A stretch of DNA of 52,401 nucleotides from a virus. The position numbers and the translations under genes are program-made. The first letter of the stretch is position 1. Every line of letters starts with the position of its first letter. Under the pieces are notes generated by a model, which searched no databases, had not been told where the DNA came from, and worked only from the letters and a program-made list of their open reading frames with translations. Of this stretch, positions 1-52,401 are shown piece after piece. The stretch lies in the IMG/VR virus record IMGVR_UViG_3300044990_000705, positions 1-52,401 of that record. One strand, 5' to 3'.

Positions 1-46
1 TTAAATCATGGGGCACCTCCACCACCGCCCGTGAACATAGTTGGTT
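1..46. repeat. 46-bp terminal direct repeat (left copy)
   Basis: Bases 1-46 are identical to 52356-52401. An exact short repeat at both ends of a contig is the usual sign of a circular or circularly permuted assembly, so the two ends should be joined and the unit length is about 52,355 bp. It could instead be a real short terminal repeat of the virion DNA; sequence alone does not decide. Confidence 0.9.
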
Positions 47-196
47 ATAGATGATCTTAGTTATTATATTCTTACTATTATAAAAAAAAAAGAATAATAT
101 ATATAAAAAAAAATAATAATAAAGATAACAACCACCTAAAGACCACCACTACCACCCAACTATGTTCAAAACCGGAAAATGGGGTGCCCCATGATT
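4..196. other. Long inverted-repeat structure with AT-rich core (origin- or terminus-like)
   Basis: A perfect 14-bp inverted repeat (4-17 and 183-196) encloses a second perfect 12-bp inverted repeat (33-44 and 156-167). The inner arms are half-sites of the genome-wide 23-bp repeat, placed outward. Between them, 45-131 is almost pure A/T with long A-runs, like a DNA-unwinding element. The flanks are C-rich on the top strand. Nested dyads around an easily melted core suit a replication origin or a packaging/terminus region. No initiator protein was recognised, so the role is inferred. Confidence 0.5.
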
Positions 197-252
197 GAAT
201 GATTGAAATCATGATAACATGAAATCATGCAAACAATCAATTGTGGCCTGCC

Positions 253-275
253 CTATGTTCAAAAAATAAACATAG
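253..275. repeat. 23-bp palindromic repeat, copy 1
   Basis: Arms CTATGTTCA and TAAACATAG around an A5 core. It lies in the non-coding region with no gene directly beside it. Confidence 0.9.
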
Positions 276-564
276 CTGGCCTCCAAACCACTGGTCTCCA
301 GCTATCACCTATACCGACATCAAAAGTTATCGTAACTAAAGTTAAAATAAAAAATCTATATCCAAACCATCTGCAATGTCACAAATATGCTCGAAGAATC
401 CTAAAGTGTGTTGAATCGCTAATAAATCCAAAAAGTCACAAGTCCAATGACTAATCTCCCGGCCAGTAATGTCTGATAACATCAAAAAATGCAAAAGTGT
501 CATAACTGCCTCCATTCACAGCATCGCTGTGTGTCGGCATAAGTGATAACTGGAAATCACCAAA

Positions 565-588
565 GCCACTGACCCTCATGTGAGCACT
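565..588. repeat. Left inverted repeat of a one-gene cassette
   Basis: This 24-bp segment matches the reverse complement of 1207-1230 at 21 of 24 positions, with the inner 13 bp (576-588 against 1207-1219) perfect. The pair encloses the single leftward gene 625-1101. Confidence 0.7.
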
Positions 589-624
589 CCAATTGAAGTG
601 CCCTGTTAGTGTTAATCGCTATCG

Positions 625-1101
625 CTAATCATCATCTCCATCTAAAACATCTGCCATCGTTACTGTGGGCTGCAAAATGGGCTGTGCCAATGTTGGCTGT
701 GGTGTCTGGGCTGTCTGAACTGGGCGCTTAACCTGTGGTGGTGCCATTACTGGATCTCCCACATGTTCCATTGCCCAGCTGATGAACTGATCTCTGCGAT
801 CTGGGGTCATCCTCAAAAAAACTGTCTCAACGCTAACTGTGGTGCGCTTACCTGCTGGAGCATACAAACTCTTCACGTTAACTCGCTGAATGCCAACTCC
901 TAATCTCAAAAAGTCATCCCTGTTGAGGCTCCTGCAGTGCGCTTGCCATGTCACCCTTGGACTCTGACCTCCACTGAGCAGGGTCATCATCTCCTGCATG
1001 TCATAACCTGTGAAATCAAACTCCACCTGTGCGGTCACTGTTGCAACCGTCACGCCATTAGCTATCTGGGAAATCCTGATCTGTTGAACCGGTGCTATCA
1101 T
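625..1101 (-). CDS. Hypothetical protein with acidic tail, possible SSB-like
   Basis: 158 residues from the ATG at 1101, chosen because GGAGGT sits 7 bases upstream; a longer reading to 1152 has no such site. The N-terminal ~120 residues look beta-rich and lack a motif I recognise. A proline/glutamine-rich linker follows, and the protein ends in a short acidic tip (DVLDGDDD). That layout (folded domain, PQ linker, acidic tip) is typical of single-stranded-DNA-binding proteins, but the terminal aromatic residue is missing. It is the only gene in the 2.5-kb non-coding region, faces away from TerS, and is bracketed by a 24-bp inverted repeat, suggesting independent acquisition. Confidence 0.7.
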   Translation of the reverse strand: MIAPVQQIRISQIANGVTVATVTAQVEFDFTGYDMQEMMTLLSGGQSPRVTWQAHCRSLNRDDFLRLGVGIQRVNVKSLYAPAGKRTTVSVETVFLRMTPDRRDQFISWAMEHVGDPVMAPPQVKRPVQTAQTPQPTLAQPILQPTVTMADVLDGDDD

Positions 1102-1184
1102 GTGATACCTCCATTGTGTGAAAATGTACGTTAAAGTGGCTGTCCGAATCAACTAAACCCGGCCGCCCTATCTATAACCCTCTA

Positions 1185-1326
1185 ACACCGCAGGTGTCGA
1201 AGTTGAAGTGCTCACATGAAGACCAGTGGCTAACACTGGCAACCATCTAATGGACGAAGTCCATGCTGGCTCCCAATGACCCGCTTCGGGATTCCCGCCT
1301 GCCAACCATAAGCTGGTTGCTGGGAG
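1185..1326. other. Tandem array of five small hairpins (structured RNA or DNA element)
   Basis: Five perfect hairpins follow one another: 1185-1197 (5 bp, loop 3), 1223-1239 (6 bp, loop 5), 1250-1264 (6 bp, loop 3), 1280-1290 (4 bp, loop 3) and 1303-1319 (6 bp, loop 5). A 6-bp outer stem (1270-1275 with 1321-1326) can close the last two into a three-way junction. This is far denser than elsewhere in the genome. It could be a structured RNA or a single-strand DNA origin. No named RNA family was recognised. Confidence 0.55.
1207..1230. repeat. Right inverted repeat of a one-gene cassette
   Basis: Partner of 565-588 (21/24 matches). It overlaps the start of the hairpin array at 1185-1326. Confidence 0.7.
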
Positions 1327-2425
1327 TGCTGAATGTCAAAGATCTCGTTGCTGGCCACTGAGTGTGTCTAATGTATCCAATGGCCCTTATGCTGATTGAA
1401 AAATCTGATGCACGCAATCATAGTGTGGTTCGAAACATACTATGACCAGTTTAGTTTTTTAGACATAGTATGACTCGAAGCCTACTATGCCTTCCTTCCA
1501 CTTGCCACCATCATACACTGTTGGTGGCTATTGTCAAGGCCCTTGCCCTGACCACTTTGTTTGTCGCTTTCGTTAAATACATAATACATGATCCCAGTGG
1601 TTTGTCAACTTTCACATTCCCATGGCTGGAGTGATTTGCCATGTGAACTATGTTCAAAAAATGAACATAGCCACAACCAATCTCATGAAAATCCAAAGGG
1701 GGATGATCCTCCCTTCGGTCGGACAATAGCATTGAGTAGGAAATATATAAGATTTTGAATACCCACAAATATGTGTAATTAACGTGGTGCACGCCTTCAT
1801 ACCACATTTGGCAACCCATACAATCCAACACACCATGCGCCCAGCGCATTGTGGTGGTCATTTGGCGGCCATTAATGGCCATTTCCAACAACAAATACCA
1901 CCACCCCGACCAACCCGCCAACAACACTAACCAATCGAACGTAGTGAGGAATGGCCAGATAGCGACTCTGGTAGCGGTAGCGGCACTATGCTGAAAGCGG
2001 CATTTGTGTTGGCCTTTTGTTAGGTGAGTTAACGTGGTGATGATGGTGGATGGGTGGTGGTTGGTTGGTGTGATTCATCATGGTGTGGTGGTTGCGTGTT
2101 GTGGTGGGCATTGTGGGGCGTTTGAACGGCATTTCCGCCCATAATCACATCCCGCCAACCACATTGCCCCGACCGTAGGGAGTGTATGTTAATCTAAATG
2201 TAGTGAGGAATTTGCCCCGAGCGTAGCGAGTTAGATAGGGATAGCGACAGCGATAGCGGCTAAGATCGCAATAGCCGCTATGTGGCGACCAAAGGGAGCA
2301 AAACAAACCAGATTTAAACTATGGTGATAACAACTGTATCGCGCAACCAGTAATTTTGCGCGATTAAGGTGACTTGGCGGAAAATTTCTGCGCAACCAAA
2401 GGTTGCAATTGTGGGAAATAATGGG
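1327..2425. other. Non-coding, repeat- and hairpin-rich region
   Basis: No gene with a ribosome binding site is seen. Contents: inverted repeat 1436-1444/1464-1472; hairpin 1504-1510/1522-1528 (7 bp); repeat copy 2 (1648-1670); a 14-bp palindrome at 1867-1880; a 12-bp direct repeat at 1941-1952 and 2200-2211; a TGG-rich top-strand tract at 2034-2120; perfect dyads 2253-2262/2272-2281 (10 bp) and 2338-2346/2356-2364 (9 bp); and hairpin 2392-2406 (6 bp, AAA loop). Open frames on the minus strand across 1511-1927 run through the repeat and lack start signals. Confidence 0.6.
1648..1670. repeat. 23-bp palindromic repeat, copy 2
   Basis: Perfect version: 9-bp arms CTATGTTCA/TGAACATAG around an A5 core. 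It lies 1395 bp from copy 1 and 1394 bp from copy 3. Confidence 0.9.
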
Positions 2426-2454
2426 TTGACATCTTGGTAAAAATGTTGTAATGT
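2426..2454 (+). promoter_or_regulatory. Putative sigma70-type late promoter
   Basis: A consensus -35 TTGACA (2426-2431), a 17-bp spacer and TAATGT (2449-2454) lie 37 bases before the TerS start. The same -35, spacer and -10 occur on the minus strand at 48914-48942, which strengthens the call. This is the natural start of the rightward late operon. Confidence 0.6.
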
Positions 2455-2490
2455 GGTTTTAAAATCTTCACACCAAAAAGGCAACTTTGC

Positions 2491-3039
2491 ATGGCTACAC
2501 TAACAAAAGAACAATCTGAGCGTTACACTATGCCATATCGCAGTGACCAACGATTCGGTCCTGTGCTCAGCAAGAAGAATTGGCAAGTAGGCCAACTATG
2601 GGACTTGCATCATGAAGTGATTCGGATGTTGTTGCTGGGAATGAAGCAAACTGACATCGCAGCAAAACTCAACATCACCGATTGCCAAGTCTCGAAGATC
2701 AAAAACTCCCAAGTCGTCCAAGATCGCTTATCGCTGATGCGTGCATCTCGTGATGTTCAAACTATTGACATCTCAAGGGATATTCTGGAAGTTGCACCTC
2801 GTGCCCTAAAACTATTGAAAAATATCGTTGAAAATGAGGGAGAAGGTCGTCAAGCAACTATTGGATTGCGTAGCAAGGTGGCTGAGAGCTTGCTCGACAG
2901 GGCGGGATTTGGGGCAGTGAAGAAATTGCAAAGTGAAAATGTGCATACCTTTTATGATGCTAATGAAATTGAGCGCATAAAGCAAAGGGCTATGCTCGCC
3001 AGCGGCGAGGTGGAAGAGGCCATAGTGGTGAATGGCTAA
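2491..3039 (+). CDS. terS: Terminase small subunit (TerS)
   Basis: 182 residues. A helix-turn-helix is visible at about residues 50-75 (QTDIAAKLNITDCQVSKIKNS), followed by a helical middle and a mixed C-terminus, as in TerS proteins that recognise packaging sites and recruit TerL. It is the first late gene, downstream of a consensus promoter and beside the hairpin-rich region that could hold the packaging site. TerL is 15 kb away at 18124, an unusual separation, with all fibre and lysis genes between. It could alternatively be a DNA-binding regulator. The call rests on the HTH and position. Confidence 0.65.
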   Translation: MATLTKEQSERYTMPYRSDQRFGPVLSKKNWQVGQLWDLHHEVIRMLLLGMKQTDIAAKLNITDCQVSKIKNSQVVQDRLSLMRASRDVQTIDISRDILEVAPRALKLLKNIVENEGEGRQATIGLRSKVAESLLDRAGFGAVKKLQSENVHTFYDANEIERIKQRAMLASGEVEEAIVVNG

Positions 3040-3041
3040 CG

Positions 3042-3064
3042 CTATGTTCAAAAATTAAACAAAG
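3042..3064. repeat. 23-bp palindromic repeat, copy 3
   Basis: Lies between the TerS stop and the fibre start. The 3' arm reads AACAAAG and runs into GAGG, so it forms part of the next ribosome binding site. Confidence 0.9.
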
Positions 3065-3078
3065 AGGACAATGCTGCT

Positions 3079-6000
3079 ATGTACATTCACAAACCGTGGA
3101 AGACATTCTTCGCGCCAACTGTCATAAAGTATGAAGCACCAACTGCTAATGACTACCAATATGACGTACCTACTGTCTGGCTGAACAAAACTACTGATAT
3201 TTGCTATCTGCTGGTGGACAACTCTATGGGTGCTGCCATCTGGGTTAGCCGAGAGAATAGCAATGGTGGCGACTCTGTGTGGGTGTTGTATGGCCAGAAT
3301 GCGTGTTATCTTGCTGGAAATGTGGGCATTGCTACTCCTGACCCAAGCCAAACTCTTACAATCGCTGGAACTATTGGTGGTGGTGAGCATGGAACAGAGT
3401 TCACTGTAGATATGAATGGTAGTGTGATTTGCGGAGACGTGAATAATCAGATCATATCTAATGCTGCGTCTTTCACTGGAACTGTGAATGCAGATGATGG
3501 CTTCTTGGTTGGAAATGACGCTACAAGTGGCAATGTGTTGAAAGCTGATGGAATTTCATTCAAATCTAGTGCTCTCACCAAAAGTGATGTGGGCCTTGAT
3601 AATGTTGACAATGTAAGTGATGCTAACAAAATCATATCTAACCTAACTGCAAGTGCTCTTGCTGCAAAGGCTGACTTGGTAAGTGGCAAAGTTCCAGCAA
3701 CTCAACTCCCTGCTAGTGCATTAATGGAACTTGGAAATGACTCTACCAATGCCTATTGGGGTGATAAGGGCAAAATTGCTTATGACCACTCCCTTGTTGT
3801 AGTTGGAAACCCTCATGCTGTTACAAAGAGTGATGTTGGTCTGGCTAATGTTGACAACACCAGCGACACCGCCAAACCAATCTCCAGTGCTGTCTCCCTA
3901 GCCTTGACTACCAAAGCTGATCTCGTGACTGGCAAAGTCCCTGCTGAGCAACTCCCTCCAATGTCTTATTCTGTTGTTGACTATGCAAATCGTGCTGCTT
4001 TCCCTGATCCGGGCGATAGCAATACCTACTATGTAGCGCTTGACACTATGTATGTCTACTTGTGGGGTGGAGATGGAGTTGGCTATGTGATGATAACTGG
4101 ATCGCTTGTGATAGCTGATAACGCTGTGACAATGGTTAAGATCCAAGATATCGACACAAACACTGTGATTGGGCGGATAGATAGTGGAATTGGAAACCCA
4201 AAGGCGCTGAGTGCCAGTGAACTGCGGGCTATTATTGGCACTGTTGGTATAGCAACTGACGCTATCTGGGATGCCGCTGGGGATCTTGTGGTTGGCTCTG
4301 GTGCTGATGCGGCAGTGCGGCTTGCAAAGGGTTCAAGTGGCCAAGTGCTGACTGCTGGTGCTACCACGTTATCTTGGCAAACACCAGCAACTGGTGGTGG
4401 AACTATAACTGATGTAACCGGCACTAGCCCTGTGGTCTCTAGTGGTGGTACAACTCCTGCCATATCTATGCCTGCTGCAACTGCAAGTGCTCCTGGCCAT
4501 GCAACTGCGGCGCAGATAACTAAACTTGATGGGATTGAGCCAGGTGCTAACGACTACACCCATCCAGGTGGTGATGGCTATCTGCATGTCCCCGCAACTG
4601 CTGGTGCTTCAAATGGCCAAGCTCTGCTTGTTGACACACCTGGAGCTGCTGCTGTGTGGGGAACTATCTCATCAAGTGGTGCTGTGAGTGTTGCTGACAC
4701 CTCATCTATCGATCTGACTCTGAGTGGAAGCCAAATATCTGGCGTAGTGCTGCCTGCTGGAGTGAATCATGACAGTTTGTCAAATTATAGTGCTAACAAA
4801 CATATAGATCATTCGGCTGTAAGTGTGATTGCCGGAACGGGGATGAGTGGAGGTGGAACACTAACTGAATCTCGCACACTGAATTGCACTGTAGTTGGCT
4901 ATTCTGCTGCAACTGCTAGAAGTGATATGATTGCTGCGAGTATTGCTGATGGTGACACTACCCACGCCCCTGATGGCAATTCTGTGTTTGACGCTCTTGC
5001 GCTTAAAGCTAACCTCGTCAGCCCAACTTTCACTGGCACAGTGTTGTGCGCTGCTATAACCGCAAGTGGCATTCTGACTGCTGCGACGATAAAAACTGGC
5101 TCGCTGAACACTACTTATGTCCCCTACTACGATTCCACTAATGGCCTGTCAAATAGCATAATCCGCAGTGTAGCTTCTGTAATTGGCATAGGCATATCTC
5201 CAACTAAAGCATTTTTGCATCTTGCGGCTGCAACTGCGGCTAATGCCAACTTGAAGTTTGAGCCTGCTGGTGTTGAACCAACTAGTGCTGATGTTGGTAG
5301 TTTGTGGTTCTATGTCGATGGTGGAGGGATTCCATATCTGAAGTTCAAAAAAACTAGCTCTGTCACAGTTGACCTACTTGCCATGTCTGGCACATCACAG
5401 TGGACAACAAGTGGAAATAATATCTGGTTTGGCACTGCTACTGTGGGAAGTGTTGGAGTTGGGATTTCTGCTCCTAGTGCACGGTTGCATGTGTATGGAA
5501 CTAATGCTTCTGGGCTTGCGAGCGGTCGGTTTGAGAATACATCAACTACTGGTTATTGCGAGGTTAGAGTAAAATCTGGAACAAATGATCTATATTTTGG
5601 TGCTTGTAGTCCTGGATACACAGGTACTGGATTTGAATCTGGATCGTGGATATGGAATACTGGGGCAGGAAAACTATCTTTTGGTACAAACAATACTGAG
5701 TGCTTTAACATAAATAGCAACAACGTGCTATATGTGTCAACTCCAACTAATCGTTACCACCAGATCTATAAAACACAATCTAGTGTGGATCTGACTGTGC
5801 CAACAACTAATACTTGCTTCTCTCCTGCGCTTACAGGTGGAACTGGCCAAGGAGTTGGCTGGATGCTGCCAATTGTCCCGCAGGTGTTTTGTGGAACTAT
5901 TTGCAATGTAGTGCCTACAATAAGTGGGTCGATGTGGTATGCTACAATTCACTCTAAGGTGCTAAACACTGGAGGAATTGGACTTCAGACAACTTCAGGT

Positions 6001-6813
6001 AGTTATAACTCTGCAATAACCAGTCACATTGGCTTGGTGCATGAAGTTGAGAACAAAGGTGGAAAAAGTGGTGATTGTAGTGCAGTTTTCCATCAAGTAT
6101 ATATGCACGGCCATCTTGCAAATGAAAGTAGCGAATCAACTTCAATTTATTATAGCCATGTCATAGGTGGTTTTCCTGGAGTTGAGGGAAATGATGGGCT
6201 TGGAGCATACTACACCTCTGTCTTTGAGGGCCATCAGTACTATATGAATGGTGGTAGTAACACTCGGGGGTGCAAAGGTTGGTGGCACTTGCTGTATATC
6301 AGCAATAATTTCGCTACTGGTGGATTATCTGCTGGAAATTGGAAATCCTATGATTATATAAGTGCAATACATGGTGTAGATGTTGCTACTTTTGGTGCAG
6401 CAGCTATGAGTGGATATGATATTATGTATGCCGATACTTTTTTAAGGGCTGCTGGAAAATGGCATACTGTCTTTGGTGGTGGAGTAGCTAGTTATGAAGA
6501 TGCAACTACTTTTCAGTTAACCTTAGATGTATGTGGAATAGATCTTTGTACTAATGTATTATATTCTTATGCAACTGTACCAGCCCTTAAAATATCAGAT
6601 GCCACATATATAGACTTAAATGGAAAATTTCCTTATACAGGTACCTGTAAAATTGGATCTGTTTCAAATGGAATTCATATGACTATAATGGGTACAAGTG
6701 GTACAGCAGTAACTGCATTTGGTATAAATAGTTCTGCCACATATCTACGAATAAATAATGTTTTGTATGGATTATCTGTTGATACTAATGGATTTGTAAA
6801 AGCTACTTCATAA
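3079..6813 (+). CDS. Large tail fibre protein
   Basis: 1244 residues, very rich in Gly, Ser, Thr, Ala and Asn. It has repeated fibre units with the signature KSDVGL.NVDN (around residues 170 and 250), each followed by an (A/T)KADLV.GKVPA.QLP segment, typical of trimeric phage tail fibres. A second type of unit (HPGGDGYLHVPA near 495) is shared with the spike at 7564. The N-terminal ~80 residues are the likely virion-attachment part. The C-terminal third shows no chaperone domain and is presumably receptor-binding. The gene sits in its own module bounded by repeats at 3042 and 7140. The ATG at 3079 is about 11 bases from the GAGG, slightly far. Confidence 0.85.
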   Translation: MYIHKPWKTFFAPTVIKYEAPTANDYQYDVPTVWLNKTTDICYLLVDNSMGAAIWVSRENSNGGDSVWVLYGQNACYLAGNVGIATPDPSQTLTIAGTIGGGEHGTEFTVDMNGSVICGDVNNQIISNAASFTGTVNADDGFLVGNDATSGNVLKADGISFKSSALTKSDVGLDNVDNVSDANKIISNLTASALAAKADLVSGKVPATQLPASALMELGNDSTNAYWGDKGKIAYDHSLVVVGNPHAVTKSDVGLANVDNTSDTAKPISSAVSLALTTKADLVTGKVPAEQLPPMSYSVVDYANRAAFPDPGDSNTYYVALDTMYVYLWGGDGVGYVMITGSLVIADNAVTMVKIQDIDTNTVIGRIDSGIGNPKALSASELRAIIGTVGIATDAIWDAAGDLVVGSGADAAVRLAKGSSGQVLTAGATTLSWQTPATGGGTITDVTGTSPVVSSGGTTPAISMPAATASAPGHATAAQITKLDGIEPGANDYTHPGGDGYLHVPATAGASNGQALLVDTPGAAAVWGTISSSGAVSVADTSSIDLTLSGSQISGVVLPAGVNHDSLSNYSANKHIDHSAVSVIAGTGMSGGGTLTESRTLNCTVVGYSAATARSDMIAASIADGDTTHAPDGNSVFDALALKANLVSPTFTGTVLCAAITASGILTAATIKTGSLNTTYVPYYDSTNGLSNSIIRSVASVIGIGISPTKAFLHLAAATAANANLKFEPAGVEPTSADVGSLWFYVDGGGIPYLKFKKTSSVTVDLLAMSGTSQWTTSGNNIWFGTATVGSVGVGISAPSARLHVYGTNASGLASGRFENTSTTGYCEVRVKSGTNDLYFGACSPGYTGTGFESGSWIWNTGAGKLSFGTNNTECFNINSNNVLYVSTPTNRYHQIYKTQSSVDLTVPTTNTCFSPALTGGTGQGVGWMLPIVPQVFCGTICNVVPTISGSMWYATIHSKVLNTGGIGLQTTSGSYNSAITSHIGLVHEVENKGGKSGDCSAVFHQVYMHGHLANESSESTSIYYSHVIGGFPGVEGNDGLGAYYTSVFEGHQYYMNGGSNTRGCKGWWHLLYISNNFATGGLSAGNWKSYDYISAIHGVDVATFGAAAMSGYDIMYADTFLRAAGKWHTVFGGGVASYEDATTFQLTLDVCGIDLCTNVLYSYATVPALKISDATYIDLNGKFPYTGTCKIGSVSNGIHMTIMGTSGTAVTAFGINSSATYLRINNVLYGLSVDTNGFVKATS

Positions 6814-6834
6814 TAACTAAAGGAGAAGTGAAAA

Positions 6835-7128
6835 ATGGAAATTAATGTAAATCAGCCTATTATCGACCTGGATGGAAAAGAGCTTGTTGAAGATGGAAAA
6901 ACAATAACTGTTGGCTTGGTGATATTCCGATCACTATTGGGCGCTTATCAAGATGAGCAAAATCTGAGTGGAGAAGAAAAGTTTTCTCGTGGCGAGCTGG
7001 CAATGCGTGTGAAGAATGCTGAAAACTCGTTAACATTAAAAGCTGAAGACATCGTGCTGGTGAAGAAACTTGTAGCGAAGATGTTTACAACTTTCATCGT
7101 CTGGCAAATGTGGAAAGTTTTAGATTGA
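6835..7128 (+). CDS. Hypothetical protein downstream of fibre
   Basis: 97 residues with AAAGGAG 10 bases upstream. The N-terminus is beta-like and the middle and C-terminus helical, ending in an amphipathic stretch (KLVAKMFTTFIVWQMWKVLD). No motif is recognised. Its place between two fibre genes suggests a fibre assembly or attachment factor, which is inference only. Confidence 0.7.
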   Translation: MEINVNQPIIDLDGKELVEDGKTITVGLVIFRSLLGAYQDEQNLSGEEKFSRGELAMRVKNAENSLTLKAEDIVLVKKLVAKMFTTFIVWQMWKVLD

Positions 7129-7139
7129 TTTGTGAATGG

Positions 7140-7162
7140 CTATGTTCAAAAATTAAACAAAG
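7140..7162. repeat. 23-bp palindromic repeat, copy 4
   Basis: Identical to copy 3. The 3' arm AACAAAG joins GG to make the ribosome binding site of the gene at 7172. Confidence 0.9.
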
Positions 7163-7171
7163 GGCTTTGAA

Positions 7172-7567
7172 ATGAGTGAACAATATCAAATACTACCAGT
7201 TAATGTTCCCTTGACCATATATCAAGGAGTGACATTTTACAAATTGTGGAATTTCTACTTGCCAACTGGTGAGGCTTTTCCATTCTTTGGCGAAGATGGC
7301 TATGCTGAGTGGACTGGCAGGAGTATGATAAAAAGTAACTATGATGACCAAAGCCCTTTGGTTTCACTAACAAGTGCAAATGGTGGAGTTTTCTTTCAAG
7401 AAGCTAATGGCGTAGCGTCTTATGGAATGATAATATCTGCCGCTCAAGCATCTGCCCTCCCTTATGGCAACGCATATTATGATATTGAGTTTGAGCGTCT
7501 TGCTGATGGCTGGGTGATAAGACCACAGCATGGCAAGGTAACTATCATGGCGGAGGTGACGAAATGA
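7172..7567 (+). CDS. Putative virion structural protein upstream of tailspike
   Basis: 131 residues, beta-rich. The pattern (early VPLTIYQGVTFYKLW, final GWVIRPQHGKVTIMAEVTK) resembles small proteins that precede fibre/spike genes in other phages and give a BppU-like N-terminal fold. Its stop overlaps the spike start by 4 bases (ATGA at 7564-7567), implying coupled translation and roughly matched amounts. Confidence 0.65.
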   Translation: MSEQYQILPVNVPLTIYQGVTFYKLWNFYLPTGEAFPFFGEDGYAEWTGRSMIKSNYDDQSPLVSLTSANGGVFFQEANGVASYGMIISAAQASALPYGNAYYDIEFERLADGWVIRPQHGKVTIMAEVTK

Positions 7568-10500
7568 CAGACTTTATTAATGCCTCTGGCCCTTTGGCAG
7601 ATAGATACTTATATGATTCTGAAGATATTGGATTTACATATCTTGCTGTTGATACAGATGAAGTTTATGTTATAGTTGAATCTGATATTGTTCCTGATGG
7701 AATGTTAGGAGAATGGCAACTACGAAACTTCTTTCGAGCTGCTTTCATTGAGGTTGGTGCTCAAGGTGAACCAGGGCCTGAAGGGCCAGCTGGTGAAGAT
7801 GGAAATGTTATACAGATAAATGCTTCTGGATCTTACAACAATCGTTATCTCTACGACAGTGCCGATGTAGGCTTTAAGTATCTCGCTGTTGATACTGATA
7901 CTATTTATGAAATGTCAAGTGAAAGGGTTTGGGAAGAGAAAATAGTTTTTCGCACTGAATTTATCGAGCAGGGGCCTCAAGGTGAAATTGGTCCTCAAGG
8001 TGAAGTTGGCCCAAAGGGTGATAAGGGCGATACTGGGGATGCGGGATCTGGAATAAACTGGAAAGGTGCGTGGAGCAGTGCGGTTGAATATGTAGAATTT
8101 GACGCAGTTGAATTTATGGGAAGTTCATTTGTCGCTAATGGAACAAGCACAAATAGTATTCCATCATCGCTGGTTGATTGGTATATTTGGGTTTCAAAAG
8201 GTGACAAAGGTGACAAAGGTGACCAAGGCGAGCAGGGAATTCCAGGTGTAAGTGCTGGTCCTCCAACATCTTCTTGGTCTGCAATTCCAAATCATGTAAG
8301 ATATCCAAGCGAACTTTTGGTGTACTCAAGTCTTGGCCAAAAGTCAAACTCTTTTCATGTGCACTCTAATGTTAGCCTGAGCGCAGATGGATTTATGTCT
8401 GCTGGAGATAAAAGCAAACTTGATGGTATTGCGAGTGGGGCACAGGTAAATGTTGGAACTAATCTTAGTTTAGGATTTGTCACTGGAACTACAAGACAAA
8501 TATTATCATCTACTGGATCTGGAGTAACTATTCCAGAAGCTACTATAACTTCCAGTGGTATTACTGGTACTGCTGGTTTAATGTCATCAATAGATAAAAC
8601 AAAGCTTGCTGGAATTGATCCGCTGGCAAATAATTATGTTCATCCAAGCGGTGATGGTAATCTACATGTACCAGCCACTAGCACAAATAATGCTGGAAAA
8701 GTATTAACTGCTGGAAGTACTGCTGGATCTATTAGTTGGGTAGATGTTGTCAGTGGAGGTGATGGTGGAGATCTTAATCTTGAAACACTTAGAATATTTA
8801 ATGTAAAAGATTTTGGTGCGGTTGGGAATGGAGTTGTTAATGATAGGGATGCAATCCGTAGAGCTATTTATGCTGCCAGTATAGTTGGCGGTGGAACTAT
8901 TATTTTCCCTCCTGGCACATATAAAGTAGATGGCCCTATATCATGGATAGCTAGTTGGGATAGAATAAATGGTGTTGAGACTGAGCCTAATTTTTATAAG
9001 TGGGATGAATATCCACTAACTGCTTTAGATAATTTACATCTTGTTGGTATCGGAGCAGTAACGATAATTTGTGATATAGCTAATACAAAAATGCAAATTT
9101 TTTATCAGGTGTCTGTTCGAGAAGGATCTTCTTGGACTTTAAATAGAGCTACATGCGCTAAAAATCAATCTTTTACCAATATTATCTTTGATGGAAATAT
9201 AGATCATATTGATAATACTACTTTAACTGAAGATGCACTTGTTACATTATCTCCAGTAGATGGGTTAAGAATTGAAAAATGTACCTTTAAAAATGGTGGG
9301 GCTTATGGTCTTTCACTACAAAATAATTCAGATGTGGTAGGAAACGAGAAAAATAAGAATATAACTATAATAGATACTATATTTGAGAATAATGGAAGAT
9401 TTTTGCCTATTAATGGTTTAGATGGATTTGATGGATTAGACATAAAATGTGGAAAGAATATAACTCTTATAAATTGTACAGCACAAAATAATATGAATTC
9501 TGGATTTGATATTAGAGGGGAAAATGTTTCATATATAAATTGTTGTGCTTATAATAATGGTGGAAGTGGATTTGATTTAACTGCCAATATAACACCTGGT
9601 CTTCCATCATCATATAATATAATTGGAGGAGTCTCTTCTGGTAATGGTACTGGTGTTGGAGTAAATGGTAATTGTACAATAGCAGATTATAGTGCTGCAA
9701 CAAGAATGATTGCTTTCATTAGTGGTATGAGAATTTTAAATAGTGTGAGAACTTGGAGTACTACTGCTGTTCCTCCTCAATGGATAAATGGTGATGGAAT
9801 ACTTTTTTATGGTGATAGAGATGCAGATGTAAACAAAAATACTTTTGTTACTTTTGAAAATTGTGAAATAGTTGGAAATGAAAGATATGGAGTTTGGATG
9901 CATTCGAGTAGTGTATCGACCTATAACCTAAGAATTACCACTATTGGTTCAGCAGTTTTTAATAATTGTATTATTGCAAATAATGCAAGTACAGGTGTTT
10001 ATATTGAATTTGGAAATGTCACTATTCATGGCGGAAAGATTTTTGGTAATGGTGCTTATGGTATCTGGGAATCTGTATATGAAATAAAAAAGACTGTTTC
10101 AAAAACAATATATAGTGGAAATTTAGTAGTAGAAAATAATACTTATCAAGGTGAGGCAGATAAAAATATATTTCTTACCTCTGTTGCTGGTAGCTTGACA
10201 AATAGTGGTAGTATCACAGCAACAGTTGGAAAAGAAGTAAGAGATTATAATTACACAGCGCTTGATTATAATATCAAAACAATAGCATCAGCTGCAACTA
10301 TAACACTTCCTTATGGAGTTGATTTTTTCTGGATTACTGGAACTACTGCAATAAGTAACATAAATGGTGGCTATCATGGAAGAATAGTAACATTTGGATT
10401 TGCTGCTGATTGTCCTTTCGTGCATGGTGGAACTTATGGTAATACAAAGATATGGTTATTTGGCGCAGCAAATAAAACATTTCCGGCTAAAACTTATATA

Positions 10501-11181
10501 ACTTTTATATTCTATTCTACTTTTGGTTGGTATGAGATGCAAAATTCTAACATCTCAACAGCTGAGCAGACTGCATTTTTTGACACTGTTACAATGAATG
10601 GCTCAAGTGTTGGCATTGGTTTAGGAGCAGCGCCATCAACTAATTATGTGTTGGATACATATTATACAACTATTGATCAATCTAAATCACTTTTTGGTGG
10701 AATAAGAACACAAGGTGAATTTGTAACTATAAATCCATACGCACTTAGAATGATTAGTGGATATGATGGTACTCGTGCTACTATTCTTTATAATAGTCTT
10801 ACTGATTTTGAACTAAAAATAACAGACACGAATAAAAAATATGACCAATTCAACGCACTTGCACCATTTAAAGTATCATTGCTTACTGGAAATGTAACCT
10901 TCGGCCACGAAGTATTTTTTAATAAAAATACAATTTATGCTAATACTTATGGAATAAAGATCAAAGATTCTGGTGGAAACCAGGTTGATGTTCTTAAAGT
11001 AACAACATCAAACAATATCCACATTGGTATGGATCACTATAAAAGTGTTTATCTTGGCCATGGTGGTGGATATACAGGTGGATGTCCAGTTGTAATAAGA
11101 GCAAATAATGAAAATCTTAGAGTCTCTTTTATTGAGATTGATAATATAAAGTATCTGATTGGATTATATGATAATGGATAA
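7564..11181 (+). CDS. Tailspike with collagen-like linkers and pectate-lyase-type beta-helix
   Basis: 1205 residues. Two homologous ~35-residue units come first (NASGPLADRYLYDS near 6 and NASGSYNNRYLYDS near 88). Three collagen-like G-X-Y stretches lie near 64-80, 135-160 and 211-228. A chitin-binding-like module (WKGAWSSAVEYVEFDAV) lies near 163-200. A fibre unit is near 265-400. From about 411, VKDFGAVGNGVVNDRDAI and GGTIIFPPGTYKV are the classic start of a right-handed beta-helix spike of the pectate-lyase superfamily. Such spikes usually cut or bind host surface polysaccharide, so a capsule or O-antigen depolymerase is likely. Catalytic residues cannot be assigned by eye. Confidence 0.9.
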   Translation: MTDFINASGPLADRYLYDSEDIGFTYLAVDTDEVYVIVESDIVPDGMLGEWQLRNFFRAAFIEVGAQGEPGPEGPAGEDGNVIQINASGSYNNRYLYDSADVGFKYLAVDTDTIYEMSSERVWEEKIVFRTEFIEQGPQGEIGPQGEVGPKGDKGDTGDAGSGINWKGAWSSAVEYVEFDAVEFMGSSFVANGTSTNSIPSSLVDWYIWVSKGDKGDKGDQGEQGIPGVSAGPPTSSWSAIPNHVRYPSELLVYSSLGQKSNSFHVHSNVSLSADGFMSAGDKSKLDGIASGAQVNVGTNLSLGFVTGTTRQILSSTGSGVTIPEATITSSGITGTAGLMSSIDKTKLAGIDPLANNYVHPSGDGNLHVPATSTNNAGKVLTAGSTAGSISWVDVVSGGDGGDLNLETLRIFNVKDFGAVGNGVVNDRDAIRRAIYAASIVGGGTIIFPPGTYKVDGPISWIASWDRINGVETEPNFYKWDEYPLTALDNLHLVGIGAVTIICDIANTKMQIFYQVSVREGSSWTLNRATCAKNQSFTNIIFDGNIDHIDNTTLTEDALVTLSPVDGLRIEKCTFKNGGAYGLSLQNNSDVVGNEKNKNITIIDTIFENNGRFLPINGLDGFDGLDIKCGKNITLINCTAQNNMNSGFDIRGENVSYINCCAYNNGGSGFDLTANITPGLPSSYNIIGGVSSGNGTGVGVNGNCTIADYSAATRMIAFISGMRILNSVRTWSTTAVPPQWINGDGILFYGDRDADVNKNTFVTFENCEIVGNERYGVWMHSSSVSTYNLRITTIGSAVFNNCIIANNASTGVYIEFGNVTIHGGKIFGNGAYGIWESVYEIKKTVSKTIYSGNLVVENNTYQGEADKNIFLTSVAGSLTNSGSITATVGKEVRDYNYTALDYNIKTIASAATITLPYGVDFFWITGTTAISNINGGYHGRIVTFGFAADCPFVHGGTYGNTKIWLFGAANKTFPAKTYITFIFYSTFGWYEMQNSNISTAEQTAFFDTVTMNGSSVGIGLGAAPSTNYVLDTYYTTIDQSKSLFGGIRTQGEFVTINPYALRMISGYDGTRATILYNSLTDFELKITDTNKKYDQFNALAPFKVSLLTGNVTFGHEVFFNKNTIYANTYGIKIKDSGGNQVDVLKVTTSNNIHIGMDHYKSVYLGHGGGYTGGCPVVIRANNENLRVSFIEIDNIKYLIGLYDNG

Positions 11182-11185
11182 TATC

Positions 11186-11208
11186 CTATGTTCAAAAATT
11201 AAACATAG
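11186..11208. repeat. 23-bp palindromic repeat, copy 5
   Basis: Begins 5 bases after the spike stop, between spike and the small gene at 11236. Confidence 0.9.
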
Positions 11209-11235
11209 TCACGAACTGTGGCGAAGGAAAATGAA

Positions 11236-11577
11236 ATGGTTCCTTTAAAAGTTGCATACTCAACAAAAGGTGGAGATAGCATATTTGCTATACAACAAAG
11301 TGATACTATCAACTCTCATGTGCTAGCTGCCAACGTCGCTAAAAGTGCCACTGTGCCTGTGGGGGCAGCTAGAGTAATTTTTACTGTTATTCCAAGTGGA
11401 GTTGATTTCTATGCTAAAATCACAACTGCTGGAACTGTTGCTGCGATTAATACAACTGATATAACTAATGGATCTGCAAGTGAGCCTAATCCATCTGTGA
11501 GAACTGTAATAGCTGGTCAGACTATAAGCATGATCTCTGCATCAGCATGTAAAATATATCTATCCTATTTTTCATGA
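11236..11577 (+). CDS. Small beta-rich virion-associated protein
   Basis: 113 residues. The ATG at 11236 is preferred because AAGGA lies 7 bases upstream; an in-frame GTG at 11218 has none. It looks like an all-beta domain. The protein at 13452 has a similar size and layout, so the two may be distant paralogues. It lies between a spike and an S74 fibre and is probably a virion decoration or fibre accessory. No named family recognised. Confidence 0.65.
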   Translation: MVPLKVAYSTKGGDSIFAIQQSDTINSHVLAANVAKSATVPVGAARVIFTVIPSGVDFYAKITTAGTVAAINTTDITNGSASEPNPSVRTVIAGQTISMISASACKIYLSYFS

Positions 11578-11590
11578 TTGGAGATCTGAG

Positions 11591-12856
11591 ATGAATCCTT
11601 TTAATTCTAGTACAATGAATTTAGTAGATCCAACATTTGAGACGGTTAAGTTAACTAATCTTACAGATGGTTACTTACCAAAGCACACGTCTGATGCAGT
11701 TGGATTGGCGAATAGTCCAATTTATACTAATGGAACTAATGTTGGAATTGGGGCGAATAGTCCAAGATCATTGATGGATATTACAAGTGGATTAGCAAAC
11801 ACCGACGGGAACACATCCAACGGTATCAATGTTACTGCTCCAAACTTAGCCATGACCAGCTCAAATGTCAATTTGCAGATCAACACAAATGATGCTCAGG
11901 CAGCAGATGTGGGTGGAAGTATCGGACTGGGTGGACTATATCGGACTACTGCAAGAGATAATATCACTTATGCGATAATTAAAGGAGCAAAGCTAAACGC
12001 AACAAACGCCACTTATAGCGGATATCTTGCTTTTGGAACCAGAAATCATGGGAATGAAATCGCTGAAAGAGCGCGTCTGGATAATTTGGGAAAATTTGGA
12101 GTCGGAACGGCTACACCAGCATCAACGATTTCATCCAGCGGAAATCTTTCTGTTGGGGCAAATTATGCAGCGGTGGCCGCACCGACTAATGGCGCTATCT
12201 TTGAGGGTAATGTTGGAGTTGGGACGAGTAGTCCAAATGCATCATTACAAGTTAAATCTGATACAAACAAAGAAATACAAATTGGCACAACAACATCAAA
12301 CTACACTACATCAACATATTTTACTGATTTAACTGCGACTTCATCATTGATAAACTTTTCAAGGCCGAGCGATGGAGTATTTGTGAATTCAGTTTTTTCT
12401 TATAATGCTTCAACTTATTGTCATCTTGGATTAGCTGCGAGACATGATTTTGTGTTTGTCTGTGGGGAATTAGAACGACTTCGGTTGACAAGCGCAGGAT
12501 TACTAAAAGTCGTTAGCTTGGCGGGTACAGGAAATCGTGCTGTTTACTCTGATGCAAGTGGAAACCTTACCAACAGTAGTTCTGACGAAAATCTGAAAAC
12601 AAACATATCAAACCTAACTTATGGCCTGTCTCAGGTATTAGCCATGCGTCCAATATTCTATAATTGGATTAATCCTGTACTTGGCGACCAAAGAGAAATA
12701 GGGTTTGTTGCACAAGAGATTGAAAAAATTATACCTGAAGTTGTTGGAATAAACTCAAATGGGATGAAATCTCTTGATTACCCCAAACTCGTAGCAGTTA
12801 TGGCGATGGCAATTCAAGAACTTAACGTAAAATTGGAGGCATACATTAATGGCTGA
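11591..12856 (+). CDS. Tail fibre with C-terminal S74 intramolecular chaperone
   Basis: 421 residues. The body has Gly/Asn/Thr-rich repeats of the type NVGIGANSPRS and NVGVGTSSPNASLQV, common in beta-helical fibres. The end (about 330-421) carries the peptidase S74 signature: SDENLKTNI, then MRPIFYNW, then EIGFVAQEIEKIIPEVV, then SLDYPKLVAVMAMAIQELN. This domain trimerises the fibre and cuts itself off at the serine of the SDEN motif. Its last 8 bases overlap the next gene. Confidence 0.9.
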   Translation: MNPFNSSTMNLVDPTFETVKLTNLTDGYLPKHTSDAVGLANSPIYTNGTNVGIGANSPRSLMDITSGLANTDGNTSNGINVTAPNLAMTSSNVNLQINTNDAQAADVGGSIGLGGLYRTTARDNITYAIIKGAKLNATNATYSGYLAFGTRNHGNEIAERARLDNLGKFGVGTATPASTISSSGNLSVGANYAAVAAPTNGAIFEGNVGVGTSSPNASLQVKSDTNKEIQIGTTTSNYTTSTYFTDLTATSSLINFSRPSDGVFVNSVFSYNASTYCHLGLAARHDFVFVCGELERLRLTSAGLLKVVSLAGTGNRAVYSDASGNLTNSSSDENLKTNISNLTYGLSQVLAMRPIFYNWINPVLGDQREIGFVAQEIEKIIPEVVGINSNGMKSLDYPKLVAVMAMAIQELNVKLEAYING

Positions 12857-13169
12857 TTATAAAGAATCAACAATATCAGGAACATCATGGCAACGGACAA
12901 ACCAGATCGTTATCGTCAATCCTTCTGGTGGCACACCAACAGTAATCTACAACGAGGAAACAGCGTTCAACATTGGGACTATGACAATCACGTCTCCTTG
13001 CGGTAATCTAACGGTGCCTTGTTCAGACATGACAGAGGAAATTCCGCTACTCAATCCTGTTGACGGATCATCTACAGGACAAACAATGACTATGGGGCAA
13101 CTGTACCAGGCTATTTATAGCCATTATATCGCCAAAGCGACTGAAAGGGATAATGCAAATGCACCCTGA
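12849..13169 (+). CDS. Hypothetical fibre-module protein
   Basis: 106 residues with GGAGG upstream inside the S74 fibre's last codons. It has a beta-rich N-terminal half with two cysteines (SPCGNLTVPCSD), then a helical C-terminus. Overlaps on both sides (8 bp with the fibre, 17 bp with 13153) place it firmly in this unit. Function unknown. Confidence 0.7.
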   Translation: MADYKESTISGTSWQRTNQIVIVNPSGGTPTVIYNEETAFNIGTMTITSPCGNLTVPCSDMTEEIPLLNPVDGSSTGQTMTMGQLYQAIYSHYIAKATERDNANAP

Positions 13170-13386
13170 AGATAAAGGAACAAATAGCATTTTAGGTGGC
13201 GGTAAACCAATGCCTCCAACAAGCATGAAATTTTGCAATGCTAACAATGAAGTTATCGGGGTTTTAGATTTCTCTGAGTCTCCCATAACTTTTGTAGGGG
13301 ATGTGGATGCCTCTGCTAAATTATTTTTTGATTCTGTTTGTAAATTATGGTGTGGAGAACAGGAGAAAAACAATGCTGTAATTTGA
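13153..13386 (+). CDS. Hypothetical small protein
   Basis: 77 residues from ATG 13153 (or 75 from 13159), with GAAAGGGA upstream. No family recognised. It contains a short beta segment (EVIGVLDFSESPITFVGD) and two C-terminal cysteines. It overlaps the preceding gene by 17 bp and ends just before repeat copy 6. Confidence 0.65.
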   Translation: MQMHPEDKGTNSILGGGKPMPPTSMKFCNANNEVIGVLDFSESPITFVGDVDASAKLFFDSVCKLWCGEQEKNNAVI

Positions 13387-13394
13387 TAAAATAA

Positions 13395-13417
13395 CTATGT
13401 TTAAAAATTGAACATAG
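13395..13417. repeat. 23-bp palindromic repeat, copy 6
   Basis: The palindrome extends here to 13392-13420 because TAA precedes and TTA follows, giving 12-bp arms with one mismatch. Confidence 0.9.
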
Positions 13418-13451
13418 TTACAAAAATATTTTGCTTTGAGAGGAACGTAAA

Positions 13452-13778
13452 ATGGATAACATGATGTCTAAAATGGGAAAGTTAGTAGAAACCACAATAA
13501 GAGTATCACTAACTGATTCTTCTCAACTTCTGACTGCTATCATAAACACAGCACTTTCGAAAACAGTTGATTTTTCTCTTGTGCATGCTGTTCTTATAAC
13601 ATGCGAAACTTATGATTGCAGACTTGCTTTTGGAACAGCGGCGACTACTACTGTCGGACATACTGTTTATGCCGGACAATCAGTTCGTATTCCCTCTAAA
13701 AATCTTATTCAATCTGCAAGATTAATAAACAGAGTAGTTGGAGCTAATTCTATTCTCCAAATAACGTTGGAGGGATAA
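13452..13778 (+). CDS. Small beta-rich virion-associated protein
   Basis: 108 residues with GAGAGGAACG upstream. It is all-beta in appearance (repeated short hydrophobic strands, HTVYAGQSVRIPSK). It resembles 11236-11577 in size and strand pattern. It starts a compact four-gene group (13452-15813) separated by 0-3 bases or overlaps. Likely a minor virion or fibre-tip protein; no family assigned. Confidence 0.65.
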   Translation: MDNMMSKMGKLVETTIRVSLTDSSQLLTAIINTALSKTVDFSLVHAVLITCETYDCRLAFGTAATTTVGHTVYAGQSVRIPSKNLIQSARLINRVVGANSILQITLEG

Positions 13779-13780
13779 TT

Positions 13781-14359
13781 ATGAGTTTCTTTTCTCCATT
13801 CACATTTTCTGGCATTGGTGGTGAGAATACAGCATTTGCTATTCTATGGCGTGGTACTTGGAGTGCTTCTGCTTATAACAAGTTTGACGCTATAGGATAC
13901 AATGGAGCTGCTTATATTGCAAATGCTACTACAATATCTACTGATGTTCCCGGCGTAAGTAGCAAATGGGACTTATGGATTAATCAAGGAACAACTGCTG
14001 TTGCATATAAAAACTATGGCGCTGTCTTTGATGGCGGTGGATCGGCTATAGCCGCCAATAAAAAAGTCTATGTGAGAATTCCCAATTCAGGGGTAATCAT
14101 AAAGTCCTATATTTTTGCTGATGTCTCAGGAACAATCTCAATCGAAGTCTGGAAAGATACCTTCGCAAATTTCCCGCCGTTGGTAGCTGACAAAATATCT
14201 GCAAGCGCTCCCATCGCCTTGTCGTCTGCCCAAAAAAGCGAGGATACAACGCTTACAGGATGGACTACGGCTGTGACGGCAGGGGATGTACTTTGCTTTA
14301 ATGTGAGTGCTTTGGCGACCAGCATAACTTGGTGCGCCGTTGGGGTGGTGGTGTCATGA
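13781..14359 (+). CDS. Carbohydrate-binding-like virion protein
   Basis: 192 residues. Residues ~23-70 (WRGTWSASAYNKFDAIGYNG, then WDLWINQG) form a CBM5/12-like chitin-binding module also found in the spike (near residue 163), implying exchange or duplication between adhesion proteins. The C-terminal ~110 residues are a separate beta-sandwich. The stop overlaps the next start (ATGA at 14356). Confidence 0.7.
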   Translation: MSFFSPFTFSGIGGENTAFAILWRGTWSASAYNKFDAIGYNGAAYIANATTISTDVPGVSSKWDLWINQGTTAVAYKNYGAVFDGGGSAIAANKKVYVRIPNSGVIIKSYIFADVSGTISIEVWKDTFANFPPLVADKISASAPIALSSAQKSEDTTLTGWTTAVTAGDVLCFNVSALATSITWCAVGVVVS

Positions 14360-15465
14360 CAATAAATTATAGCAGTTCGATTCTTTTTGCTCCTATTTTG
14401 GGTGGGGATGGTTCTACCGGATCAAACACAGGCTATGCACTTGACAGTAACTTTGAGCTTGGCGTTGGAGGTGACTGTGTAGGAATTCGCTTTGTAGCTC
14501 CGCCTGGTGGCGTGCATTTACATTCGGTTTATTTTTTCCTTCATGCGGCTAATGCATCAAGTCTTGATTTGACTTGCCACTTGGCGAACTATGGGGCAGC
14601 GGCAACCAGAGCAGGAACGTCAATCCGATCTGTAACTGCTGCTGGAGGCACGACTGCATATAAATGGATTAAGTTTGACTTCTCAGCGTATGAAGATGCT
14701 TTGACAGCAAATGAAACATACTGGGCGGTTGTTGGCGCTGCTGCTGGTAGTGGCAGTGGGTATCAAATAAGGACGAGAAACTCAAGTATTTTAACAAATA
14801 CAAGTTCTTCAAATACGTCACTTGGAAAAATGTTTTCGATGTACACAAACGATGCTGGATTTACAACTGTTGGCATAGGGGCGTCATACCCATGTTCGTT
14901 TATTCTCGTTTTTTCAGATGGTACGGCCTTTGGGCATCCTTATACACAAATTCCATCTATGGCCTCGAATACTTTAGAAAGAGGGTTAAAATTTATTTTC
15001 GATGAAAAAATAATCTGTAATGGGATGATAGGGGGCTTATCTGTGAGCAACTCAACCATCCAAATATATCAAGAAGCAACTGCTCCAGGGGGGACAGTCT
15101 GGAGCGGGTTTAACGGAGGTGCAGCATATAGTTTGCCGACGAATGTGAAAGCTGCTACATCTGGTATATTTTTCCCGTCTCCTGTAACATTTGAAAAAAA
15201 CACATACTATCGTATGACAGTTAAATCAACGGCAAGTAACACATCGCCGCCTTATTCCGAAGTAGAGGACTACGCAACCCTCGAATCCGCTGCGCTCAAC
15301 ACACTTCTGGGTGCTGGTAGCTGGTGCTACACCATAGACAACGATGCGGGTGGATGGACTGACTACAACAACGCAACGGATGGCTATCGGCTGCCAAGGA
15401 TGTCTCTGATTATGCAGTCGCAGGTGCCTATTACGGGTGGTGGCAATTATGCTTTTGGAGGATAA
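14356..15465 (+). CDS. Large beta-rich adhesion/virion protein
   Basis: 369 residues from ATG 14356, which overlaps the previous stop by 4 bases. It looks like two beta-sandwich domains, each with segments of the kind YKWIKFDFSAYEDALTANETYWAVV and FEKNTYYRMTVKS, as in carbohydrate-recognition domains. It ends in a Gly-rich tail. It probably belongs with the fibres, but no named family is assigned. Confidence 0.7.
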   Translation: MTINYSSSILFAPILGGDGSTGSNTGYALDSNFELGVGGDCVGIRFVAPPGGVHLHSVYFFLHAANASSLDLTCHLANYGAAATRAGTSIRSVTAAGGTTAYKWIKFDFSAYEDALTANETYWAVVGAAAGSGSGYQIRTRNSSILTNTSSSNTSLGKMFSMYTNDAGFTTVGIGASYPCSFILVFSDGTAFGHPYTQIPSMASNTLERGLKFIFDEKIICNGMIGGLSVSNSTIQIYQEATAPGGTVWSGFNGGAAYSLPTNVKAATSGIFFPSPVTFEKNTYYRMTVKSTASNTSPPYSEVEDYATLESAALNTLLGAGSWCYTIDNDAGGWTDYNNATDGYRLPRMSLIMQSQVPITGGGNYAFGG

Positions 15466-15813
15466 ATGAATTTAGATTTTATTGTTGAATTACTTGAAAA
15501 GAATGGTGACTTTAACATCACAGGAAGGTGTATTGACTGTGATAAGGATGTCAATGTAAGCGTTGAACTGATTGGTGAAAGCCAGATCAAGATTAGTGGT
15601 GGAGCACTTTATCAACCGCCTGAAGCCTATAACTATCATGAAAAGATTGTCTGCAAATGTGATGAATGTTTCAAAATTGATTCACAGATTCATCAGAGAA
15701 ACGAGGTCTATACCAGAGTAGTAGGATATCTTCGGCCCAAAAGCCAGATGAATCCTGGTAGGATTTCTGAAGTTGAACAGCGTATGATGTTTGATATTCC
15801 TATTGCTGCCTAA
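15466..15813 (+). CDS. Zinc-ribbon protein resembling the NrdD C-terminal domain
   Basis: 115 residues. Cysteine pairs CIDC (22-25) and CKCDEC (63-68) could bind zinc. The segment YTRVVGYLRPKSQMNPGR (82-99) closely resembles the C-terminal signature of class III (anaerobic) ribonucleotide reductases and of small phage proteins annotated as NrdD-like. The catalytic barrel and glycyl-radical loop are absent, so it cannot be a reductase alone. It starts at the previous stop and lies just before the lysis genes. A structural or regulatory zinc protein is possible. Confidence 0.65.
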   Translation: MNLDFIVELLEKNGDFNITGRCIDCDKDVNVSVELIGESQIKISGGALYQPPEAYNYHEKIVCKCDECFKIDSQIHQRNEVYTRVVGYLRPKSQMNPGRISEVEQRMMFDIPIAA

Positions 15814-15830
15814 CCTGGAGGACAAAGCCA

Positions 15831-16151
15831 TTGCCTGAAGAACGTCGTGCAGCAGATATAAAACTGGATGGTATTGAGAAGAAACTTGAAGAACATTCAT
15901 CAGTTCTAAATGAAATGCGAGATACTCTCCAACAAATTGCAGTTCAAAACTACATGATTCAATCTATGCAAGCTCAGATGACTGAAGTTCGTGGAGATGT
16001 TAATGAGTTGTATAAGCGACAAGAATCTATTTTGACTTTCCAGGCTAGTTGTCCAAAAAGTAATCTACACGTTCTGTGGGGAGTAATAGTCACATCTGTT
16101 GTTGGTATGATAGGTGCTTTTACTGCTCATGTGATGGGCGGTGGCAAATGA
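15831..16151 (+). CDS. Coiled-coil membrane protein, XhlA-like holin partner
   Basis: 106 residues, TTG start with CTGGAGGAC upstream. Residues ~10-65 are a heptad-rich coiled coil (LDGIEKKLEEHSSVLNEM). Residues ~80-102 are one transmembrane segment (LHVLWGVIVTSVVGMIGAF), with a short GGGK tail. Coiled coil followed by a C-terminal membrane anchor is the layout of hemolysin XhlA proteins found beside phage lysozymes. It overlaps the response regulator by 4 bp. A holin or spanin-like role is inferred. Confidence 0.7.
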   Translation: MPEERRAADIKLDGIEKKLEEHSSVLNEMRDTLQQIAVQNYMIQSMQAQMTEVRGDVNELYKRQESILTFQASCPKSNLHVLWGVIVTSVVGMIGAFTAHVMGGGK

Positions 16152-16519
16152 AGAAGATACTTGTGATTGATGATAGTCACTTTGCAATTCACACACTTAA
16201 AAACTGTCTGCGTGGAAAATATGAAGTAGTTGCTCTATGTATGGCTGAGCATGCACTTGAAATGATAAAGGTTGAAAAACCAGATTTGGTCTTACTTGAC
16301 ATTATGATGCCTGTGATTAATGGTATAGAATTGTTGAAGCAAATTCAGTTGGATTTATCTATGAGAATTATTCCAGTAATTATGCTAACATCTATAATGA
16401 ATGTTGAGGTTGAATCAGAGTGTCTTAAACTTGGCGCAAGAGATTTCATCCGTAAGCCTTTCAATATCGAGATGTTAATTTCCAGAATAGAAAATGCCAT
16501 AAAATACACGGAATGCTGA
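16148..16519 (+). CDS. CheY-like single-domain response regulator
   Basis: 123 residues, a complete receiver domain and nothing else. The acidic pocket D8/D9, phosphoacceptor D51 (LLDIMMP), T81 (MLTS) and K103 (RKPF) are all present, and F100 is in the usual aromatic switch area, so it should be phosphorylatable. No output domain or partner kinase is encoded here. It starts inside the upstream gene (ATGA overlap) and ends 1 base before the endolysin, so it is co-expressed with lysis functions. It may titrate or mimic a host phosphorelay component, or time lysis; both are inference. Confidence 0.9.
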   Translation: MKKILVIDDSHFAIHTLKNCLRGKYEVVALCMAEHALEMIKVEKPDLVLLDIMMPVINGIELLKQIQLDLSMRIIPVIMLTSIMNVEVESECLKLGARDFIRKPFNIEMLISRIENAIKYTEC

Positions 16520-16520
16520 T

Positions 16521-16985
16521 ATGAGAGAATCATTTAACAAAGCATTTGAGATAGTAATTGGACTTGAGGGCAAGATATCTAATGATCCAAATGATCCTGG
16601 CGGACTTACTATTTGGGGACTTTCTAGCAAATATAATCCTGAAGCTCACATAGGAATGACAATTAACCAGGCGAAGAAAGTTTATTTTGAAAAGTATTGG
16701 ATTCCTGCTGGAAGTGAAACAGCTCCATTTCCACTTGACATTTGCCTGTTTGATGCAAAGGTTAATCCACAAGACAACAAAGAATGGCCAGGGAACTCAA
16801 TGGATGAGTTGATGAAATTTCATCCTGAAAATTGGCAAGAGTATTTAATCTTGAGGATGGTAAGATATTCTAAATGTTCCAAAGATATATATGTTAAAGG
16901 GCATCTTAATCGAATCCTGAAACTTTATTTGGCAATAAAGGAAATACAGAATGGACAACTGGCTAATAGCACAGCTCAAAGATAA
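16521..16985 (+). CDS. Endolysin, GH108-type N-acetylmuramidase
   Basis: 154 residues. The N-terminal GLEGKISNDPNDPGG (14-28) followed by TIWGLSS matches glycoside hydrolase family 108, with E16 as the expected catalytic acid. The middle helix motif (TINQAKKVYFEKYWIPAG) and FDAKVN also fit. It lacks a signal peptide, so it needs a holin to reach peptidoglycan. The C-terminus is shorter and less conserved than typical. It overlaps 16951 by 35 bp. Confidence 0.88.
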   Translation: MRESFNKAFEIVIGLEGKISNDPNDPGGLTIWGLSSKYNPEAHIGMTINQAKKVYFEKYWIPAGSETAPFPLDICLFDAKVNPQDNKEWPGNSMDELMKFHPENWQEYLILRMVRYSKCSKDIYVKGHLNRILKLYLAIKEIQNGQLANSTAQR

Positions 16986-17142
16986 TTTAATAACCATCTG
17001 GGCAATCCTTGAAATCCTTCGTGGAGTAGCATGGCTAACTCCTACAGTTAAGGATGACAAGGTTATAACGCTGTTGCAAGGAATCTATTGGGGAATCAAA
17101 GAACGTAAAGCCAATAAGTCTACAGGAGTTGATAATGCTTGA
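16951..17142 (+). CDS. Small lysis-cassette protein, holin-associated
   Basis: 63 residues with AAAGGA 9 bases upstream inside the endolysin gene. Residues 10-35 (IWAILEILRGVAWLTPTVKDDK) are hydrophobic then charged, a pattern seen in small proteins beside phage lysozymes. Whether it crosses the membrane is uncertain. It overlaps the endolysin end and the next start. Confidence 0.65.
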   Translation: MDNWLIAQLKDNLITIWAILEILRGVAWLTPTVKDDKVITLLQGIYWGIKERKANKSTGVDNA

Positions 17143-17359
17143 AGATCGTCCACCATCGAATGAAGAAAGATATGCAATAACAGTTGATTTATTAAAACTT
17201 TGGCGAGAATTTAAAGGAGAGCAATATGATAGCTATGAACATCCTTGCGGTGATTACTGCACTTCCAGGCTTAGTGAAATTGATAAGAGAATTGATGCAG
17301 CAATTGCAGGAGCAGCTAGGCCCAGGAACGGGAGTGGAGAAGAAGAAAGTGGTTCTTGA
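17135..17359 (+). CDS. Small soluble lysis-cassette protein
   Basis: 74 residues from ATG 17135 with AGGAG 6 bases upstream; an in-frame TTG at 17129 is less likely. It is charged, with two cysteines (CGDYC), and no membrane segment. The last 134 bases are shared, out of frame, with the gene at 17226. Both have good ribosome binding sites, so I call both, with this one less certain because its C-terminus (ARPRNGSGEEESGS) looks low-complexity. Confidence 0.5.
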   Translation: MLEDRPPSNEERYAITVDLLKLWREFKGEQYDSYEHPCGDYCTSRLSEIDKRIDAAIAGAARPRNGSGEEESGS

Positions 17360-17456
17360 TGTGGTAGCTGGAGTTGTTGGAGATGAGGGAGTTTGGGAAA
17401 GTGTAAAAGGGATTTTCTCTTGGATCATTGATTGTATTGCTATGTTCAAAAAATGA
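17226..17456 (+). CDS. Small hydrophobic protein, candidate holin
   Basis: 76 residues with AAAGGAG 6 bases upstream. Hydrophobic segments lie at ~4-20 (MNILAVITALPGLVKLI) and ~44-72 (VLDVVAGVV ... IFSWIIDCIAMF), separated by a charged linker. That fits a two-segment holin or antiholin. The last five codons are supplied by repeat copy 7, whose TGA is the stop, so the repeat contributes coding sequence. Confidence 0.6.
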   Translation: MIAMNILAVITALPGLVKLIRELMQQLQEQLGPGTGVEKKKVVLDVVAGVVGDEGVWESVKGIFSWIIDCIAMFKK

Positions 17457-17462
17457 ACAAAG
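17440..17462. repeat. 23-bp palindromic repeat, copy 7
   Basis: Encodes the C-terminal AMFKK and stop of the candidate holin; its 3' arm AACAAAG plus GG is the ribosome binding site of 17469. Confidence 0.9.
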
Positions 17463-17468
17463 GGTGTT

Positions 17469-18116
17469 ATGGATACCTACGACCAACAAAGAACTCAAAG
17501 ATCAATTTTAAATATTTTAACTTCTCTTGGCCTTGAAGATATTAACATATTGTTGGAATTGTTTTCAAACTTTATATCTTTAAGTCAAACAACAATGGCT
17601 AATGGATCATTTCTGGGGCGCAAGGTAAGTGGAATTGGGCCAGTTGATGAAGTTACATTAGATGAAGTTAAAACATTTCTGGGTATAGAGCTTGACCCAA
17701 AGATAAAATTCACAGCTGAAGGTGGTTTGGCAGTTAAGTTGATAAATAAAACTGGATTGCCATCTATCAAAGGCTATTGTGTAACACCTGAGAGTGCTGA
17801 TAGTGGTGTAGTTCTTGTGCCTATTGGAGAGCCAGATTGTATTGGAGTATTTTATGAAAGTGGAATTGCTGATGGATCTGAAGCTTGGGTTGTTGTAAGT
17901 GGAATTGCGGAAGTGTATTTTTGGAATGCTGCTACTCGTGGCTATCTTGCAAGAACTGGACTGGCTTCTGATACAGGCGAAATATCTGGCCAAGCATTAT
18001 CTGAAGCTATTCCTACAACTCCATTTGCAGTTGATAAACATTTCTGTGAAATAGGTCATATTCTTGAAACAAAAATAGCCAGTGGTTTAGCTAAAACGAT
18101 ATTGCATTTTAACTAA
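17469..18116 (+). CDS. Putative virion structural/decoration protein
   Basis: 215 residues. The N-terminal 45 residues are helical. A beta-rich body has repeated short strands and Gly turns (GYCVTPESADSGVVLVPIGEP, VVVSGIAEVYFWNAATRGYLARTGLAS). The pattern recalls capsid-stabilising DUF2190-like proteins. It sits directly before TerL within a repeat-bounded module, which favours a head role. The family call is uncertain. Confidence 0.6.
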   Translation: MDTYDQQRTQRSILNILTSLGLEDINILLELFSNFISLSQTTMANGSFLGRKVSGIGPVDEVTLDEVKTFLGIELDPKIKFTAEGGLAVKLINKTGLPSIKGYCVTPESADSGVVLVPIGEPDCIGVFYESGIADGSEAWVVVSGIAEVYFWNAATRGYLARTGLASDTGEISGQALSEAIPTTPFAVDKHFCEIGHILETKIASGLAKTILHFN

Positions 18117-18123
18117 GGGTGTT

Positions 18124-19593
18124 ATGGAACGATCTAATGAAATGGATGAGATACTCAGGCAATGTTACTTGAGTACAAAAGTGTGCTCAAAGGTACTATT
18201 TCCTGAACGCTTTCACAGGCCATTCTCAACTTTGCATGATGAGATTTTCAAAGTTCTTGATGATGATAGTATACGCAAAGTGGTGATCGCTGCACCTCGT
18301 GGATTTGGCAAGACATCAATTGACACTATCTCATATCCAGCAAAGAAGATTTTATTTAGGGAGAAAAAGTTTATAGTCCCAGTATCGTGTACGGCAACAA
18401 GTGCTGTTATGCAAGGTGAGAACTTGAAGCGGGAGTTGCTCTACAACCCTGACATCACTCGGTTATTTGGCCCTATGAAATCTGACTCTTTCAGCAAAGA
18501 GCAGTGGGTGACACAAAGTGGTACAATGATTATGCCTCGTGGTGCAGGCCAGCAAATACGTGGTCTTCTGTTCGAGCGCTATCGACCTGACTTGATAATA
18601 GCTGATGATCTTGAAGATGCTGAAGGGGTTAAGAATGAAGAGCAAAGATTGAAGCTCAAAGAGTGGTGGTTCTCAGATGTTTGCAATAGTGTAGATCGTG
18701 GATCGAAGAACTGGAAGATCATAATGGTCGGAACTGTGCTTCATGAGGATTCATTGCTGGTGAACTTGCTTGAAGATCCTGAGTGGCATTCAGTTCACCT
18801 ATCAATCTGTGATGATGATCTTAAGAGCAATTGGCCAGATTTTATAACTGATGATGAAGTTAAAGCACTTTATGAGAGCCACAAAAATCGCACTCCAAGT
18901 CAAGTTGATCTATTTTATCGTGAGTATCGTAACATACCTATCAGTACAGAAGATGCAACATTTAAGCCAGATTATTTTAAGTATTATGATGAAGGTGAGT
19001 TTGCAAGTAGTCAGAAATCAAAGGATTGCATAACGGTAGTTATAGTCGATCCTGCTAAAACAGTGAAACTTCACAGCGCTGATAGTGCAATTATCGGTAT
19101 AAGCTTTGATCGGGAATCTAGGGCGATATACATAAGAGATGTGGATGCAGGCAAGTTTTATCCTGAGGAATTGTATGACAAAGCTATTGATATGGTGGAG
19201 AGGATTAGGGCGAGAATCATAGCGCCGGAGGTAACTTCACTTAACGAATTCATAACTCAGCCATTTCTCAACCAGCTAAAACTAAGGGGATGTTGGGCAC
19301 AGTTTGTTGAACTCAAAGCAAGGATGAAGAAGGAAGATCGTATCAGTGCGCTCGTGCCATACTATCGCCAAGGCTTTGTCTTCCATAATAAAAGTTGTTG
19401 CCAAAAACTTGAGTCGCAATTACTTAGCTATCCACGATCAAGACTGTGGGACGTGATGGATGCAGAGGCTTATATCATTGAGCTGATGGAACTTGAAGGC
19501 CAGTACTTCGACCCACCTGATATACCAGAAGATGATGAGAGTTATTTTGATCTTGAAAATGATGGAATAATAAAAGACTGGAGATTAGTTTAA
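18124..19593 (+). CDS. terL: Terminase large subunit (TerL)
   Basis: 489 residues. ATPase: Walker A-like APRGFGKTS (~58-66) and Walker B LIIADDLED (~157-165). Nuclease: VVIVDPAKT (~301) and further acidic residues (APEVTS near 366) of the RNase H-fold terminase nuclease. It powers packaging with TerS and the portal. It shares a base with the portal start (19593). Confidence 0.93.
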   Translation: MERSNEMDEILRQCYLSTKVCSKVLFPERFHRPFSTLHDEIFKVLDDDSIRKVVIAAPRGFGKTSIDTISYPAKKILFREKKFIVPVSCTATSAVMQGENLKRELLYNPDITRLFGPMKSDSFSKEQWVTQSGTMIMPRGAGQQIRGLLFERYRPDLIIADDLEDAEGVKNEEQRLKLKEWWFSDVCNSVDRGSKNWKIIMVGTVLHEDSLLVNLLEDPEWHSVHLSICDDDLKSNWPDFITDDEVKALYESHKNRTPSQVDLFYREYRNIPISTEDATFKPDYFKYYDEGEFASSQKSKDCITVVIVDPAKTVKLHSADSAIIGISFDRESRAIYIRDVDAGKFYPEELYDKAIDMVERIRARIIAPEVTSLNEFITQPFLNQLKLRGCWAQFVELKARMKKEDRISALVPYYRQGFVFHNKSCCQKLESQLLSYPRSRLWDVMDAEAYIIELMELEGQYFDPPDIPEDDESYFDLENDGIIKDWRLV

Positions 19594-21608
19594 TGCCAAT
19601 TATAGATTATGGTGCTAATAATGGAAGTCCGACAAATTTCCAGGGAACGAATTTTGACTATGATTACCCTGAAGGACTTGATCTTAAGCCGGGAAGTTTG
19701 TTGCATACAAAGTTGGTGAATGAGATAAAATCTCGTGCACTTGCATCACAGCGAACTATGTCAACCCGGTATGATGCTTGGAATAATATAGATTGGACGC
19801 TTAGTGCGTATATCAATCTGGATGAAAAAGAACAGATTGTGAAAGAGAAAGATGCACGTAAGCCAACTAGCATTGTCTTCCCATATAGTTATGCTATAAT
19901 GGAAACACTGCTTGGCTATCTAGTTGCGGCATTCTTTCAAGATCCAATCTTCCGTTATGAAGGTGTATCACCTGAGGATACTCTTGGTGCTATTATGATG
20001 GAGAAGGTAATTGATCTTCACTGTAACAAAAGCAAAGTAGCACTCAACTTGCACACCCTGTTTCGTGATAATCTTGCCTATGGTTTTGGAGTTGCTGCGC
20101 CGGGGTGGGTGACTAAATATGGTCGTAGGACTGTAGCCAAGGAAAATGGAATCCAAGGTGTGCTTGGTCAACTTATTGGTGCGGGAAGTGTGAAAAGCAG
20201 TGAAGAAACGATATTATTTGAGGGGAATGAACTTAGCAATATTGATCCTTATCTGTGTTTACCAGATCCAAATGTCAGTATTCATGACCAGCAAAAGGGA
20301 GAGTTCTTTGGATGGTTAGAGAAAACCAACCTAATGAACATGCTGAGTGAAGAACGCAATAGCAAAAGCATGTTTAATGTTAAGTATTTGAAGCAAGTGC
20401 AGAATAAAAGATCCTCGCTATTTGAAGGTGACAAATCTGAACGTGAGCGAAAAACTGGATCAACATCAAGAGTTAATGATGATAATACTACAAGTCGTGT
20501 AGATAACATCCACATGTTCATAAAGCTGATTCCCAAAGATTGGAATCTTGGTGATAGTGAATATCCAGAAAAGTGGGCATTTTGTCTGAGTGCAGATGAG
20601 GTTATCACTAAGTGCAAACCCCTTGACCTCGATCATAATATGTTTCCTATTGCTATCAGCGCAAGTGACTTTGATGGTTATAGCACTACGCCAATATCAA
20701 GGATTGAGATCTTGGGCGGAATGCAAGGGATATTGGATTGGCTCTTCAATACACATATTAGCAATGTTCGCAAAGCAATAAACGACATGCTTATCGTTGA
20801 CCCTTTCTTGGTTAATGTTAAGGATATTGAAGATCCTAAACCAGGCAAGCTTATTCGTTTGCGAAGACCTGCGTGGGGAAAAGGTGTGAAAGATGCTGTA
20901 CAACAGCTTGCAGTGCAGGATGTAACAAAGGGTCATATTGCTGACTCGGCATGGATAGTGCAGTGGATGCAGAAGATCGGCGCAGCGGATGATGCAAGTA
21001 TGGGTGCGTTGAGAACTGGTGGGCCTGAGAGGTTGACAGGAAAAGAGTTTGAAGGCACCAGGGCTGGCGGGTTCACCAGGCTTGAGCGGATGGCAAGAAT
21101 TATTGCGTTGCAATCTATGCAAGACATTGGCTATATGTTTGCCTCACACACAAAGCAACTTATGAGTGAAGAGTTGTATGTCACTACCACTGGCCGGTGG
21201 CAGCAGATGTTGATGACTGAATATGGTGAACGAGTTATGGCTAATAAGATGAAGGTCTCACCCTTTGATATTCTTGTTGACTATGATGTGAAGGTAAGGG
21301 ATGGTAGTGTGCCAGGGAGCAATTATTCTGAAGTGTGGACTAAGATGTTTGAAATGATAGCTACCGAGCCAAGGCTGCAGCAGAAGTTTGACATAGTCAA
21401 AGTCTTCGAACATATAGCCAGGAACAATGGTGCGAAGAATATCGAGGAGTTTGAAATAATGCCTATGCCAGATGAACAAGTGCAACAGCAGGTGCAAGCT
21501 GGCAACATGGTTCCTTTGCAAGATGTTGCTGCACAAGAGCGATTCTTGCCTGAAGGAGCACAGAATATTCTTAATGGAATTACAAGTGCAGGTTATTTAC
21601 AAGGATAA
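19593..21608 (+). CDS. Portal protein
   Basis: 671 residues, the expected size for a podovirus portal. It has a helix-rich core with the PTSIVFPYSYAIMETLLGYLV region and a long central domain. A Gln-rich C-terminus (DEQVQQQVQAGN) may form the barrel or crown. Its position after TerL and before scaffold and capsid supports the call. Confidence 0.88.
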   Translation: MPIIDYGANNGSPTNFQGTNFDYDYPEGLDLKPGSLLHTKLVNEIKSRALASQRTMSTRYDAWNNIDWTLSAYINLDEKEQIVKEKDARKPTSIVFPYSYAIMETLLGYLVAAFFQDPIFRYEGVSPEDTLGAIMMEKVIDLHCNKSKVALNLHTLFRDNLAYGFGVAAPGWVTKYGRRTVAKENGIQGVLGQLIGAGSVKSSEETILFEGNELSNIDPYLCLPDPNVSIHDQQKGEFFGWLEKTNLMNMLSEERNSKSMFNVKYLKQVQNKRSSLFEGDKSERERKTGSTSRVNDDNTTSRVDNIHMFIKLIPKDWNLGDSEYPEKWAFCLSADEVITKCKPLDLDHNMFPIAISASDFDGYSTTPISRIEILGGMQGILDWLFNTHISNVRKAINDMLIVDPFLVNVKDIEDPKPGKLIRLRRPAWGKGVKDAVQQLAVQDVTKGHIADSAWIVQWMQKIGAADDASMGALRTGGPERLTGKEFEGTRAGGFTRLERMARIIALQSMQDIGYMFASHTKQLMSEELYVTTTGRWQQMLMTEYGERVMANKMKVSPFDILVDYDVKVRDGSVPGSNYSEVWTKMFEMIATEPRLQQKFDIVKVFEHIARNNGAKNIEEFEIMPMPDEQVQQQVQAGNMVPLQDVAAQERFLPEGAQNILNGITSAGYLQG

Positions 21609-21610
21609 TT

Positions 21611-21817
21611 ATGCTAACCAAAAGTGAACTTGAAAGATTTATAGATGATCCAGTGTGGAAAGTTTTTAGAGAAGAGTTACAATCTATCCACGCTAATGTT
21701 ATGGCGAGTATACTATGTATGGATGAACCACTTCAGATCTATCGGGCACAAGGAAGATCCGAAGTGCTGATCGATATGATGAAGTGGCCTGAGATGCAGC
21801 TTGAAGAGCTTGACTAA
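21611..21817 (+). CDS. Small hypothetical head-module protein
   Basis: 68 residues starting 2 bases after the portal stop, with AAGGA upstream. Fully helical and acidic (MLTKSELERFIDDPVWKVF). Small helical proteins between portal and scaffold are common in phages; function unknown. Confidence 0.7.
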   Translation: MLTKSELERFIDDPVWKVFREELQSIHANVMASILCMDEPLQIYRAQGRSEVLIDMMKWPEMQLEELD

Positions 21818-21840
21818 CTATGTTTAAAAAATGAACAAAG
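21818..21840. repeat. 23-bp palindromic repeat, copy 8
   Basis: Starts directly after the stop of the preceding gene; the 3' arm AACAAAG plus GAG is the ribosome binding site of the scaffold gene. Confidence 0.9.
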
Positions 21841-21852
21841 GAGAGTGATCTA

Positions 21853-22698
21853 ATGGAAACTGATGAAAGCCAAAAGGAACAAGTCGATAGTATGTTGTCT
21901 GACTTTTTTCCATCTTCTGAACAACCTGTTGAAGAACCTGTTGCTGAGGAGCCAGCGGATGAAACGAAAGGGGAAGAAAGCCAAGCTGATGAAGGAGAGA
22001 CAACAAAAGAAGAAGTTACTGATATTGAAGATAAAGAAAGAAAAGAAACACCTGCAGAGATCACGCCAGTAGCAGAAGAAGTCCAAGTTGCTGATGATGA
22101 GATCACCACAATCAAGAAGCAGAATGAAATCTTGATGCAGAGGATAGAGGAATTATCTGGCAAGATCATGGAGCCAGCGAAAGTTGCTGAACCACAAGTG
22201 CAAGAGAGCCAGACAAATCCAAGTGTTTATGATATCATAGGTGACAACGATATAGATGATGTGCTGGCGAGTAAAGAGCTTTTCAACTCTGCTATCTCAA
22301 AAGCTATGAAAATGGCTGAAGAGAGTGCTGTGCAGAAGATCTTCACCAGCTTACCTCACATCGTGATGAAGCAGATGCAACAGCAGTTCACTATCAAGCA
22401 GGCCACAGATGAGTTCTATCGTGATAACCCAGACCTTGAACCAGTGAAGAAAACTGTGGCGGCTGTAGCGAATGAAATTTATAGTACAAATCCACAACTT
22501 TCAGTTGTAGAAATATTCCAAAAATCAGCAGAGAAAACAAGGGAGATATTAGGCCTTCGGAAACAAGCGACAAGATTAGTCAACGAGCAGGGAAGGATGC
22601 CGGAGTTGGTGAAAAGAACGCAGGGGAATAGAGAGAAAATGAAGATTCCTAATGTAGATAAAATGCAGCAGGAATTGTCGGATTTACTTAATTTCTAA
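21853..22698 (+). CDS. Scaffolding protein
   Basis: 281 residues. The first ~85 are strongly acidic and repetitive (EEPVAEEPADE), followed by a coiled coil near 90-115 (IKKQNEILMQRIEELSGKI) and a helical C-terminus that ends basic. This is typical of podovirus scaffolds that guide capsid assembly and leave before packaging. It lies between portal and capsid. Confidence 0.85.
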   Translation: METDESQKEQVDSMLSDFFPSSEQPVEEPVAEEPADETKGEESQADEGETTKEEVTDIEDKERKETPAEITPVAEEVQVADDEITTIKKQNEILMQRIEELSGKIMEPAKVAEPQVQESQTNPSVYDIIGDNDIDDVLASKELFNSAISKAMKMAEESAVQKIFTSLPHIVMKQMQQQFTIKQATDEFYRDNPDLEPVKKTVAAVANEIYSTNPQLSVVEIFQKSAEKTREILGLRKQATRLVNEQGRMPELVKRTQGNREKMKIPNVDKMQQELSDLLNF

Positions 22699-22713
22699 TT
22701 GGAGGTATTTTAA

Positions 22714-23082
22714 ATGGAAAGACGTCATGAAAGAATTAATAGTGATATGCTGGACAGCTCTAGAGGATTTAATGGTCTTGTGATTAATCTTACCACAGCT
22801 GTTCCTACATATCAAATGAAGGCTGTAGATCAGAATATCAGAGCAACTTCTGATGTGGCTGATGCTTCTGGTATTATCACGTTACCTAGTATGGCTGAGG
22901 CATGTGGGAAGTTCTATTATATCAGTGCTCCTACCGGTGCTGCTGGTGGTGATATCTCGCTGTATGTGAAAGAAACAGCGACTGAGCTTACCACTGTTGG
23001 TGACTTGGATGCTGATGGAGATTGGGTTATGCTGTTCTGTGATGGCTATGCTTGGAGAACAATTACCAGTGGTGTAGCATAA
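22714..23082 (+). CDS. Head decoration-like protein
   Basis: 122 residues, beta-rich from residue 20 (GLVINLTTAVPTYQM, ISAPTGAAGGDISLYV). It lies between scaffold and capsid with GGAGG upstream. The size and place fit a capsid decoration/stabilising protein; no sequence family is certain. Confidence 0.65.
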   Translation: MERRHERINSDMLDSSRGFNGLVINLTTAVPTYQMKAVDQNIRATSDVADASGIITLPSMAEACGKFYYISAPTGAAGGDISLYVKETATELTTVGDLDADGDWVMLFCDGYAWRTITSGVA

Positions 23083-23092
23083 GGAGGTTTGA

Positions 23093-23629
23093 ATGTTTAA
23101 TACTAAAGCTTTATCAAAAAGACTTCATGTGATTGAGACAAAGTTGGCAACTGTGGATGCTCTTCTCGATTACAAAGGTTGGCAGTGTTTGGAAAAATCT
23201 GATGGCACAGTGCCAGCAAATACAACTGATAGTCTATTCACAATTGCTGGAGGTCCTATTCATGCCAGGATTTTTGGGATTGTAACTACCGTCATTGGCG
23301 CTACTGCGGCAAATGGTACTTTGCAAATGACTACTACTAGTCCATCTGCCACTGTGGCAATCAGTACTGCTGTATCAGTTGCAAGTGCTGCGGCTGGTAG
23401 TGCAATTCACTTTGCAACTGTGGCTGCTGGCACTGTTCCAGTTTTGACTATCACTGCAAATGGTATTAACTGGTATGATCCTGCCACAGCTACAAAATTG
23501 CCAGCTGAGTTCTTCTTGCCGCCTGGGACTATTAAGTTTCATAGTTCTGCTGCAAACACTGGTAATATCAAATGGTACTTGTCATTTGTGCCTCTTTCTA
23601 CTAACACTGTAGTAACTGTTGCTGATTAA
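23093..23629 (+). CDS. Head decoration-like protein
   Basis: 178 residues with AAGGAGG upstream. After a short helical start it is beta-rich with many Ala, Thr and Gly residues. A glycine/proline turn region (FFLPPGTIKF) near residue 142 is common in such proteins. It directly precedes the capsid gene. Candidate decoration or head-fibre protein. Confidence 0.65.
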   Translation: MFNTKALSKRLHVIETKLATVDALLDYKGWQCLEKSDGTVPANTTDSLFTIAGGPIHARIFGIVTTVIGATAANGTLQMTTTSPSATVAISTAVSVASAAAGSAIHFATVAAGTVPVLTITANGINWYDPATATKLPAEFFLPPGTIKFHSSAANTGNIKWYLSFVPLSTNTVVTVAD

Positions 23630-23651
23630 TTTTTGAAAGGAGATTTATAGA

Positions 23652-24938
23652 ATGAACGGATTCTTAGGTATGCGTGGTACTGGTAATTGGGGAACAGATG
23701 AAAGACCTACTAACTTTCGTGAAGGGATTTTGTATCTGTATCCTAATGGGGAAATGCCTCTTACAGGTATTATGAGTAAAATGGGATCGGAGAAGGTTGA
23801 TGACCCGCAGTTCAGCTGGTGGACTAAGGGTTTGCCAGAACAGGCTGGGACAGTTGCAGATGTTTACACTGATGCAGCGTTGTCAACTGCTTATACCACT
23901 GGCGGTGCTGTTGGTGATGTGCTTTATGCGAAAGTAGCTGCAGCTGTTGAGAGCGAGATTCGTATAGGTCATATGGTTATGCTACGTAATACTGCGAACT
24001 ATCTCGATGATACCAGAGCGAAAGTTGTGGCAACGCTGAGCAACGGCGCAAGTTCTTACATTGCGTGTAAGTTGCTGCAGGCCGATCCTACCACCAATGG
24101 CATTGCTGATGTTAATCGGATCTTGGTAATTGGTAGTGTGAACCCGGAAGGTGGAGCTATGCCTTCTGCTATCAGCTACAGCCCGACCAAGTTTTATAAC
24201 TACACTCAAATCTTCCGCACTTCACTAAGTATCACTCGTACTGCCAGACTTACCAAGTTACGGACGAAGGCTCAGTATGAAGAAAGCAAACGTGAGGCAC
24301 TCCAGCTGCATGGTATTGAGATGGAGAAAGCCTTCTTGTGGTCTGTTAAGAGCGAGTTGACAGGTGCTAATGGAAAGCCTGAGAGAACTACTGATGGTAT
24401 TATTCCTTTTATGCTTGCTAATGGTGCAGTTAATTCTGACTTTTCCACTTCAAGCGATTTCACCAATAGCTATTGGGTAGATAAAGGTGAGGAATGGTTG
24501 GATACCCAGTTGGAGACCTTATTCCGCTATGGTTCCAGCGAACGTCTTGCGATTTGTGGTAGTGGTGTTATCCTTGGCATTAACAAGCTGGTTAAGGCTT
24601 ATGGTAACTACACTTTTACCCCACAGACCAAGAGCTATGGTATTAAAGTAATGGAATGGGTTACTCCGTTTGGTACTATTTATATGAAAACTCACCCGTT
24701 GTTTTCGTATGAAACAACTAACCGCAACAGCATGGTCTGCTTGGATATGAGTAATTTGAAGTATAAGTATATTACTGATACTACATTTTATGCTGATGCT
24801 GAAAAGCAGAACACTGGGCGGAATAGGATTGATGGCACAGATGAGGAATATCTGACTGAGTGTGGTCTTGAGATTCATCATCCTACCACATTTGCGTACC
24901 TGAGTGGCTTTAACACTGACAATGGCACTCCGGCGTAA
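23652..24938 (+). CDS. Major capsid protein
   Basis: 428 residues with AAAGGAG upstream. The N-terminal pattern (RGTGNWGTDERPTNFREG, then MGSEKVDDPQFSWWTK) is one I associate with podovirus major capsid proteins of the HK97-like fold annotated as DUF5309/SU10-type. It follows scaffold and is followed by a strong hairpin terminator, as expected for the most highly expressed gene. Confidence 0.88.
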   Translation: MNGFLGMRGTGNWGTDERPTNFREGILYLYPNGEMPLTGIMSKMGSEKVDDPQFSWWTKGLPEQAGTVADVYTDAALSTAYTTGGAVGDVLYAKVAAAVESEIRIGHMVMLRNTANYLDDTRAKVVATLSNGASSYIACKLLQADPTTNGIADVNRILVIGSVNPEGGAMPSAISYSPTKFYNYTQIFRTSLSITRTARLTKLRTKAQYEESKREALQLHGIEMEKAFLWSVKSELTGANGKPERTTDGIIPFMLANGAVNSDFSTSSDFTNSYWVDKGEEWLDTQLETLFRYGSSERLAICGSGVILGINKLVKAYGNYTFTPQTKSYGIKVMEWVTPFGTIYMKTHPLFSYETTNRNSMVCLDMSNLKYKYITDTTFYADAEKQNTGRNRIDGTDEEYLTECGLEIHHPTTFAYLSGFNTDNGTPA

Positions 24939-24951
24939 CAACTAACTCATG

Positions 24952-24990
24952 GTGACAGATGCTGTGGTGGTCTGTCACTATGTTCAATTT
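24952..24990 (+). terminator. Hairpin after capsid gene, terminator-like
   Basis: GTGACAGA (24952-24959) pairs with TCTGTCAC (24971-24978): 8 bp, 11-nt loop. A run of T (24988-24992) follows ~9 bases later, inside repeat copy 9. The T-run is too far for a textbook terminator, so partial termination or 3'-end protection of capsid mRNA is more likely. Confidence 0.5.
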
Positions 24991-25000
24991 TTAAACAGAG
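24978..25000. repeat. 23-bp palindromic repeat, copy 9
   Basis: T-rich core in the sense direction and AACAGAG 3' arm. Lies between the post-capsid hairpin and the GGAGG of 25011. Confidence 0.9.
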
Positions 25001-25010
25001 TGGAGGATAA

Positions 25011-25736
25011 ATGACACTTGTTGAGCTGAGAAGAAAGTTTGTGGAGCTTAGTGGAAGGTATGATCTGGTGTCGAATACCTCTACCTGGGCAGATAATGGA
25101 GCAGATTTTTTCATAAATGCTGGACAGAATTATCTGGATAGGTTGCTAACTGTGCCAGAAACCAAAGCAACATTGTTTTTTGCTTTGGCTAGTGGCCAAT
25201 ATGCTATCACATTCCAACAGAGATGCAGAGCGATTTTGGAAGTTTGGGTTAATAATAGTGAAGAACGTGTGTTGCTGGAAAAATGCTCGCTGAAAGATCT
25301 TAAAGAATATTATAGTGGATTAGTATCTGCTGCTGAAGTTGGCCAACCTTTGTATTATGCTCCAGCAAATATGAGAGCTCTTGAAACAACAGCACAAAAT
25401 TCACTTGGCACATTCTTGGGATTAAACAATGCTGAGACAGATGCAAAGTATAACTATCGTGGGATCATAGTTGCTCCGCCCTGTGATAGTGATTATGTAG
25501 TTGAAGTGCTTGGAATGTTTAACCAGGCAGTTTTATCTGATGATGATCAAGAGAACTATTGGACTCTTGAGGTTCCAGAGCTATTGCTGAAAGCTGCTCT
25601 CTATCAGCTTGAAATATTCTATCGTAACACTGAAGGTGCTAATGATTGGCTTAGGGCGATTCAGCTTGAAGTTGATGGATTAGACAAAGATAATGTGGAA
25701 GAAGAAATTTCAGACCTTGATGATATGGGAGATTGA
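25011..25736 (+). CDS. Head-tail adaptor / tail tube protein
   Basis: 241 residues, largely helical, with GGAGG upstream. The start (LVELRRKFVELSGRYDLV ... WADNGADFFINAGQNYLDRLL) matches podovirus adaptor proteins of the T7 gp11 / P22 gp4 type, which ring the portal. The C-terminus is acidic. It is followed 1 base later by a nozzle-like gene. Confidence 0.75.
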   Translation: MTLVELRRKFVELSGRYDLVSNTSTWADNGADFFINAGQNYLDRLLTVPETKATLFFALASGQYAITFQQRCRAILEVWVNNSEERVLLEKCSLKDLKEYYSGLVSAAEVGQPLYYAPANMRALETTAQNSLGTFLGLNNAETDAKYNYRGIIVAPPCDSDYVVEVLGMFNQAVLSDDDQENYWTLEVPELLLKAALYQLEIFYRNTEGANDWLRAIQLEVDGLDKDNVEEEISDLDDMGD

Positions 25737-25737
25737 G

Positions 25738-27198
25738 ATGAAAGAGTTTGAAAGTTCTTACAATGATATTGCCAGAGGGCTAAAGGCATTTGGAAGTGGG
25801 AAAGAAGCTGGTTTGCAAGATTGCTACAATGCTATGCCTATGGGAGATGAAGGGCTACTTCCACATGAAGAAGTTCAGAGTATTTTGGTTAACTCAAGCT
25901 ATGATGGAGAGTGGCAGATTAACTGGCCGTGGCCACAAGTGGTGTTTGGATCATACTACACCATTGGCTTTGCTCCACTAAATGGCTATGTGAATTTGTT
26001 TGAGATGTATTATGATGGAGAGAATTGGTCAGTAGATCAAATGACTATGATAGCACCAACAGAGAACATAGACCAAGTTGATGTAATTGACTTTGGGCAG
26101 TTTTATGGGGTGAGTTGCTTTGGATATGATAGTGATGAAATTCCAACTATCCAAACCATGATTAGATTTCCAGGCATAGAAAAACCACAAGAACAAATAT
26201 CCCTTGCTTCAGACTATAATGATGTTTCTTATGACTATCTTGTGCCGAAATATCCAAAGTTTATTTGTGGGTGCAACTTCAATGGCCAAGCAGTTGTAGG
26301 TGGGATATTGTCAGATCTTCCTATGTGGAGTGAGCGTGGTTTGCATTCTGTTTGTTGGAGTGATATAGGAACATTTGACTTCAACATAGAGCGTGGTAGG
26401 ACAGCGGGTTTTGCTGACATGGATTGGGGAGTTAATGGGCAAGGGATAGTTTACAAGGTAATGAAAGTTGGAAATGCAGTTGGAGTGTTTGGCTCTGGAG
26501 GGATTTCAATCTTGTTACCAGTAAGCGAGCCTATGGTTACTTTTGGTAAAAAGAACATATCATTTCTGGGAATATCAAGTGGTAATCACATAGCTGGAGA
26601 TGACTCACTTGTGATTTTTGTAGATCATAGGCGCGAACTATGGATGATGGATAGCAAGTTTAGCATGAAAAAACTTGGCTATCGAGATTGGCTTTTGGAT
26701 TTGGATAGTGATTTCAAAATATCTTATGTTCCAGAAAAGAAAAGATTTTTTATCTCGGATAGAAATACTTGCTATGTGTTAACAGAGAGTGGACTTTATT
26801 CTTGTCATCAGAGAACACCAGCAGTTGGTGTTTATCAAGGTGGGTTGTGGGGAATAGTAGATGATTCTGGTAACTATGAATGGCGGGTTGAGACAGATGA
26901 GATTGATTTTAAGCAAAGAGCATTTAAGACTTTGCAATTCATAGAAGCTCATGGAGCAAGTGAGCAGACAGAGGCATTAGTTAAATATAAGAATAATGTT
27001 TCTGATGATTTTAAAGAGTTAACATGGAAAAAACTTAACAAAAATGGGATAGTTTTTTATCCAGTTTCTGGTAGTGATTTTAAAATATCTCTTAGAGGTA
27101 TGGACTATAGGGGTAGTGATTATTTACTAACTAATCTGAAAGTACGAGTGAAGCAGACTGATAAGAGAAACATAAGAGGACTTTATAATGCTAACTAA
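25738..27198 (+). CDS. Tail nozzle-like protein
   Basis: 486 residues from ATG 25738 (GGGAG upstream; an earlier in-frame ATG at 25693 lies inside the previous gene). It is beta-rich with repeated WD/blade-like strands (SVCWSDIGTFDFNIERGRTAGF, VYQGGLWGIVDDSGNYEWR), as in podovirus nozzle proteins with a beta-propeller (P22 gp10 / T7 gp12 type). It pairs with the adaptor just upstream. Confidence 0.7.
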   Translation: MKEFESSYNDIARGLKAFGSGKEAGLQDCYNAMPMGDEGLLPHEEVQSILVNSSYDGEWQINWPWPQVVFGSYYTIGFAPLNGYVNLFEMYYDGENWSVDQMTMIAPTENIDQVDVIDFGQFYGVSCFGYDSDEIPTIQTMIRFPGIEKPQEQISLASDYNDVSYDYLVPKYPKFICGCNFNGQAVVGGILSDLPMWSERGLHSVCWSDIGTFDFNIERGRTAGFADMDWGVNGQGIVYKVMKVGNAVGVFGSGGISILLPVSEPMVTFGKKNISFLGISSGNHIAGDDSLVIFVDHRRELWMMDSKFSMKKLGYRDWLLDLDSDFKISYVPEKKRFFISDRNTCYVLTESGLYSCHQRTPAVGVYQGGLWGIVDDSGNYEWRVETDEIDFKQRAFKTLQFIEAHGASEQTEALVKYKNNVSDDFKELTWKKLNKNGIVFYPVSGSDFKISLRGMDYRGSDYLLTNLKVRVKQTDKRNIRGLYNAN

Positions 27199-27619
27199 AA
27201 TTCTCCCAGACCAAGTTGCCAGTTATTGGGACTCGATTTCATTTGCAGTAGCTAACTCTATGCCTCCATTTGTGAAGGTAGATGAAGTTTACATGAGCAA
27301 CATCCTGAGTGCATTGCTGGTTGGCGATCTGGAGTGTTGGATTAGTACAAACTCCAGCGGCAAGATTGATGCGATAGCAACTACGCAATTTCTAGTGGAT
27401 GCCGCAAGCCAGTTGAAAACACTTTTGATTTACTCTGCTTATAGATCATCTGAAGTTATTGAAGACCAGAGTTGGATAACTGCATTTCAGACAATTAGTG
27501 AGTATGCGAGAAATAGTGGTTGCTGTGCAATAGCTTGCTATACAACAGTAGATAAAATCATCCAGCAAGCATTGAAGTTTGGTGGACAGTTACAGACATT
27601 TATAACTTTTAATATCTAA
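27188..27619 (+). CDS. GNAT-fold-like virion-module protein
   Basis: 143 residues overlapping the nozzle gene by 11 bp. The pattern of a central sheet (GDLECWISTNSSGKIDAIATTQFLVD) followed by AYRSSEVIEDQSWITAFQTISEYARNSG recalls small acetyltransferase-like proteins found in many podovirus late operons. The acetyl-CoA loop (Q/RxxGxG/A) is not visible, so enzyme activity is doubtful. Confidence 0.6.
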   Translation: MLTKILPDQVASYWDSISFAVANSMPPFVKVDEVYMSNILSALLVGDLECWISTNSSGKIDAIATTQFLVDAASQLKTLLIYSAYRSSEVIEDQSWITAFQTISEYARNSGCCAIACYTTVDKIIQQALKFGGQLQTFITFNI

Positions 27620-27629
27620 GGAGGTTGTG

Positions 27630-28985
27630 ATGGGATCAAGTGGTGGTGGGAGTTCAAGTGGAGCTATATCATATCCTCTTTATATGACACAGTACCATGA
27701 GGCATGGTTACAGGAAGTTCAAGCCGATGTTCATTTGATTACGAAGAATGGAGATACAAGGAATCCTTTTGCTGGTGTGAGTTGCTTTGAGCCGACTCCT
27801 TATCTTATAGCTATTGGTACTGAAGCAGCAAGACAAATGACTCAGATGATTAATTTTTCTCCTGGTGTAAAATACAATGAGTGGTATCCAGGTATAAAAG
27901 GTAGGATGGAAGCGTTGCCTTCTTACATACTTGCTAAGGAGGGCATAGATAACCTTGACACAAAACTTGCTGCAATTAACCCAACTGCCGATTGGGGAGC
28001 AGCAGTTGATATGTCAATAGCAGAGGTTGAAGACACAGATTATGATGCTATAATTACAGCACTTGAGGATTTTAAAGCTGCTTTGACAGCTTTCACAGTG
28101 CCTGAGACATGGACAAGTGATGCAGCTGTGGTTAAGGCAGGGATAGAGACAATAGAATCTGATGAGAACTATAATGATGATGCTATGGCATATGCGAAAG
28201 TTCTTGAGGATAATATAGTCAATAATACTTTGCCACGATTCAAAGGTGGTATGCGAGATGTTAATGCAGCTATGAGTTCGGCCTTTGTAGTGGGAGAGAG
28301 TATTATCTGGGGAATGATGGATAGGGATGTGGCTAAGTATCTTGCGGGGCTGAAAGAGAAGAACATTGGATTCAGATATGAGTTATTTAAGAGTGGTCTG
28401 GATCAGTTGATAAAGATGCACGAGCTGGAGCTTGGCACACATGGAAATGAGGTAGCGCAGAAACTTGCTTTGTTTACAAAGAAGTGGGAGATTAATGTCT
28501 CTAATGTGAATGAGATTATAAAGTTCATAAATAGCAAGATAGAACATTTGAAGAATAGAAGTGCAGTTGCTAATCAGTTTTATGGACTTTTTAATGATTC
28601 ACTTGATAAGACAGTATTGTATGGACTTGATAGTGAGTTTAGGAGTGTGCAAGAATATAGGCAAGCAGTGGATATGTTAGTTAAGATTGATAGCTTGACT
28701 ATGGTAGCTTATAAGGAAAAGATAACTGAGCAAGCTGCGCTTAGGGAAAGTGAGTGGCTTTGGAATTTGAAGTTGTATCAGTATTATGGAAACTTGCTTG
28801 CATCAATTGGAAGTGGAACAGCTATCAATCCACCGAGTGAAGCGAACAAAACTAAAACTGCTATTGGTACAGCAATAAGTGGGGCAGGTATAGGTGGCAT
28901 GATTGCCAGTGGGACAGCAGTTGGAGGGCCGCTTGGAGCAGGTATTGGCGCAGTGTTAGGGCTTGGTTTAGGTTTACTTGGATAA
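27630..28985 (+). CDS. Internal virion / ejection protein
   Basis: 451 residues from ATG 27630, AAGGAGG upstream. After a GSSGGGSSS start, the body is long and helical. The last ~45 residues are Gly/Ala-rich and hydrophobic (GIGGMIASGTAVGGPLGAG ... GLGLGLLG), like a membrane-inserting segment. This architecture is typical of podovirus proteins ejected with the DNA to form a channel. Confidence 0.7.
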   Translation: MGSSGGGSSSGAISYPLYMTQYHEAWLQEVQADVHLITKNGDTRNPFAGVSCFEPTPYLIAIGTEAARQMTQMINFSPGVKYNEWYPGIKGRMEALPSYILAKEGIDNLDTKLAAINPTADWGAAVDMSIAEVEDTDYDAIITALEDFKAALTAFTVPETWTSDAAVVKAGIETIESDENYNDDAMAYAKVLEDNIVNNTLPRFKGGMRDVNAAMSSAFVVGESIIWGMMDRDVAKYLAGLKEKNIGFRYELFKSGLDQLIKMHELELGTHGNEVAQKLALFTKKWEINVSNVNEIIKFINSKIEHLKNRSAVANQFYGLFNDSLDKTVLYGLDSEFRSVQEYRQAVDMLVKIDSLTMVAYKEKITEQAALRESEWLWNLKLYQYYGNLLASIGSGTAINPPSEANKTKTAIGTAISGAGIGGMIASGTAVGGPLGAGIGAVLGLGLGLLG

Positions 28986-28987
28986 CC

Positions 28988-29010
28988 CTTTGTTTAAAAA
29001 ATGAACATAG
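28988..29010. repeat. 23-bp palindromic repeat, copy 10
   Basis: Starts 2 bases after the stop of 27630-28985. The CTTTG variant is at the upstream end here, the reverse of other rightward copies; GGAGG follows. Confidence 0.9.
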
Positions 29011-29022
29011 TTGGAGGTTCTA

Positions 29023-29460
29023 ATGGGAATGTTTAGTATATTTGATCAGATTGGAAGTGGGATAGAGAATAATCCAGAGCAATTTGCAATCTTGATGGAT
29101 AAACTTGGCCAGGGAATAGCGCCAGGGAATGCTATGGCTGGGCTTGGAACGCAGTTTGGCCAGAGTTCTTTGATGAACAAGGCAAAGAAAGAGCAAGATG
29201 CGGATAAGAAGGGATTCATGGATAGGATTATGAGCCAACTTGGTGGGCTTACTCCACAGGGGATGGCAGGAGTTAATAATATCAAGACTACATTGGACAA
29301 AGATGGAGTGCCAGAGACCTCAATTAGCTTTAACCCTCCAGTAAAATCAGGTCTTGGGTCGTTAAGTGGCATGGTACAGCAACAGCAACAGCAACCTCAG
29401 CCACAGCAACCTCAACAAAGGCAGCAGATTAATAGCATGTTTGGTGTCTCCCCTTTCTGA
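29023..29460 (+). CDS. Internal virion protein, short (0-frame) product
   Basis: 145 residues from ATG 29023 (GGAGG 6 bases upstream). The body has GQFGQSS- and MSQLGGLTPQG-type segments, and it ends in a glutamine-rich linker (QQQQQQPQPQQPQQ). Translation stops at TGA 29458-29460 directly after the slippery heptamer C CCT TTC. A -1 shift there would continue for 291 codons to 30332. The same theme recurs on both sides of the stop (GLTPQGMAGV upstream and GLTPEQIAQV downstream). Confidence 0.75.
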   Translation: MGMFSIFDQIGSGIENNPEQFAILMDKLGQGIAPGNAMAGLGTQFGQSSLMNKAKKEQDADKKGFMDRIMSQLGGLTPQGMAGVNNIKTTLDKDGVPETSISFNPPVKSGLGSLSGMVQQQQQQPQPQQPQQRQQINSMFGVSPF

Positions 29461-29501
29461 ATGCCCTGGCAGGATCAGGGGACACGCCAAGTGTCAACCT
29501 G
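29451..29501 (+). promoter_or_regulatory. Putative -1 programmed ribosomal frameshift signal
   Basis: Slippery heptamer C CCT TTC at 29451-29457 in the zero frame, followed at once by TGA. After a 6-nt spacer come two hairpins: CCCTG/CAGGG (29464-29468 and 29476-29480) and GACAC/GTGTC (29481-29485 and 29491-29495). CAGG in the first loop (29470-29473) can also pair with CCTG (29498-29501), giving a possible pseudoknot. Heptamer, spacing and structure all match the standard layout. Confidence 0.7.
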
Positions 29502-30332
29502 ACAGGGTTAACTCCGGAGCAGATAGCACAAGTTATGAGTCTGGATCAGCATCAGCAACAGTTGAAGAATCAAACATTAGCTAATATTTATTCTATGTTT
29601 GACAAGCAGAATGATAACCAGAGAGAGGATGTGAAACTTGCACAGGCTAATCAACTTGCACAGCAGAAACTCTATTGGGAAGGTCTGGCAAAGGAAGCAG
29701 CCATTAATAAAGACTATGTCCAGGCAAACTTGTATGCAGAGCAAGCGAAGAGAGTTAGCACACAAATGCAAGCTGATATTGCCAATGCAGCACAGAGTTA
29801 TGCAAGTGCAAATGCCAGCAATGCAAGTGCAGCGCTTTCGCGTGATAGGATAGGAACATCAGGGAAAGAGTTTGGGTTGATAACTAATCCAGAAACAGGA
29901 GTTGCAGAGCAAGCTCTTATTGATGTCCGAACAGGGAATCCAATAGCAACTTATGGCCCTGCCACGCCGAAGCAACTTGGGACAGGTGGAAGTAAATCAT
30001 CAAAGGATATGGCTTATGAGGCTCTTGATGATTTTAACAAGGCTAGAACTTATCGAGACAAAGAAACAAATGAACCAAAGTTTGGGCGTATAGTTATGCA
30101 AACCCAACTGGATGCTATGAATGAGGCTTTTACGAAAGCAGGGTTGCCGAAGTATAAGAAGTTCTCATTGCAGAAACTCGACACAGGTCTGGGAGATGAT
30201 ATGAATGACCAGGCACCGCTTGATCTTGTGCTACCAGAGAACGCAACAAGGATGGATGTGGTTAATAGTTTGATGAATGACTATGGATTGAGTAAGAAAG
30301 AAGCAGTAACGTGGGCAAATACACTTGATTAA
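29457..30332 (+). CDS. Internal virion protein, frameshift (-1 frame) extension
   Basis: 291 codons joined to the preceding 145 by the -1 shift, for a 436-residue fusion. Sequence from 29457 (LNALAGSGDTPSVNLTGLTP) is plainly coding although it lies before the first ATG (29535), and that ATG has no well-spaced ribosome binding site. The body is helical and Gln/Ala-rich (NQLAQQKLYWEGLAKEAA), ending NDYGLSKKEAVTWANTLD. If no shift occurs this is a broken gene or sequencing error; the exact slippery site argues for a programmed shift. Confidence 0.75.
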   Translation: MNALAGSGDTPSVNLTGLTPEQIAQVMSLDQHQQQLKNQTLANIYSMFDKQNDNQREDVKLAQANQLAQQKLYWEGLAKEAAINKDYVQANLYAEQAKRVSTQMQADIANAAQSYASANASNASAALSRDRIGTSGKEFGLITNPETGVAEQALIDVRTGNPIATYGPATPKQLGTGGSKSSKDMAYEALDDFNKARTYRDKETNEPKFGRIVMQTQLDAMNEAFTKAGLPKYKKFSLQKLDTGLGDDMNDQAPLDLVLPENATRMDVVNSLMNDYGLSKKEAVTWANTLD

Positions 30333-30344
30333 TGGAGATTGATT

Positions 30345-33300
30345 ATGGCACTTGGAGCAAAGATTCAATTAGATGGTAGCAAGAATTCTCTTGGACCTAA
30401 AATCCAACTTGATGAGGTTGGAAGTGGAGCTCCAAGTTTCATAGATCAAGTTGCTAATGCAGGTTTAGGTGCAGTGGATGCAATTGGGAGTTTGGCAGGC
30501 CAAGCAGTTTCATTCCCAGCAAGCTTGGCGTATGAAGCAGCAGGGCATTTAACTGGGCAAGGGAAAGATGTTGCAAAGCAGTGGGGACAGATACCAGGTT
30601 ATTACACACAGCCAGGGATGATTACTGGTGCGGTTAGATCACTTGCGGGGTTGCCAAGTATTCCACAAGAACAGACTATGGCGGCGAAGTATAGTGAGCC
30701 AATAGCTAAGGCATTTGAGACACTTATTCCATCACAGCAGATTGAAGAAGGTCTTGGTAGGGCAAAGGAACTTGGGGCACCAGAGAAGGTGACTGATGCA
30801 CTTGCTTTTGGTGCTTCGAAGTTCATTGAGTTGATGGCATTTGGAGGTTATCATAAGATAGCAACAGGGGCTATAGGAAAGATCAAAGGGAAGTTAAAGG
30901 AGTATCAGAAAGCACCTACCCCACAAGCACAAGCACAGGCCCAAGGTGATTTGCTTGGAGAGTTGGAAGGAGTTCTTGGAAAACTCAATGAGAAAGGTGT
31001 GGACATTACGGAGTTGAAAGCAACAATTCCAACAATAGCAGACACTCCCATAGCAAGTGAGATGGCAGCCAGAAATGCCCAGACAGCACAAAGGACTAAT
31101 GCTGAGAGCCAGCAGTTTATGCAATCAAGATCAGCACTACAGCAGGCATTAGAGGCTAATGTTCCAAAACCAGAGCCACCAGCCATCATAGAGCCAAAGC
31201 AAACTGGGTTGACCCCGCAAGAGACATTGGAAGCAGCTAAAGTTAATAAGAACCTGACAGGTGATCCACAGATAGTTTCACCTGATGAGTTCAAGACTTT
31301 AGTAGATCAGCAAGCCAAAGTTCCAACACAAGAGAATGTCAGCGCTAAGCTTGAAGCTATGAGAGCAGAAGCAAAAGCGAGGATAGCAGCTGAGCAGAAC
31401 AGGCCGGCAGCAGGTGCAGAAATACCAGTTAGATTGCAACAAGAGGCAGAGAGGACAAATCAGATAGCAAGGGAAGCAGTTAGCAGGCAGAGATCACTTC
31501 AGCAGATGTTGCAGAAAGGAGTGCCGAAAGAAGAGGTTAAGGCTTATCAGCCATCGCCAGCGAAGGTTGAGCCGATAGTTGAGACTGTAAAACAGGCTGA
31601 GGTAAAAGCTGAGCCGCAAAAACCAGTGGTTACTGAAGAACTTTCACCAGCTGTTAGTGAGCAATTGCTAGTTGAGCCAGCTAAAGTTGAGCCACTTAAA
31701 CCAGAACCTGTTGTTGAGAGCAAAGTGGTGAATGAGCCAACCTCTGTTCAAAAAATGAACATAGTTGAAGAGCCAAAACTAGCAAAGAAACCACGTGAAG
31801 TTGTTTTAATTGAAAGAGAAAAACCAGTTTACCATAAATCATCTAATCTTGAATCACTTGAAAATGGATTTCAGAAAAGAGATCTTGGAATTTCATTCTC
31901 CAAAACGCCGGAAACAACATATAGTTCACCAAGAAAACAAGAACCAATTGGGACTATTGGCCAAGTTGAGGCAACATTAAAAGGAAAAGGGCTTAACTAT
32001 CTGAGAAAATCTCATAAGGATTTGATTGAGAATCTTTATGAAGAAGCAACAAAGCAAGATGGACCTTATGATCCATATGTTATTAGCAAACTTCGTGAAA
32101 TGGGAGTTGACTTTGTAGAAAATTTTAATGGCTATGGCAAATCAAGAGAGGGAGAAGTTCATGTTTTAAATCCAGATGCTGTTAAGATAAATAAAACTAC
32201 AAAATTATCTGACTCACTTGATCCAAAAGAAAGAGCAAGGGTTAGTAGGTCTGGACTTTCACAAGATAGTCTTATAACAAAGTTTGAAACAAACAAAGAA
32301 GCAAAGCAGTCTTATGAACTCAACAAGAGACAATTTGCTACAGTAGATGAAGCTAAGACATTCTTTGATACCATACCACAAGAGATTAGGAATGAGTTCT
32401 CACCAGAGATTTTAAAGGTTGGAAAGAAGTATAGGATCGGCACAAAGATCTTGACTGAGATGCCAGAAGAGGAGATAGTAGCTAAGATCAAAGACACAGT
32501 TAAAGAGCTTGAAGATATGGAGCAAGGTAGAGATGTTCCCATGCCGAAGATGGCTGAGCAAATGACAGGTGATCAGGTTTACAAGGCCGTGACAGATATG
32601 ATCCCAGACATCCAAGCAGCACTACAGAATGGCACTAATGTGGAAGTGGTGCACCAGAAACTGGCAAACCTTGGAGATCATGCAGCTACATCACTGGAGT
32701 TTGAGTTGCTTGATAAGATTGAAAGTATGTTGCCGCAGTTGTGGAAGAAGAAAATGGAGATAGATAGTGTGCTTGAAAAGCAATTCTCAGATGCACATAA
32801 AGCAGACATGAAGAGTGCCAAGACAACTGCGGGTGGGAAGGAGATAAAGGTAGATGCAAGTGGATATAATGGAGTTAGTGTTAAGGATATTAAGAACACA
32901 GCAACAGCCATCAACAAGATTGTGGGAAATATAGGAGCAGTTGGTACTGAGGTAGGTGGTGGGAAGCAGAGTAGGTTGAGCTTGTTGAATCAGGCTGAGA
33001 TAGATTCCATTAGAAGGGTTAAAGAAGCAGCACAGAAAGCAGGGAAAGAAGTAGGAGAGTTCTTACTTGAGCTTGGTATGACAAGAGATAACGCACAGAA
33101 GATAGTGGAGACCATTGGTGAGATGGGAGAGGAGAAGGTAGGTAGGAAGGAATTGAGATCTACACCAGAGCAAGTTCAGAGAGTTACTGATGGACTTGAA
33201 AGTGAGATGGATAAGATCAGGAATCCCATTAAGAAGTATTATCAAGAGATGTATGATAAGAGGCAGATGGTTGATACTTATCGACCAGGAGATGGGAATT

Positions 33301-35225
33301 ATCAGAGACAGTTGCCAGGCACTCCACAGACACCACCAGAGTTAAGTGGCAAAGGAATGGGACATACAGCACTATCGCCGCACAACGTTCTTAATGTTTT
33401 CAAAAGTGGTGATAACCCAGTGACTGATGTTATTAAGTCTCATAATGCTTTCACACGGAATGTTAGCAATGGAAAGAAGTGGATAAAGGATTTGCTGAAA
33501 GATGTGCCAGAGATGTCAGCAGAGGCGCAGAAGAAGTTTGAAAATATCTATGATCAGTATAGTGATAGATACAAGCTGAGGGCACAGATAGGCAGGTCAG
33601 TTGCTTCACTTGAGAAGAGGATAGCGAAGAAGAGTGGAAGTCAGAAGGCAGCACTTGAGAAAGAGTTAAAGATAGAGCAAGCAAAGTTTGGTGAAGCTAA
33701 TAAGATGGCAGCTGATATGGCTGCGGATTTTGACACTTTGATAAACTCACCAGAAAGCCCAGCCCTCACTGAGCCAACAGTTAGAATTATGCTTGCTGCA
33801 GATGGCACACTGCCAAGCCATATTAAGTTGAGTCCACTTGAAGCAGATGTAGCAGCGAAGATTAGAACATACTTTGATTCCACAGCAGAGGATATGAAAG
33901 CACTTGGAATGCCAGTGAAAGAGGGTTATGTGCACAGAGTGTGGAAGCCACTTGTTAATAAAGATGTTTTGGAGAGCTCGTTCTTCCAGAGATCTATGAG
34001 AACTCCTTCGATGTTGCGGCAGATGAGCCAGTTGCCAGATGGTAGAACTTGGTTTCCGGATGCTAAAGCCACGTTGGAAAGTTATGTGCCAATTATAGAG
34101 CGAGAGCTTGCTTATAATCCATTCTTGGATAGGTGGAGTAGCTTCATAGATAAGACTGAGAGTCCAAAATTAAGGGCTTATATGCAACAGTGGGTGAATG
34201 ATAACCTTTATCGTAAGCCTGATAGTTTCATGGGCAATGTGAATGCAGCGGCTACAGCGTTTGAGTTTGCTCGTTTGATAGGCCTGTCATTGCCAGTTGC
34301 ATTTAAGCATTTGATGAAAGTGTGGGGCACGACAAGCCAGAACTCGCTTGATGTTAATGCACTTGCGCTTGCAGATACAATGAAAGCACTTGGACAGTTT
34401 ACGAAAGAGAAGTTTGGAGGGATTCCGAAAGATAAAGAGCTTGAAGTGTTTCGATCGTATGTGACTACCAGAGATATTGTTAAATCACTTGATGAGTCAC
34501 CTATAAGTGGTATGCTGGATATGGTTAAGGGTATTCTTGGATCACCTACAGCAACGATAGAAGCTTTTGATAATGGAATCTCAGTGTTCTCAGCGATTCG
34601 TAAAGGGGCGAAGAAAGGAATAGATAGCCAGACCACTGAGAGGGCGATGATTAGAACTATTCTTGATGTCAACTTCAGGTCTGGTTGGGATCAGCCACTT
34701 TGGCTCAAAACAGATGCAGCCAGGTGGATGTTGATGTTCCAGAGCACGCCATATAAGTCAGCAGAATTGAAGTATCAGATGATAAAGCGAGCACTTAATA
34801 ATGAAAGAGATGCTTTTGGTACACACTATGGACAACAGTTGTTGAAATATATGCTAACTATTGGAGCAGTAGAGGCTATTGCCAGGGCTAATGATACATC
34901 AGTTTTAGAGCAAGTTATGCACATGCCATTCTTCAGCCATTGGTTAGCAGGGTCAAAGGAGCAGCCAGGTGTGAAGTTGCACATACCCAAAACTGCGACG
35001 AGTCCACTTGTGGGGTTGGCTTATCATATGAGTTCAAATAGGAAGGGCGCACCAGCAGGATTCAGGGAGCAGTTTGGACTTGATAGAAATTTCCTGCCAA
35101 CAAGGAAAAGTAGTCCGAGTTTGAATAGATATATGAATGCAGCAGATGGGAATAAGAGGAAGTTCAACACTATAACGCAGATGATTCTGGGATTGCAGCC
35201 ACTTGAAGGTGAGAGTGGAAGGTGA
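30345..35225 (+). CDS. Giant internal virion protein with ART-like insert
   Basis: 1626 residues from ATG 30345 (GGAG 7 bases upstream). The N-terminal ~150 residues are Ala/Gly-rich and partly hydrophobic. A low-complexity Pro/Glu/Lys region follows (~390-470). Residues ~466-473 (SVQKMNIV) are encoded by repeat copy 11. Residues ~490-616 look like a polyvalent ADP-ribosyltransferase domain: PVYHKSS, then GISFSKTPETTYSS, then EVHVLNPDAVKI. The remaining ~1000 residues are helical. Huge multi-domain proteins of this kind are packed in the head and enter the host with the DNA, so an ART domain could modify host targets at the moment of infection. Confidence 0.75.
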   Translation: MALGAKIQLDGSKNSLGPKIQLDEVGSGAPSFIDQVANAGLGAVDAIGSLAGQAVSFPASLAYEAAGHLTGQGKDVAKQWGQIPGYYTQPGMITGAVRSLAGLPSIPQEQTMAAKYSEPIAKAFETLIPSQQIEEGLGRAKELGAPEKVTDALAFGASKFIELMAFGGYHKIATGAIGKIKGKLKEYQKAPTPQAQAQAQGDLLGELEGVLGKLNEKGVDITELKATIPTIADTPIASEMAARNAQTAQRTNAESQQFMQSRSALQQALEANVPKPEPPAIIEPKQTGLTPQETLEAAKVNKNLTGDPQIVSPDEFKTLVDQQAKVPTQENVSAKLEAMRAEAKARIAAEQNRPAAGAEIPVRLQQEAERTNQIAREAVSRQRSLQQMLQKGVPKEEVKAYQPSPAKVEPIVETVKQAEVKAEPQKPVVTEELSPAVSEQLLVEPAKVEPLKPEPVVESKVVNEPTSVQKMNIVEEPKLAKKPREVVLIEREKPVYHKSSNLESLENGFQKRDLGISFSKTPETTYSSPRKQEPIGTIGQVEATLKGKGLNYLRKSHKDLIENLYEEATKQDGPYDPYVISKLREMGVDFVENFNGYGKSREGEVHVLNPDAVKINKTTKLSDSLDPKERARVSRSGLSQDSLITKFETNKEAKQSYELNKRQFATVDEAKTFFDTIPQEIRNEFSPEILKVGKKYRIGTKILTEMPEEEIVAKIKDTVKELEDMEQGRDVPMPKMAEQMTGDQVYKAVTDMIPDIQAALQNGTNVEVVHQKLANLGDHAATSLEFELLDKIESMLPQLWKKKMEIDSVLEKQFSDAHKADMKSAKTTAGGKEIKVDASGYNGVSVKDIKNTATAINKIVGNIGAVGTEVGGGKQSRLSLLNQAEIDSIRRVKEAAQKAGKEVGEFLLELGMTRDNAQKIVETIGEMGEEKVGRKELRSTPEQVQRVTDGLESEMDKIRNPIKKYYQEMYDKRQMVDTYRPGDGNYQRQLPGTPQTPPELSGKGMGHTALSPHNVLNVFKSGDNPVTDVIKSHNAFTRNVSNGKKWIKDLLKDVPEMSAEAQKKFENIYDQYSDRYKLRAQIGRSVASLEKRIAKKSGSQKAALEKELKIEQAKFGEANKMAADMAADFDTLINSPESPALTEPTVRIMLAADGTLPSHIKLSPLEADVAAKIRTYFDSTAEDMKALGMPVKEGYVHRVWKPLVNKDVLESSFFQRSMRTPSMLRQMSQLPDGRTWFPDAKATLESYVPIIERELAYNPFLDRWSSFIDKTESPKLRAYMQQWVNDNLYRKPDSFMGNVNAAATAFEFARLIGLSLPVAFKHLMKVWGTTSQNSLDVNALALADTMKALGQFTKEKFGGIPKDKELEVFRSYVTTRDIVKSLDESPISGMLDMVKGILGSPTATIEAFDNGISVFSAIRKGAKKGIDSQTTERAMIRTILDVNFRSGWDQPLWLKTDAARWMLMFQSTPYKSAELKYQMIKRALNNERDAFGTHYGQQLLKYMLTIGAVEAIARANDTSVLEQVMHMPFFSHWLAGSKEQPGVKLHIPKTATSPLVGLAYHMSSNRKGAPAGFREQFGLDRNFLPTRKSSPSLNRYMNAADGNKRKFNTITQMILGLQPLEGESGR
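31742..31764. repeat. 23-bp palindromic repeat, copy 11 (inside a gene)
   Basis: The only copy deep within a reading frame. It is read in frame and marks the border between the Pro/Glu-rich linker and the ART-like domain of the giant internal protein. Confidence 0.9.
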
Positions 35226-35235
35226 TAAGGTGAAG

Positions 35236-35276
35236 TGAACACAGTTAGTTTGTGATGATAACTGTGTTCATTTTTT
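35236..35276 (+). terminator. Intrinsic terminator of the late operon
   Basis: A perfect 12-bp stem (TGAACACAGTTA, 35236-35247, with 35259-35270), 11-nt loop, then TTTTTT (35271-35276). It follows the last rightward gene by 10 bases and lies at the meeting point of the two transcription arms. Its right arm is also the left arm of repeat copy 12. Confidence 0.85.
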
Positions 35277-35284
35277 AAACATAG
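35262..35284. repeat. 23-bp palindromic repeat, copy 12
   Basis: Left arm CTGTGTTCA is shared with the terminator stem; the core is T-rich. Lies between convergent genes. Confidence 0.9.
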
Positions 35285-35287
35285 TTG

Positions 35288-35485
35288 TTATTCAAAATCA
35301 AAACTTTTGTCAAGATCTTTTAATATAAAACTATCAACCTTGAGGTCAAAATTTCCAGCTTTTGTGAATAGAGTTATTGTATGGTCTTCTGTTTCCGCGT
35401 ATATTCCATTATCTTTATAGCCACAGATAGCACTACTACGAAAATAATAAAGCTTGTTTTCTTTATCTATAAACTCAAGGATCAT
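35288..35485 (-). CDS. Small hypothetical protein
   Basis: 65 residues, beta-rich and acidic (MILEFIDKENKLYYFRSSAI). The start overlaps the ATPase gene's stop by 4 bases. It is the last leftward gene. No family recognised; likely co-translated with the ATPase. Confidence 0.7.
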   Translation of the reverse strand: MILEFIDKENKLYYFRSSAICGYKDNGIYAETEDHTITLFTKAGNFDLKVDSFILKDLDKSFDFE

Positions 35486-36423
35486 TTATCTACCTCCCAC
35501 TTTATGTTTAGTTTTTCACTTGCCCATTTTAATGCTTCCAAATGTTCCCTATTTTCTGCTCCAATATCTTTTAAAATCTGTCGTGCTTCTTTTTTATTCA
35601 TCCCTTTTGCTAATAGATCATAAGCCATAACTCTAAATTTACCTAATCTTGTACCATCTTCCCTGAAAGTTTCTGGTGGCTTTTGTTTTATTTCCTCTGC
35701 CACAAAACCAGTCTCAATTATTCCACGCTCAGTTATTCTAAATTTAAAAGGAGGAGACTTTGCCGCAAGATTCAATTTGGCTTGTGTTATTATTCTCCTG
35801 TCACTTCCTTCTCCATCCTCATCAAGAAGTAAAACCGACCTGGCAAGATCCGAGACAGCAGCACTACCAGCGATAGAATCAAGTGAAAGTGATGATTCCA
35901 TATTTTGTTTCTTGTTCACATGCGCCAGTAATAAAATTCCAGTTTTATAAACTGATGCCGTTTCTTGTAGTTGTTCAAAATATGTAGCAGCTCTATTACG
36001 TTCCTGTAACTCAATTAATCGTGCGATTACAGTTAGAGAATCTAAGATAATTAAATCCGGTTTTACATCTTTTATTAACAGTTGTATTTTGTACACATCT
36101 GTCGGACTACCAGTGTCAATCATTCCACTTATTGGTTCCCGATTTCCAACAAGTTTTAGCTTCTTCCAGTTTGGCAAATCCCATTCATAGCAACGTTTCC
36201 TTATCAATGATCCACTGCGCTCAGCATCAAAGATTAGAATTGTCTTTCCTTCTCCAGCGAGTTTATCTGCGAGCCATAAAGAGAACCCACTTTTTCCAAC
36301 TCCGCCACGAGAAGCGAGTATAGTGATGTAGTTTTTTGGTACTAACGGTTCCCACAGCCACTCAATATCACCAATCTTTTCCATAAGATCCTCAATGTCA
36401 AACACTTCATAGTTTTTACTCAT
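35482..36423 (-). CDS. RepA/AAA_25-like replicative ATPase
   Basis: 313 residues from ATG 36423 (ATG 36441 is also possible; neither has a strong ribosome binding site). Walker A ASRGGVGKS (~38-46) and Walker B PDLIILDSLT (~118-127), followed by LLLAHVNKK, match RecA-fold ATPases of the AAA_25/RepA group, which act as replicative helicases or loaders. The C-terminal ~60 residues look like a small winged-helix or helical domain. A consensus promoter lies just upstream (36495-36523). Confidence 0.8.
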   Translation of the reverse strand: MSKNYEVFDIEDLMEKIGDIEWLWEPLVPKNYITILASRGGVGKSGFSLWLADKLAGEGKTILIFDAERSGSLIRKRCYEWDLPNWKKLKLVGNREPISGMIDTGSPTDVYKIQLLIKDVKPDLIILDSLTVIARLIELQERNRAATYFEQLQETASVYKTGILLLAHVNKKQNMESSLSLDSIAGSAAVSDLARSVLLLDEDGEGSDRRIITQAKLNLAAKSPPFKFRITERGIIETGFVAEEIKQKPPETFREDGTRLGKFRVMAYDLLAKGMNKKEARQILKDIGAENREHLEALKWASEKLNIKWEVDK

Positions 36424-36494
36424 AGTAATTGATTCCCACATTTGGTTGTTGGTGTATTATTTCCCGTATTTTTTTATTAATACGTTTTATTATT

Positions 36495-36523
36495 AAAATA
36501 CACAAAAAACAATACATTGTCAA
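36495..36523 (-). promoter_or_regulatory. Putative leftward promoter before RepA-like ATPase
   Basis: On the minus strand a consensus TTGACA (36518-36523) is followed by a 17-bp spacer and TATTTT (36495-36500), about 70 bases before the ATPase start and inside an AT-rich 130-bp gap. Confidence 0.6.
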
Positions 36524-36549
36524 CAAACAAATTCCAACATTTAACATGC

Positions 36550-36572
36550 CTATGTTCATTTTTTAAACAGAG
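36550..36572. repeat. 23-bp palindromic repeat, copy 13
   Basis: Follows directly after the stop of 36573-36761 and lies just upstream of the promoter at 36495-36523. Confidence 0.9.
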
Positions 36573-36761
36573 TTATTTTCCATTCTCCCTAATAACTCCT
36601 ATCGCCCTTTCCGCCATAGCCTCTGCCCAGCCAATATGATAGCCAGTTTCAAAGCCAAAAGCAACTTGCATTTCCACATCCAGTTGCCTACGCTGGAATT
36701 CTTTGCTTGCTTCCCAATAATACTCTCTGCCCCGTTGTAGTTCAATCACCCTATCGTCCAT
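36573..36761 (-). CDS. Small helical hypothetical protein
   Basis: 62 residues from ATG 36761, chosen for GGAGAGG upstream; a longer reading to 36827 lies inside the neighbour. Helical (MDDRVIELQRGREYYWEASK) with an Ala/Glu-rich end. It starts 1 base after the previous stop. Function unknown. Confidence 0.7.
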   Translation of the reverse strand: MDDRVIELQRGREYYWEASKEFQRRQLDVEMQVAFGFETGYHIGWAEAMAERAIGVIRENGK

Positions 36762-36762
36762 A

Positions 36763-37050
36763 TCACCTCTCCGCATTTTCAAGGAATCTTCGCACGAGTT
36801 GCCTGGTGATGCACTTTGAGAAGTCAAACTTGGTGAGTTGATTCACAATAGCTATCACCGATTGCTCATTCATGTCGTCAAGTTTCATCCTATCTTCAGT
36901 CTGTTTTAGCCATTGCAAGTGAGTTTGCTCGTCCCAAGGAAGTGGGGAAACTATCATCTCTTCATACCACAAACAGCGATCTTCCTGTCCCTCTCCGTGT
37001 TGCTTAGTGCAGAACAAACTGTGCATTATTTCCGCAATTCTTTCGCTCAT
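36763..37050 (-). CDS. Hypothetical protein
   Basis: 95 residues with GGAAG upstream. It contains an early cysteine/histidine segment (LFCTKQHGEGQEDRCLWYEE) and a helical C-terminal half ending in KCITRQLVRRFLENAER. Metal binding is possible but not shown. Overlaps 37004-37270 by 47 bp. Confidence 0.65.
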   Translation of the reverse strand: MSERIAEIMHSLFCTKQHGEGQEDRCLWYEEMIVSPLPWDEQTHLQWLKQTEDRMKLDDMNEQSVIAIVNQLTKFDFSKCITRQLVRRFLENAER

Positions 37051-37270
37051 CTTTTTGCTTCCTTTTTACACTAGACATTATTAGTTTAAGTAATTCAAAA
37101 CAACCATCACAAGGTTCATGTGAAACATGACCACAGATCACTTTGCCCTGGCCGATTTCGTAGTATTCATAGTTATATAAAAAATCTTTTCCATTGCTAC
37201 ATAGTTGTTTTCTTGTAGCAGTTGTGTGCAAGATTAAAATTCCATTAACTTTTGTTTCCCAAGTTATCAT
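37004..37270 (-). CDS. Zinc-finger-like hypothetical protein
   Basis: 88 residues. The segment CGHVSHEPCDGC (~47-58) has cysteine/histidine spacing suited to a zinc finger, and another cysteine lies at ~24. The tail is very basic (KRKQKDERKN), suggesting nucleic-acid contact. The start shares a base with the helicase stop. Confidence 0.65.
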   Translation of the reverse strand: MITWETKVNGILILHTTATRKQLCSNGKDFLYNYEYYEIGQGKVICGHVSHEPCDGCFELLKLIMSSVKRKQKDERKNCGNNAQFVLH

Positions 37271-38463
37271 CAGTGAAGTCCTCTTATTTCAGGCACCTTG
37301 TATACAATCAAAGTGTCATCAGGATATATCTTGCGTTGGACAAAGTTCATAGCTTCAAGTGTGCAGATTACTTTCTCAAGTCCCTGGACATCCACATCAC
37401 CTCTGTGCATCATAAGCAGATCGCTTACACGGATACCAGACTGGCCAGCCATACTAACATTAACCATGATCTTTGATAGCACGTCTGCGTGAGTTGCCTT
37501 GCCCACACCACTGAATGTGTTAGGCATGTTTTTTTCCGCTTCCTTTAGCATCTCAATTGCCCTTACCAGGTCATCTGCAGTTACCAGCATTTCATTAGAG
37601 CGGCTTGCACTCATAATCATGCTAAGTTTTAGCACATGATTTCCTCTGCGTTGAAAATAGCCATCGAATTTGTTATCTTTAAATGGCAGATTTTCTTCGT
37701 GGTGTGAGTACCACTCGATCCATAGTTCTTTCATCTCTTCAGTGTAGGTGAACTCACCGGATAGCATTCTCATTTGCTCAAGATCATGCAACAGGCCAGG
37801 GAAGAGATCTTTTTCCAGTGAAGTGAAAGGAACTATTTTCTCTTTGTCCCACTCAAATATAAATATAATTCGTGAAGTAAGTCCACCACCAATAGCATCA
37901 ATAGGCATGGTAGCACGGATAAGGTCAGGAGTGATAGCGCCAAAGAGGTTAACATAGACACCTACAATTTCATCTGTCCCCATTGTCTTTGTTCGGTAAG
38001 TCCATTTGTTTTTGCAGTCGTACCAGTCGGTTAGATCGCTGATAAGTTGGGTTTGGTTATAGCCAATAAAGACCGCAAGTTCCTGTGCCCAAATAGTTAG
38101 CGAGCAATGAAAGGTTCGCTTGCCAGTCTTGAGATCTAAGTCATTGTCATTTGCACCTTGGAGTTCCTGTATCAATGCTTCACGAGTGATAGCTTCAGCA
38201 GCAACCTTTATGTTAAGTTTCTCTATGAAAGGAAAAGCGATGTTCATAGCAGTTCCCTTGCGTGCAGCGGGAGGGCCAACCAGGGCTATGTACATGTTAG
38301 GGTAGAAGGTCAAGGAGCCAAAGACAAACTTACACTTTCGCTGCAAACAAGCAGCAATCAAGCTAATGGCAGACCAAGTGTGATAGCTTGTTGGAGGCTC
38401 AGTGTTTCTGGCATACTGCATGTAAGTTGAGATCCAATCGCTATGAATTCGTGGCTCTGTCAT
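37270..38463 (-). CDS. DUF3987-like primase/helicase ATPase
   Basis: 397 residues. Residues ~60-75 (LVGPPAARKGTAMNI) are a Walker A-like loop in the DUF3987 style. Upstream, YHTWSAISLIAACLQRKCKF is typical of that family's N-terminus. The C-terminus has a winged-helix appearance (~340-390). It overlaps PolA by 23 bp and lies beside all the replication genes, so a replicative helicase or primase-helicase role is likely. No separate primase was recognised. Confidence 0.75.
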   Translation of the reverse strand: MTEPRIHSDWISTYMQYARNTEPPTSYHTWSAISLIAACLQRKCKFVFGSLTFYPNMYIALVGPPAARKGTAMNIAFPFIEKLNIKVAAEAITREALIQELQGANDNDLDLKTGKRTFHCSLTIWAQELAVFIGYNQTQLISDLTDWYDCKNKWTYRTKTMGTDEIVGVYVNLFGAITPDLIRATMPIDAIGGGLTSRIIFIFEWDKEKIVPFTSLEKDLFPGLLHDLEQMRMLSGEFTYTEEMKELWIEWYSHHEENLPFKDNKFDGYFQRRGNHVLKLSMIMSASRSNEMLVTADDLVRAIEMLKEAEKNMPNTFSGVGKATHADVLSKIMVNVSMAGQSGIRVSDLLMMHRGDVDVQGLEKVICTLEAMNFVQRKIYPDDTLIVYKVPEIRGLH

Positions 38464-40831
38464 GTTGTTCCTTTACAAGTTTTTCATAAACAATTGTAAG
38501 TTCTTGTAAAGTTGATTCTTCATTAGTTGCTTTTATCTTCTTGCAATGGCCTTTGTAGAGATCAAGGCCGGCAACTATGTCAACGGGGATTATTAGTTGG
38601 TTACCATTAGGTAAGGTTAGTGGGGTTTCCAAACTACGCTTGATAAGTAATAATACTTTCGCATGGTACTCGAGTCCGAGGGATACTGGAATTTGAACTC
38701 CAACGGAGTCATGGACTTGGATAAGAAACTCCACTCCGTGAAATAGGGACTGGTTGTAGTATATGTATTCCACCCCTCTTTCATTAATGACATCTCCAAC
38801 AGTTCCTTGCGGGATACACGCATAAGCCTCCTTGAAAAGATCATCTCCCCATTCTTGTAGGAAGATAGTTTTGCGATTCATCAGGTTTGTGATAGTACGA
38901 TTATCACTAAGTTGCTTGCGAATATAAGCGTGATAATTATTACGAACTCCAGGATAGGACATGTGATAGCGATCAACAATAAACTTAGCGTCGGTCTCTG
39001 GAATTTCCAAGTAAAGTGCAAATGTTTTATAGCCAAGATCATAATTAAGACCGTGATTAGAACGCTTGCCAAAATATCTCCAGGTCTTATCACCTCCGCC
39101 AATAGGACAGCAAATATTTTCGTCATCTTGTCTTCGAACTTCTTCAACGCTCAAGCCACTTATCAGCGAACCAGTGAGAGAGTGCACATCAAGGTTGTTT
39201 TCAAAAGCTTCCATCATTTGAGTTACTTGGCCAACATAAGCAACAATGCGATTTTCAGCTTGGCTAAGGTCAAAGCCATAGTAAATGTAGCCCGGATCAG
39301 CTAGGAAAAGTTTGAGAATATCATGTGGCTGATTTTGCATATTAGTTCCAGAGCCAAATATACTTTCTCCAGAAGAAATCCTACTGTAGCGAGTCCCGAC
39401 AGGATTGTAAGCGCAACGCATACGATTGTCAGGATCGACTTTAGTAACATCAAGATAAGTTGACTTGCGCTTAGTTGCCCTACGGATTTCCAGAATCTTT
39501 GCTGCTTCCACATGACCTCTGCGAGCGATACGGACGAGAGCTTTTTCATCGGTAGTTACCTTTCCACCTTTCTTATATGGAGGTATGCGTTTGTTTACGT
39601 AGAAGTGGTTTATTAGTTGTTTAGGTGAGTTAGGGTTTAGTTCATATCCACAGATTTCATGCAATTCCTTCTTAAGTTCTTCAATCTTTATTTCAGCAGC
39701 TAAGAACTCTTTGTGCATAGCTTCTACATCAATCAAGATTCCCCGTTCCATAGCGTAGCATAGTGGCTCAACCATTTTAACTTGGCGTTCATAAGTGCCA
39801 ATGTTATCTTGGCCAGCCAGGGTTTCAATTTGCTGAGGAAATGTCTCACCACAGATGCTTGCATCAGTTGCATTGTACTGCCAGAGACGTGGCCAGTTAC
39901 CACCACTGAAATATTTTTTGCCTTCATCTTTGTAGTATTCTTTGTCGGTGTAGATGCTGGTTATGAAGTCCAGGCCAACAGGATAGTCAGGCATAATGAT
40001 CTTCTGGGCTATCATAGTATCGTCGATATTGTGAGTTTTGATTCCAAATCTGCGGAGCAAGAAGTGGGTGTCGAATATTAGATATTGTCCCCGCTTTTTG
40101 ATCTTTGGATTTTCAAGGATGCTTGCTATTTGTAGCCAGATTTCAAGGTCTTGATCGGGATTGAAGTAAAGTCCATGCTCGTTTATGAAAGGTATGGACA
40201 TTATCCTTTGATAATCCCAGCCGATAGCGATGCAAGATACTTCCATGTTCATAAGTTCGATGTCGAAGTCAATAGACATTCCAGCAAGGCCGTTTAGTTC
40301 GCAACTTTTAAGGTATTGCATAACTTGGGTGAAGGTAGGAGCGATTATAAGTTCACGCTGTGAACGATGGAAGCCACTTGCATTTATTCTGGCGGCCTTT
40401 GTAAGGTCCCATTGGATTAATAGCTTGTTGAGATATTGTCCCTCACCACCATATTTTAGTGGTATAGCGCATTCAGGGTGATAGGTAGGAATGATAAACT
40501 TGTTGGGGAGTTCAGGGATTTCAATCACACTTCCACGCCACTTGTTTACTTGTGGTCGATTGCAGAAGATCTTTAAGCATTGTTCGCCAAGAATCACCAC
40601 TGATTTGCAATTTATCTGGTCGAGTTCTTTAGCGATGGATGTTAAGCTAAATTCATCAGGTACTTCGCCGAATTGTTTAGCGATAGTAGTGCAATAGACA
40701 TTATTCCGTGATAGGCCAGAATTGCGTAGGCATTCATCAAGTATTTTACCTGCTGGGCCTGCAATAGGACGAGATTCTTTTAGTTCATCTCGTCCAAGGT
40801 TGGCAGATACTATGATTATTTTAGGATCCAT
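38441..40831 (-). CDS. polA: UDG - 3'-5' exonuclease - family A DNA polymerase fusion
   Basis: 796 residues. The N-terminal ~150 look like a uracil-DNA-glycosylase superfamily domain: GPAGKILDECLRNSGL, YCTTIAK, then TYHPECAI. A DEDD 3'-5' exonuclease follows: SIDFDIE near 172, FDTHFLL near 250, NATDAS near 320. The polymerase has motif A DLSQAENRI (~521), motif B RSNHGLNYDLGY (~595) and motif C VHDS (~703), where most relatives have VHDE. There is no 5'-3' exonuclease. It overlaps the helicase gene. The first UDG motif is degenerate, so glycosylase activity needs testing. Confidence 0.92.
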   Translation of the reverse strand: MDPKIIIVSANLGRDELKESRPIAGPAGKILDECLRNSGLSRNNVYCTTIAKQFGEVPDEFSLTSIAKELDQINCKSVVILGEQCLKIFCNRPQVNKWRGSVIEIPELPNKFIIPTYHPECAIPLKYGGEGQYLNKLLIQWDLTKAARINASGFHRSQRELIIAPTFTQVMQYLKSCELNGLAGMSIDFDIELMNMEVSCIAIGWDYQRIMSIPFINEHGLYFNPDQDLEIWLQIASILENPKIKKRGQYLIFDTHFLLRRFGIKTHNIDDTMIAQKIIMPDYPVGLDFITSIYTDKEYYKDEGKKYFSGGNWPRLWQYNATDASICGETFPQQIETLAGQDNIGTYERQVKMVEPLCYAMERGILIDVEAMHKEFLAAEIKIEELKKELHEICGYELNPNSPKQLINHFYVNKRIPPYKKGGKVTTDEKALVRIARRGHVEAAKILEIRRATKRKSTYLDVTKVDPDNRMRCAYNPVGTRYSRISSGESIFGSGTNMQNQPHDILKLFLADPGYIYYGFDLSQAENRIVAYVGQVTQMMEAFENNLDVHSLTGSLISGLSVEEVRRQDDENICCPIGGGDKTWRYFGKRSNHGLNYDLGYKTFALYLEIPETDAKFIVDRYHMSYPGVRNNYHAYIRKQLSDNRTITNLMNRKTIFLQEWGDDLFKEAYACIPQGTVGDVINERGVEYIYYNQSLFHGVEFLIQVHDSVGVQIPVSLGLEYHAKVLLLIKRSLETPLTLPNGNQLIIPVDIVAGLDLYKGHCKKIKATNEESTLQELTIVYEKLVKEQHDRATNS

Positions 40832-40962
40832 TCAGCAATCTCCACATACATTAGCTTTGTTAGGTCAAAGGTGACAGGTTCAGGTGGATCAGTTGCGATG
40901 AAGCCGCAAGAGATGCTATTTGGTAGTGATAGTAGCAGAAGTAGTAACAGGTTTCGCAGCAT
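40816..40962 (-). CDS. Small lipoprotein encoded across two neighbouring genes
   Basis: 48 residues, ATG 40962 with GGAGG 7-8 bases upstream. A basic N-terminus and a run of seven leucines (MLRNLLLLLLLSLPN) are followed by the lipobox SISC, with C19 as the lipidated residue, and a Pro-containing mature part (DPPEPVTF). It lies out of frame over the 3' end of 40916-41155 and reaches 16 bases into polA. An outer-membrane lipoprotein made early could block superinfection, like T5 Llp, or act as an Rz1-type spanin. No inner-membrane spanin partner is encoded in the overlapping gene, which favours the first. Confidence 0.7.
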   Translation of the reverse strand: MLRNLLLLLLLSLPNSISCGFIATDPPEPVTFDLTKLMYVEIAEWILK

Positions 40963-41155
40963 TAGATGTTCCTCCAGTTTGCTTTTTCAACTCCTCAATG
41001 GTGGTAGATAGAGTTGCAGGAATTTTATCTTGTGGTCTGGATTGCTGGAAGATCCACAAGATTGATTTAAGAGCGTCAACGATTTGAGTTTGAATAATGC
41101 CACTTGGGCGCATGTTAAGAATTATTTTTTCCAGCTTACGAATATCATCTTCCAT
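40916..41155 (-). CDS. Hypothetical helical protein
   Basis: 79 residues from ATG 41155 (AGGA 7 bases upstream). Two helices (MEDDIRKLEKIILNMR, IVDALKSILWIFQQS) and a Thr/Ser-rich disordered tail (TSNAAKPVTTSATITTK). The tail coincides with the coding region of the overlapping lipoprotein, which may explain its composition. No family recognised. Confidence 0.65.
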   Translation of the reverse strand: MEDDIRKLEKIILNMRPSGIIQTQIVDALKSILWIFQQSRPQDKIPATLSTTIEELKKQTGGTSNAAKPVTTSATITTK

Positions 41156-41456
41156 TTTTGTTTCCTTCATTTGATAGTAACATTAGAGCATTTGCAGCTA
41201 TGTGAGCAGCATGAGAGAGACCACTTTCAGAATCTACATTATGGTTATTGTGGATTTCTACAGCATGCCGAAAAATAGCAGCAAGGAGTTCATCAACAGG
41301 TATTCCTTTGCGATATGTGAAAGGTTCTCCATATTTACCAGCACCATATTCGAATACCTTCAAGACCTCAGTTGCTTCTTTGAATGGGAATATAGACCAA
41401 TTGCGTTTACCAGCAGTTTCTTTTGGTCCTCGGACGTTGCAGAGTTCTTCAGTCAT
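41145..41456 (-). CDS. dATP/dGTP pyrophosphohydrolase-like protein
   Basis: 103 residues from ATG 41456; the longer reading to 41582 lies inside thyX. The pattern GKRNWSIFPFKEATEVLKVFEYGAGKYG, then AIFRHAVEIHN, then DSESGLSHAAHIAANALMLL matches the N-terminal domain of dATP/dGTP diphosphohydrolases (PF18909, DUF5664; MazG/MazZ-like). Such enzymes adjust dNTP pools. It follows thyX by 1 base. No PurZ is present, so this does not by itself indicate 2-aminoadenine DNA. Confidence 0.75.
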   Translation of the reverse strand: MTEELCNVRGPKETAGKRNWSIFPFKEATEVLKVFEYGAGKYGEPFTYRKGIPVDELLAAIFRHAVEIHNNHNVDSESGLSHAAHIAANALMLLSNEGNKNGR

Positions 41457-41457
41457 T

Positions 41458-42048
41458 TTAGTTTTCTCCAAAAAAGATAGGAAGTTTGCTAGCAAAAGTG
41501 TTTCGAATATCAAAGAATAGTGATTGAGTTTGCGGATACACACCCTTTGTAGTGCGAATAGAGCAGATGTGTAGCCATTCACGCAGGTTAGCGGTCATTA
41601 CAAGTTCAGTTGCACAGCAGTTTGGTAAGATTTCACGTGCTTCTTGGGGCTTTAGGCCATTTTTTAGCATGGTTTGATATAACTGTTCAACATGGTCACA
41701 GAAATAGATAAATTCACTTGATGCTATTTGATAGTTATCAATATCATACCATTCAGGAATGATGAACTCAATGTTATCATAGCGAACATATCGTTGAGAT
41801 TCTTGTGAGAAAGAACATAAGCGATGGCGAACGATCTCGTGAGAGACAGCTCTGGAAGTTTTTATTCTCAGAGAACAGCTAACATGTTCAAGGACAGAGT
41901 GGTGGCCATTGCGGAAGATCATTCTGCAAAACTCTTCTGGATTTTTACCGTGAGATTGATAGCAAGTTCGGCCAGCTCTTTCGATTAGATCATAGGTGTC
42001 ATCAGGCCAAGGTTGTTCATATTGCCAGGATTGTTGGACTAGTTTCAT
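41458..42048 (-). CDS. thyX: Flavin-dependent thymidylate synthase ThyX
   Basis: 196 residues. The signature RHRLCSFSQESQR (74-86) is the ThyX motif RHRxxSxxxxSxR, preceded by GHHSVLEH (48-55), which is also conserved. It makes dTMP from dUMP with FAD and methylene-tetrahydrofolate. Together with the pyrophosphohydrolase and UDG domain it points to control of dUTP/dTTP balance during replication. The repeat at 42058 provides part of its ribosome binding site. Confidence 0.93.
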   Translation of the reverse strand: MKLVQQSWQYEQPWPDDTYDLIERAGRTCYQSHGKNPEEFCRMIFRNGHHSVLEHVSCSLRIKTSRAVSHEIVRHRLCSFSQESQRYVRYDNIEFIIPEWYDIDNYQIASSEFIYFCDHVEQLYQTMLKNGLKPQEAREILPNCCATELVMTANLREWLHICSIRTTKGVYPQTQSLFFDIRNTFASKLPIFFGEN

Positions 42049-42057
42049 TTCATCGCC

Positions 42058-42080
42058 CTTTGTTTAAAAATTGAACATAG
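42058..42080. repeat. 23-bp palindromic repeat, copy 14
   Basis: On the minus strand it runs from the stop of 42081-42227 to the AAAGGG before thyX. Identical to copies 15 and 16. Confidence 0.9.
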
Positions 42081-42227
42081 TTACGCCCATTCCCTCATGC
42101 TATCATAGCGATATTCAGCAGCATCTCGGGCGTTTTCCTCAGCAAGTCGCTCAGATTCAAGTTCTGCTTCTTCATCTTCAAATTCATCTTCGTCTGGCGG
42201 ATCGAGATTGTAGTCAGGAGTTTTCAT
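42081..42227 (-). CDS. Small very acidic protein
   Basis: 48 residues, with GAAAGGAAATTAAG upstream. More than a third of residues are Asp or Glu (DPPDEDEFEDEEAELESE). A DNA-mimic or protein-interaction role is conceivable but unsupported beyond charge. The start overlaps the previous gene's stop by 4 bases. Confidence 0.65.
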   Translation of the reverse strand: MKTPDYNLDPPDEDEFEDEEAELESERLAEENARDAAEYRYDSMREWA

Positions 42228-42331
42228 CTTAATTTCCTTTCGTCAAAGAAGTTTTTTATTATCACTAATAGTTCTTCAAATAATATTCCAAGTATAAGAC
42301 CAGCCACAAAAAACACAGTTTTAACAAGCAT
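42224..42331 (-). CDS. 35-residue single-span membrane protein
   Basis: ATG 42331 has GGAGG upstream, inside the last codons of the ParB-methyltransferase gene. The sequence begins MLVKTVFFVAGLILGILFEE, a transmembrane segment, and ends basic (NFFDERKLR). Tight overlaps on both sides (11 bp and 4 bp) support a real gene. Early membrane peptides often affect host physiology or superinfection; no function assigned. Confidence 0.65.
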   Translation of the reverse strand: MLVKTVFFVAGLILGILFEELLVIIKNFFDERKLR

Positions 42332-43649
42332 CTTGGCCTCCTCCAAAGTATTTTTCACACTTCAATACATATGAGTTACGATATTCTTCAGTCAGGTCAT
42401 AGCCAATAGGCATCATTTTGTTCAAAGCAGCAGCGATTAGAGTATTACCAGACCCAGCAAAAGGGACGAGAACCTTGGAGCCCTCAAATGCGAAAGTGGT
42501 TATTACTTCTGAAATCATTTCAAGTGGTCGTTCAGTAGGGTGCATTTTATTGCCTGGTGAAACAGGAGGGAATTGGAATATGTTAGAGCGGCCTTCTTTA
42601 GCCAGCACAGGTGAGCCTTTTGAAGCATAAAAGAACATTTCATAAGAGTTAGCAAGAATGCGACTTGGTTGCATAGTCTGGCCACCAGGCTTAGCCCAGA
42701 TGCAAGGTATGCGGCGGAGAGTAAAGCCAGCAGCAACCAGCCACTCATAGATATCATTGAACCAAGGCTCAGGGCCAAACCAGCAGAGGAGCCAGCTATT
42801 GTCAGCCATAACACGATAGCATTCGATAAATAGCTCACGCATCAGCTGTTCATACAAAGGAGCTGGGATTTCATTATAAGTTTCATTGCCAAAATTAGTA
42901 GCCATGCCAGATTTTTGGCTCTTCAGGTTGATGGCATAGGGTGGGTCGATTTCAACAAGGTTAAAGTGGCCATTTGGTAGTTGCTTTATGCCATCGAGAC
43001 AATTGCAGATTTGGTAAGAGGAGCAGATTTTATTCAGAAAGAGATTTTTGCTGCCCATCGCCGCTTCAGCACGCTTTGCAAGCTCGGCTCGGATGTAAGT
43101 TTCTTCAATCTTTCCCTTCAACTTCATTGCATCACTTTTAGTTTTGCACTTATTCCATTCAAGTTGAGGGAACTGGGCTACAGTTTCAGCCAATTTGATA
43201 TCTTGCGACAGGCTTGCAGGGCTAACACCAAGCACAGAAGCAATGTCACGCATAGATACTCCGCTAGCATCAGGGGCAGTGGAAGTCTTTTCACCATGGA
43301 TAGCCTTTTGGATTTCAAGTAGGTCCCGTTTAGCTTGACATTCTTCAAGGAAAGTAAAATCCTTGCGTTTGATGTTCTCCTCGATTTCAATAGACCTGAG
43401 TTCGAGCTCAGTTAGCTCTTTGTCATACACTCTGCAAGGGATCTCGGTATGGCCAAGGAAGCCACAAGCAGTGTAACGGCGTCCACCAGCCACGAGTTTG
43501 TACTTACCATCAGGCATAGTTGTGACAGTTATGGGATTTATGAGTTCTTTTTGCTTAATTGAGAGCGCCAAGTCCTCTATGTCACCATAATCTTCACGCT
43601 TTCGCTCGCCAAAAACTATATTCTTAATTGGAATATTTAAAAGTTGCAT
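42321..43649 (-). CDS. ParB-like domain fused to beta-class DNA methyltransferase
   Basis: 442 residues from ATG 43649 (GGAG 7 bases upstream; it overlaps the previous stop as TGATG). The N-terminal ~100 are ParB/Srx-like (LALSIKQKELINPI, VAGGRRYTAC, EIEENIKRKDFT). A helix-turn-helix follows (MRDIASVLGVSPASLSQDI, ~135-153). The methyltransferase has DPPYAI near 233 (motif IV) before FAGSGNT near 398 (motif I), the beta-class permutation of N6-adenine/N4-cytosine enzymes. It may methylate phage DNA against host restriction, guided by the ParB/HTH part. No cognate nuclease is adjacent. Confidence 0.88.
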   Translation of the reverse strand: MQLLNIPIKNIVFGERKREDYGDIEDLALSIKQKELINPITVTTMPDGKYKLVAGGRRYTACGFLGHTEIPCRVYDKELTELELRSIEIEENIKRKDFTFLEECQAKRDLLEIQKAIHGEKTSTAPDASGVSMRDIASVLGVSPASLSQDIKLAETVAQFPQLEWNKCKTKSDAMKLKGKIEETYIRAELAKRAEAAMGSKNLFLNKICSSYQICNCLDGIKQLPNGHFNLVEIDPPYAINLKSQKSGMATNFGNETYNEIPAPLYEQLMRELFIECYRVMADNSWLLCWFGPEPWFNDIYEWLVAAGFTLRRIPCIWAKPGGQTMQPSRILANSYEMFFYASKGSPVLAKEGRSNIFQFPPVSPGNKMHPTERPLEMISEVITTFAFEGSKVLVPFAGSGNTLIAAALNKMMPIGYDLTEEYRNSYVLKCEKYFGGGQDAC

Positions 43650-43873
43650 CACATAGCTCCAAGTTCTGCTATAAGTTTCATTTTTGCTTCTTTGCTCATG
43701 CCATTTATAAGAGATTCAAGATTTATAGTCTTTGGCTTAGCCTTAGATTTGGCCTTGGATGGTTGTTTGTCAGGTTTAGTGCGCAAATTCTGGCGCCTTT
43801 CCAAGATAAGAGCCATTACTTGATCACGAGGCATTTCAAGTATGCTTAGACATAGGTTGTCTATTGTTGCCAT
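43649..43873 (-). CDS. Small basic hypothetical protein
   Basis: 74 residues. The middle is strongly basic and repetitive (KPDKQPSKAKSKAKPK), flanked by helical ends. This looks like a nucleic-acid-binding linker. It overlaps the ParB-methyltransferase start by 1 base, so the two may work together on DNA. Confidence 0.7.
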   Translation of the reverse strand: MATIDNLCLSILEMPRDQVMALILERRQNLRTKPDKQPSKAKSKAKPKTINLESLINGMSKEAKMKLIAELGAM

Positions 43874-43875
43874 AG

Positions 43876-44130
43876 CTAATTCCCATGAGGTTCACGATTT
43901 TCACGTGGTTTTAGGTTGAGTTTGCAGATTTCATTAAGTGATAGCACACGAGTGGTGAAAGCTCCAATTACTTCTCCAGGCCCAAAGCGGTCACACATAG
44001 CTATCAGGTCATCTACGATAAGGCCAAAGACCATTTTCTTCATCCCATGCTGAATCATTATGCGATTTAGTTTGTTATGCTGGTCTTCAGTTAGGTCAAT
44101 TGAAAGTCGAGGTGAATATTCAGCTGCCAT
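43876..44130 (-). CDS. Hypothetical protein, possible ribbon-helix-helix-like
   Basis: 84 residues from ATG 44130 (GGAG 8 bases upstream). The start PRLSIDLTEDQHNKLNRIMIQHGMKK has the strand-helix-helix look of ribbon-helix-helix proteins (basic/polar strand then two helices). If so it would bind DNA as a dimer. The fit is by eye only. Confidence 0.6.
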   Translation of the reverse strand: MAAEYSPRLSIDLTEDQHNKLNRIMIQHGMKKMVFGLIVDDLIAMCDRFGPGEVIGAFTTRVLSLNEICKLNLKPRENREPHGN

Positions 44131-44185
44131 TGCATTGTCTCCAAATGGTGATAGGTGAGATGGCCACGATAGTAACCATCCCACC

Positions 44186-44208
44186 CTTTGTTTAAAAATT
44201 GAACATAG
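44186..44208. repeat. 23-bp palindromic repeat, copy 15
   Basis: Begins directly after the stop of the leftward gene 44209-44601; identical to copies 14 and 16. Confidence 0.9.
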
Positions 44209-44601
44209 TTACATGAACTTAGTGATAGTATTCACTGGTGCGCCATCTTGATCTTTGCCTACACCCAGGATAGCCCAGCCTTCAGATCCCTTGATTGCCT
44301 CAAGATCAATCTCTGCCGTAGTGTCGATGTCGAAAGCCTTGAAGAAGTTAATCAAGTCGAGCTTGGACTTGTTAAGGTTCTTCGGCTCCATGCCAGCATG
44401 TGGGAGTTCAAGATACTTGCCAAATTCTTTGAAGTATGGGTCATCAGGATTTTCAAAGAAGGGCATAATGAAGCGATTTCCCTTCTTCGAAGTCCCCTCA
44501 ATTATGTTGATGATGCGAAGTTTTGCCTCTGATCCAGCAGGCAGGACAGTAGGTTCAAATGTGTCAGACAGGTTGATAGAGGTAAGGTCGAGAATAGTCA
44601 T
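44209..44601 (-). CDS. DUF669-like putative ssDNA-binding protein
   Basis: 130 residues, beta-rich core. SEAKLRIINIIEGTSKKGNRFIMPFFE (~24-50) and the following AGMEPKN and DLINFFKAFDI segments match the DUF669 pattern of phage proteins next to Sak4-like ATPases, often taken to bind single-stranded DNA. It lies just downstream of such an ATPase in the same operon. Confidence 0.7.
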   Translation of the reverse strand: MTILDLTSINLSDTFEPTVLPAGSEAKLRIINIIEGTSKKGNRFIMPFFENPDDPYFKEFGKYLELPHAGMEPKNLNKSKLDLINFFKAFDIDTTAEIDLEAIKGSEGWAILGVGKDQDGAPVNTITKFM

Positions 44602-44626
44602 TTTTAGGTCCTTTCATTTAGATGAT

Positions 44627-45433
44627 TTAGATTATTGTTTTGTCTTCATGGTTGATTTTGGCTTTCTTTAAGATCGCTTTAATGTTGGCTTCTTCATACT
44701 GCGACAGCAGACCATCCTTTGCCAACCGAGAACGGGCAACATAGGTGCCAGTTGATTGAGTGAGGATTCGGTAGTCAACTCCTTTCGAGCCACTTTTTGG
44801 GCTCATTACCCAGATCTCGTCAAAGAGAAGAGGGATAGTTTGTACACCTTTGCCTGTGGTAGCGTAGCGATAGGATACGCCGCCAGTTACTTCATCCTTG
44901 TAGCTTTCCAGGTGGCCAGTTAGGATGAAATCACAGGGAAGTGAGAGTAGCTCACGTAGCCAGTTACGGATTTCAATCTTTTGTGGGTTATAGTCATGGG
45001 TGAAGCGGGGAGCAGCACCGGCCAGGCCAGCACGCTTCAAGATTTCGTTCATGATAGATTCAGCCCAAGTAGTGCTGCTATCGAGGCAATAAGTGCCAAG
45101 CATTTCAAAATAGCCAAGTTGCTCACGCTTAGCCATTTCTTTCTTCCAAAGCTCGAAAGCAAAGGGTTTTTTAGGATCTTCATTGCCATAGCGAGAATCG
45201 ACAATCACTTCACCCTTTTTAATATACTCATCAAGGCCCTTAGCACCACCAGGGTCGAAAGAGTCAATGTGGACAGGCTTGCGAGCAGTTCTCATCAGGA
45301 AGGTCTTTCCACTGCCGCTTTCACCAAGCAATAGACAATTGAAGCTATGGTTGCTCTTATCCTCGGCGTACATTGACTGAAGTTTAGCAACCTCCGCTTT
45401 TATTTTCAGCATCTTTTCATCGTTCATTTTCAT
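44627..45433 (-). CDS. Sak4-like RecA-fold ATPase
   Basis: 268 residues from ATG 45433 (45427 also possible). Walker A CLLLGESGSGKTF (~35-47) and Walker B TYCLDSSTTW (~112). ILTGHLESYKDE follows, typical of the AAA_24/Sak4 group of phage single-strand annealing or recombination ATPases. With the DUF669-like protein and the nuclease at 45820 it forms a recombination/replication-restart set. Confidence 0.78.
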   Translation of the reverse strand: MKMNDEKMLKIKAEVAKLQSMYAEDKSNHSFNCLLLGESGSGKTFLMRTARKPVHIDSFDPGGAKGLDEYIKKGEVIVDSRYGNEDPKKPFAFELWKKEMAKREQLGYFEMLGTYCLDSSTTWAESIMNEILKRAGLAGAAPRFTHDYNPQKIEIRNWLRELLSLPCDFILTGHLESYKDEVTGGVSYRYATTGKGVQTIPLLFDEIWVMSPKSGSKGVDYRILTQSTGTYVARSRLAKDGLLSQYEEANIKAILKKAKINHEDKTII

Positions 45434-45614
45434 TTTCCACTTTAGGATTGAGGCCAAGAAAATTGGCTATTGTTTTGTAGATTATTTTAAGTTCATCTTT
45501 TGTGTATGAGCAAGAGAACTTCTGGCCATTCTTTCTTATCAAAACCAGATCAAAAAGTTCTTCTCCGCTACGATTGTGAGTGTAGTGAAAGTCTTGGATT
45601 ATGTAGGCTTTTAT
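45417..45614 (-). CDS. Small protein with apparent ATA start
   Basis: 65 residues. The reading frame is clearly coding (KAYIIQDFHYTHNRSGEELF, then SYTKDELKIIYKTIANFLGL) but has no ATG, GTG or well-placed TTG. An ATA at 45614 overlaps the previous stop as ATAA and has GGAGG 7 bases upstream, exactly where an ATGA overlap would be expected. The start may be ATA, or ATG mutated or misread. It ends inside the Sak4-like gene. No family recognised. Confidence 0.6.
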   Translation of the reverse strand: MKAYIIQDFHYTHNRSGEELFDLVLIRKNGQKFSCSYTKDELKIIYKTIANFLGLNPKVENENER

Positions 45615-45787
45615 CTTCTTGCCTCCAGTTCTTCCAGTTCTTCCATGCGCACAAGTAATTCAAGAATCCTTCCTTCAAGCTGACTACAATAATTATTCAT
45701 CGCAGTGATTTCTTTGTTTCTATTCTCAATTTCTTCAACAAAATCACCTAAGACATCTATGTTGTAGGTATTTAAAGTAGGTCTCAT
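45611..45787 (-). CDS. Small coiled-coil protein
   Basis: 58 residues with GGAAACAACA upstream of ATG 45787. Helical throughout with a heptad-like C-terminus (LEGRILELLVRMEELEELEA). It overlaps the ATA-start gene. Function unknown. Confidence 0.65.
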   Translation of the reverse strand: MRPTLNTYNIDVLGDFVEEIENRNKEITAMNNYCSQLEGRILELLVRMEELEELEARR

Positions 45788-45796
45788 TGTTGTTTC

Positions 45797-45819
45797 CTTT
45801 GTTTAAAAATTGAACATAG
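45797..45819. repeat. 23-bp palindromic repeat, copy 16
   Basis: Begins directly after the stop of the nuclease gene; its AACAAAGGA end is the likely ribosome binding site of 45611-45787. Confidence 0.9.
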
Positions 45820-46782
45820 TTATATCGCAATAGTTTTCTTGGCTTCTTTTGCCAAAGGATCCCAAAATTCCTTCACAAATCCCATAGGAACATCCCCACA
45901 CCTATTCAGCGGATTAGGCCAAGCAATGCAGAAAGGATGAAAGATACAAAGTTTGCCGTAATCAAGGCAAGCAGAAGAATTAATAGGGAAGTAGCCGAGA
46001 ACTTCGCCATCAAGAGCATCAGGCCCATTAGCCATTGAAGTATGATACTTAATTTCTTCAAAAATCCAGTTAATACGTGAGAGCCAAACTTGCATTTGGT
46101 CTTTGGATTTTGCGATAGGCTCACGAATGAATTCCCAAGGGAGTTTGTTCTTAGTTCTGCCAGTTGCATTTATATCCTTCCAGCTATTTTTAGCTTTAGA
46201 AATAAAAAGACCATTCATAGTTATGCAGTCAACTTCGTTTTGACCAAAGAGACAATTTAGTGCGTGGGTGTAAGTGCCAACTTGCACACTCAACAACCAT
46301 TGCTCAGCCCACAAGTAGGTGCTGGATGCAGTTTTATGTTCAAGGGAGAACACTTTTCCACTTTTGCGATCCCTAAGGATTGAATCCATCCGTAGGGCGA
46401 TAGAGTCAACTCCATTAATAGCCACAGTGCCAGCTATTTCGGTGTAGAGGACATCAAAGTTTTCGAGATCACGTTTGTAGTTGTTAGCATAAGCATTCAA
46501 AATGTGAAAGAAATTTTGGGGAGTTTTGGGTTCGAAGATTTCATCTTGGCTTTCACTAAAAGTTTTGCGATATTCAGCCAGGAATAGATCAAAGGCACCC
46601 ATGATGCTGTTGTTGTCATAGCCATTCAGCAGCAGATGCTCAAGAGCCACATGGACAGCAGAGCCAAAAACAAGGTGATTTGAAATTGTCTCACTTTGCC
46701 AGCCAAGATAATGGCGATACATGTAATAGCGAGGGCATTTTAGAAAGTCATTTATTTTGCTTGAGTCAAGAACAAGTTCCAC
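45820..46782 (-). CDS. Cas4/RecB-type PD-(D/E)XK nuclease with Fe-S-like cysteines
   Basis: 320 residues, GTG start with GGAG 8 bases upstream. N-terminal KCPRYYMYRH (C16), GSAVHVALEH (~41-50), acidic RMDSI (~134) and LEHKTAS (~148) with later QVGTYTHAL are the RecB-family nuclease motifs. The C-terminal CLDYGKLCIFHPFC supplies three more cysteines, which with C16 match the 4Fe-4S site of Cas4/AddB-type nucleases. It probably resects DNA ends for the Sak4-like system. Confidence 0.85.
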   Translation of the reverse strand: MELVLDSSKINDFLKCPRYYMYRHYLGWQSETISNHLVFGSAVHVALEHLLLNGYDNNSIMGAFDLFLAEYRKTFSESQDEIFEPKTPQNFFHILNAYANNYKRDLENFDVLYTEIAGTVAINGVDSIALRMDSILRDRKSGKVFSLEHKTASSTYLWAEQWLLSVQVGTYTHALNCLFGQNEVDCITMNGLFISKAKNSWKDINATGRTKNKLPWEFIREPIAKSKDQMQVWLSRINWIFEEIKYHTSMANGPDALDGEVLGYFPINSSACLDYGKLCIFHPFCIAWPNPLNRCGDVPMGFVKEFWDPLAKEAKKTIAI

Positions 46783-46796
46783 TTTGTTTTCTCCAT

Positions 46797-47090
46797 TTAA
46801 AGGATTATTACTCGTTCAATATATTCTTTGTTTTTAGCGTTCCACAATAGCAGATTGAGGCGTTTGTGCAGGTTAGCAAAATAGGCACAAGCAATGGAGT
46901 TCATAATAGCCAGGCCACTTAGCAGCAGATAATCACCAGGCTCAGATAGGTCAAGGGATTCTCCAAACTTGCGATACATAGCCACGCAGTCGAAGCGATT
47001 TAGGTTACCCTTTGACATGAAAACCAGAGAGCCAAACTTTTCAGCAGAGCTGTAGTCATGGCAACTTTTGTTTACTATATAAACGTTCAT
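46797..47090 (-). CDS. Hypothetical protein
   Basis: 97 residues. The middle FDCVAMYRKFGESLDLSEPGDYLLLSGLAIMNSIACAYFANLHKRLNL is of two parts: a short acidic turn, then a helical, fairly hydrophobic stretch. No family recognised. It lies 2 bases after the zinc-ribbon gene stop in the direction of transcription. Confidence 0.65.
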   Translation of the reverse strand: MNVYIVNKSCHDYSSAEKFGSLVFMSKGNLNRFDCVAMYRKFGESLDLSEPGDYLLLSGLAIMNSIACAYFANLHKRLNLLLWNAKNKEYIERVIIL

Positions 47091-47092
47091 AG

Positions 47093-47287
47093 TTATTCAT
47101 CCTTGTCGATGAAATAATACTGGTGACTTGCTCTACAGGCAAGAATGATTTTGTTATCTTCAATATGACAGAAAGGACATCGGTCAGAGCAGGGGCGTTG
47201 CTTTTCAGGGCAAGTCATAGTCATGCCATTGCGAATTAGGACTTGCTCACTCTGGCCTTCATTCAGCACATATTCACGAAGTTTCAT
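47093..47287 (-). CDS. Small cysteine-rich, zinc-binding-like protein
   Basis: 64 residues with GGAGATATAACTA upstream. Cysteines lie in TCPEKQRPCSDRCPFCH (~25-41) and ACRASH (~50-55), with histidines nearby, suiting one or two zinc sites. Likely a small regulator or host-interaction protein; no family assigned. Confidence 0.7.
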   Translation of the reverse strand: MKLREYVLNEGQSEQVLIRNGMTMTCPEKQRPCSDRCPFCHIEDNKIILACRASHQYYFIDKDE

Positions 47288-47290
47288 TAG

Positions 47291-47500
47291 TTATATCTCC
47301 ATTATTTTGTATTTAACTGCTTCATTCACAGCATTAAGGAGAGACTTATTTGAATCAAAAGACATTCCGCCGACCAGGATGTGATAGTAGTCAACATACT
47401 TCACATCAAGCATTGGACGGATGGCACTACATTCAGATATATCAATGTAAGCGCCAGGGAAGACTTTTTCAAGTTTGTCAAGAGCTTCTTTTCTTGTCAT
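47291..47500 (-). CDS. Small hypothetical protein
   Basis: 69 residues with GGAGG upstream. Alternating helix and strand (TRKEALDKLEKVFPGAYIDI ... YYHILVGGMSFDSNKSLLNA). No family recognised. Ends 3 bases before the zinc-binding gene. Confidence 0.7.
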   Translation of the reverse strand: MTRKEALDKLEKVFPGAYIDISECSAIRPMLDVKYVDYYHILVGGMSFDSNKSLLNAVNEAVKYKIMEI

Positions 47501-47509
47501 TTTAGCCTC

Positions 47510-47532
47510 CTATGTTTAATTTTTGAACATAG
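47510..47532. repeat. 23-bp palindromic repeat, copy 17
   Basis: Lies between the ligase stop (3 bases away) and the GGAGG of 47291-47500. Identical to copy 18. Confidence 0.9.
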
Positions 47533-47535
47533 TTA

Positions 47536-48390
47536 TTAGACAACTTCCACAAAAACTGGAAACCGAGGGACTTGTTTGCCAGGAGTTAGATGCTGGTATT
47601 TAACACGTAGTTTACGACCAACAAGTGATTCTTTTTCAAGCCAAAGTTGGGCAGATATTTCATCTGTCAGGCCAGAGCCACAAGAGAATATGTTACCAGT
47701 TTCACCTTTGCAAACAAGAGCACCGATTGTTTCCTTGCCATAGCCATTTTTATCAGTTTCTTCTTTCCAACTCACGATTTCATAGATATCTTCCTTTGCA
47801 GGTTTGAACTTCATTAACAATTGAGATCGAGATCGCTGGTACATGTTTTCACAGTGGCGCAAGATAATCCCCTCATATCCCATAGCCATATAGCGATCCA
47901 GCATACTCATAGCTTCAGTTAGTGATGAAATTAGAGCAAAAGGGACACGAACGATAGGCCAGATAAAGTAAAGATTGTTAAGAGCAACAAGCCGCTCCAT
48001 TTGATTTTTAGACTCATCAATCAGATCAAAAACGTGGTACTCGATTTCACCAATGTTAGCGTGAGTTGTTATGCGACTGCTTGCACACCGAGAATGGATT
48101 TCCTCAAAGCTCAAGCCATGTGCATAGAGTTCTCCATCAAGCTCAATTCCGGGGTTGTATAGGTGGAAATCATTTAGAGCTTTTTGGATGTGAGGTATTT
48201 GACGAAAAATAGCCTCACTGGATGATAGCATGACAGGCCAAGGGAGTTTAGTTCCCTCAACAATATCCACTGACCTACAACGCTCACCATCGAGTTTTGG
48301 TTGACAGATGTAAGGAGGTTGCCACTTTGCAAGTTTGCGTTCATCCAAAGGATTGCAGAGCATTATACCAGATCTTTTTGCGAGTTGCAC
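47536..48390 (-). CDS. ATP-dependent DNA ligase
   Basis: 284 residues, GTG start with GGGAGAT upstream. Motif I KLDGER (32-37, K32 takes AMP), motif III/IIIa ELDGELY (~110) and VFDLID (~138), motif IV EGIILR (~194) and motif V LLMKFKP (~211) are all present, with an OB-fold C-terminus (~225-284). It seals nicks during replication or repair. Confidence 0.92.
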   Translation of the reverse strand: MQLAKRSGIMLCNPLDERKLAKWQPPYICQPKLDGERCRSVDIVEGTKLPWPVMLSSSEAIFRQIPHIQKALNDFHLYNPGIELDGELYAHGLSFEEIHSRCASSRITTHANIGEIEYHVFDLIDESKNQMERLVALNNLYFIWPIVRVPFALISSLTEAMSMLDRYMAMGYEGIILRHCENMYQRSRSQLLMKFKPAKEDIYEIVSWKEETDKNGYGKETIGALVCKGETGNIFSCGSGLTDEISAQLWLEKESLVGRKLRVKYQHLTPGKQVPRFPVFVEVV

Positions 48391-48432
48391 TTTAGATCTC
48401 CCTCATTTTTGTACTTTTGTCCATAATGAAAA

Positions 48433-48488
48433 CCCACTTAGAGTTGTTTCAATAAGCACATTTGGTTATTGTTTGCTCTCTAAGTGGG
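48433..48488. other. Long-loop inverted repeat between early genes
   Basis: CCCACTTAGAG (48433-48443) pairs perfectly with 48478-48488 (11 bp) across a 34-nt loop, in the 116-bp gap between ligase and 48507-48839. There is no adjacent T-run in the leftward direction, so it may be an RNA-processing or stability element rather than a terminator. Confidence 0.5.
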
Positions 48489-48506
48489 CTTAGTTGGTGA
48501 TAGCGA

Positions 48507-48839
48507 TTACATACTTGCTTGCAATGCTTCCAGATAGGCCAGGCGTTCTTCCTGAGTCATTTTGCCAAACTTTGCTTTGGCCTGAGCGAGGACATCAACC
48601 GCAGATCGCTGCAACTGGATACCAGGCTTCCAGATTTCAGCCAATTCCAGCACATTTCCGCCCTTTTCCAATCTTGTGCGCATCAGGGCCTGCAAGGAGA
48701 TTTTGGCACTTTGGACGAAGTTGCTGAAAACCACTTCTCCACCAAACTTGTTAATTGCATCATCCAGATTGTCGCCAAAGTCATACTGGATTGTCGCTTC
48801 GAGATCGCCCTTTTTAGCTGCTACGTCAATATTAGCCAT
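48507..48839 (-). CDS. Early protein, hypothetical
   Basis: 110 residues from ATG 48839 (AAAGGATC upstream). It starts MANIDVAAKKGDLEATIQYD, has a beta then helical layout, and ends in a helix-hairpin (AKAKFGKMTQEERLAYLEAL). It has its own consensus-like promoter (48914-48942) and hairpin-bounded flanks, so it is probably strongly expressed. No family recognised. Confidence 0.7.
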   Translation of the reverse strand: MANIDVAAKKGDLEATIQYDFGDNLDDAINKFGGEVVFSNFVQSAKISLQALMRTRLEKGGNVLELAEIWKPGIQLQRSAVDVLAQAKAKFGKMTQEERLAYLEALQASM

Positions 48840-48913
48840 TTTTTCAGATCCTTTCAATTTACAGATTGTTGCCGTTATTGGCATTTGATGGGTAATTCCC
48901 ATTGATGAAACAC

Positions 48914-48942
48914 ACATTAACATCATTTAATGGCCATGTCAA
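48914..48942 (-). promoter_or_regulatory. Putative leftward promoter
   Basis: Minus-strand TTGACA (48937-48942), 17-bp spacer, TAATGT (48914-48919). Same -35, spacing and -10 as the rightward promoter at 2426-2454. Drives 48507-48839 and possibly genes beyond. Confidence 0.55.
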
Positions 48943-49068
48943 CAATTATTTTCATTAATGATTTCAATGGTTTATGACCAAAAAATCACATATTTGTTTG
49001 GCATATATATTGCATACATCCTATGGCCACCAACTAAACATAGCAATTCGAGATAGGGTGATGAACTG

Positions 49069-49091
49069 CTATGTTTAATTTTTGAACATAG
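49069..49091. repeat. 23-bp palindromic repeat, copy 18
   Basis: Follows the stop of 49097-49432 on the minus strand. A partial extra half-site (ACTAAACATAG) lies ~35 bp away at 49033-49043. Confidence 0.9.
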
Positions 49092-49096
49092 GTGGG

Positions 49097-49432
49097 TTAT
49101 TTTATGACTTCAAAAGGGACGTTGATGAAAGGCGTATAGATTTTATCTTTGTAAAATGTAATAGCCCCAATTCCATCAATGTAGAATGTTTTCTTTCCAT
49201 CATAAGAATAATTGAAGTCCCAACAATTAGAGTGCCAACAGATAGAGCACTGGCCCTCAGAGTCTTCATTTTCATCATTCAAAGGATAAGGGAGAAAACT
49301 AGGTTTGAAAGTTATGTTGTATTGTGGATAAGTAGGATGTTGAGCATAGAGGTTTTTAGTGTAAGCATCAGCATTTGCAGATAATAAGCAAACACCAGCC
49401 ACAGCCATGATAGAGCGTTTTAAATAGTTCAT
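49097..49432 (-). CDS. Exported protein with signal peptide
   Basis: 111 residues. MNYLKRSIMAVAGVCLLSANADAYTK is a clear Sec signal peptide (basic start, hydrophobic core, cleavage after ADA near residue 23). The mature part has a CSICWHSNC cluster that could bind metal or form disulphides. An early periplasmic phage protein suggests envelope modification or superinfection immunity. No family recognised. Confidence 0.8.
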   Translation of the reverse strand: MNYLKRSIMAVAGVCLLSANADAYTKNLYAQHPTYPQYNITFKPSFLPYPLNDENEDSEGQCSICWHSNCWDFNYSYDGKKTFYIDGIGAITFYKDKIYTPFINVPFEVIK

Positions 49433-49593
49433 TCTTTGTTCCTTTCATTTAATTGATTTAGATATTCAGTTAGAGATGCTATTGTAGTTTCAATTTCCTC
49501 TTTTATTTGACTCAGAGTTGTAGCATCATCAACTCCACAAGAGAAGATCTCACATTCATCCAGCAGAGATAGTTTAAGGGATTTTATCATCAT
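49429..49593 (-). CDS. Small helical early protein
   Basis: 54 residues. ATG 49593 overlaps the previous stop (TGATG); a second ATG at 49590 is equally possible. Acidic, with helical C-terminal half (LSQIKEEIETTIASLTEYLN). It ends overlapping the exported protein start by 4 bases. Function unknown. Confidence 0.65.
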   Translation of the reverse strand: MMIKSLKLSLLDECEIFSCGVDDATTLSQIKEEIETTIASLTEYLNQLNERNKE

Positions 49594-49835
49594 CAGGTTT
49601 CCACAACAAATACTTTTAAGTTATCTTTGGCTAAAACTCTTGTTATGTTAGTTCCATTTATTTTGGCCTCACAATTTACAGTTACAACTGGGATCATCTT
49701 GTCACCTGCAAGAGATTGTATGGTTACTTGCAGGCCACCAGTTATTCCTTTTGCCCTAAATGTGAGCACCCGCTCTTGGCCATCGACAGAGATGATAGCT
49801 TGGAAATTAGAGTAGTCTGGTTTTTTCTTACTCAT
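49593..49835 (-). CDS. Hypothetical early protein
   Basis: 80 residues with AAAGGT upstream. Almost all beta (AIISVDGQERVLTFRAKG ... GLQVTIQSLAGDKMIPVVTV). No family recognised. It follows a strong intercistronic hairpin (49848-49877). Confidence 0.7.
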   Translation of the reverse strand: MSKKKPDYSNFQAIISVDGQERVLTFRAKGITGGLQVTIQSLAGDKMIPVVTVNCEAKINGTNITRVLAKDNLKVFVVET

Positions 49836-49847
49836 TTTTTACCTTTT

Positions 49848-49877
49848 ATCCACTCACACTGTGAAATGTGAGTGGAT
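49848..49877. other. Perfect 11-bp intercistronic hairpin
   Basis: ATCCACTCACA (49848-49858) pairs with 49867-49877 across an 8-nt loop. It lies between two leftward genes with no T-run on the transcribed strand, so mRNA processing or stability is more likely than termination. Confidence 0.6.
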
Positions 49878-49891
49878 TTGGTTAGATTATT

Positions 49892-50125
49892 TCACGCTTG
49901 TAGTTTGTTCTTGCCATCATTGTGAGAGTTGACGAAGTTACCTCTGTGAAAGAAATCAGAAGGTAGGTCGAAGAGCTTTTTGCTCTGCTTTGTGCAGAAG
50001 TAGCAATTATCTTCTTCATACATAGGATAGGTGAACATGAACTTGCCAGTTTGCACACTAGGTGCACTTTTATCAGCGACAAGTTGGCGAGGGTAAGTTC
50101 CGCATTTTTTACAAAGTCTGGTCAT
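49892..50125 (-). CDS. Zinc-ribbon early protein
   Basis: 77 residues. Two CxxC pairs (CKKC at 5-8 and CYFC at ~41-44) form a likely zinc ribbon, with a basic C-terminus (SHNDGKNKLQA). It overlaps 50109-50291 by 17 bp. Small zinc ribbons in early operons often target host transcription, but this one is unassigned. Confidence 0.7.
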   Translation of the reverse strand: MTRLCKKCGTYPRQLVADKSAPSVQTGKFMFTYPMYEEDNCYFCTKQSKKLFDLPSDFFHRGNFVNSHNDGKNKLQA

Positions 50126-50291
50126 TTTTAGCTCCTTTTGAGGTTGTGAGGGTTGCTATTTGCTCTTTTGTCCAAACCACTGGCTTGCCATTCCTTTGAT
50201 ATCGGTAAGGGCTTGCTATTTTTAGTGGTTTGCGATATAGAGGACACTTTGCCAAGATGTCTTTTTTCTCTAATTGCCAGCAAATTTGCAC
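50109..50291 (-). CDS. Hypothetical early protein (GTG start)
   Basis: 60 residues from GTG 50291, chosen because AAAGGGAGG lies upstream and the longer reading to 50330 would sit inside the neighbour. Basic, with two cysteines (ICWQLEKKDILAKC). No family recognised. Confidence 0.6.
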   Translation of the reverse strand: MQICWQLEKKDILAKCPLYRKPLKIASPYRYQRNGKPVVWTKEQIATLTTSKGAKNDQTL

Positions 50292-50310
50292 TTCCGGATC
50301 CTCCCTTTGG

Positions 50311-50487
50311 TTAATCTTCCAGTGATTCATCCCATAGTTGATTTACTTCATCTATCATGTCGATTAATTCATTGCGCAAGTAGGTTAAAGTGTCATAAAT
50401 ATCCTCATAATCAGTATCCAGGCAAAGGTTACTTACCAAGCCAGCGAGTTTGTTTTCATACTCTTCTGCCAACTTTCTTGCGTTCAT
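50311..50487 (-). CDS. Small acidic helical early protein
   Basis: 58 residues with AAAGGAGATC upstream of ATG 50487. Helical and acidic (MNARKLAEEYENKLAGLVSN ... EVNQLWDESLED). The preceding repeat copy 19 provides the AACAAAGGAG. Function unknown. Confidence 0.7.
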   Translation of the reverse strand: MNARKLAEEYENKLAGLVSNLCLDTDYEDIYDTLTYLRNELIDMIDEVNQLWDESLED

Positions 50488-50498
50488 TTAATGATCTC

Positions 50499-50521
50499 CT
50501 TTGTTTAATTATTGAACATAG
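50499..50521. repeat. 23-bp palindromic repeat, copy 19
   Basis: The AACAAAG end is part of the ribosome binding site of 50311-50487. Core is ATTAT. Confidence 0.9.
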
Positions 50522-50547
50522 TTATGAGTGCCTAATAGCATCTCTTG

Positions 50548-50578
50548 AAATCCTCAAGTTTTGGCAGCTTGAGGATTT
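50548..50578. other. Perfect 11-bp intercistronic hairpin
   Basis: AAATCCTCAAG (50548-50558) pairs with 50568-50578, 9-nt loop. Lies directly after the stop of 50588-50740 in the leftward direction, beside repeat copy 19. No T-run follows. Confidence 0.6.
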
Positions 50579-50587
50579 GGGGAGATG

Positions 50588-50740
50588 TTATGAGAACAAA
50601 ATGCACAGCGCTATTGATGTGAGAATGATTGCGCTTGTTATGAGCTCGTTTTTAAGTTCTCGCCAGAATATCTGGCCGACATAGTAATCAGCGCCGAGTT
50701 GGTTTTGCACACAAGGTGCGTGGTAATCAGTTAAGAGCAT
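50588..50740 (-). CDS. 50-residue early membrane protein
   Basis: ATG 50740 with AAAGGATTTAACT upstream. The C-terminal half is a transmembrane helix (LITSAIILTSIALCILFS), giving a cytoplasmic N-terminus and a membrane tail anchor. No family recognised. It starts 2 bases after the previous stop. Confidence 0.7.
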   Translation of the reverse strand: MLLTDYHAPCVQNQLGADYYVGQIFWRELKNELITSAIILTSIALCILFS

Positions 50741-50742
50741 AG

Positions 50743-50907
50743 TTAAATCCTTTCAAGGATATCAATTAGTTCTACTTGTGACATATCTATATTGCGCTCG
50801 GATAAAGCAGTAGTAACTGCTATTATAACAGACTTGCTATCATCTGAAATGCAAGGGATTGTTATCACAGAGCCATCAGATAACTGTATTCCAATATCAA
50901 AGTTCAT
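50743..50907 (-). CDS. Small early protein
   Basis: 54 residues. The first half is beta (MNFDIGIQLSDGSVITIPCI), the second helical and acidic (SQVELIDILERI). ATG 50907 overlaps the previous gene by 11 bases and has GAGGATAATT upstream. Function unknown. Confidence 0.7.
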   Translation of the reverse strand: MNFDIGIQLSDGSVITIPCISDDSKSVIIAVTTALSERNIDMSQVELIDILERI

Positions 50908-51028
50908 AATTATCCTCTACATGCCATTCAGGATTTTCAAGCAAATTATCAAGAACCATCTCCCAATATTCCACACTATCATGCAGCGGAATCTCGAGCT
51001 CTTCTTCACACCATTGTTTTAGAGTCAT
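50897..51028 (-). CDS. 43-residue acidic early protein
   Basis: ATG 51028 with AAAGGAGG upstream, part of which comes from repeat copy 20. Acidic and Trp-containing (MTLKQWCEEELEIPLHDSVE ... ENPEWHVEDNYEL). Function unknown. Confidence 0.7.
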   Translation of the reverse strand: MTLKQWCEEELEIPLHDSVEYWEMVLDNLLENPEWHVEDNYEL

Positions 51029-51038
51029 GTTTGGCCTC

Positions 51039-51061
51039 CTTTGTTTAAAAAATGAACAGAG
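51039..51061. repeat. 23-bp palindromic repeat, copy 20
   Basis: Only 540 bp from copy 19, the closest pair. The AACAAAGGAGG end is the ribosome binding site of 50897-51028. Confidence 0.9.
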
Positions 51062-51076
51062 TTATTACCAAAAATC

Positions 51077-51124
51077 AGTTATTGTGGCCAACTTAACTTG
51101 CTCACGGTTAAAGCCACAATAACT
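51077..51124. other. Perfect 12-bp inverted repeat between early genes
   Basis: AGTTATTGTGGC (51077-51088) pairs with 51113-51124. The 24-nt loop contains a smaller TTAAC/GTTAA pairing, so a long cruciform or RNA hairpin can form. It lies between repeat copy 20 and the gene 51144-51338. Confidence 0.6.
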
Positions 51125-51143
51125 TGCTCGCTATGCTCGCTGG

Positions 51144-51338
51144 TTATATCCCTTGTGCCTCATCCATTGCTTCATTTACTTCATCAAGACTTGTTGAAGT
51201 TTCATCTATGAGGTTTTCAAGAGAATCAAAAAGTTCATCCAGATCTGTTGCCAGTTCTACATCTGCAAGTGATGCTCTGATTCTGGCAGTTATTCTCTTC
51301 CTCAAGTCTTTGTCGATTTTCTCAATCTTTTTGCTCAT
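51144..51338 (-). CDS. Small acidic coiled-coil early protein
   Basis: 64 residues with GAAAGGAAAAG upstream. Basic helical start (SKKIEKIDKDLRKRITARI), then a very acidic helix (DVELATDLDELFDSLENLID). Function unknown. Confidence 0.7.
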   Translation of the reverse strand: MSKKIEKIDKDLRKRITARIRASLADVELATDLDELFDSLENLIDETSTSLDEVNEAMDEAQGI

Positions 51339-51350
51339 TTTCTTTTCCTT

Positions 51351-51956
51351 TCACATTGTTATCTTAACATTACCAGACAAAAAGTCACTTATGCTGGCGG
51401 GAGTGATTCCCTTTGCATTGCAATCTTTGGCATAATTGTTATAATTGTCAAGATCTTCTGGAGTGATGTCATTAGGGAAGATCTCAATTCCCTTTGCCTG
51501 TTTGCATCTTATCCTATCATCTTCACTAATTGGTAACTTTGGATCACAGCTATCTTTGTGCATATCGTTGTAGAGTTTATCACACTTTTGCATATTTCTG
51601 AGAACTTGCTGTTTAAGTGCTTCATCTTCACTGATAATTGCATTAGGATTGCTTTCAAAAGGCACAATAATACCTTGTGATCCTTTGCTATCACACATAA
51701 ACATATCAACTATTTTCTTATGCCTTTTGTTTTTAGCTAAAACTGGCAATCCTTGCTGGCTGAGATAATCAAGAGCCAGTGATTCAGAGAATGTAGTTCC
51801 ATTCTTACCAATATTAGCCATGAAGAACTCAAATGCTTTCTCAATAGCTTGACTTTTGCTTATGATAGGAACACCTAAATTCTTCAGAGCACTAAGACCT
51901 TGTGCGAACTGGCACACACTCAGATTGACTTGTATTGGAATCTTTAATTCTGTCAT
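51351..51956 (-). CDS. Hypothetical early protein
   Basis: 201 residues from ATG 51956 (AAAGGATCTGAT upstream). Mixed alpha/beta with N-terminal IPIQVNLSVCQFAQGLSALK and a C-terminal TPEDLDNYNNYAKDCNAKGI. Several scattered cysteines. It is the second gene of the leftward early operon. No family recognised. Confidence 0.7.
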   Translation of the reverse strand: MTELKIPIQVNLSVCQFAQGLSALKNLGVPIISKSQAIEKAFEFFMANIGKNGTTFSESLALDYLSQQGLPVLAKNKRHKKIVDMFMCDSKGSQGIIVPFESNPNAIISEDEALKQQVLRNMQKCDKLYNDMHKDSCDPKLPISEDDRIRCKQAKGIEIFPNDITPEDLDNYNNYAKDCNAKGITPASISDFLSGNVKITM

Positions 51957-51957
51957 A

Positions 51958-52182
51958 TCAGATCCTTTCACCTACTGGCTTATAAACAGCTAAAACATCT
52001 GTATCTGTTTGAACTAAGTCAATTATCTGATTATCTCTCAATTCATTTAATTTGCAAAGAATGACAATTTCAGAGTAACTGTTGAAAAGCTCTGTAATTG
52101 TCTTAACTGGAATTCCATTCTTTGCTACATATACCATGTGGACTATTTTTCTACCTAACTGTTTTTGCTGATCAAATTGCAT
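51958..52182 (-). CDS. First early gene, possible winged-helix regulator
   Basis: 74 residues with GAAAGGATAACTA upstream. Helix, helix (GIPVKTITELFNSYSEI), helix (ILCKLNELRDNQII), then a strand pair (DLVQTDTDVLAVYKP) is the order of a winged helix-turn-helix. It is the promoter-proximal leftward gene, facing the symmetric promoter at 52204-52267. It is the best candidate here for a protein that binds the dispersed repeats, though this is inference. Confidence 0.65.
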   Translation of the reverse strand: MQFDQQKQLGRKIVHMVYVAKNGIPVKTITELFNSYSEIVILCKLNELRDNQIIDLVQTDTDVLAVYKPVGERI

Positions 52183-52203
52183 TAGTTATCCTTTCATGTG
52201 TTT

Positions 52204-52267
52204 AATTGTTGACAATTGTTCAATTTGAATTGTATGGTATCATTGAATTGGCGAATTGTCAACAATT
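52204..52267. promoter_or_regulatory. Symmetric divergent early promoter
   Basis: A perfect 14-bp inverted repeat (52204-52217 and 52254-52267) contains a consensus TTGACA on each strand. Leftward: TTGACA (52257-52262), 17-bp spacer, TACCAT (52234-52239), just upstream of the first early gene. Rightward: TTGACA (52209-52214), 18-bp spacer, TATGGT (52233-52238). The two -10 boxes overlap, so the two directions should exclude each other. Confidence 0.6.
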
Positions 52268-52355
52268 AATTTCGTAATAAAATGCAATAAAATCACATGG
52301 TTATAAAATGAATTTTAATTGATCCCAATTACAAAATCCCAAATGATTTGATGTT
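52268..52355. other. AT-rich non-coding junction
   Basis: No gene. Very AT-rich, leading into the terminal repeat. With the repeat joined, it continues into the origin-like structure at 4-196. Confidence 0.6.
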
Positions 52356-52401
52356 TTAAATCATGGGGCACCTCCACCACCGCCCGTGAACATAGTTGGT
52401 T
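52356..52401. repeat. 46-bp terminal direct repeat (right copy)
   Basis: Exact copy of bases 1-46. See the left copy for interpretation. Confidence 0.9.

Follow-up and report, generated by a model that had tools for sequence, protein, structure and literature searches.

We find that a 23-bp palindrome that recurs before gene starts in a 52-kb phage genome (here called the window; the whole stretch of 52,401 bp that was analysed) also lies in frame within the gene for a giant internal virion protein, and that, as judged from genome comparison, such in-frame copies mark the borders of exchangeable modules in several phages and for two palindrome types. We consider it probable that the palindrome is a DNA-binding site that doubles as a seam for effector-module exchange in this polyvalent protein. 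Under such a scheme a dimeric phage protein would bind the palindrome ahead of gene starts, on DNA and not on RNA, and one site would be kept inside the giant protein, where it would be read through as the harmless linker SVQKMNI. Effector modules (ADP-ribosyltransferase (ART)-like, GNAT, lytic transglycosylase, peptidase) would enter, leave or be replaced beside it, with an insertion leaving either one copy, as in the window and its relative G001, or one on each side, as in the relative G019. Being short, nearly identical and repeated, the palindrome could be the place where homologous or microhomology recombination joins the modules, and once in frame it would stay so, because a swap between two in-frame copies does not shift the phase.

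The palindrome has the consensus CTNTGTTYA-W5-TRAACANAG, with 9-bp arms and a 5-nt loop (9-5-9), and occurs 20 times in the window when up to two differences from CTATGTTYAWWWWWTRAACATAG are allowed, compared to 0.01 copies expected from dinucleotide shuffling. All positions are given on the plus strand. Copies 1 (253–275) and 2 (1648–1670) are followed by copy 3 (3042–3064), which precedes 3079–6813; copy 4 (7140–7162) ends, and copy 5 (11186–11208) starts, at an edge of homology with G001; copy 6 lies at 13395–13417, and copy 7 (17440–17462) ends at a homology edge. Copy 8 (21818–21840) adjoins a Shine-Dalgarno sequence, copy 9 (24978–25000) is followed by GGAGG and ATG, and copy 10 (28988–29010) is the last one before copy 11 (31742–31764; CTCTGTTCAAAAAATGAACATAG), the copy read in frame within the giant protein. 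Copy 12 (35262–35284) sits directly 3' of the giant gene at a homology edge, and the remaining copies are 13 (36550–36572), 14 (42058–42080, preceding a minus-strand gene), 15 (44186–44208), 16 (45797–45819, its end a homology edge), 17 (47510–47532), 18 (49069–49091, its end likewise an edge), 19 (50499–50521) and 20 (51039–51061). A second repeat of 35 nt, unrelated to the palindrome, is found near minus-strand gene starts at 44598–44632 and 49429–49463 (86% identical). The contig ends (1–46 and 52356–52401) overlap by 46 bp, and 1–44 together with 156–199 form an imperfect inverted repeat, with palindrome half-sites around a very A+T-rich stretch, in what is possibly an origin or packaging region.

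Most copies stand immediately before genes. In 118 of 148 non-redundant copies a start codon follows within 40 nt, at a median distance of 11 nt, and in 95 a Shine-Dalgarno-like stretch is present at or after the repeat end; repeated occurrence at a short and constant spacing from the start codon is also the pattern of the start-associated sequences (SAS) discussed below. A relaxed scan of relatives places 259 of 277 copies outside long ORFs, which bears out the description of the repeat as intergenic elsewhere in the initial annotation of this DNA. Bacteria and archaea (84,980 genomes) yield only 7 single matches, roughly the chance level by our own estimate, and the palindrome is phage-specific. 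We propose that it is the DNA site of a dimeric phage protein, placed before gene starts by this phage group.

The giant protein (30345–35225, plus strand; ATG at 30345) is 1626 residues long, and its gene closes the plus-strand virion block, downstream of the terminase, portal and major capsid genes. It is a giant protein encoded among virion genes, as polyvalent proteins are, and of conflict-type domains it carries only the ART-like segment, while homologues carry more kinds, namely a GNAT and an ART-like region in G019 and an SLT domain in G005. The position of the gene suggests that the protein may be delivered with the DNA. Copy 11 reads S-V-Q-K-M-N-I, then V, so the in-frame SVQKMNIV previously reported for this ORF is correct. 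The repeat had also been placed exactly at a domain border; a border is indeed close by, but not exactly there, as DNA homology with the nearest relative, G001, ends at 31780, 16 bp past the repeat, and the first ART-like motif begins 60 bp downstream. The insert that holds the ART-like segment (ART-B; insert at 31781–32288, plus strand) is A+T-rich and absent from both G001 and G019: the G+C content of 31770–32288 is 34.1%, compared to 44.1% in the rest of the giant gene, and just 28 of the 1453 windows along this gene are as poor in G+C.

Comparison with these two IMG/VR genomes, which lack the insert as the proposed alignment with homologues called for, reveals other modules at the same spot. 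G001 is a close relative, with 94% identity over the C-terminal 980 residues of the giant protein, and G019 is more distant (52%). The window and G001 share a 59-bp island of homology at 88% identity around the in-frame repeat (31722–31780, plus strand), and both flanks of this island are unrelated between the two phages. ART-B lies to the right of the repeat in the window, while G001 has a different ART-like segment (ART-A; DIDLYHGG...GEGWYGTD) to the left, and only 67 bp to the right before homology with the window resumes. In G019 an acetyltransferase of the GNAT type (Pfam Acetyltransf_7, E 1.7e-4) is flanked by two identical in-frame copies, and three modules therefore occur at one homologous spot. 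A module border at the in-frame repeat is supported by the 59-bp island and the G019 cassette, which are also the strongest single observations for exchange. Elsewhere in these genomes, two conserved palindromes enclose an AAA-type gene (35285–36550 in the window, 33538–34762 in G001), and the intervening DNA has no BLASTN match between the phages, which resembles the replacement of a repeat-bounded cassette; at 49174–49619 of G001 two palindromes lie just 423 bp apart, with no clear counterpart in the window for the DNA between them.

Across the relatives scanned, in-frame palindromes number 11 in 9 genomes, all within the giant protein, with one copy each in the window, G001, G003, G012, G017, G002 and G021 and two each in G019 and G005. 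All 11 are read in a single phase as S-V-x-x-x-N, while an alternative phase is open in every variant. An internal copy is found in 9 of 14 giant proteins and in 0 of 17 other ORFs of at least 800 residues (Fisher p 1e-4, with classes assigned by hand and genomes partly related). ART-like or lytic domains lie within about 20 residues of a copy in several unrelated giants. In G005 an SLT lytic domain (Pfam 2e-30) is followed by both copies, in G003 the copy lies about 10 residues past the end of an ART-like domain, and in G017 the copy is followed by a peptidase-like stretch (GHEGFH) and by an ART (phage ART profile, E 9e-10). This count of borders is biased, because some ART-like regions were noticed by adjoining a repeat.

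A second palindrome type extends the pattern. The distant homologue G337 (22% identity) lacks the window-type palindrome, and an open palindrome search of it finds 10 copies of GATAGTTCA-W5-TGAAYTATC, also 9-5-9, and 0 in the reversed control. One of these lies in frame in the giant protein of G337, in the other phase and encoding DSSKNALS, directly after an ART-like domain. It had been argued that ART regions without the repeat in distant phages would refute the link; G337 lacks the window's repeat and has its own in-frame palindrome at the ART border, which strengthens the case, and the association of an in-frame site with a module border thus extends beyond a single type of palindrome. A further in-frame copy occurs in G337 (12519–12541), close to the C-terminal end of a tail-like ORF of 1207 residues and with an ATG 10 nt downstream, perhaps at an overlap of two genes, and the giant protein is therefore not the sole possible place for one.

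We then asked how well the insert itself resembles an ADP-ribosyltransferase. The segment at 31824–32193 (plus strand) carries the ART-like motifs PVYHKSS, which starts at 31824, GISFSKTPETTYSS, GVDFV and EVHVLNPDAVKI, which ends at about 32190. HYD-type ARTs carry His, Tyr and Asp in strands 1, 2 and 5, respectively, according to the available text of PMC5512222; by eye, a candidate His (PVYHKSS) and a candidate Asp (GVDFV) are present in putative strands of ART-B, and Ser (GISFS) stands where the HYD type has Tyr. Searches against Pfam, NCBIfam and PHROG, including the Pfam model PF18760, yield no credible match at E up to 10. No sequence relative turns up in IMG/VR or, at E up to 1, among the collected phages, and plasmids give a single match at E 0.2. 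A search of 300 bacterial genomes with PF18760 found no members, and the controls gave no match either; a hand-made ART motif pattern was dropped, as it matched nothing, not even ART-B. A profile built from 15 phage ART domains (hmmsearch) recovers ART-A weakly (E 0.0017) and gives ART-B a non-significant E of 0.09, a score equalled by 4 of 100 shuffles. The best support comes from the ART-like region of G337, which matches ART-B by BLASTP at E 0.012, with 0 of 40 shuffles as good. AlphaFold2 run without alignments failed to fold ART-B (pLDDT 39.9), because relatives are lacking, and failed on ART-A as well. The ART-like motifs of the initial annotation are thus where it put them (31824–32190), while the ART fold is putative and the profile scores are weak. 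On these motifs and the G337 match ART-B is rather probably an ART; that it is an active one is less probable.

We also compared the positions at which homology between genomes begins and ends. Of the 56 homology edges in the comparison of the window with G001, 6 fall within 12 bp of a repeat, compared to 1.06 expected at random. Set against repeat-free gene starts, edges occur at 6 of 20 repeats vs 7 of 49 starts on the window side (Fisher p 0.12) and at 6 of 18 vs 5 of 53 on the G001 side (p 0.025), and comparisons with G019 show no excess of edges at repeats. The earlier suggestion that two genes were fused, or a domain inserted, by recombination at the repeats holds up as to the module border, while edges are not clearly above those at gene starts; the comparisons lend support to recombination at the repeats, which we infer as the cause, with no clear excess over ordinary gene starts.

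Several other explanations could account for parts of this pattern. A hairpin acting in RNA, as a leader element or terminator, with the in-frame copy incidental, would fit the 9-bp arms and 5-nt loop and the slightly better folding of the in-frame copy than of its shuffles (z -2.67), but it is very unlikely, since the other tested copies give z of -0.16, -0.86 and -1.71, C.A mismatches exceed U.G wobbles in transcript orientation (29 vs 12), and Rfam returns no match to the palindrome; on these findings we reject a hairpin as its main role, and the palindrome most likely acts as DNA. No compensatory changes prevail across the copies. The peptide might instead be what is selected, with SVQKMN acting in domain release, either as a linker motif or as a site of processing, and the DNA likeness secondary. 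The same peptide and phase do recur in nine genomes, mostly with Ser at position 1 and Thr or Pro ahead of it, and the GNAT of G019 is flanked on both sides; yet synonymous positions match the intergenic palindrome, Val being GTT in 11 of 11 copies and Asn AAC in 10 of 10 despite AAT making up 73–85% of Asn codons, so that the DNA is conserved and not the peptide alone. The G337 variant encodes an unrelated peptide in another phase at the same kind of border, which makes a peptide signal unlikely, and we regard this account as highly improbable. We give still less credence to a mobile palindromic element that inserts in frame, like the Rickettsia palindromic elements: a repeated palindrome is found in frame in proteins here too, but it is only 23 bp, keeps a fixed distance before starts and is not scattered through genes, occupies corresponding positions in relatives, and is at about chance level in bacterial and archaeal genomes.

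Two further accounts are weightier, and each is unlikely in our view, the second a little more so. In one, the in-frame palindrome is retained because of what it does as DNA, in site spacing or internal regulation, and domains merely insert in the same disordered linker. Conservation at the DNA level needs no recombination; sites occur every few kb in the window, and removal of copy 11 would leave a gap of 6.3 kb, the largest; edges at repeats are not clearly in excess of those at gene starts; and the copies of G002 and G021, 27–36 residues from the N-terminus, have no recognised domain adjoining. The in-frame copies are in low-complexity linkers, which tolerate insertions anywhere, and we count this against the seam. 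What such a coincidence fits poorly is a homology island of merely 59 bp around the repeat, a G019 module between two identical copies, and the closeness of ART-like and lytic domains to a copy in several unrelated giants. In the other, the giant gene grew as stop codons were lost between adjacent genes, and each in-frame copy is the former start-associated site of the gene that followed it, with no special role in recombination. The start association of the intergenic copies agrees with this, as do the complete SLT domain ahead of the G005 copies, the AAAGGTAAATTG that follows the copy in G012, and the gtgaaggaATG after the copy in G017, a Shine-Dalgarno-like stretch and in-frame ATG that resemble a former gene start. 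However, the window, G001, G003 and G019 retain no Shine-Dalgarno sequence or start codon downstream of the copy, and fusion leaves unexplained why a different module adjoins the same copy on the right in the window and on the left in G001. A seam for module exchange is the reading that we retain as probable.

The best candidate for the protein that binds the palindrome is a fusion of ParB_N, an HTH-like region and an N6_N4 DNA methyltransferase (42324–43652, minus strand), because ParB-family proteins bind palindromes. The fusion is encoded by all long palindrome carriers searched, and by G337 and Desulfofustis phage MD01, and together with the polymerase and a DUF3987 protein it has relatives in all 11 phages compared. 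The HTH region varies among phages that share one palindrome, which counts against ParB as the binder, and the palindrome is best described as a candidate cognate site of the fusion. The small terminase subunit (2491–3039), also DNA-binding, was set aside, as searches recovered no relative of it in G337, a phage with a palindrome of its own. A family A DNA polymerase of the window (38441–40831, minus strand) is fused at its N-terminus to a domain of the uracil-DNA glycosylase superfamily (Pfam UDG, E 3.9e-11). By terminase, the nearest relative with a name is MD01 (OP947158, PMC10370329), at 42.5% for TerL and 48% for the major capsid protein; it has the same gene set as the window and 9 copies of a third palindrome type, CTATGTYCCAAWTTGGRACATAG, and differs in its inner half-sites and in an unrelated giant protein without an in-frame copy. 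We designate the palindrome types CTATGTTCA, CTATGTCCC and GATAGTTCA, the last being that of G337.

Each of these elements has a counterpart in known systems. Iyer et al. 2017 (PMC5512222) described phage polyvalent proteins and proposed that they accrete domains from solo modules; the shared features are a giant protein among virion genes and ART-like, GNAT, lytic and peptidase domains whose order varies in relatives. In the available text of that paper the joining of domains is not tied to a DNA repeat, whereas here an intergenic palindrome marks the module border, and ART-B matches no Pfam model. The SAS/ESAS elements of cluster K mycobacteriophages (PMC3203893) are likewise short, partly inverted repeats, many per genome, directly before starts and conserved among relatives; their architecture is different and in-frame copies inside a giant protein are not mentioned in the accessible part of that report, so that the palindrome would be an analogue and not a member. 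parS and KorB operators (PMC11790492) are dispersed sites of a ParB-family dimer, and the carriers here encode a ParB_N-methyltransferase fusion as candidate binder, but the palindrome has a 9-5-9 layout and the candidate's HTH region is variable under the same site. Phage ParB-CTPase/N6N4-methyltransferase fusions (PMC12704722) have the same domain pair as 42324–43652; the excerpted text of that study describes no cognate DNA site, for which the palindrome is a candidate. Accreted polyvalent domains, start-associated repeats, ParB-type operators and ParB-methyltransferase fusions are thus known, and, as far as we have searched, their meeting in one seam is new.

Polyvalent proteins gain and lose effector domains, and how the pieces join without a break in frame becomes testable here, because a defined DNA signal that can be searched for stands at the proposed seam in several genomes and another signal does so in a second lineage. 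In-frame palindromes may also guide the search for undiscovered effector modules beside them, and the palindrome offers a candidate DNA site for widespread phage ParB-methyltransferase fusions. A broader proposal, which we put forward as doubtful, is that phages with such fusions use their dispersed binding palindromes as phase-locked in-frame seams in their giant ejection proteins, where the site-binding protein might itself promote exchange and across which effector cassettes would be swapped between phages.
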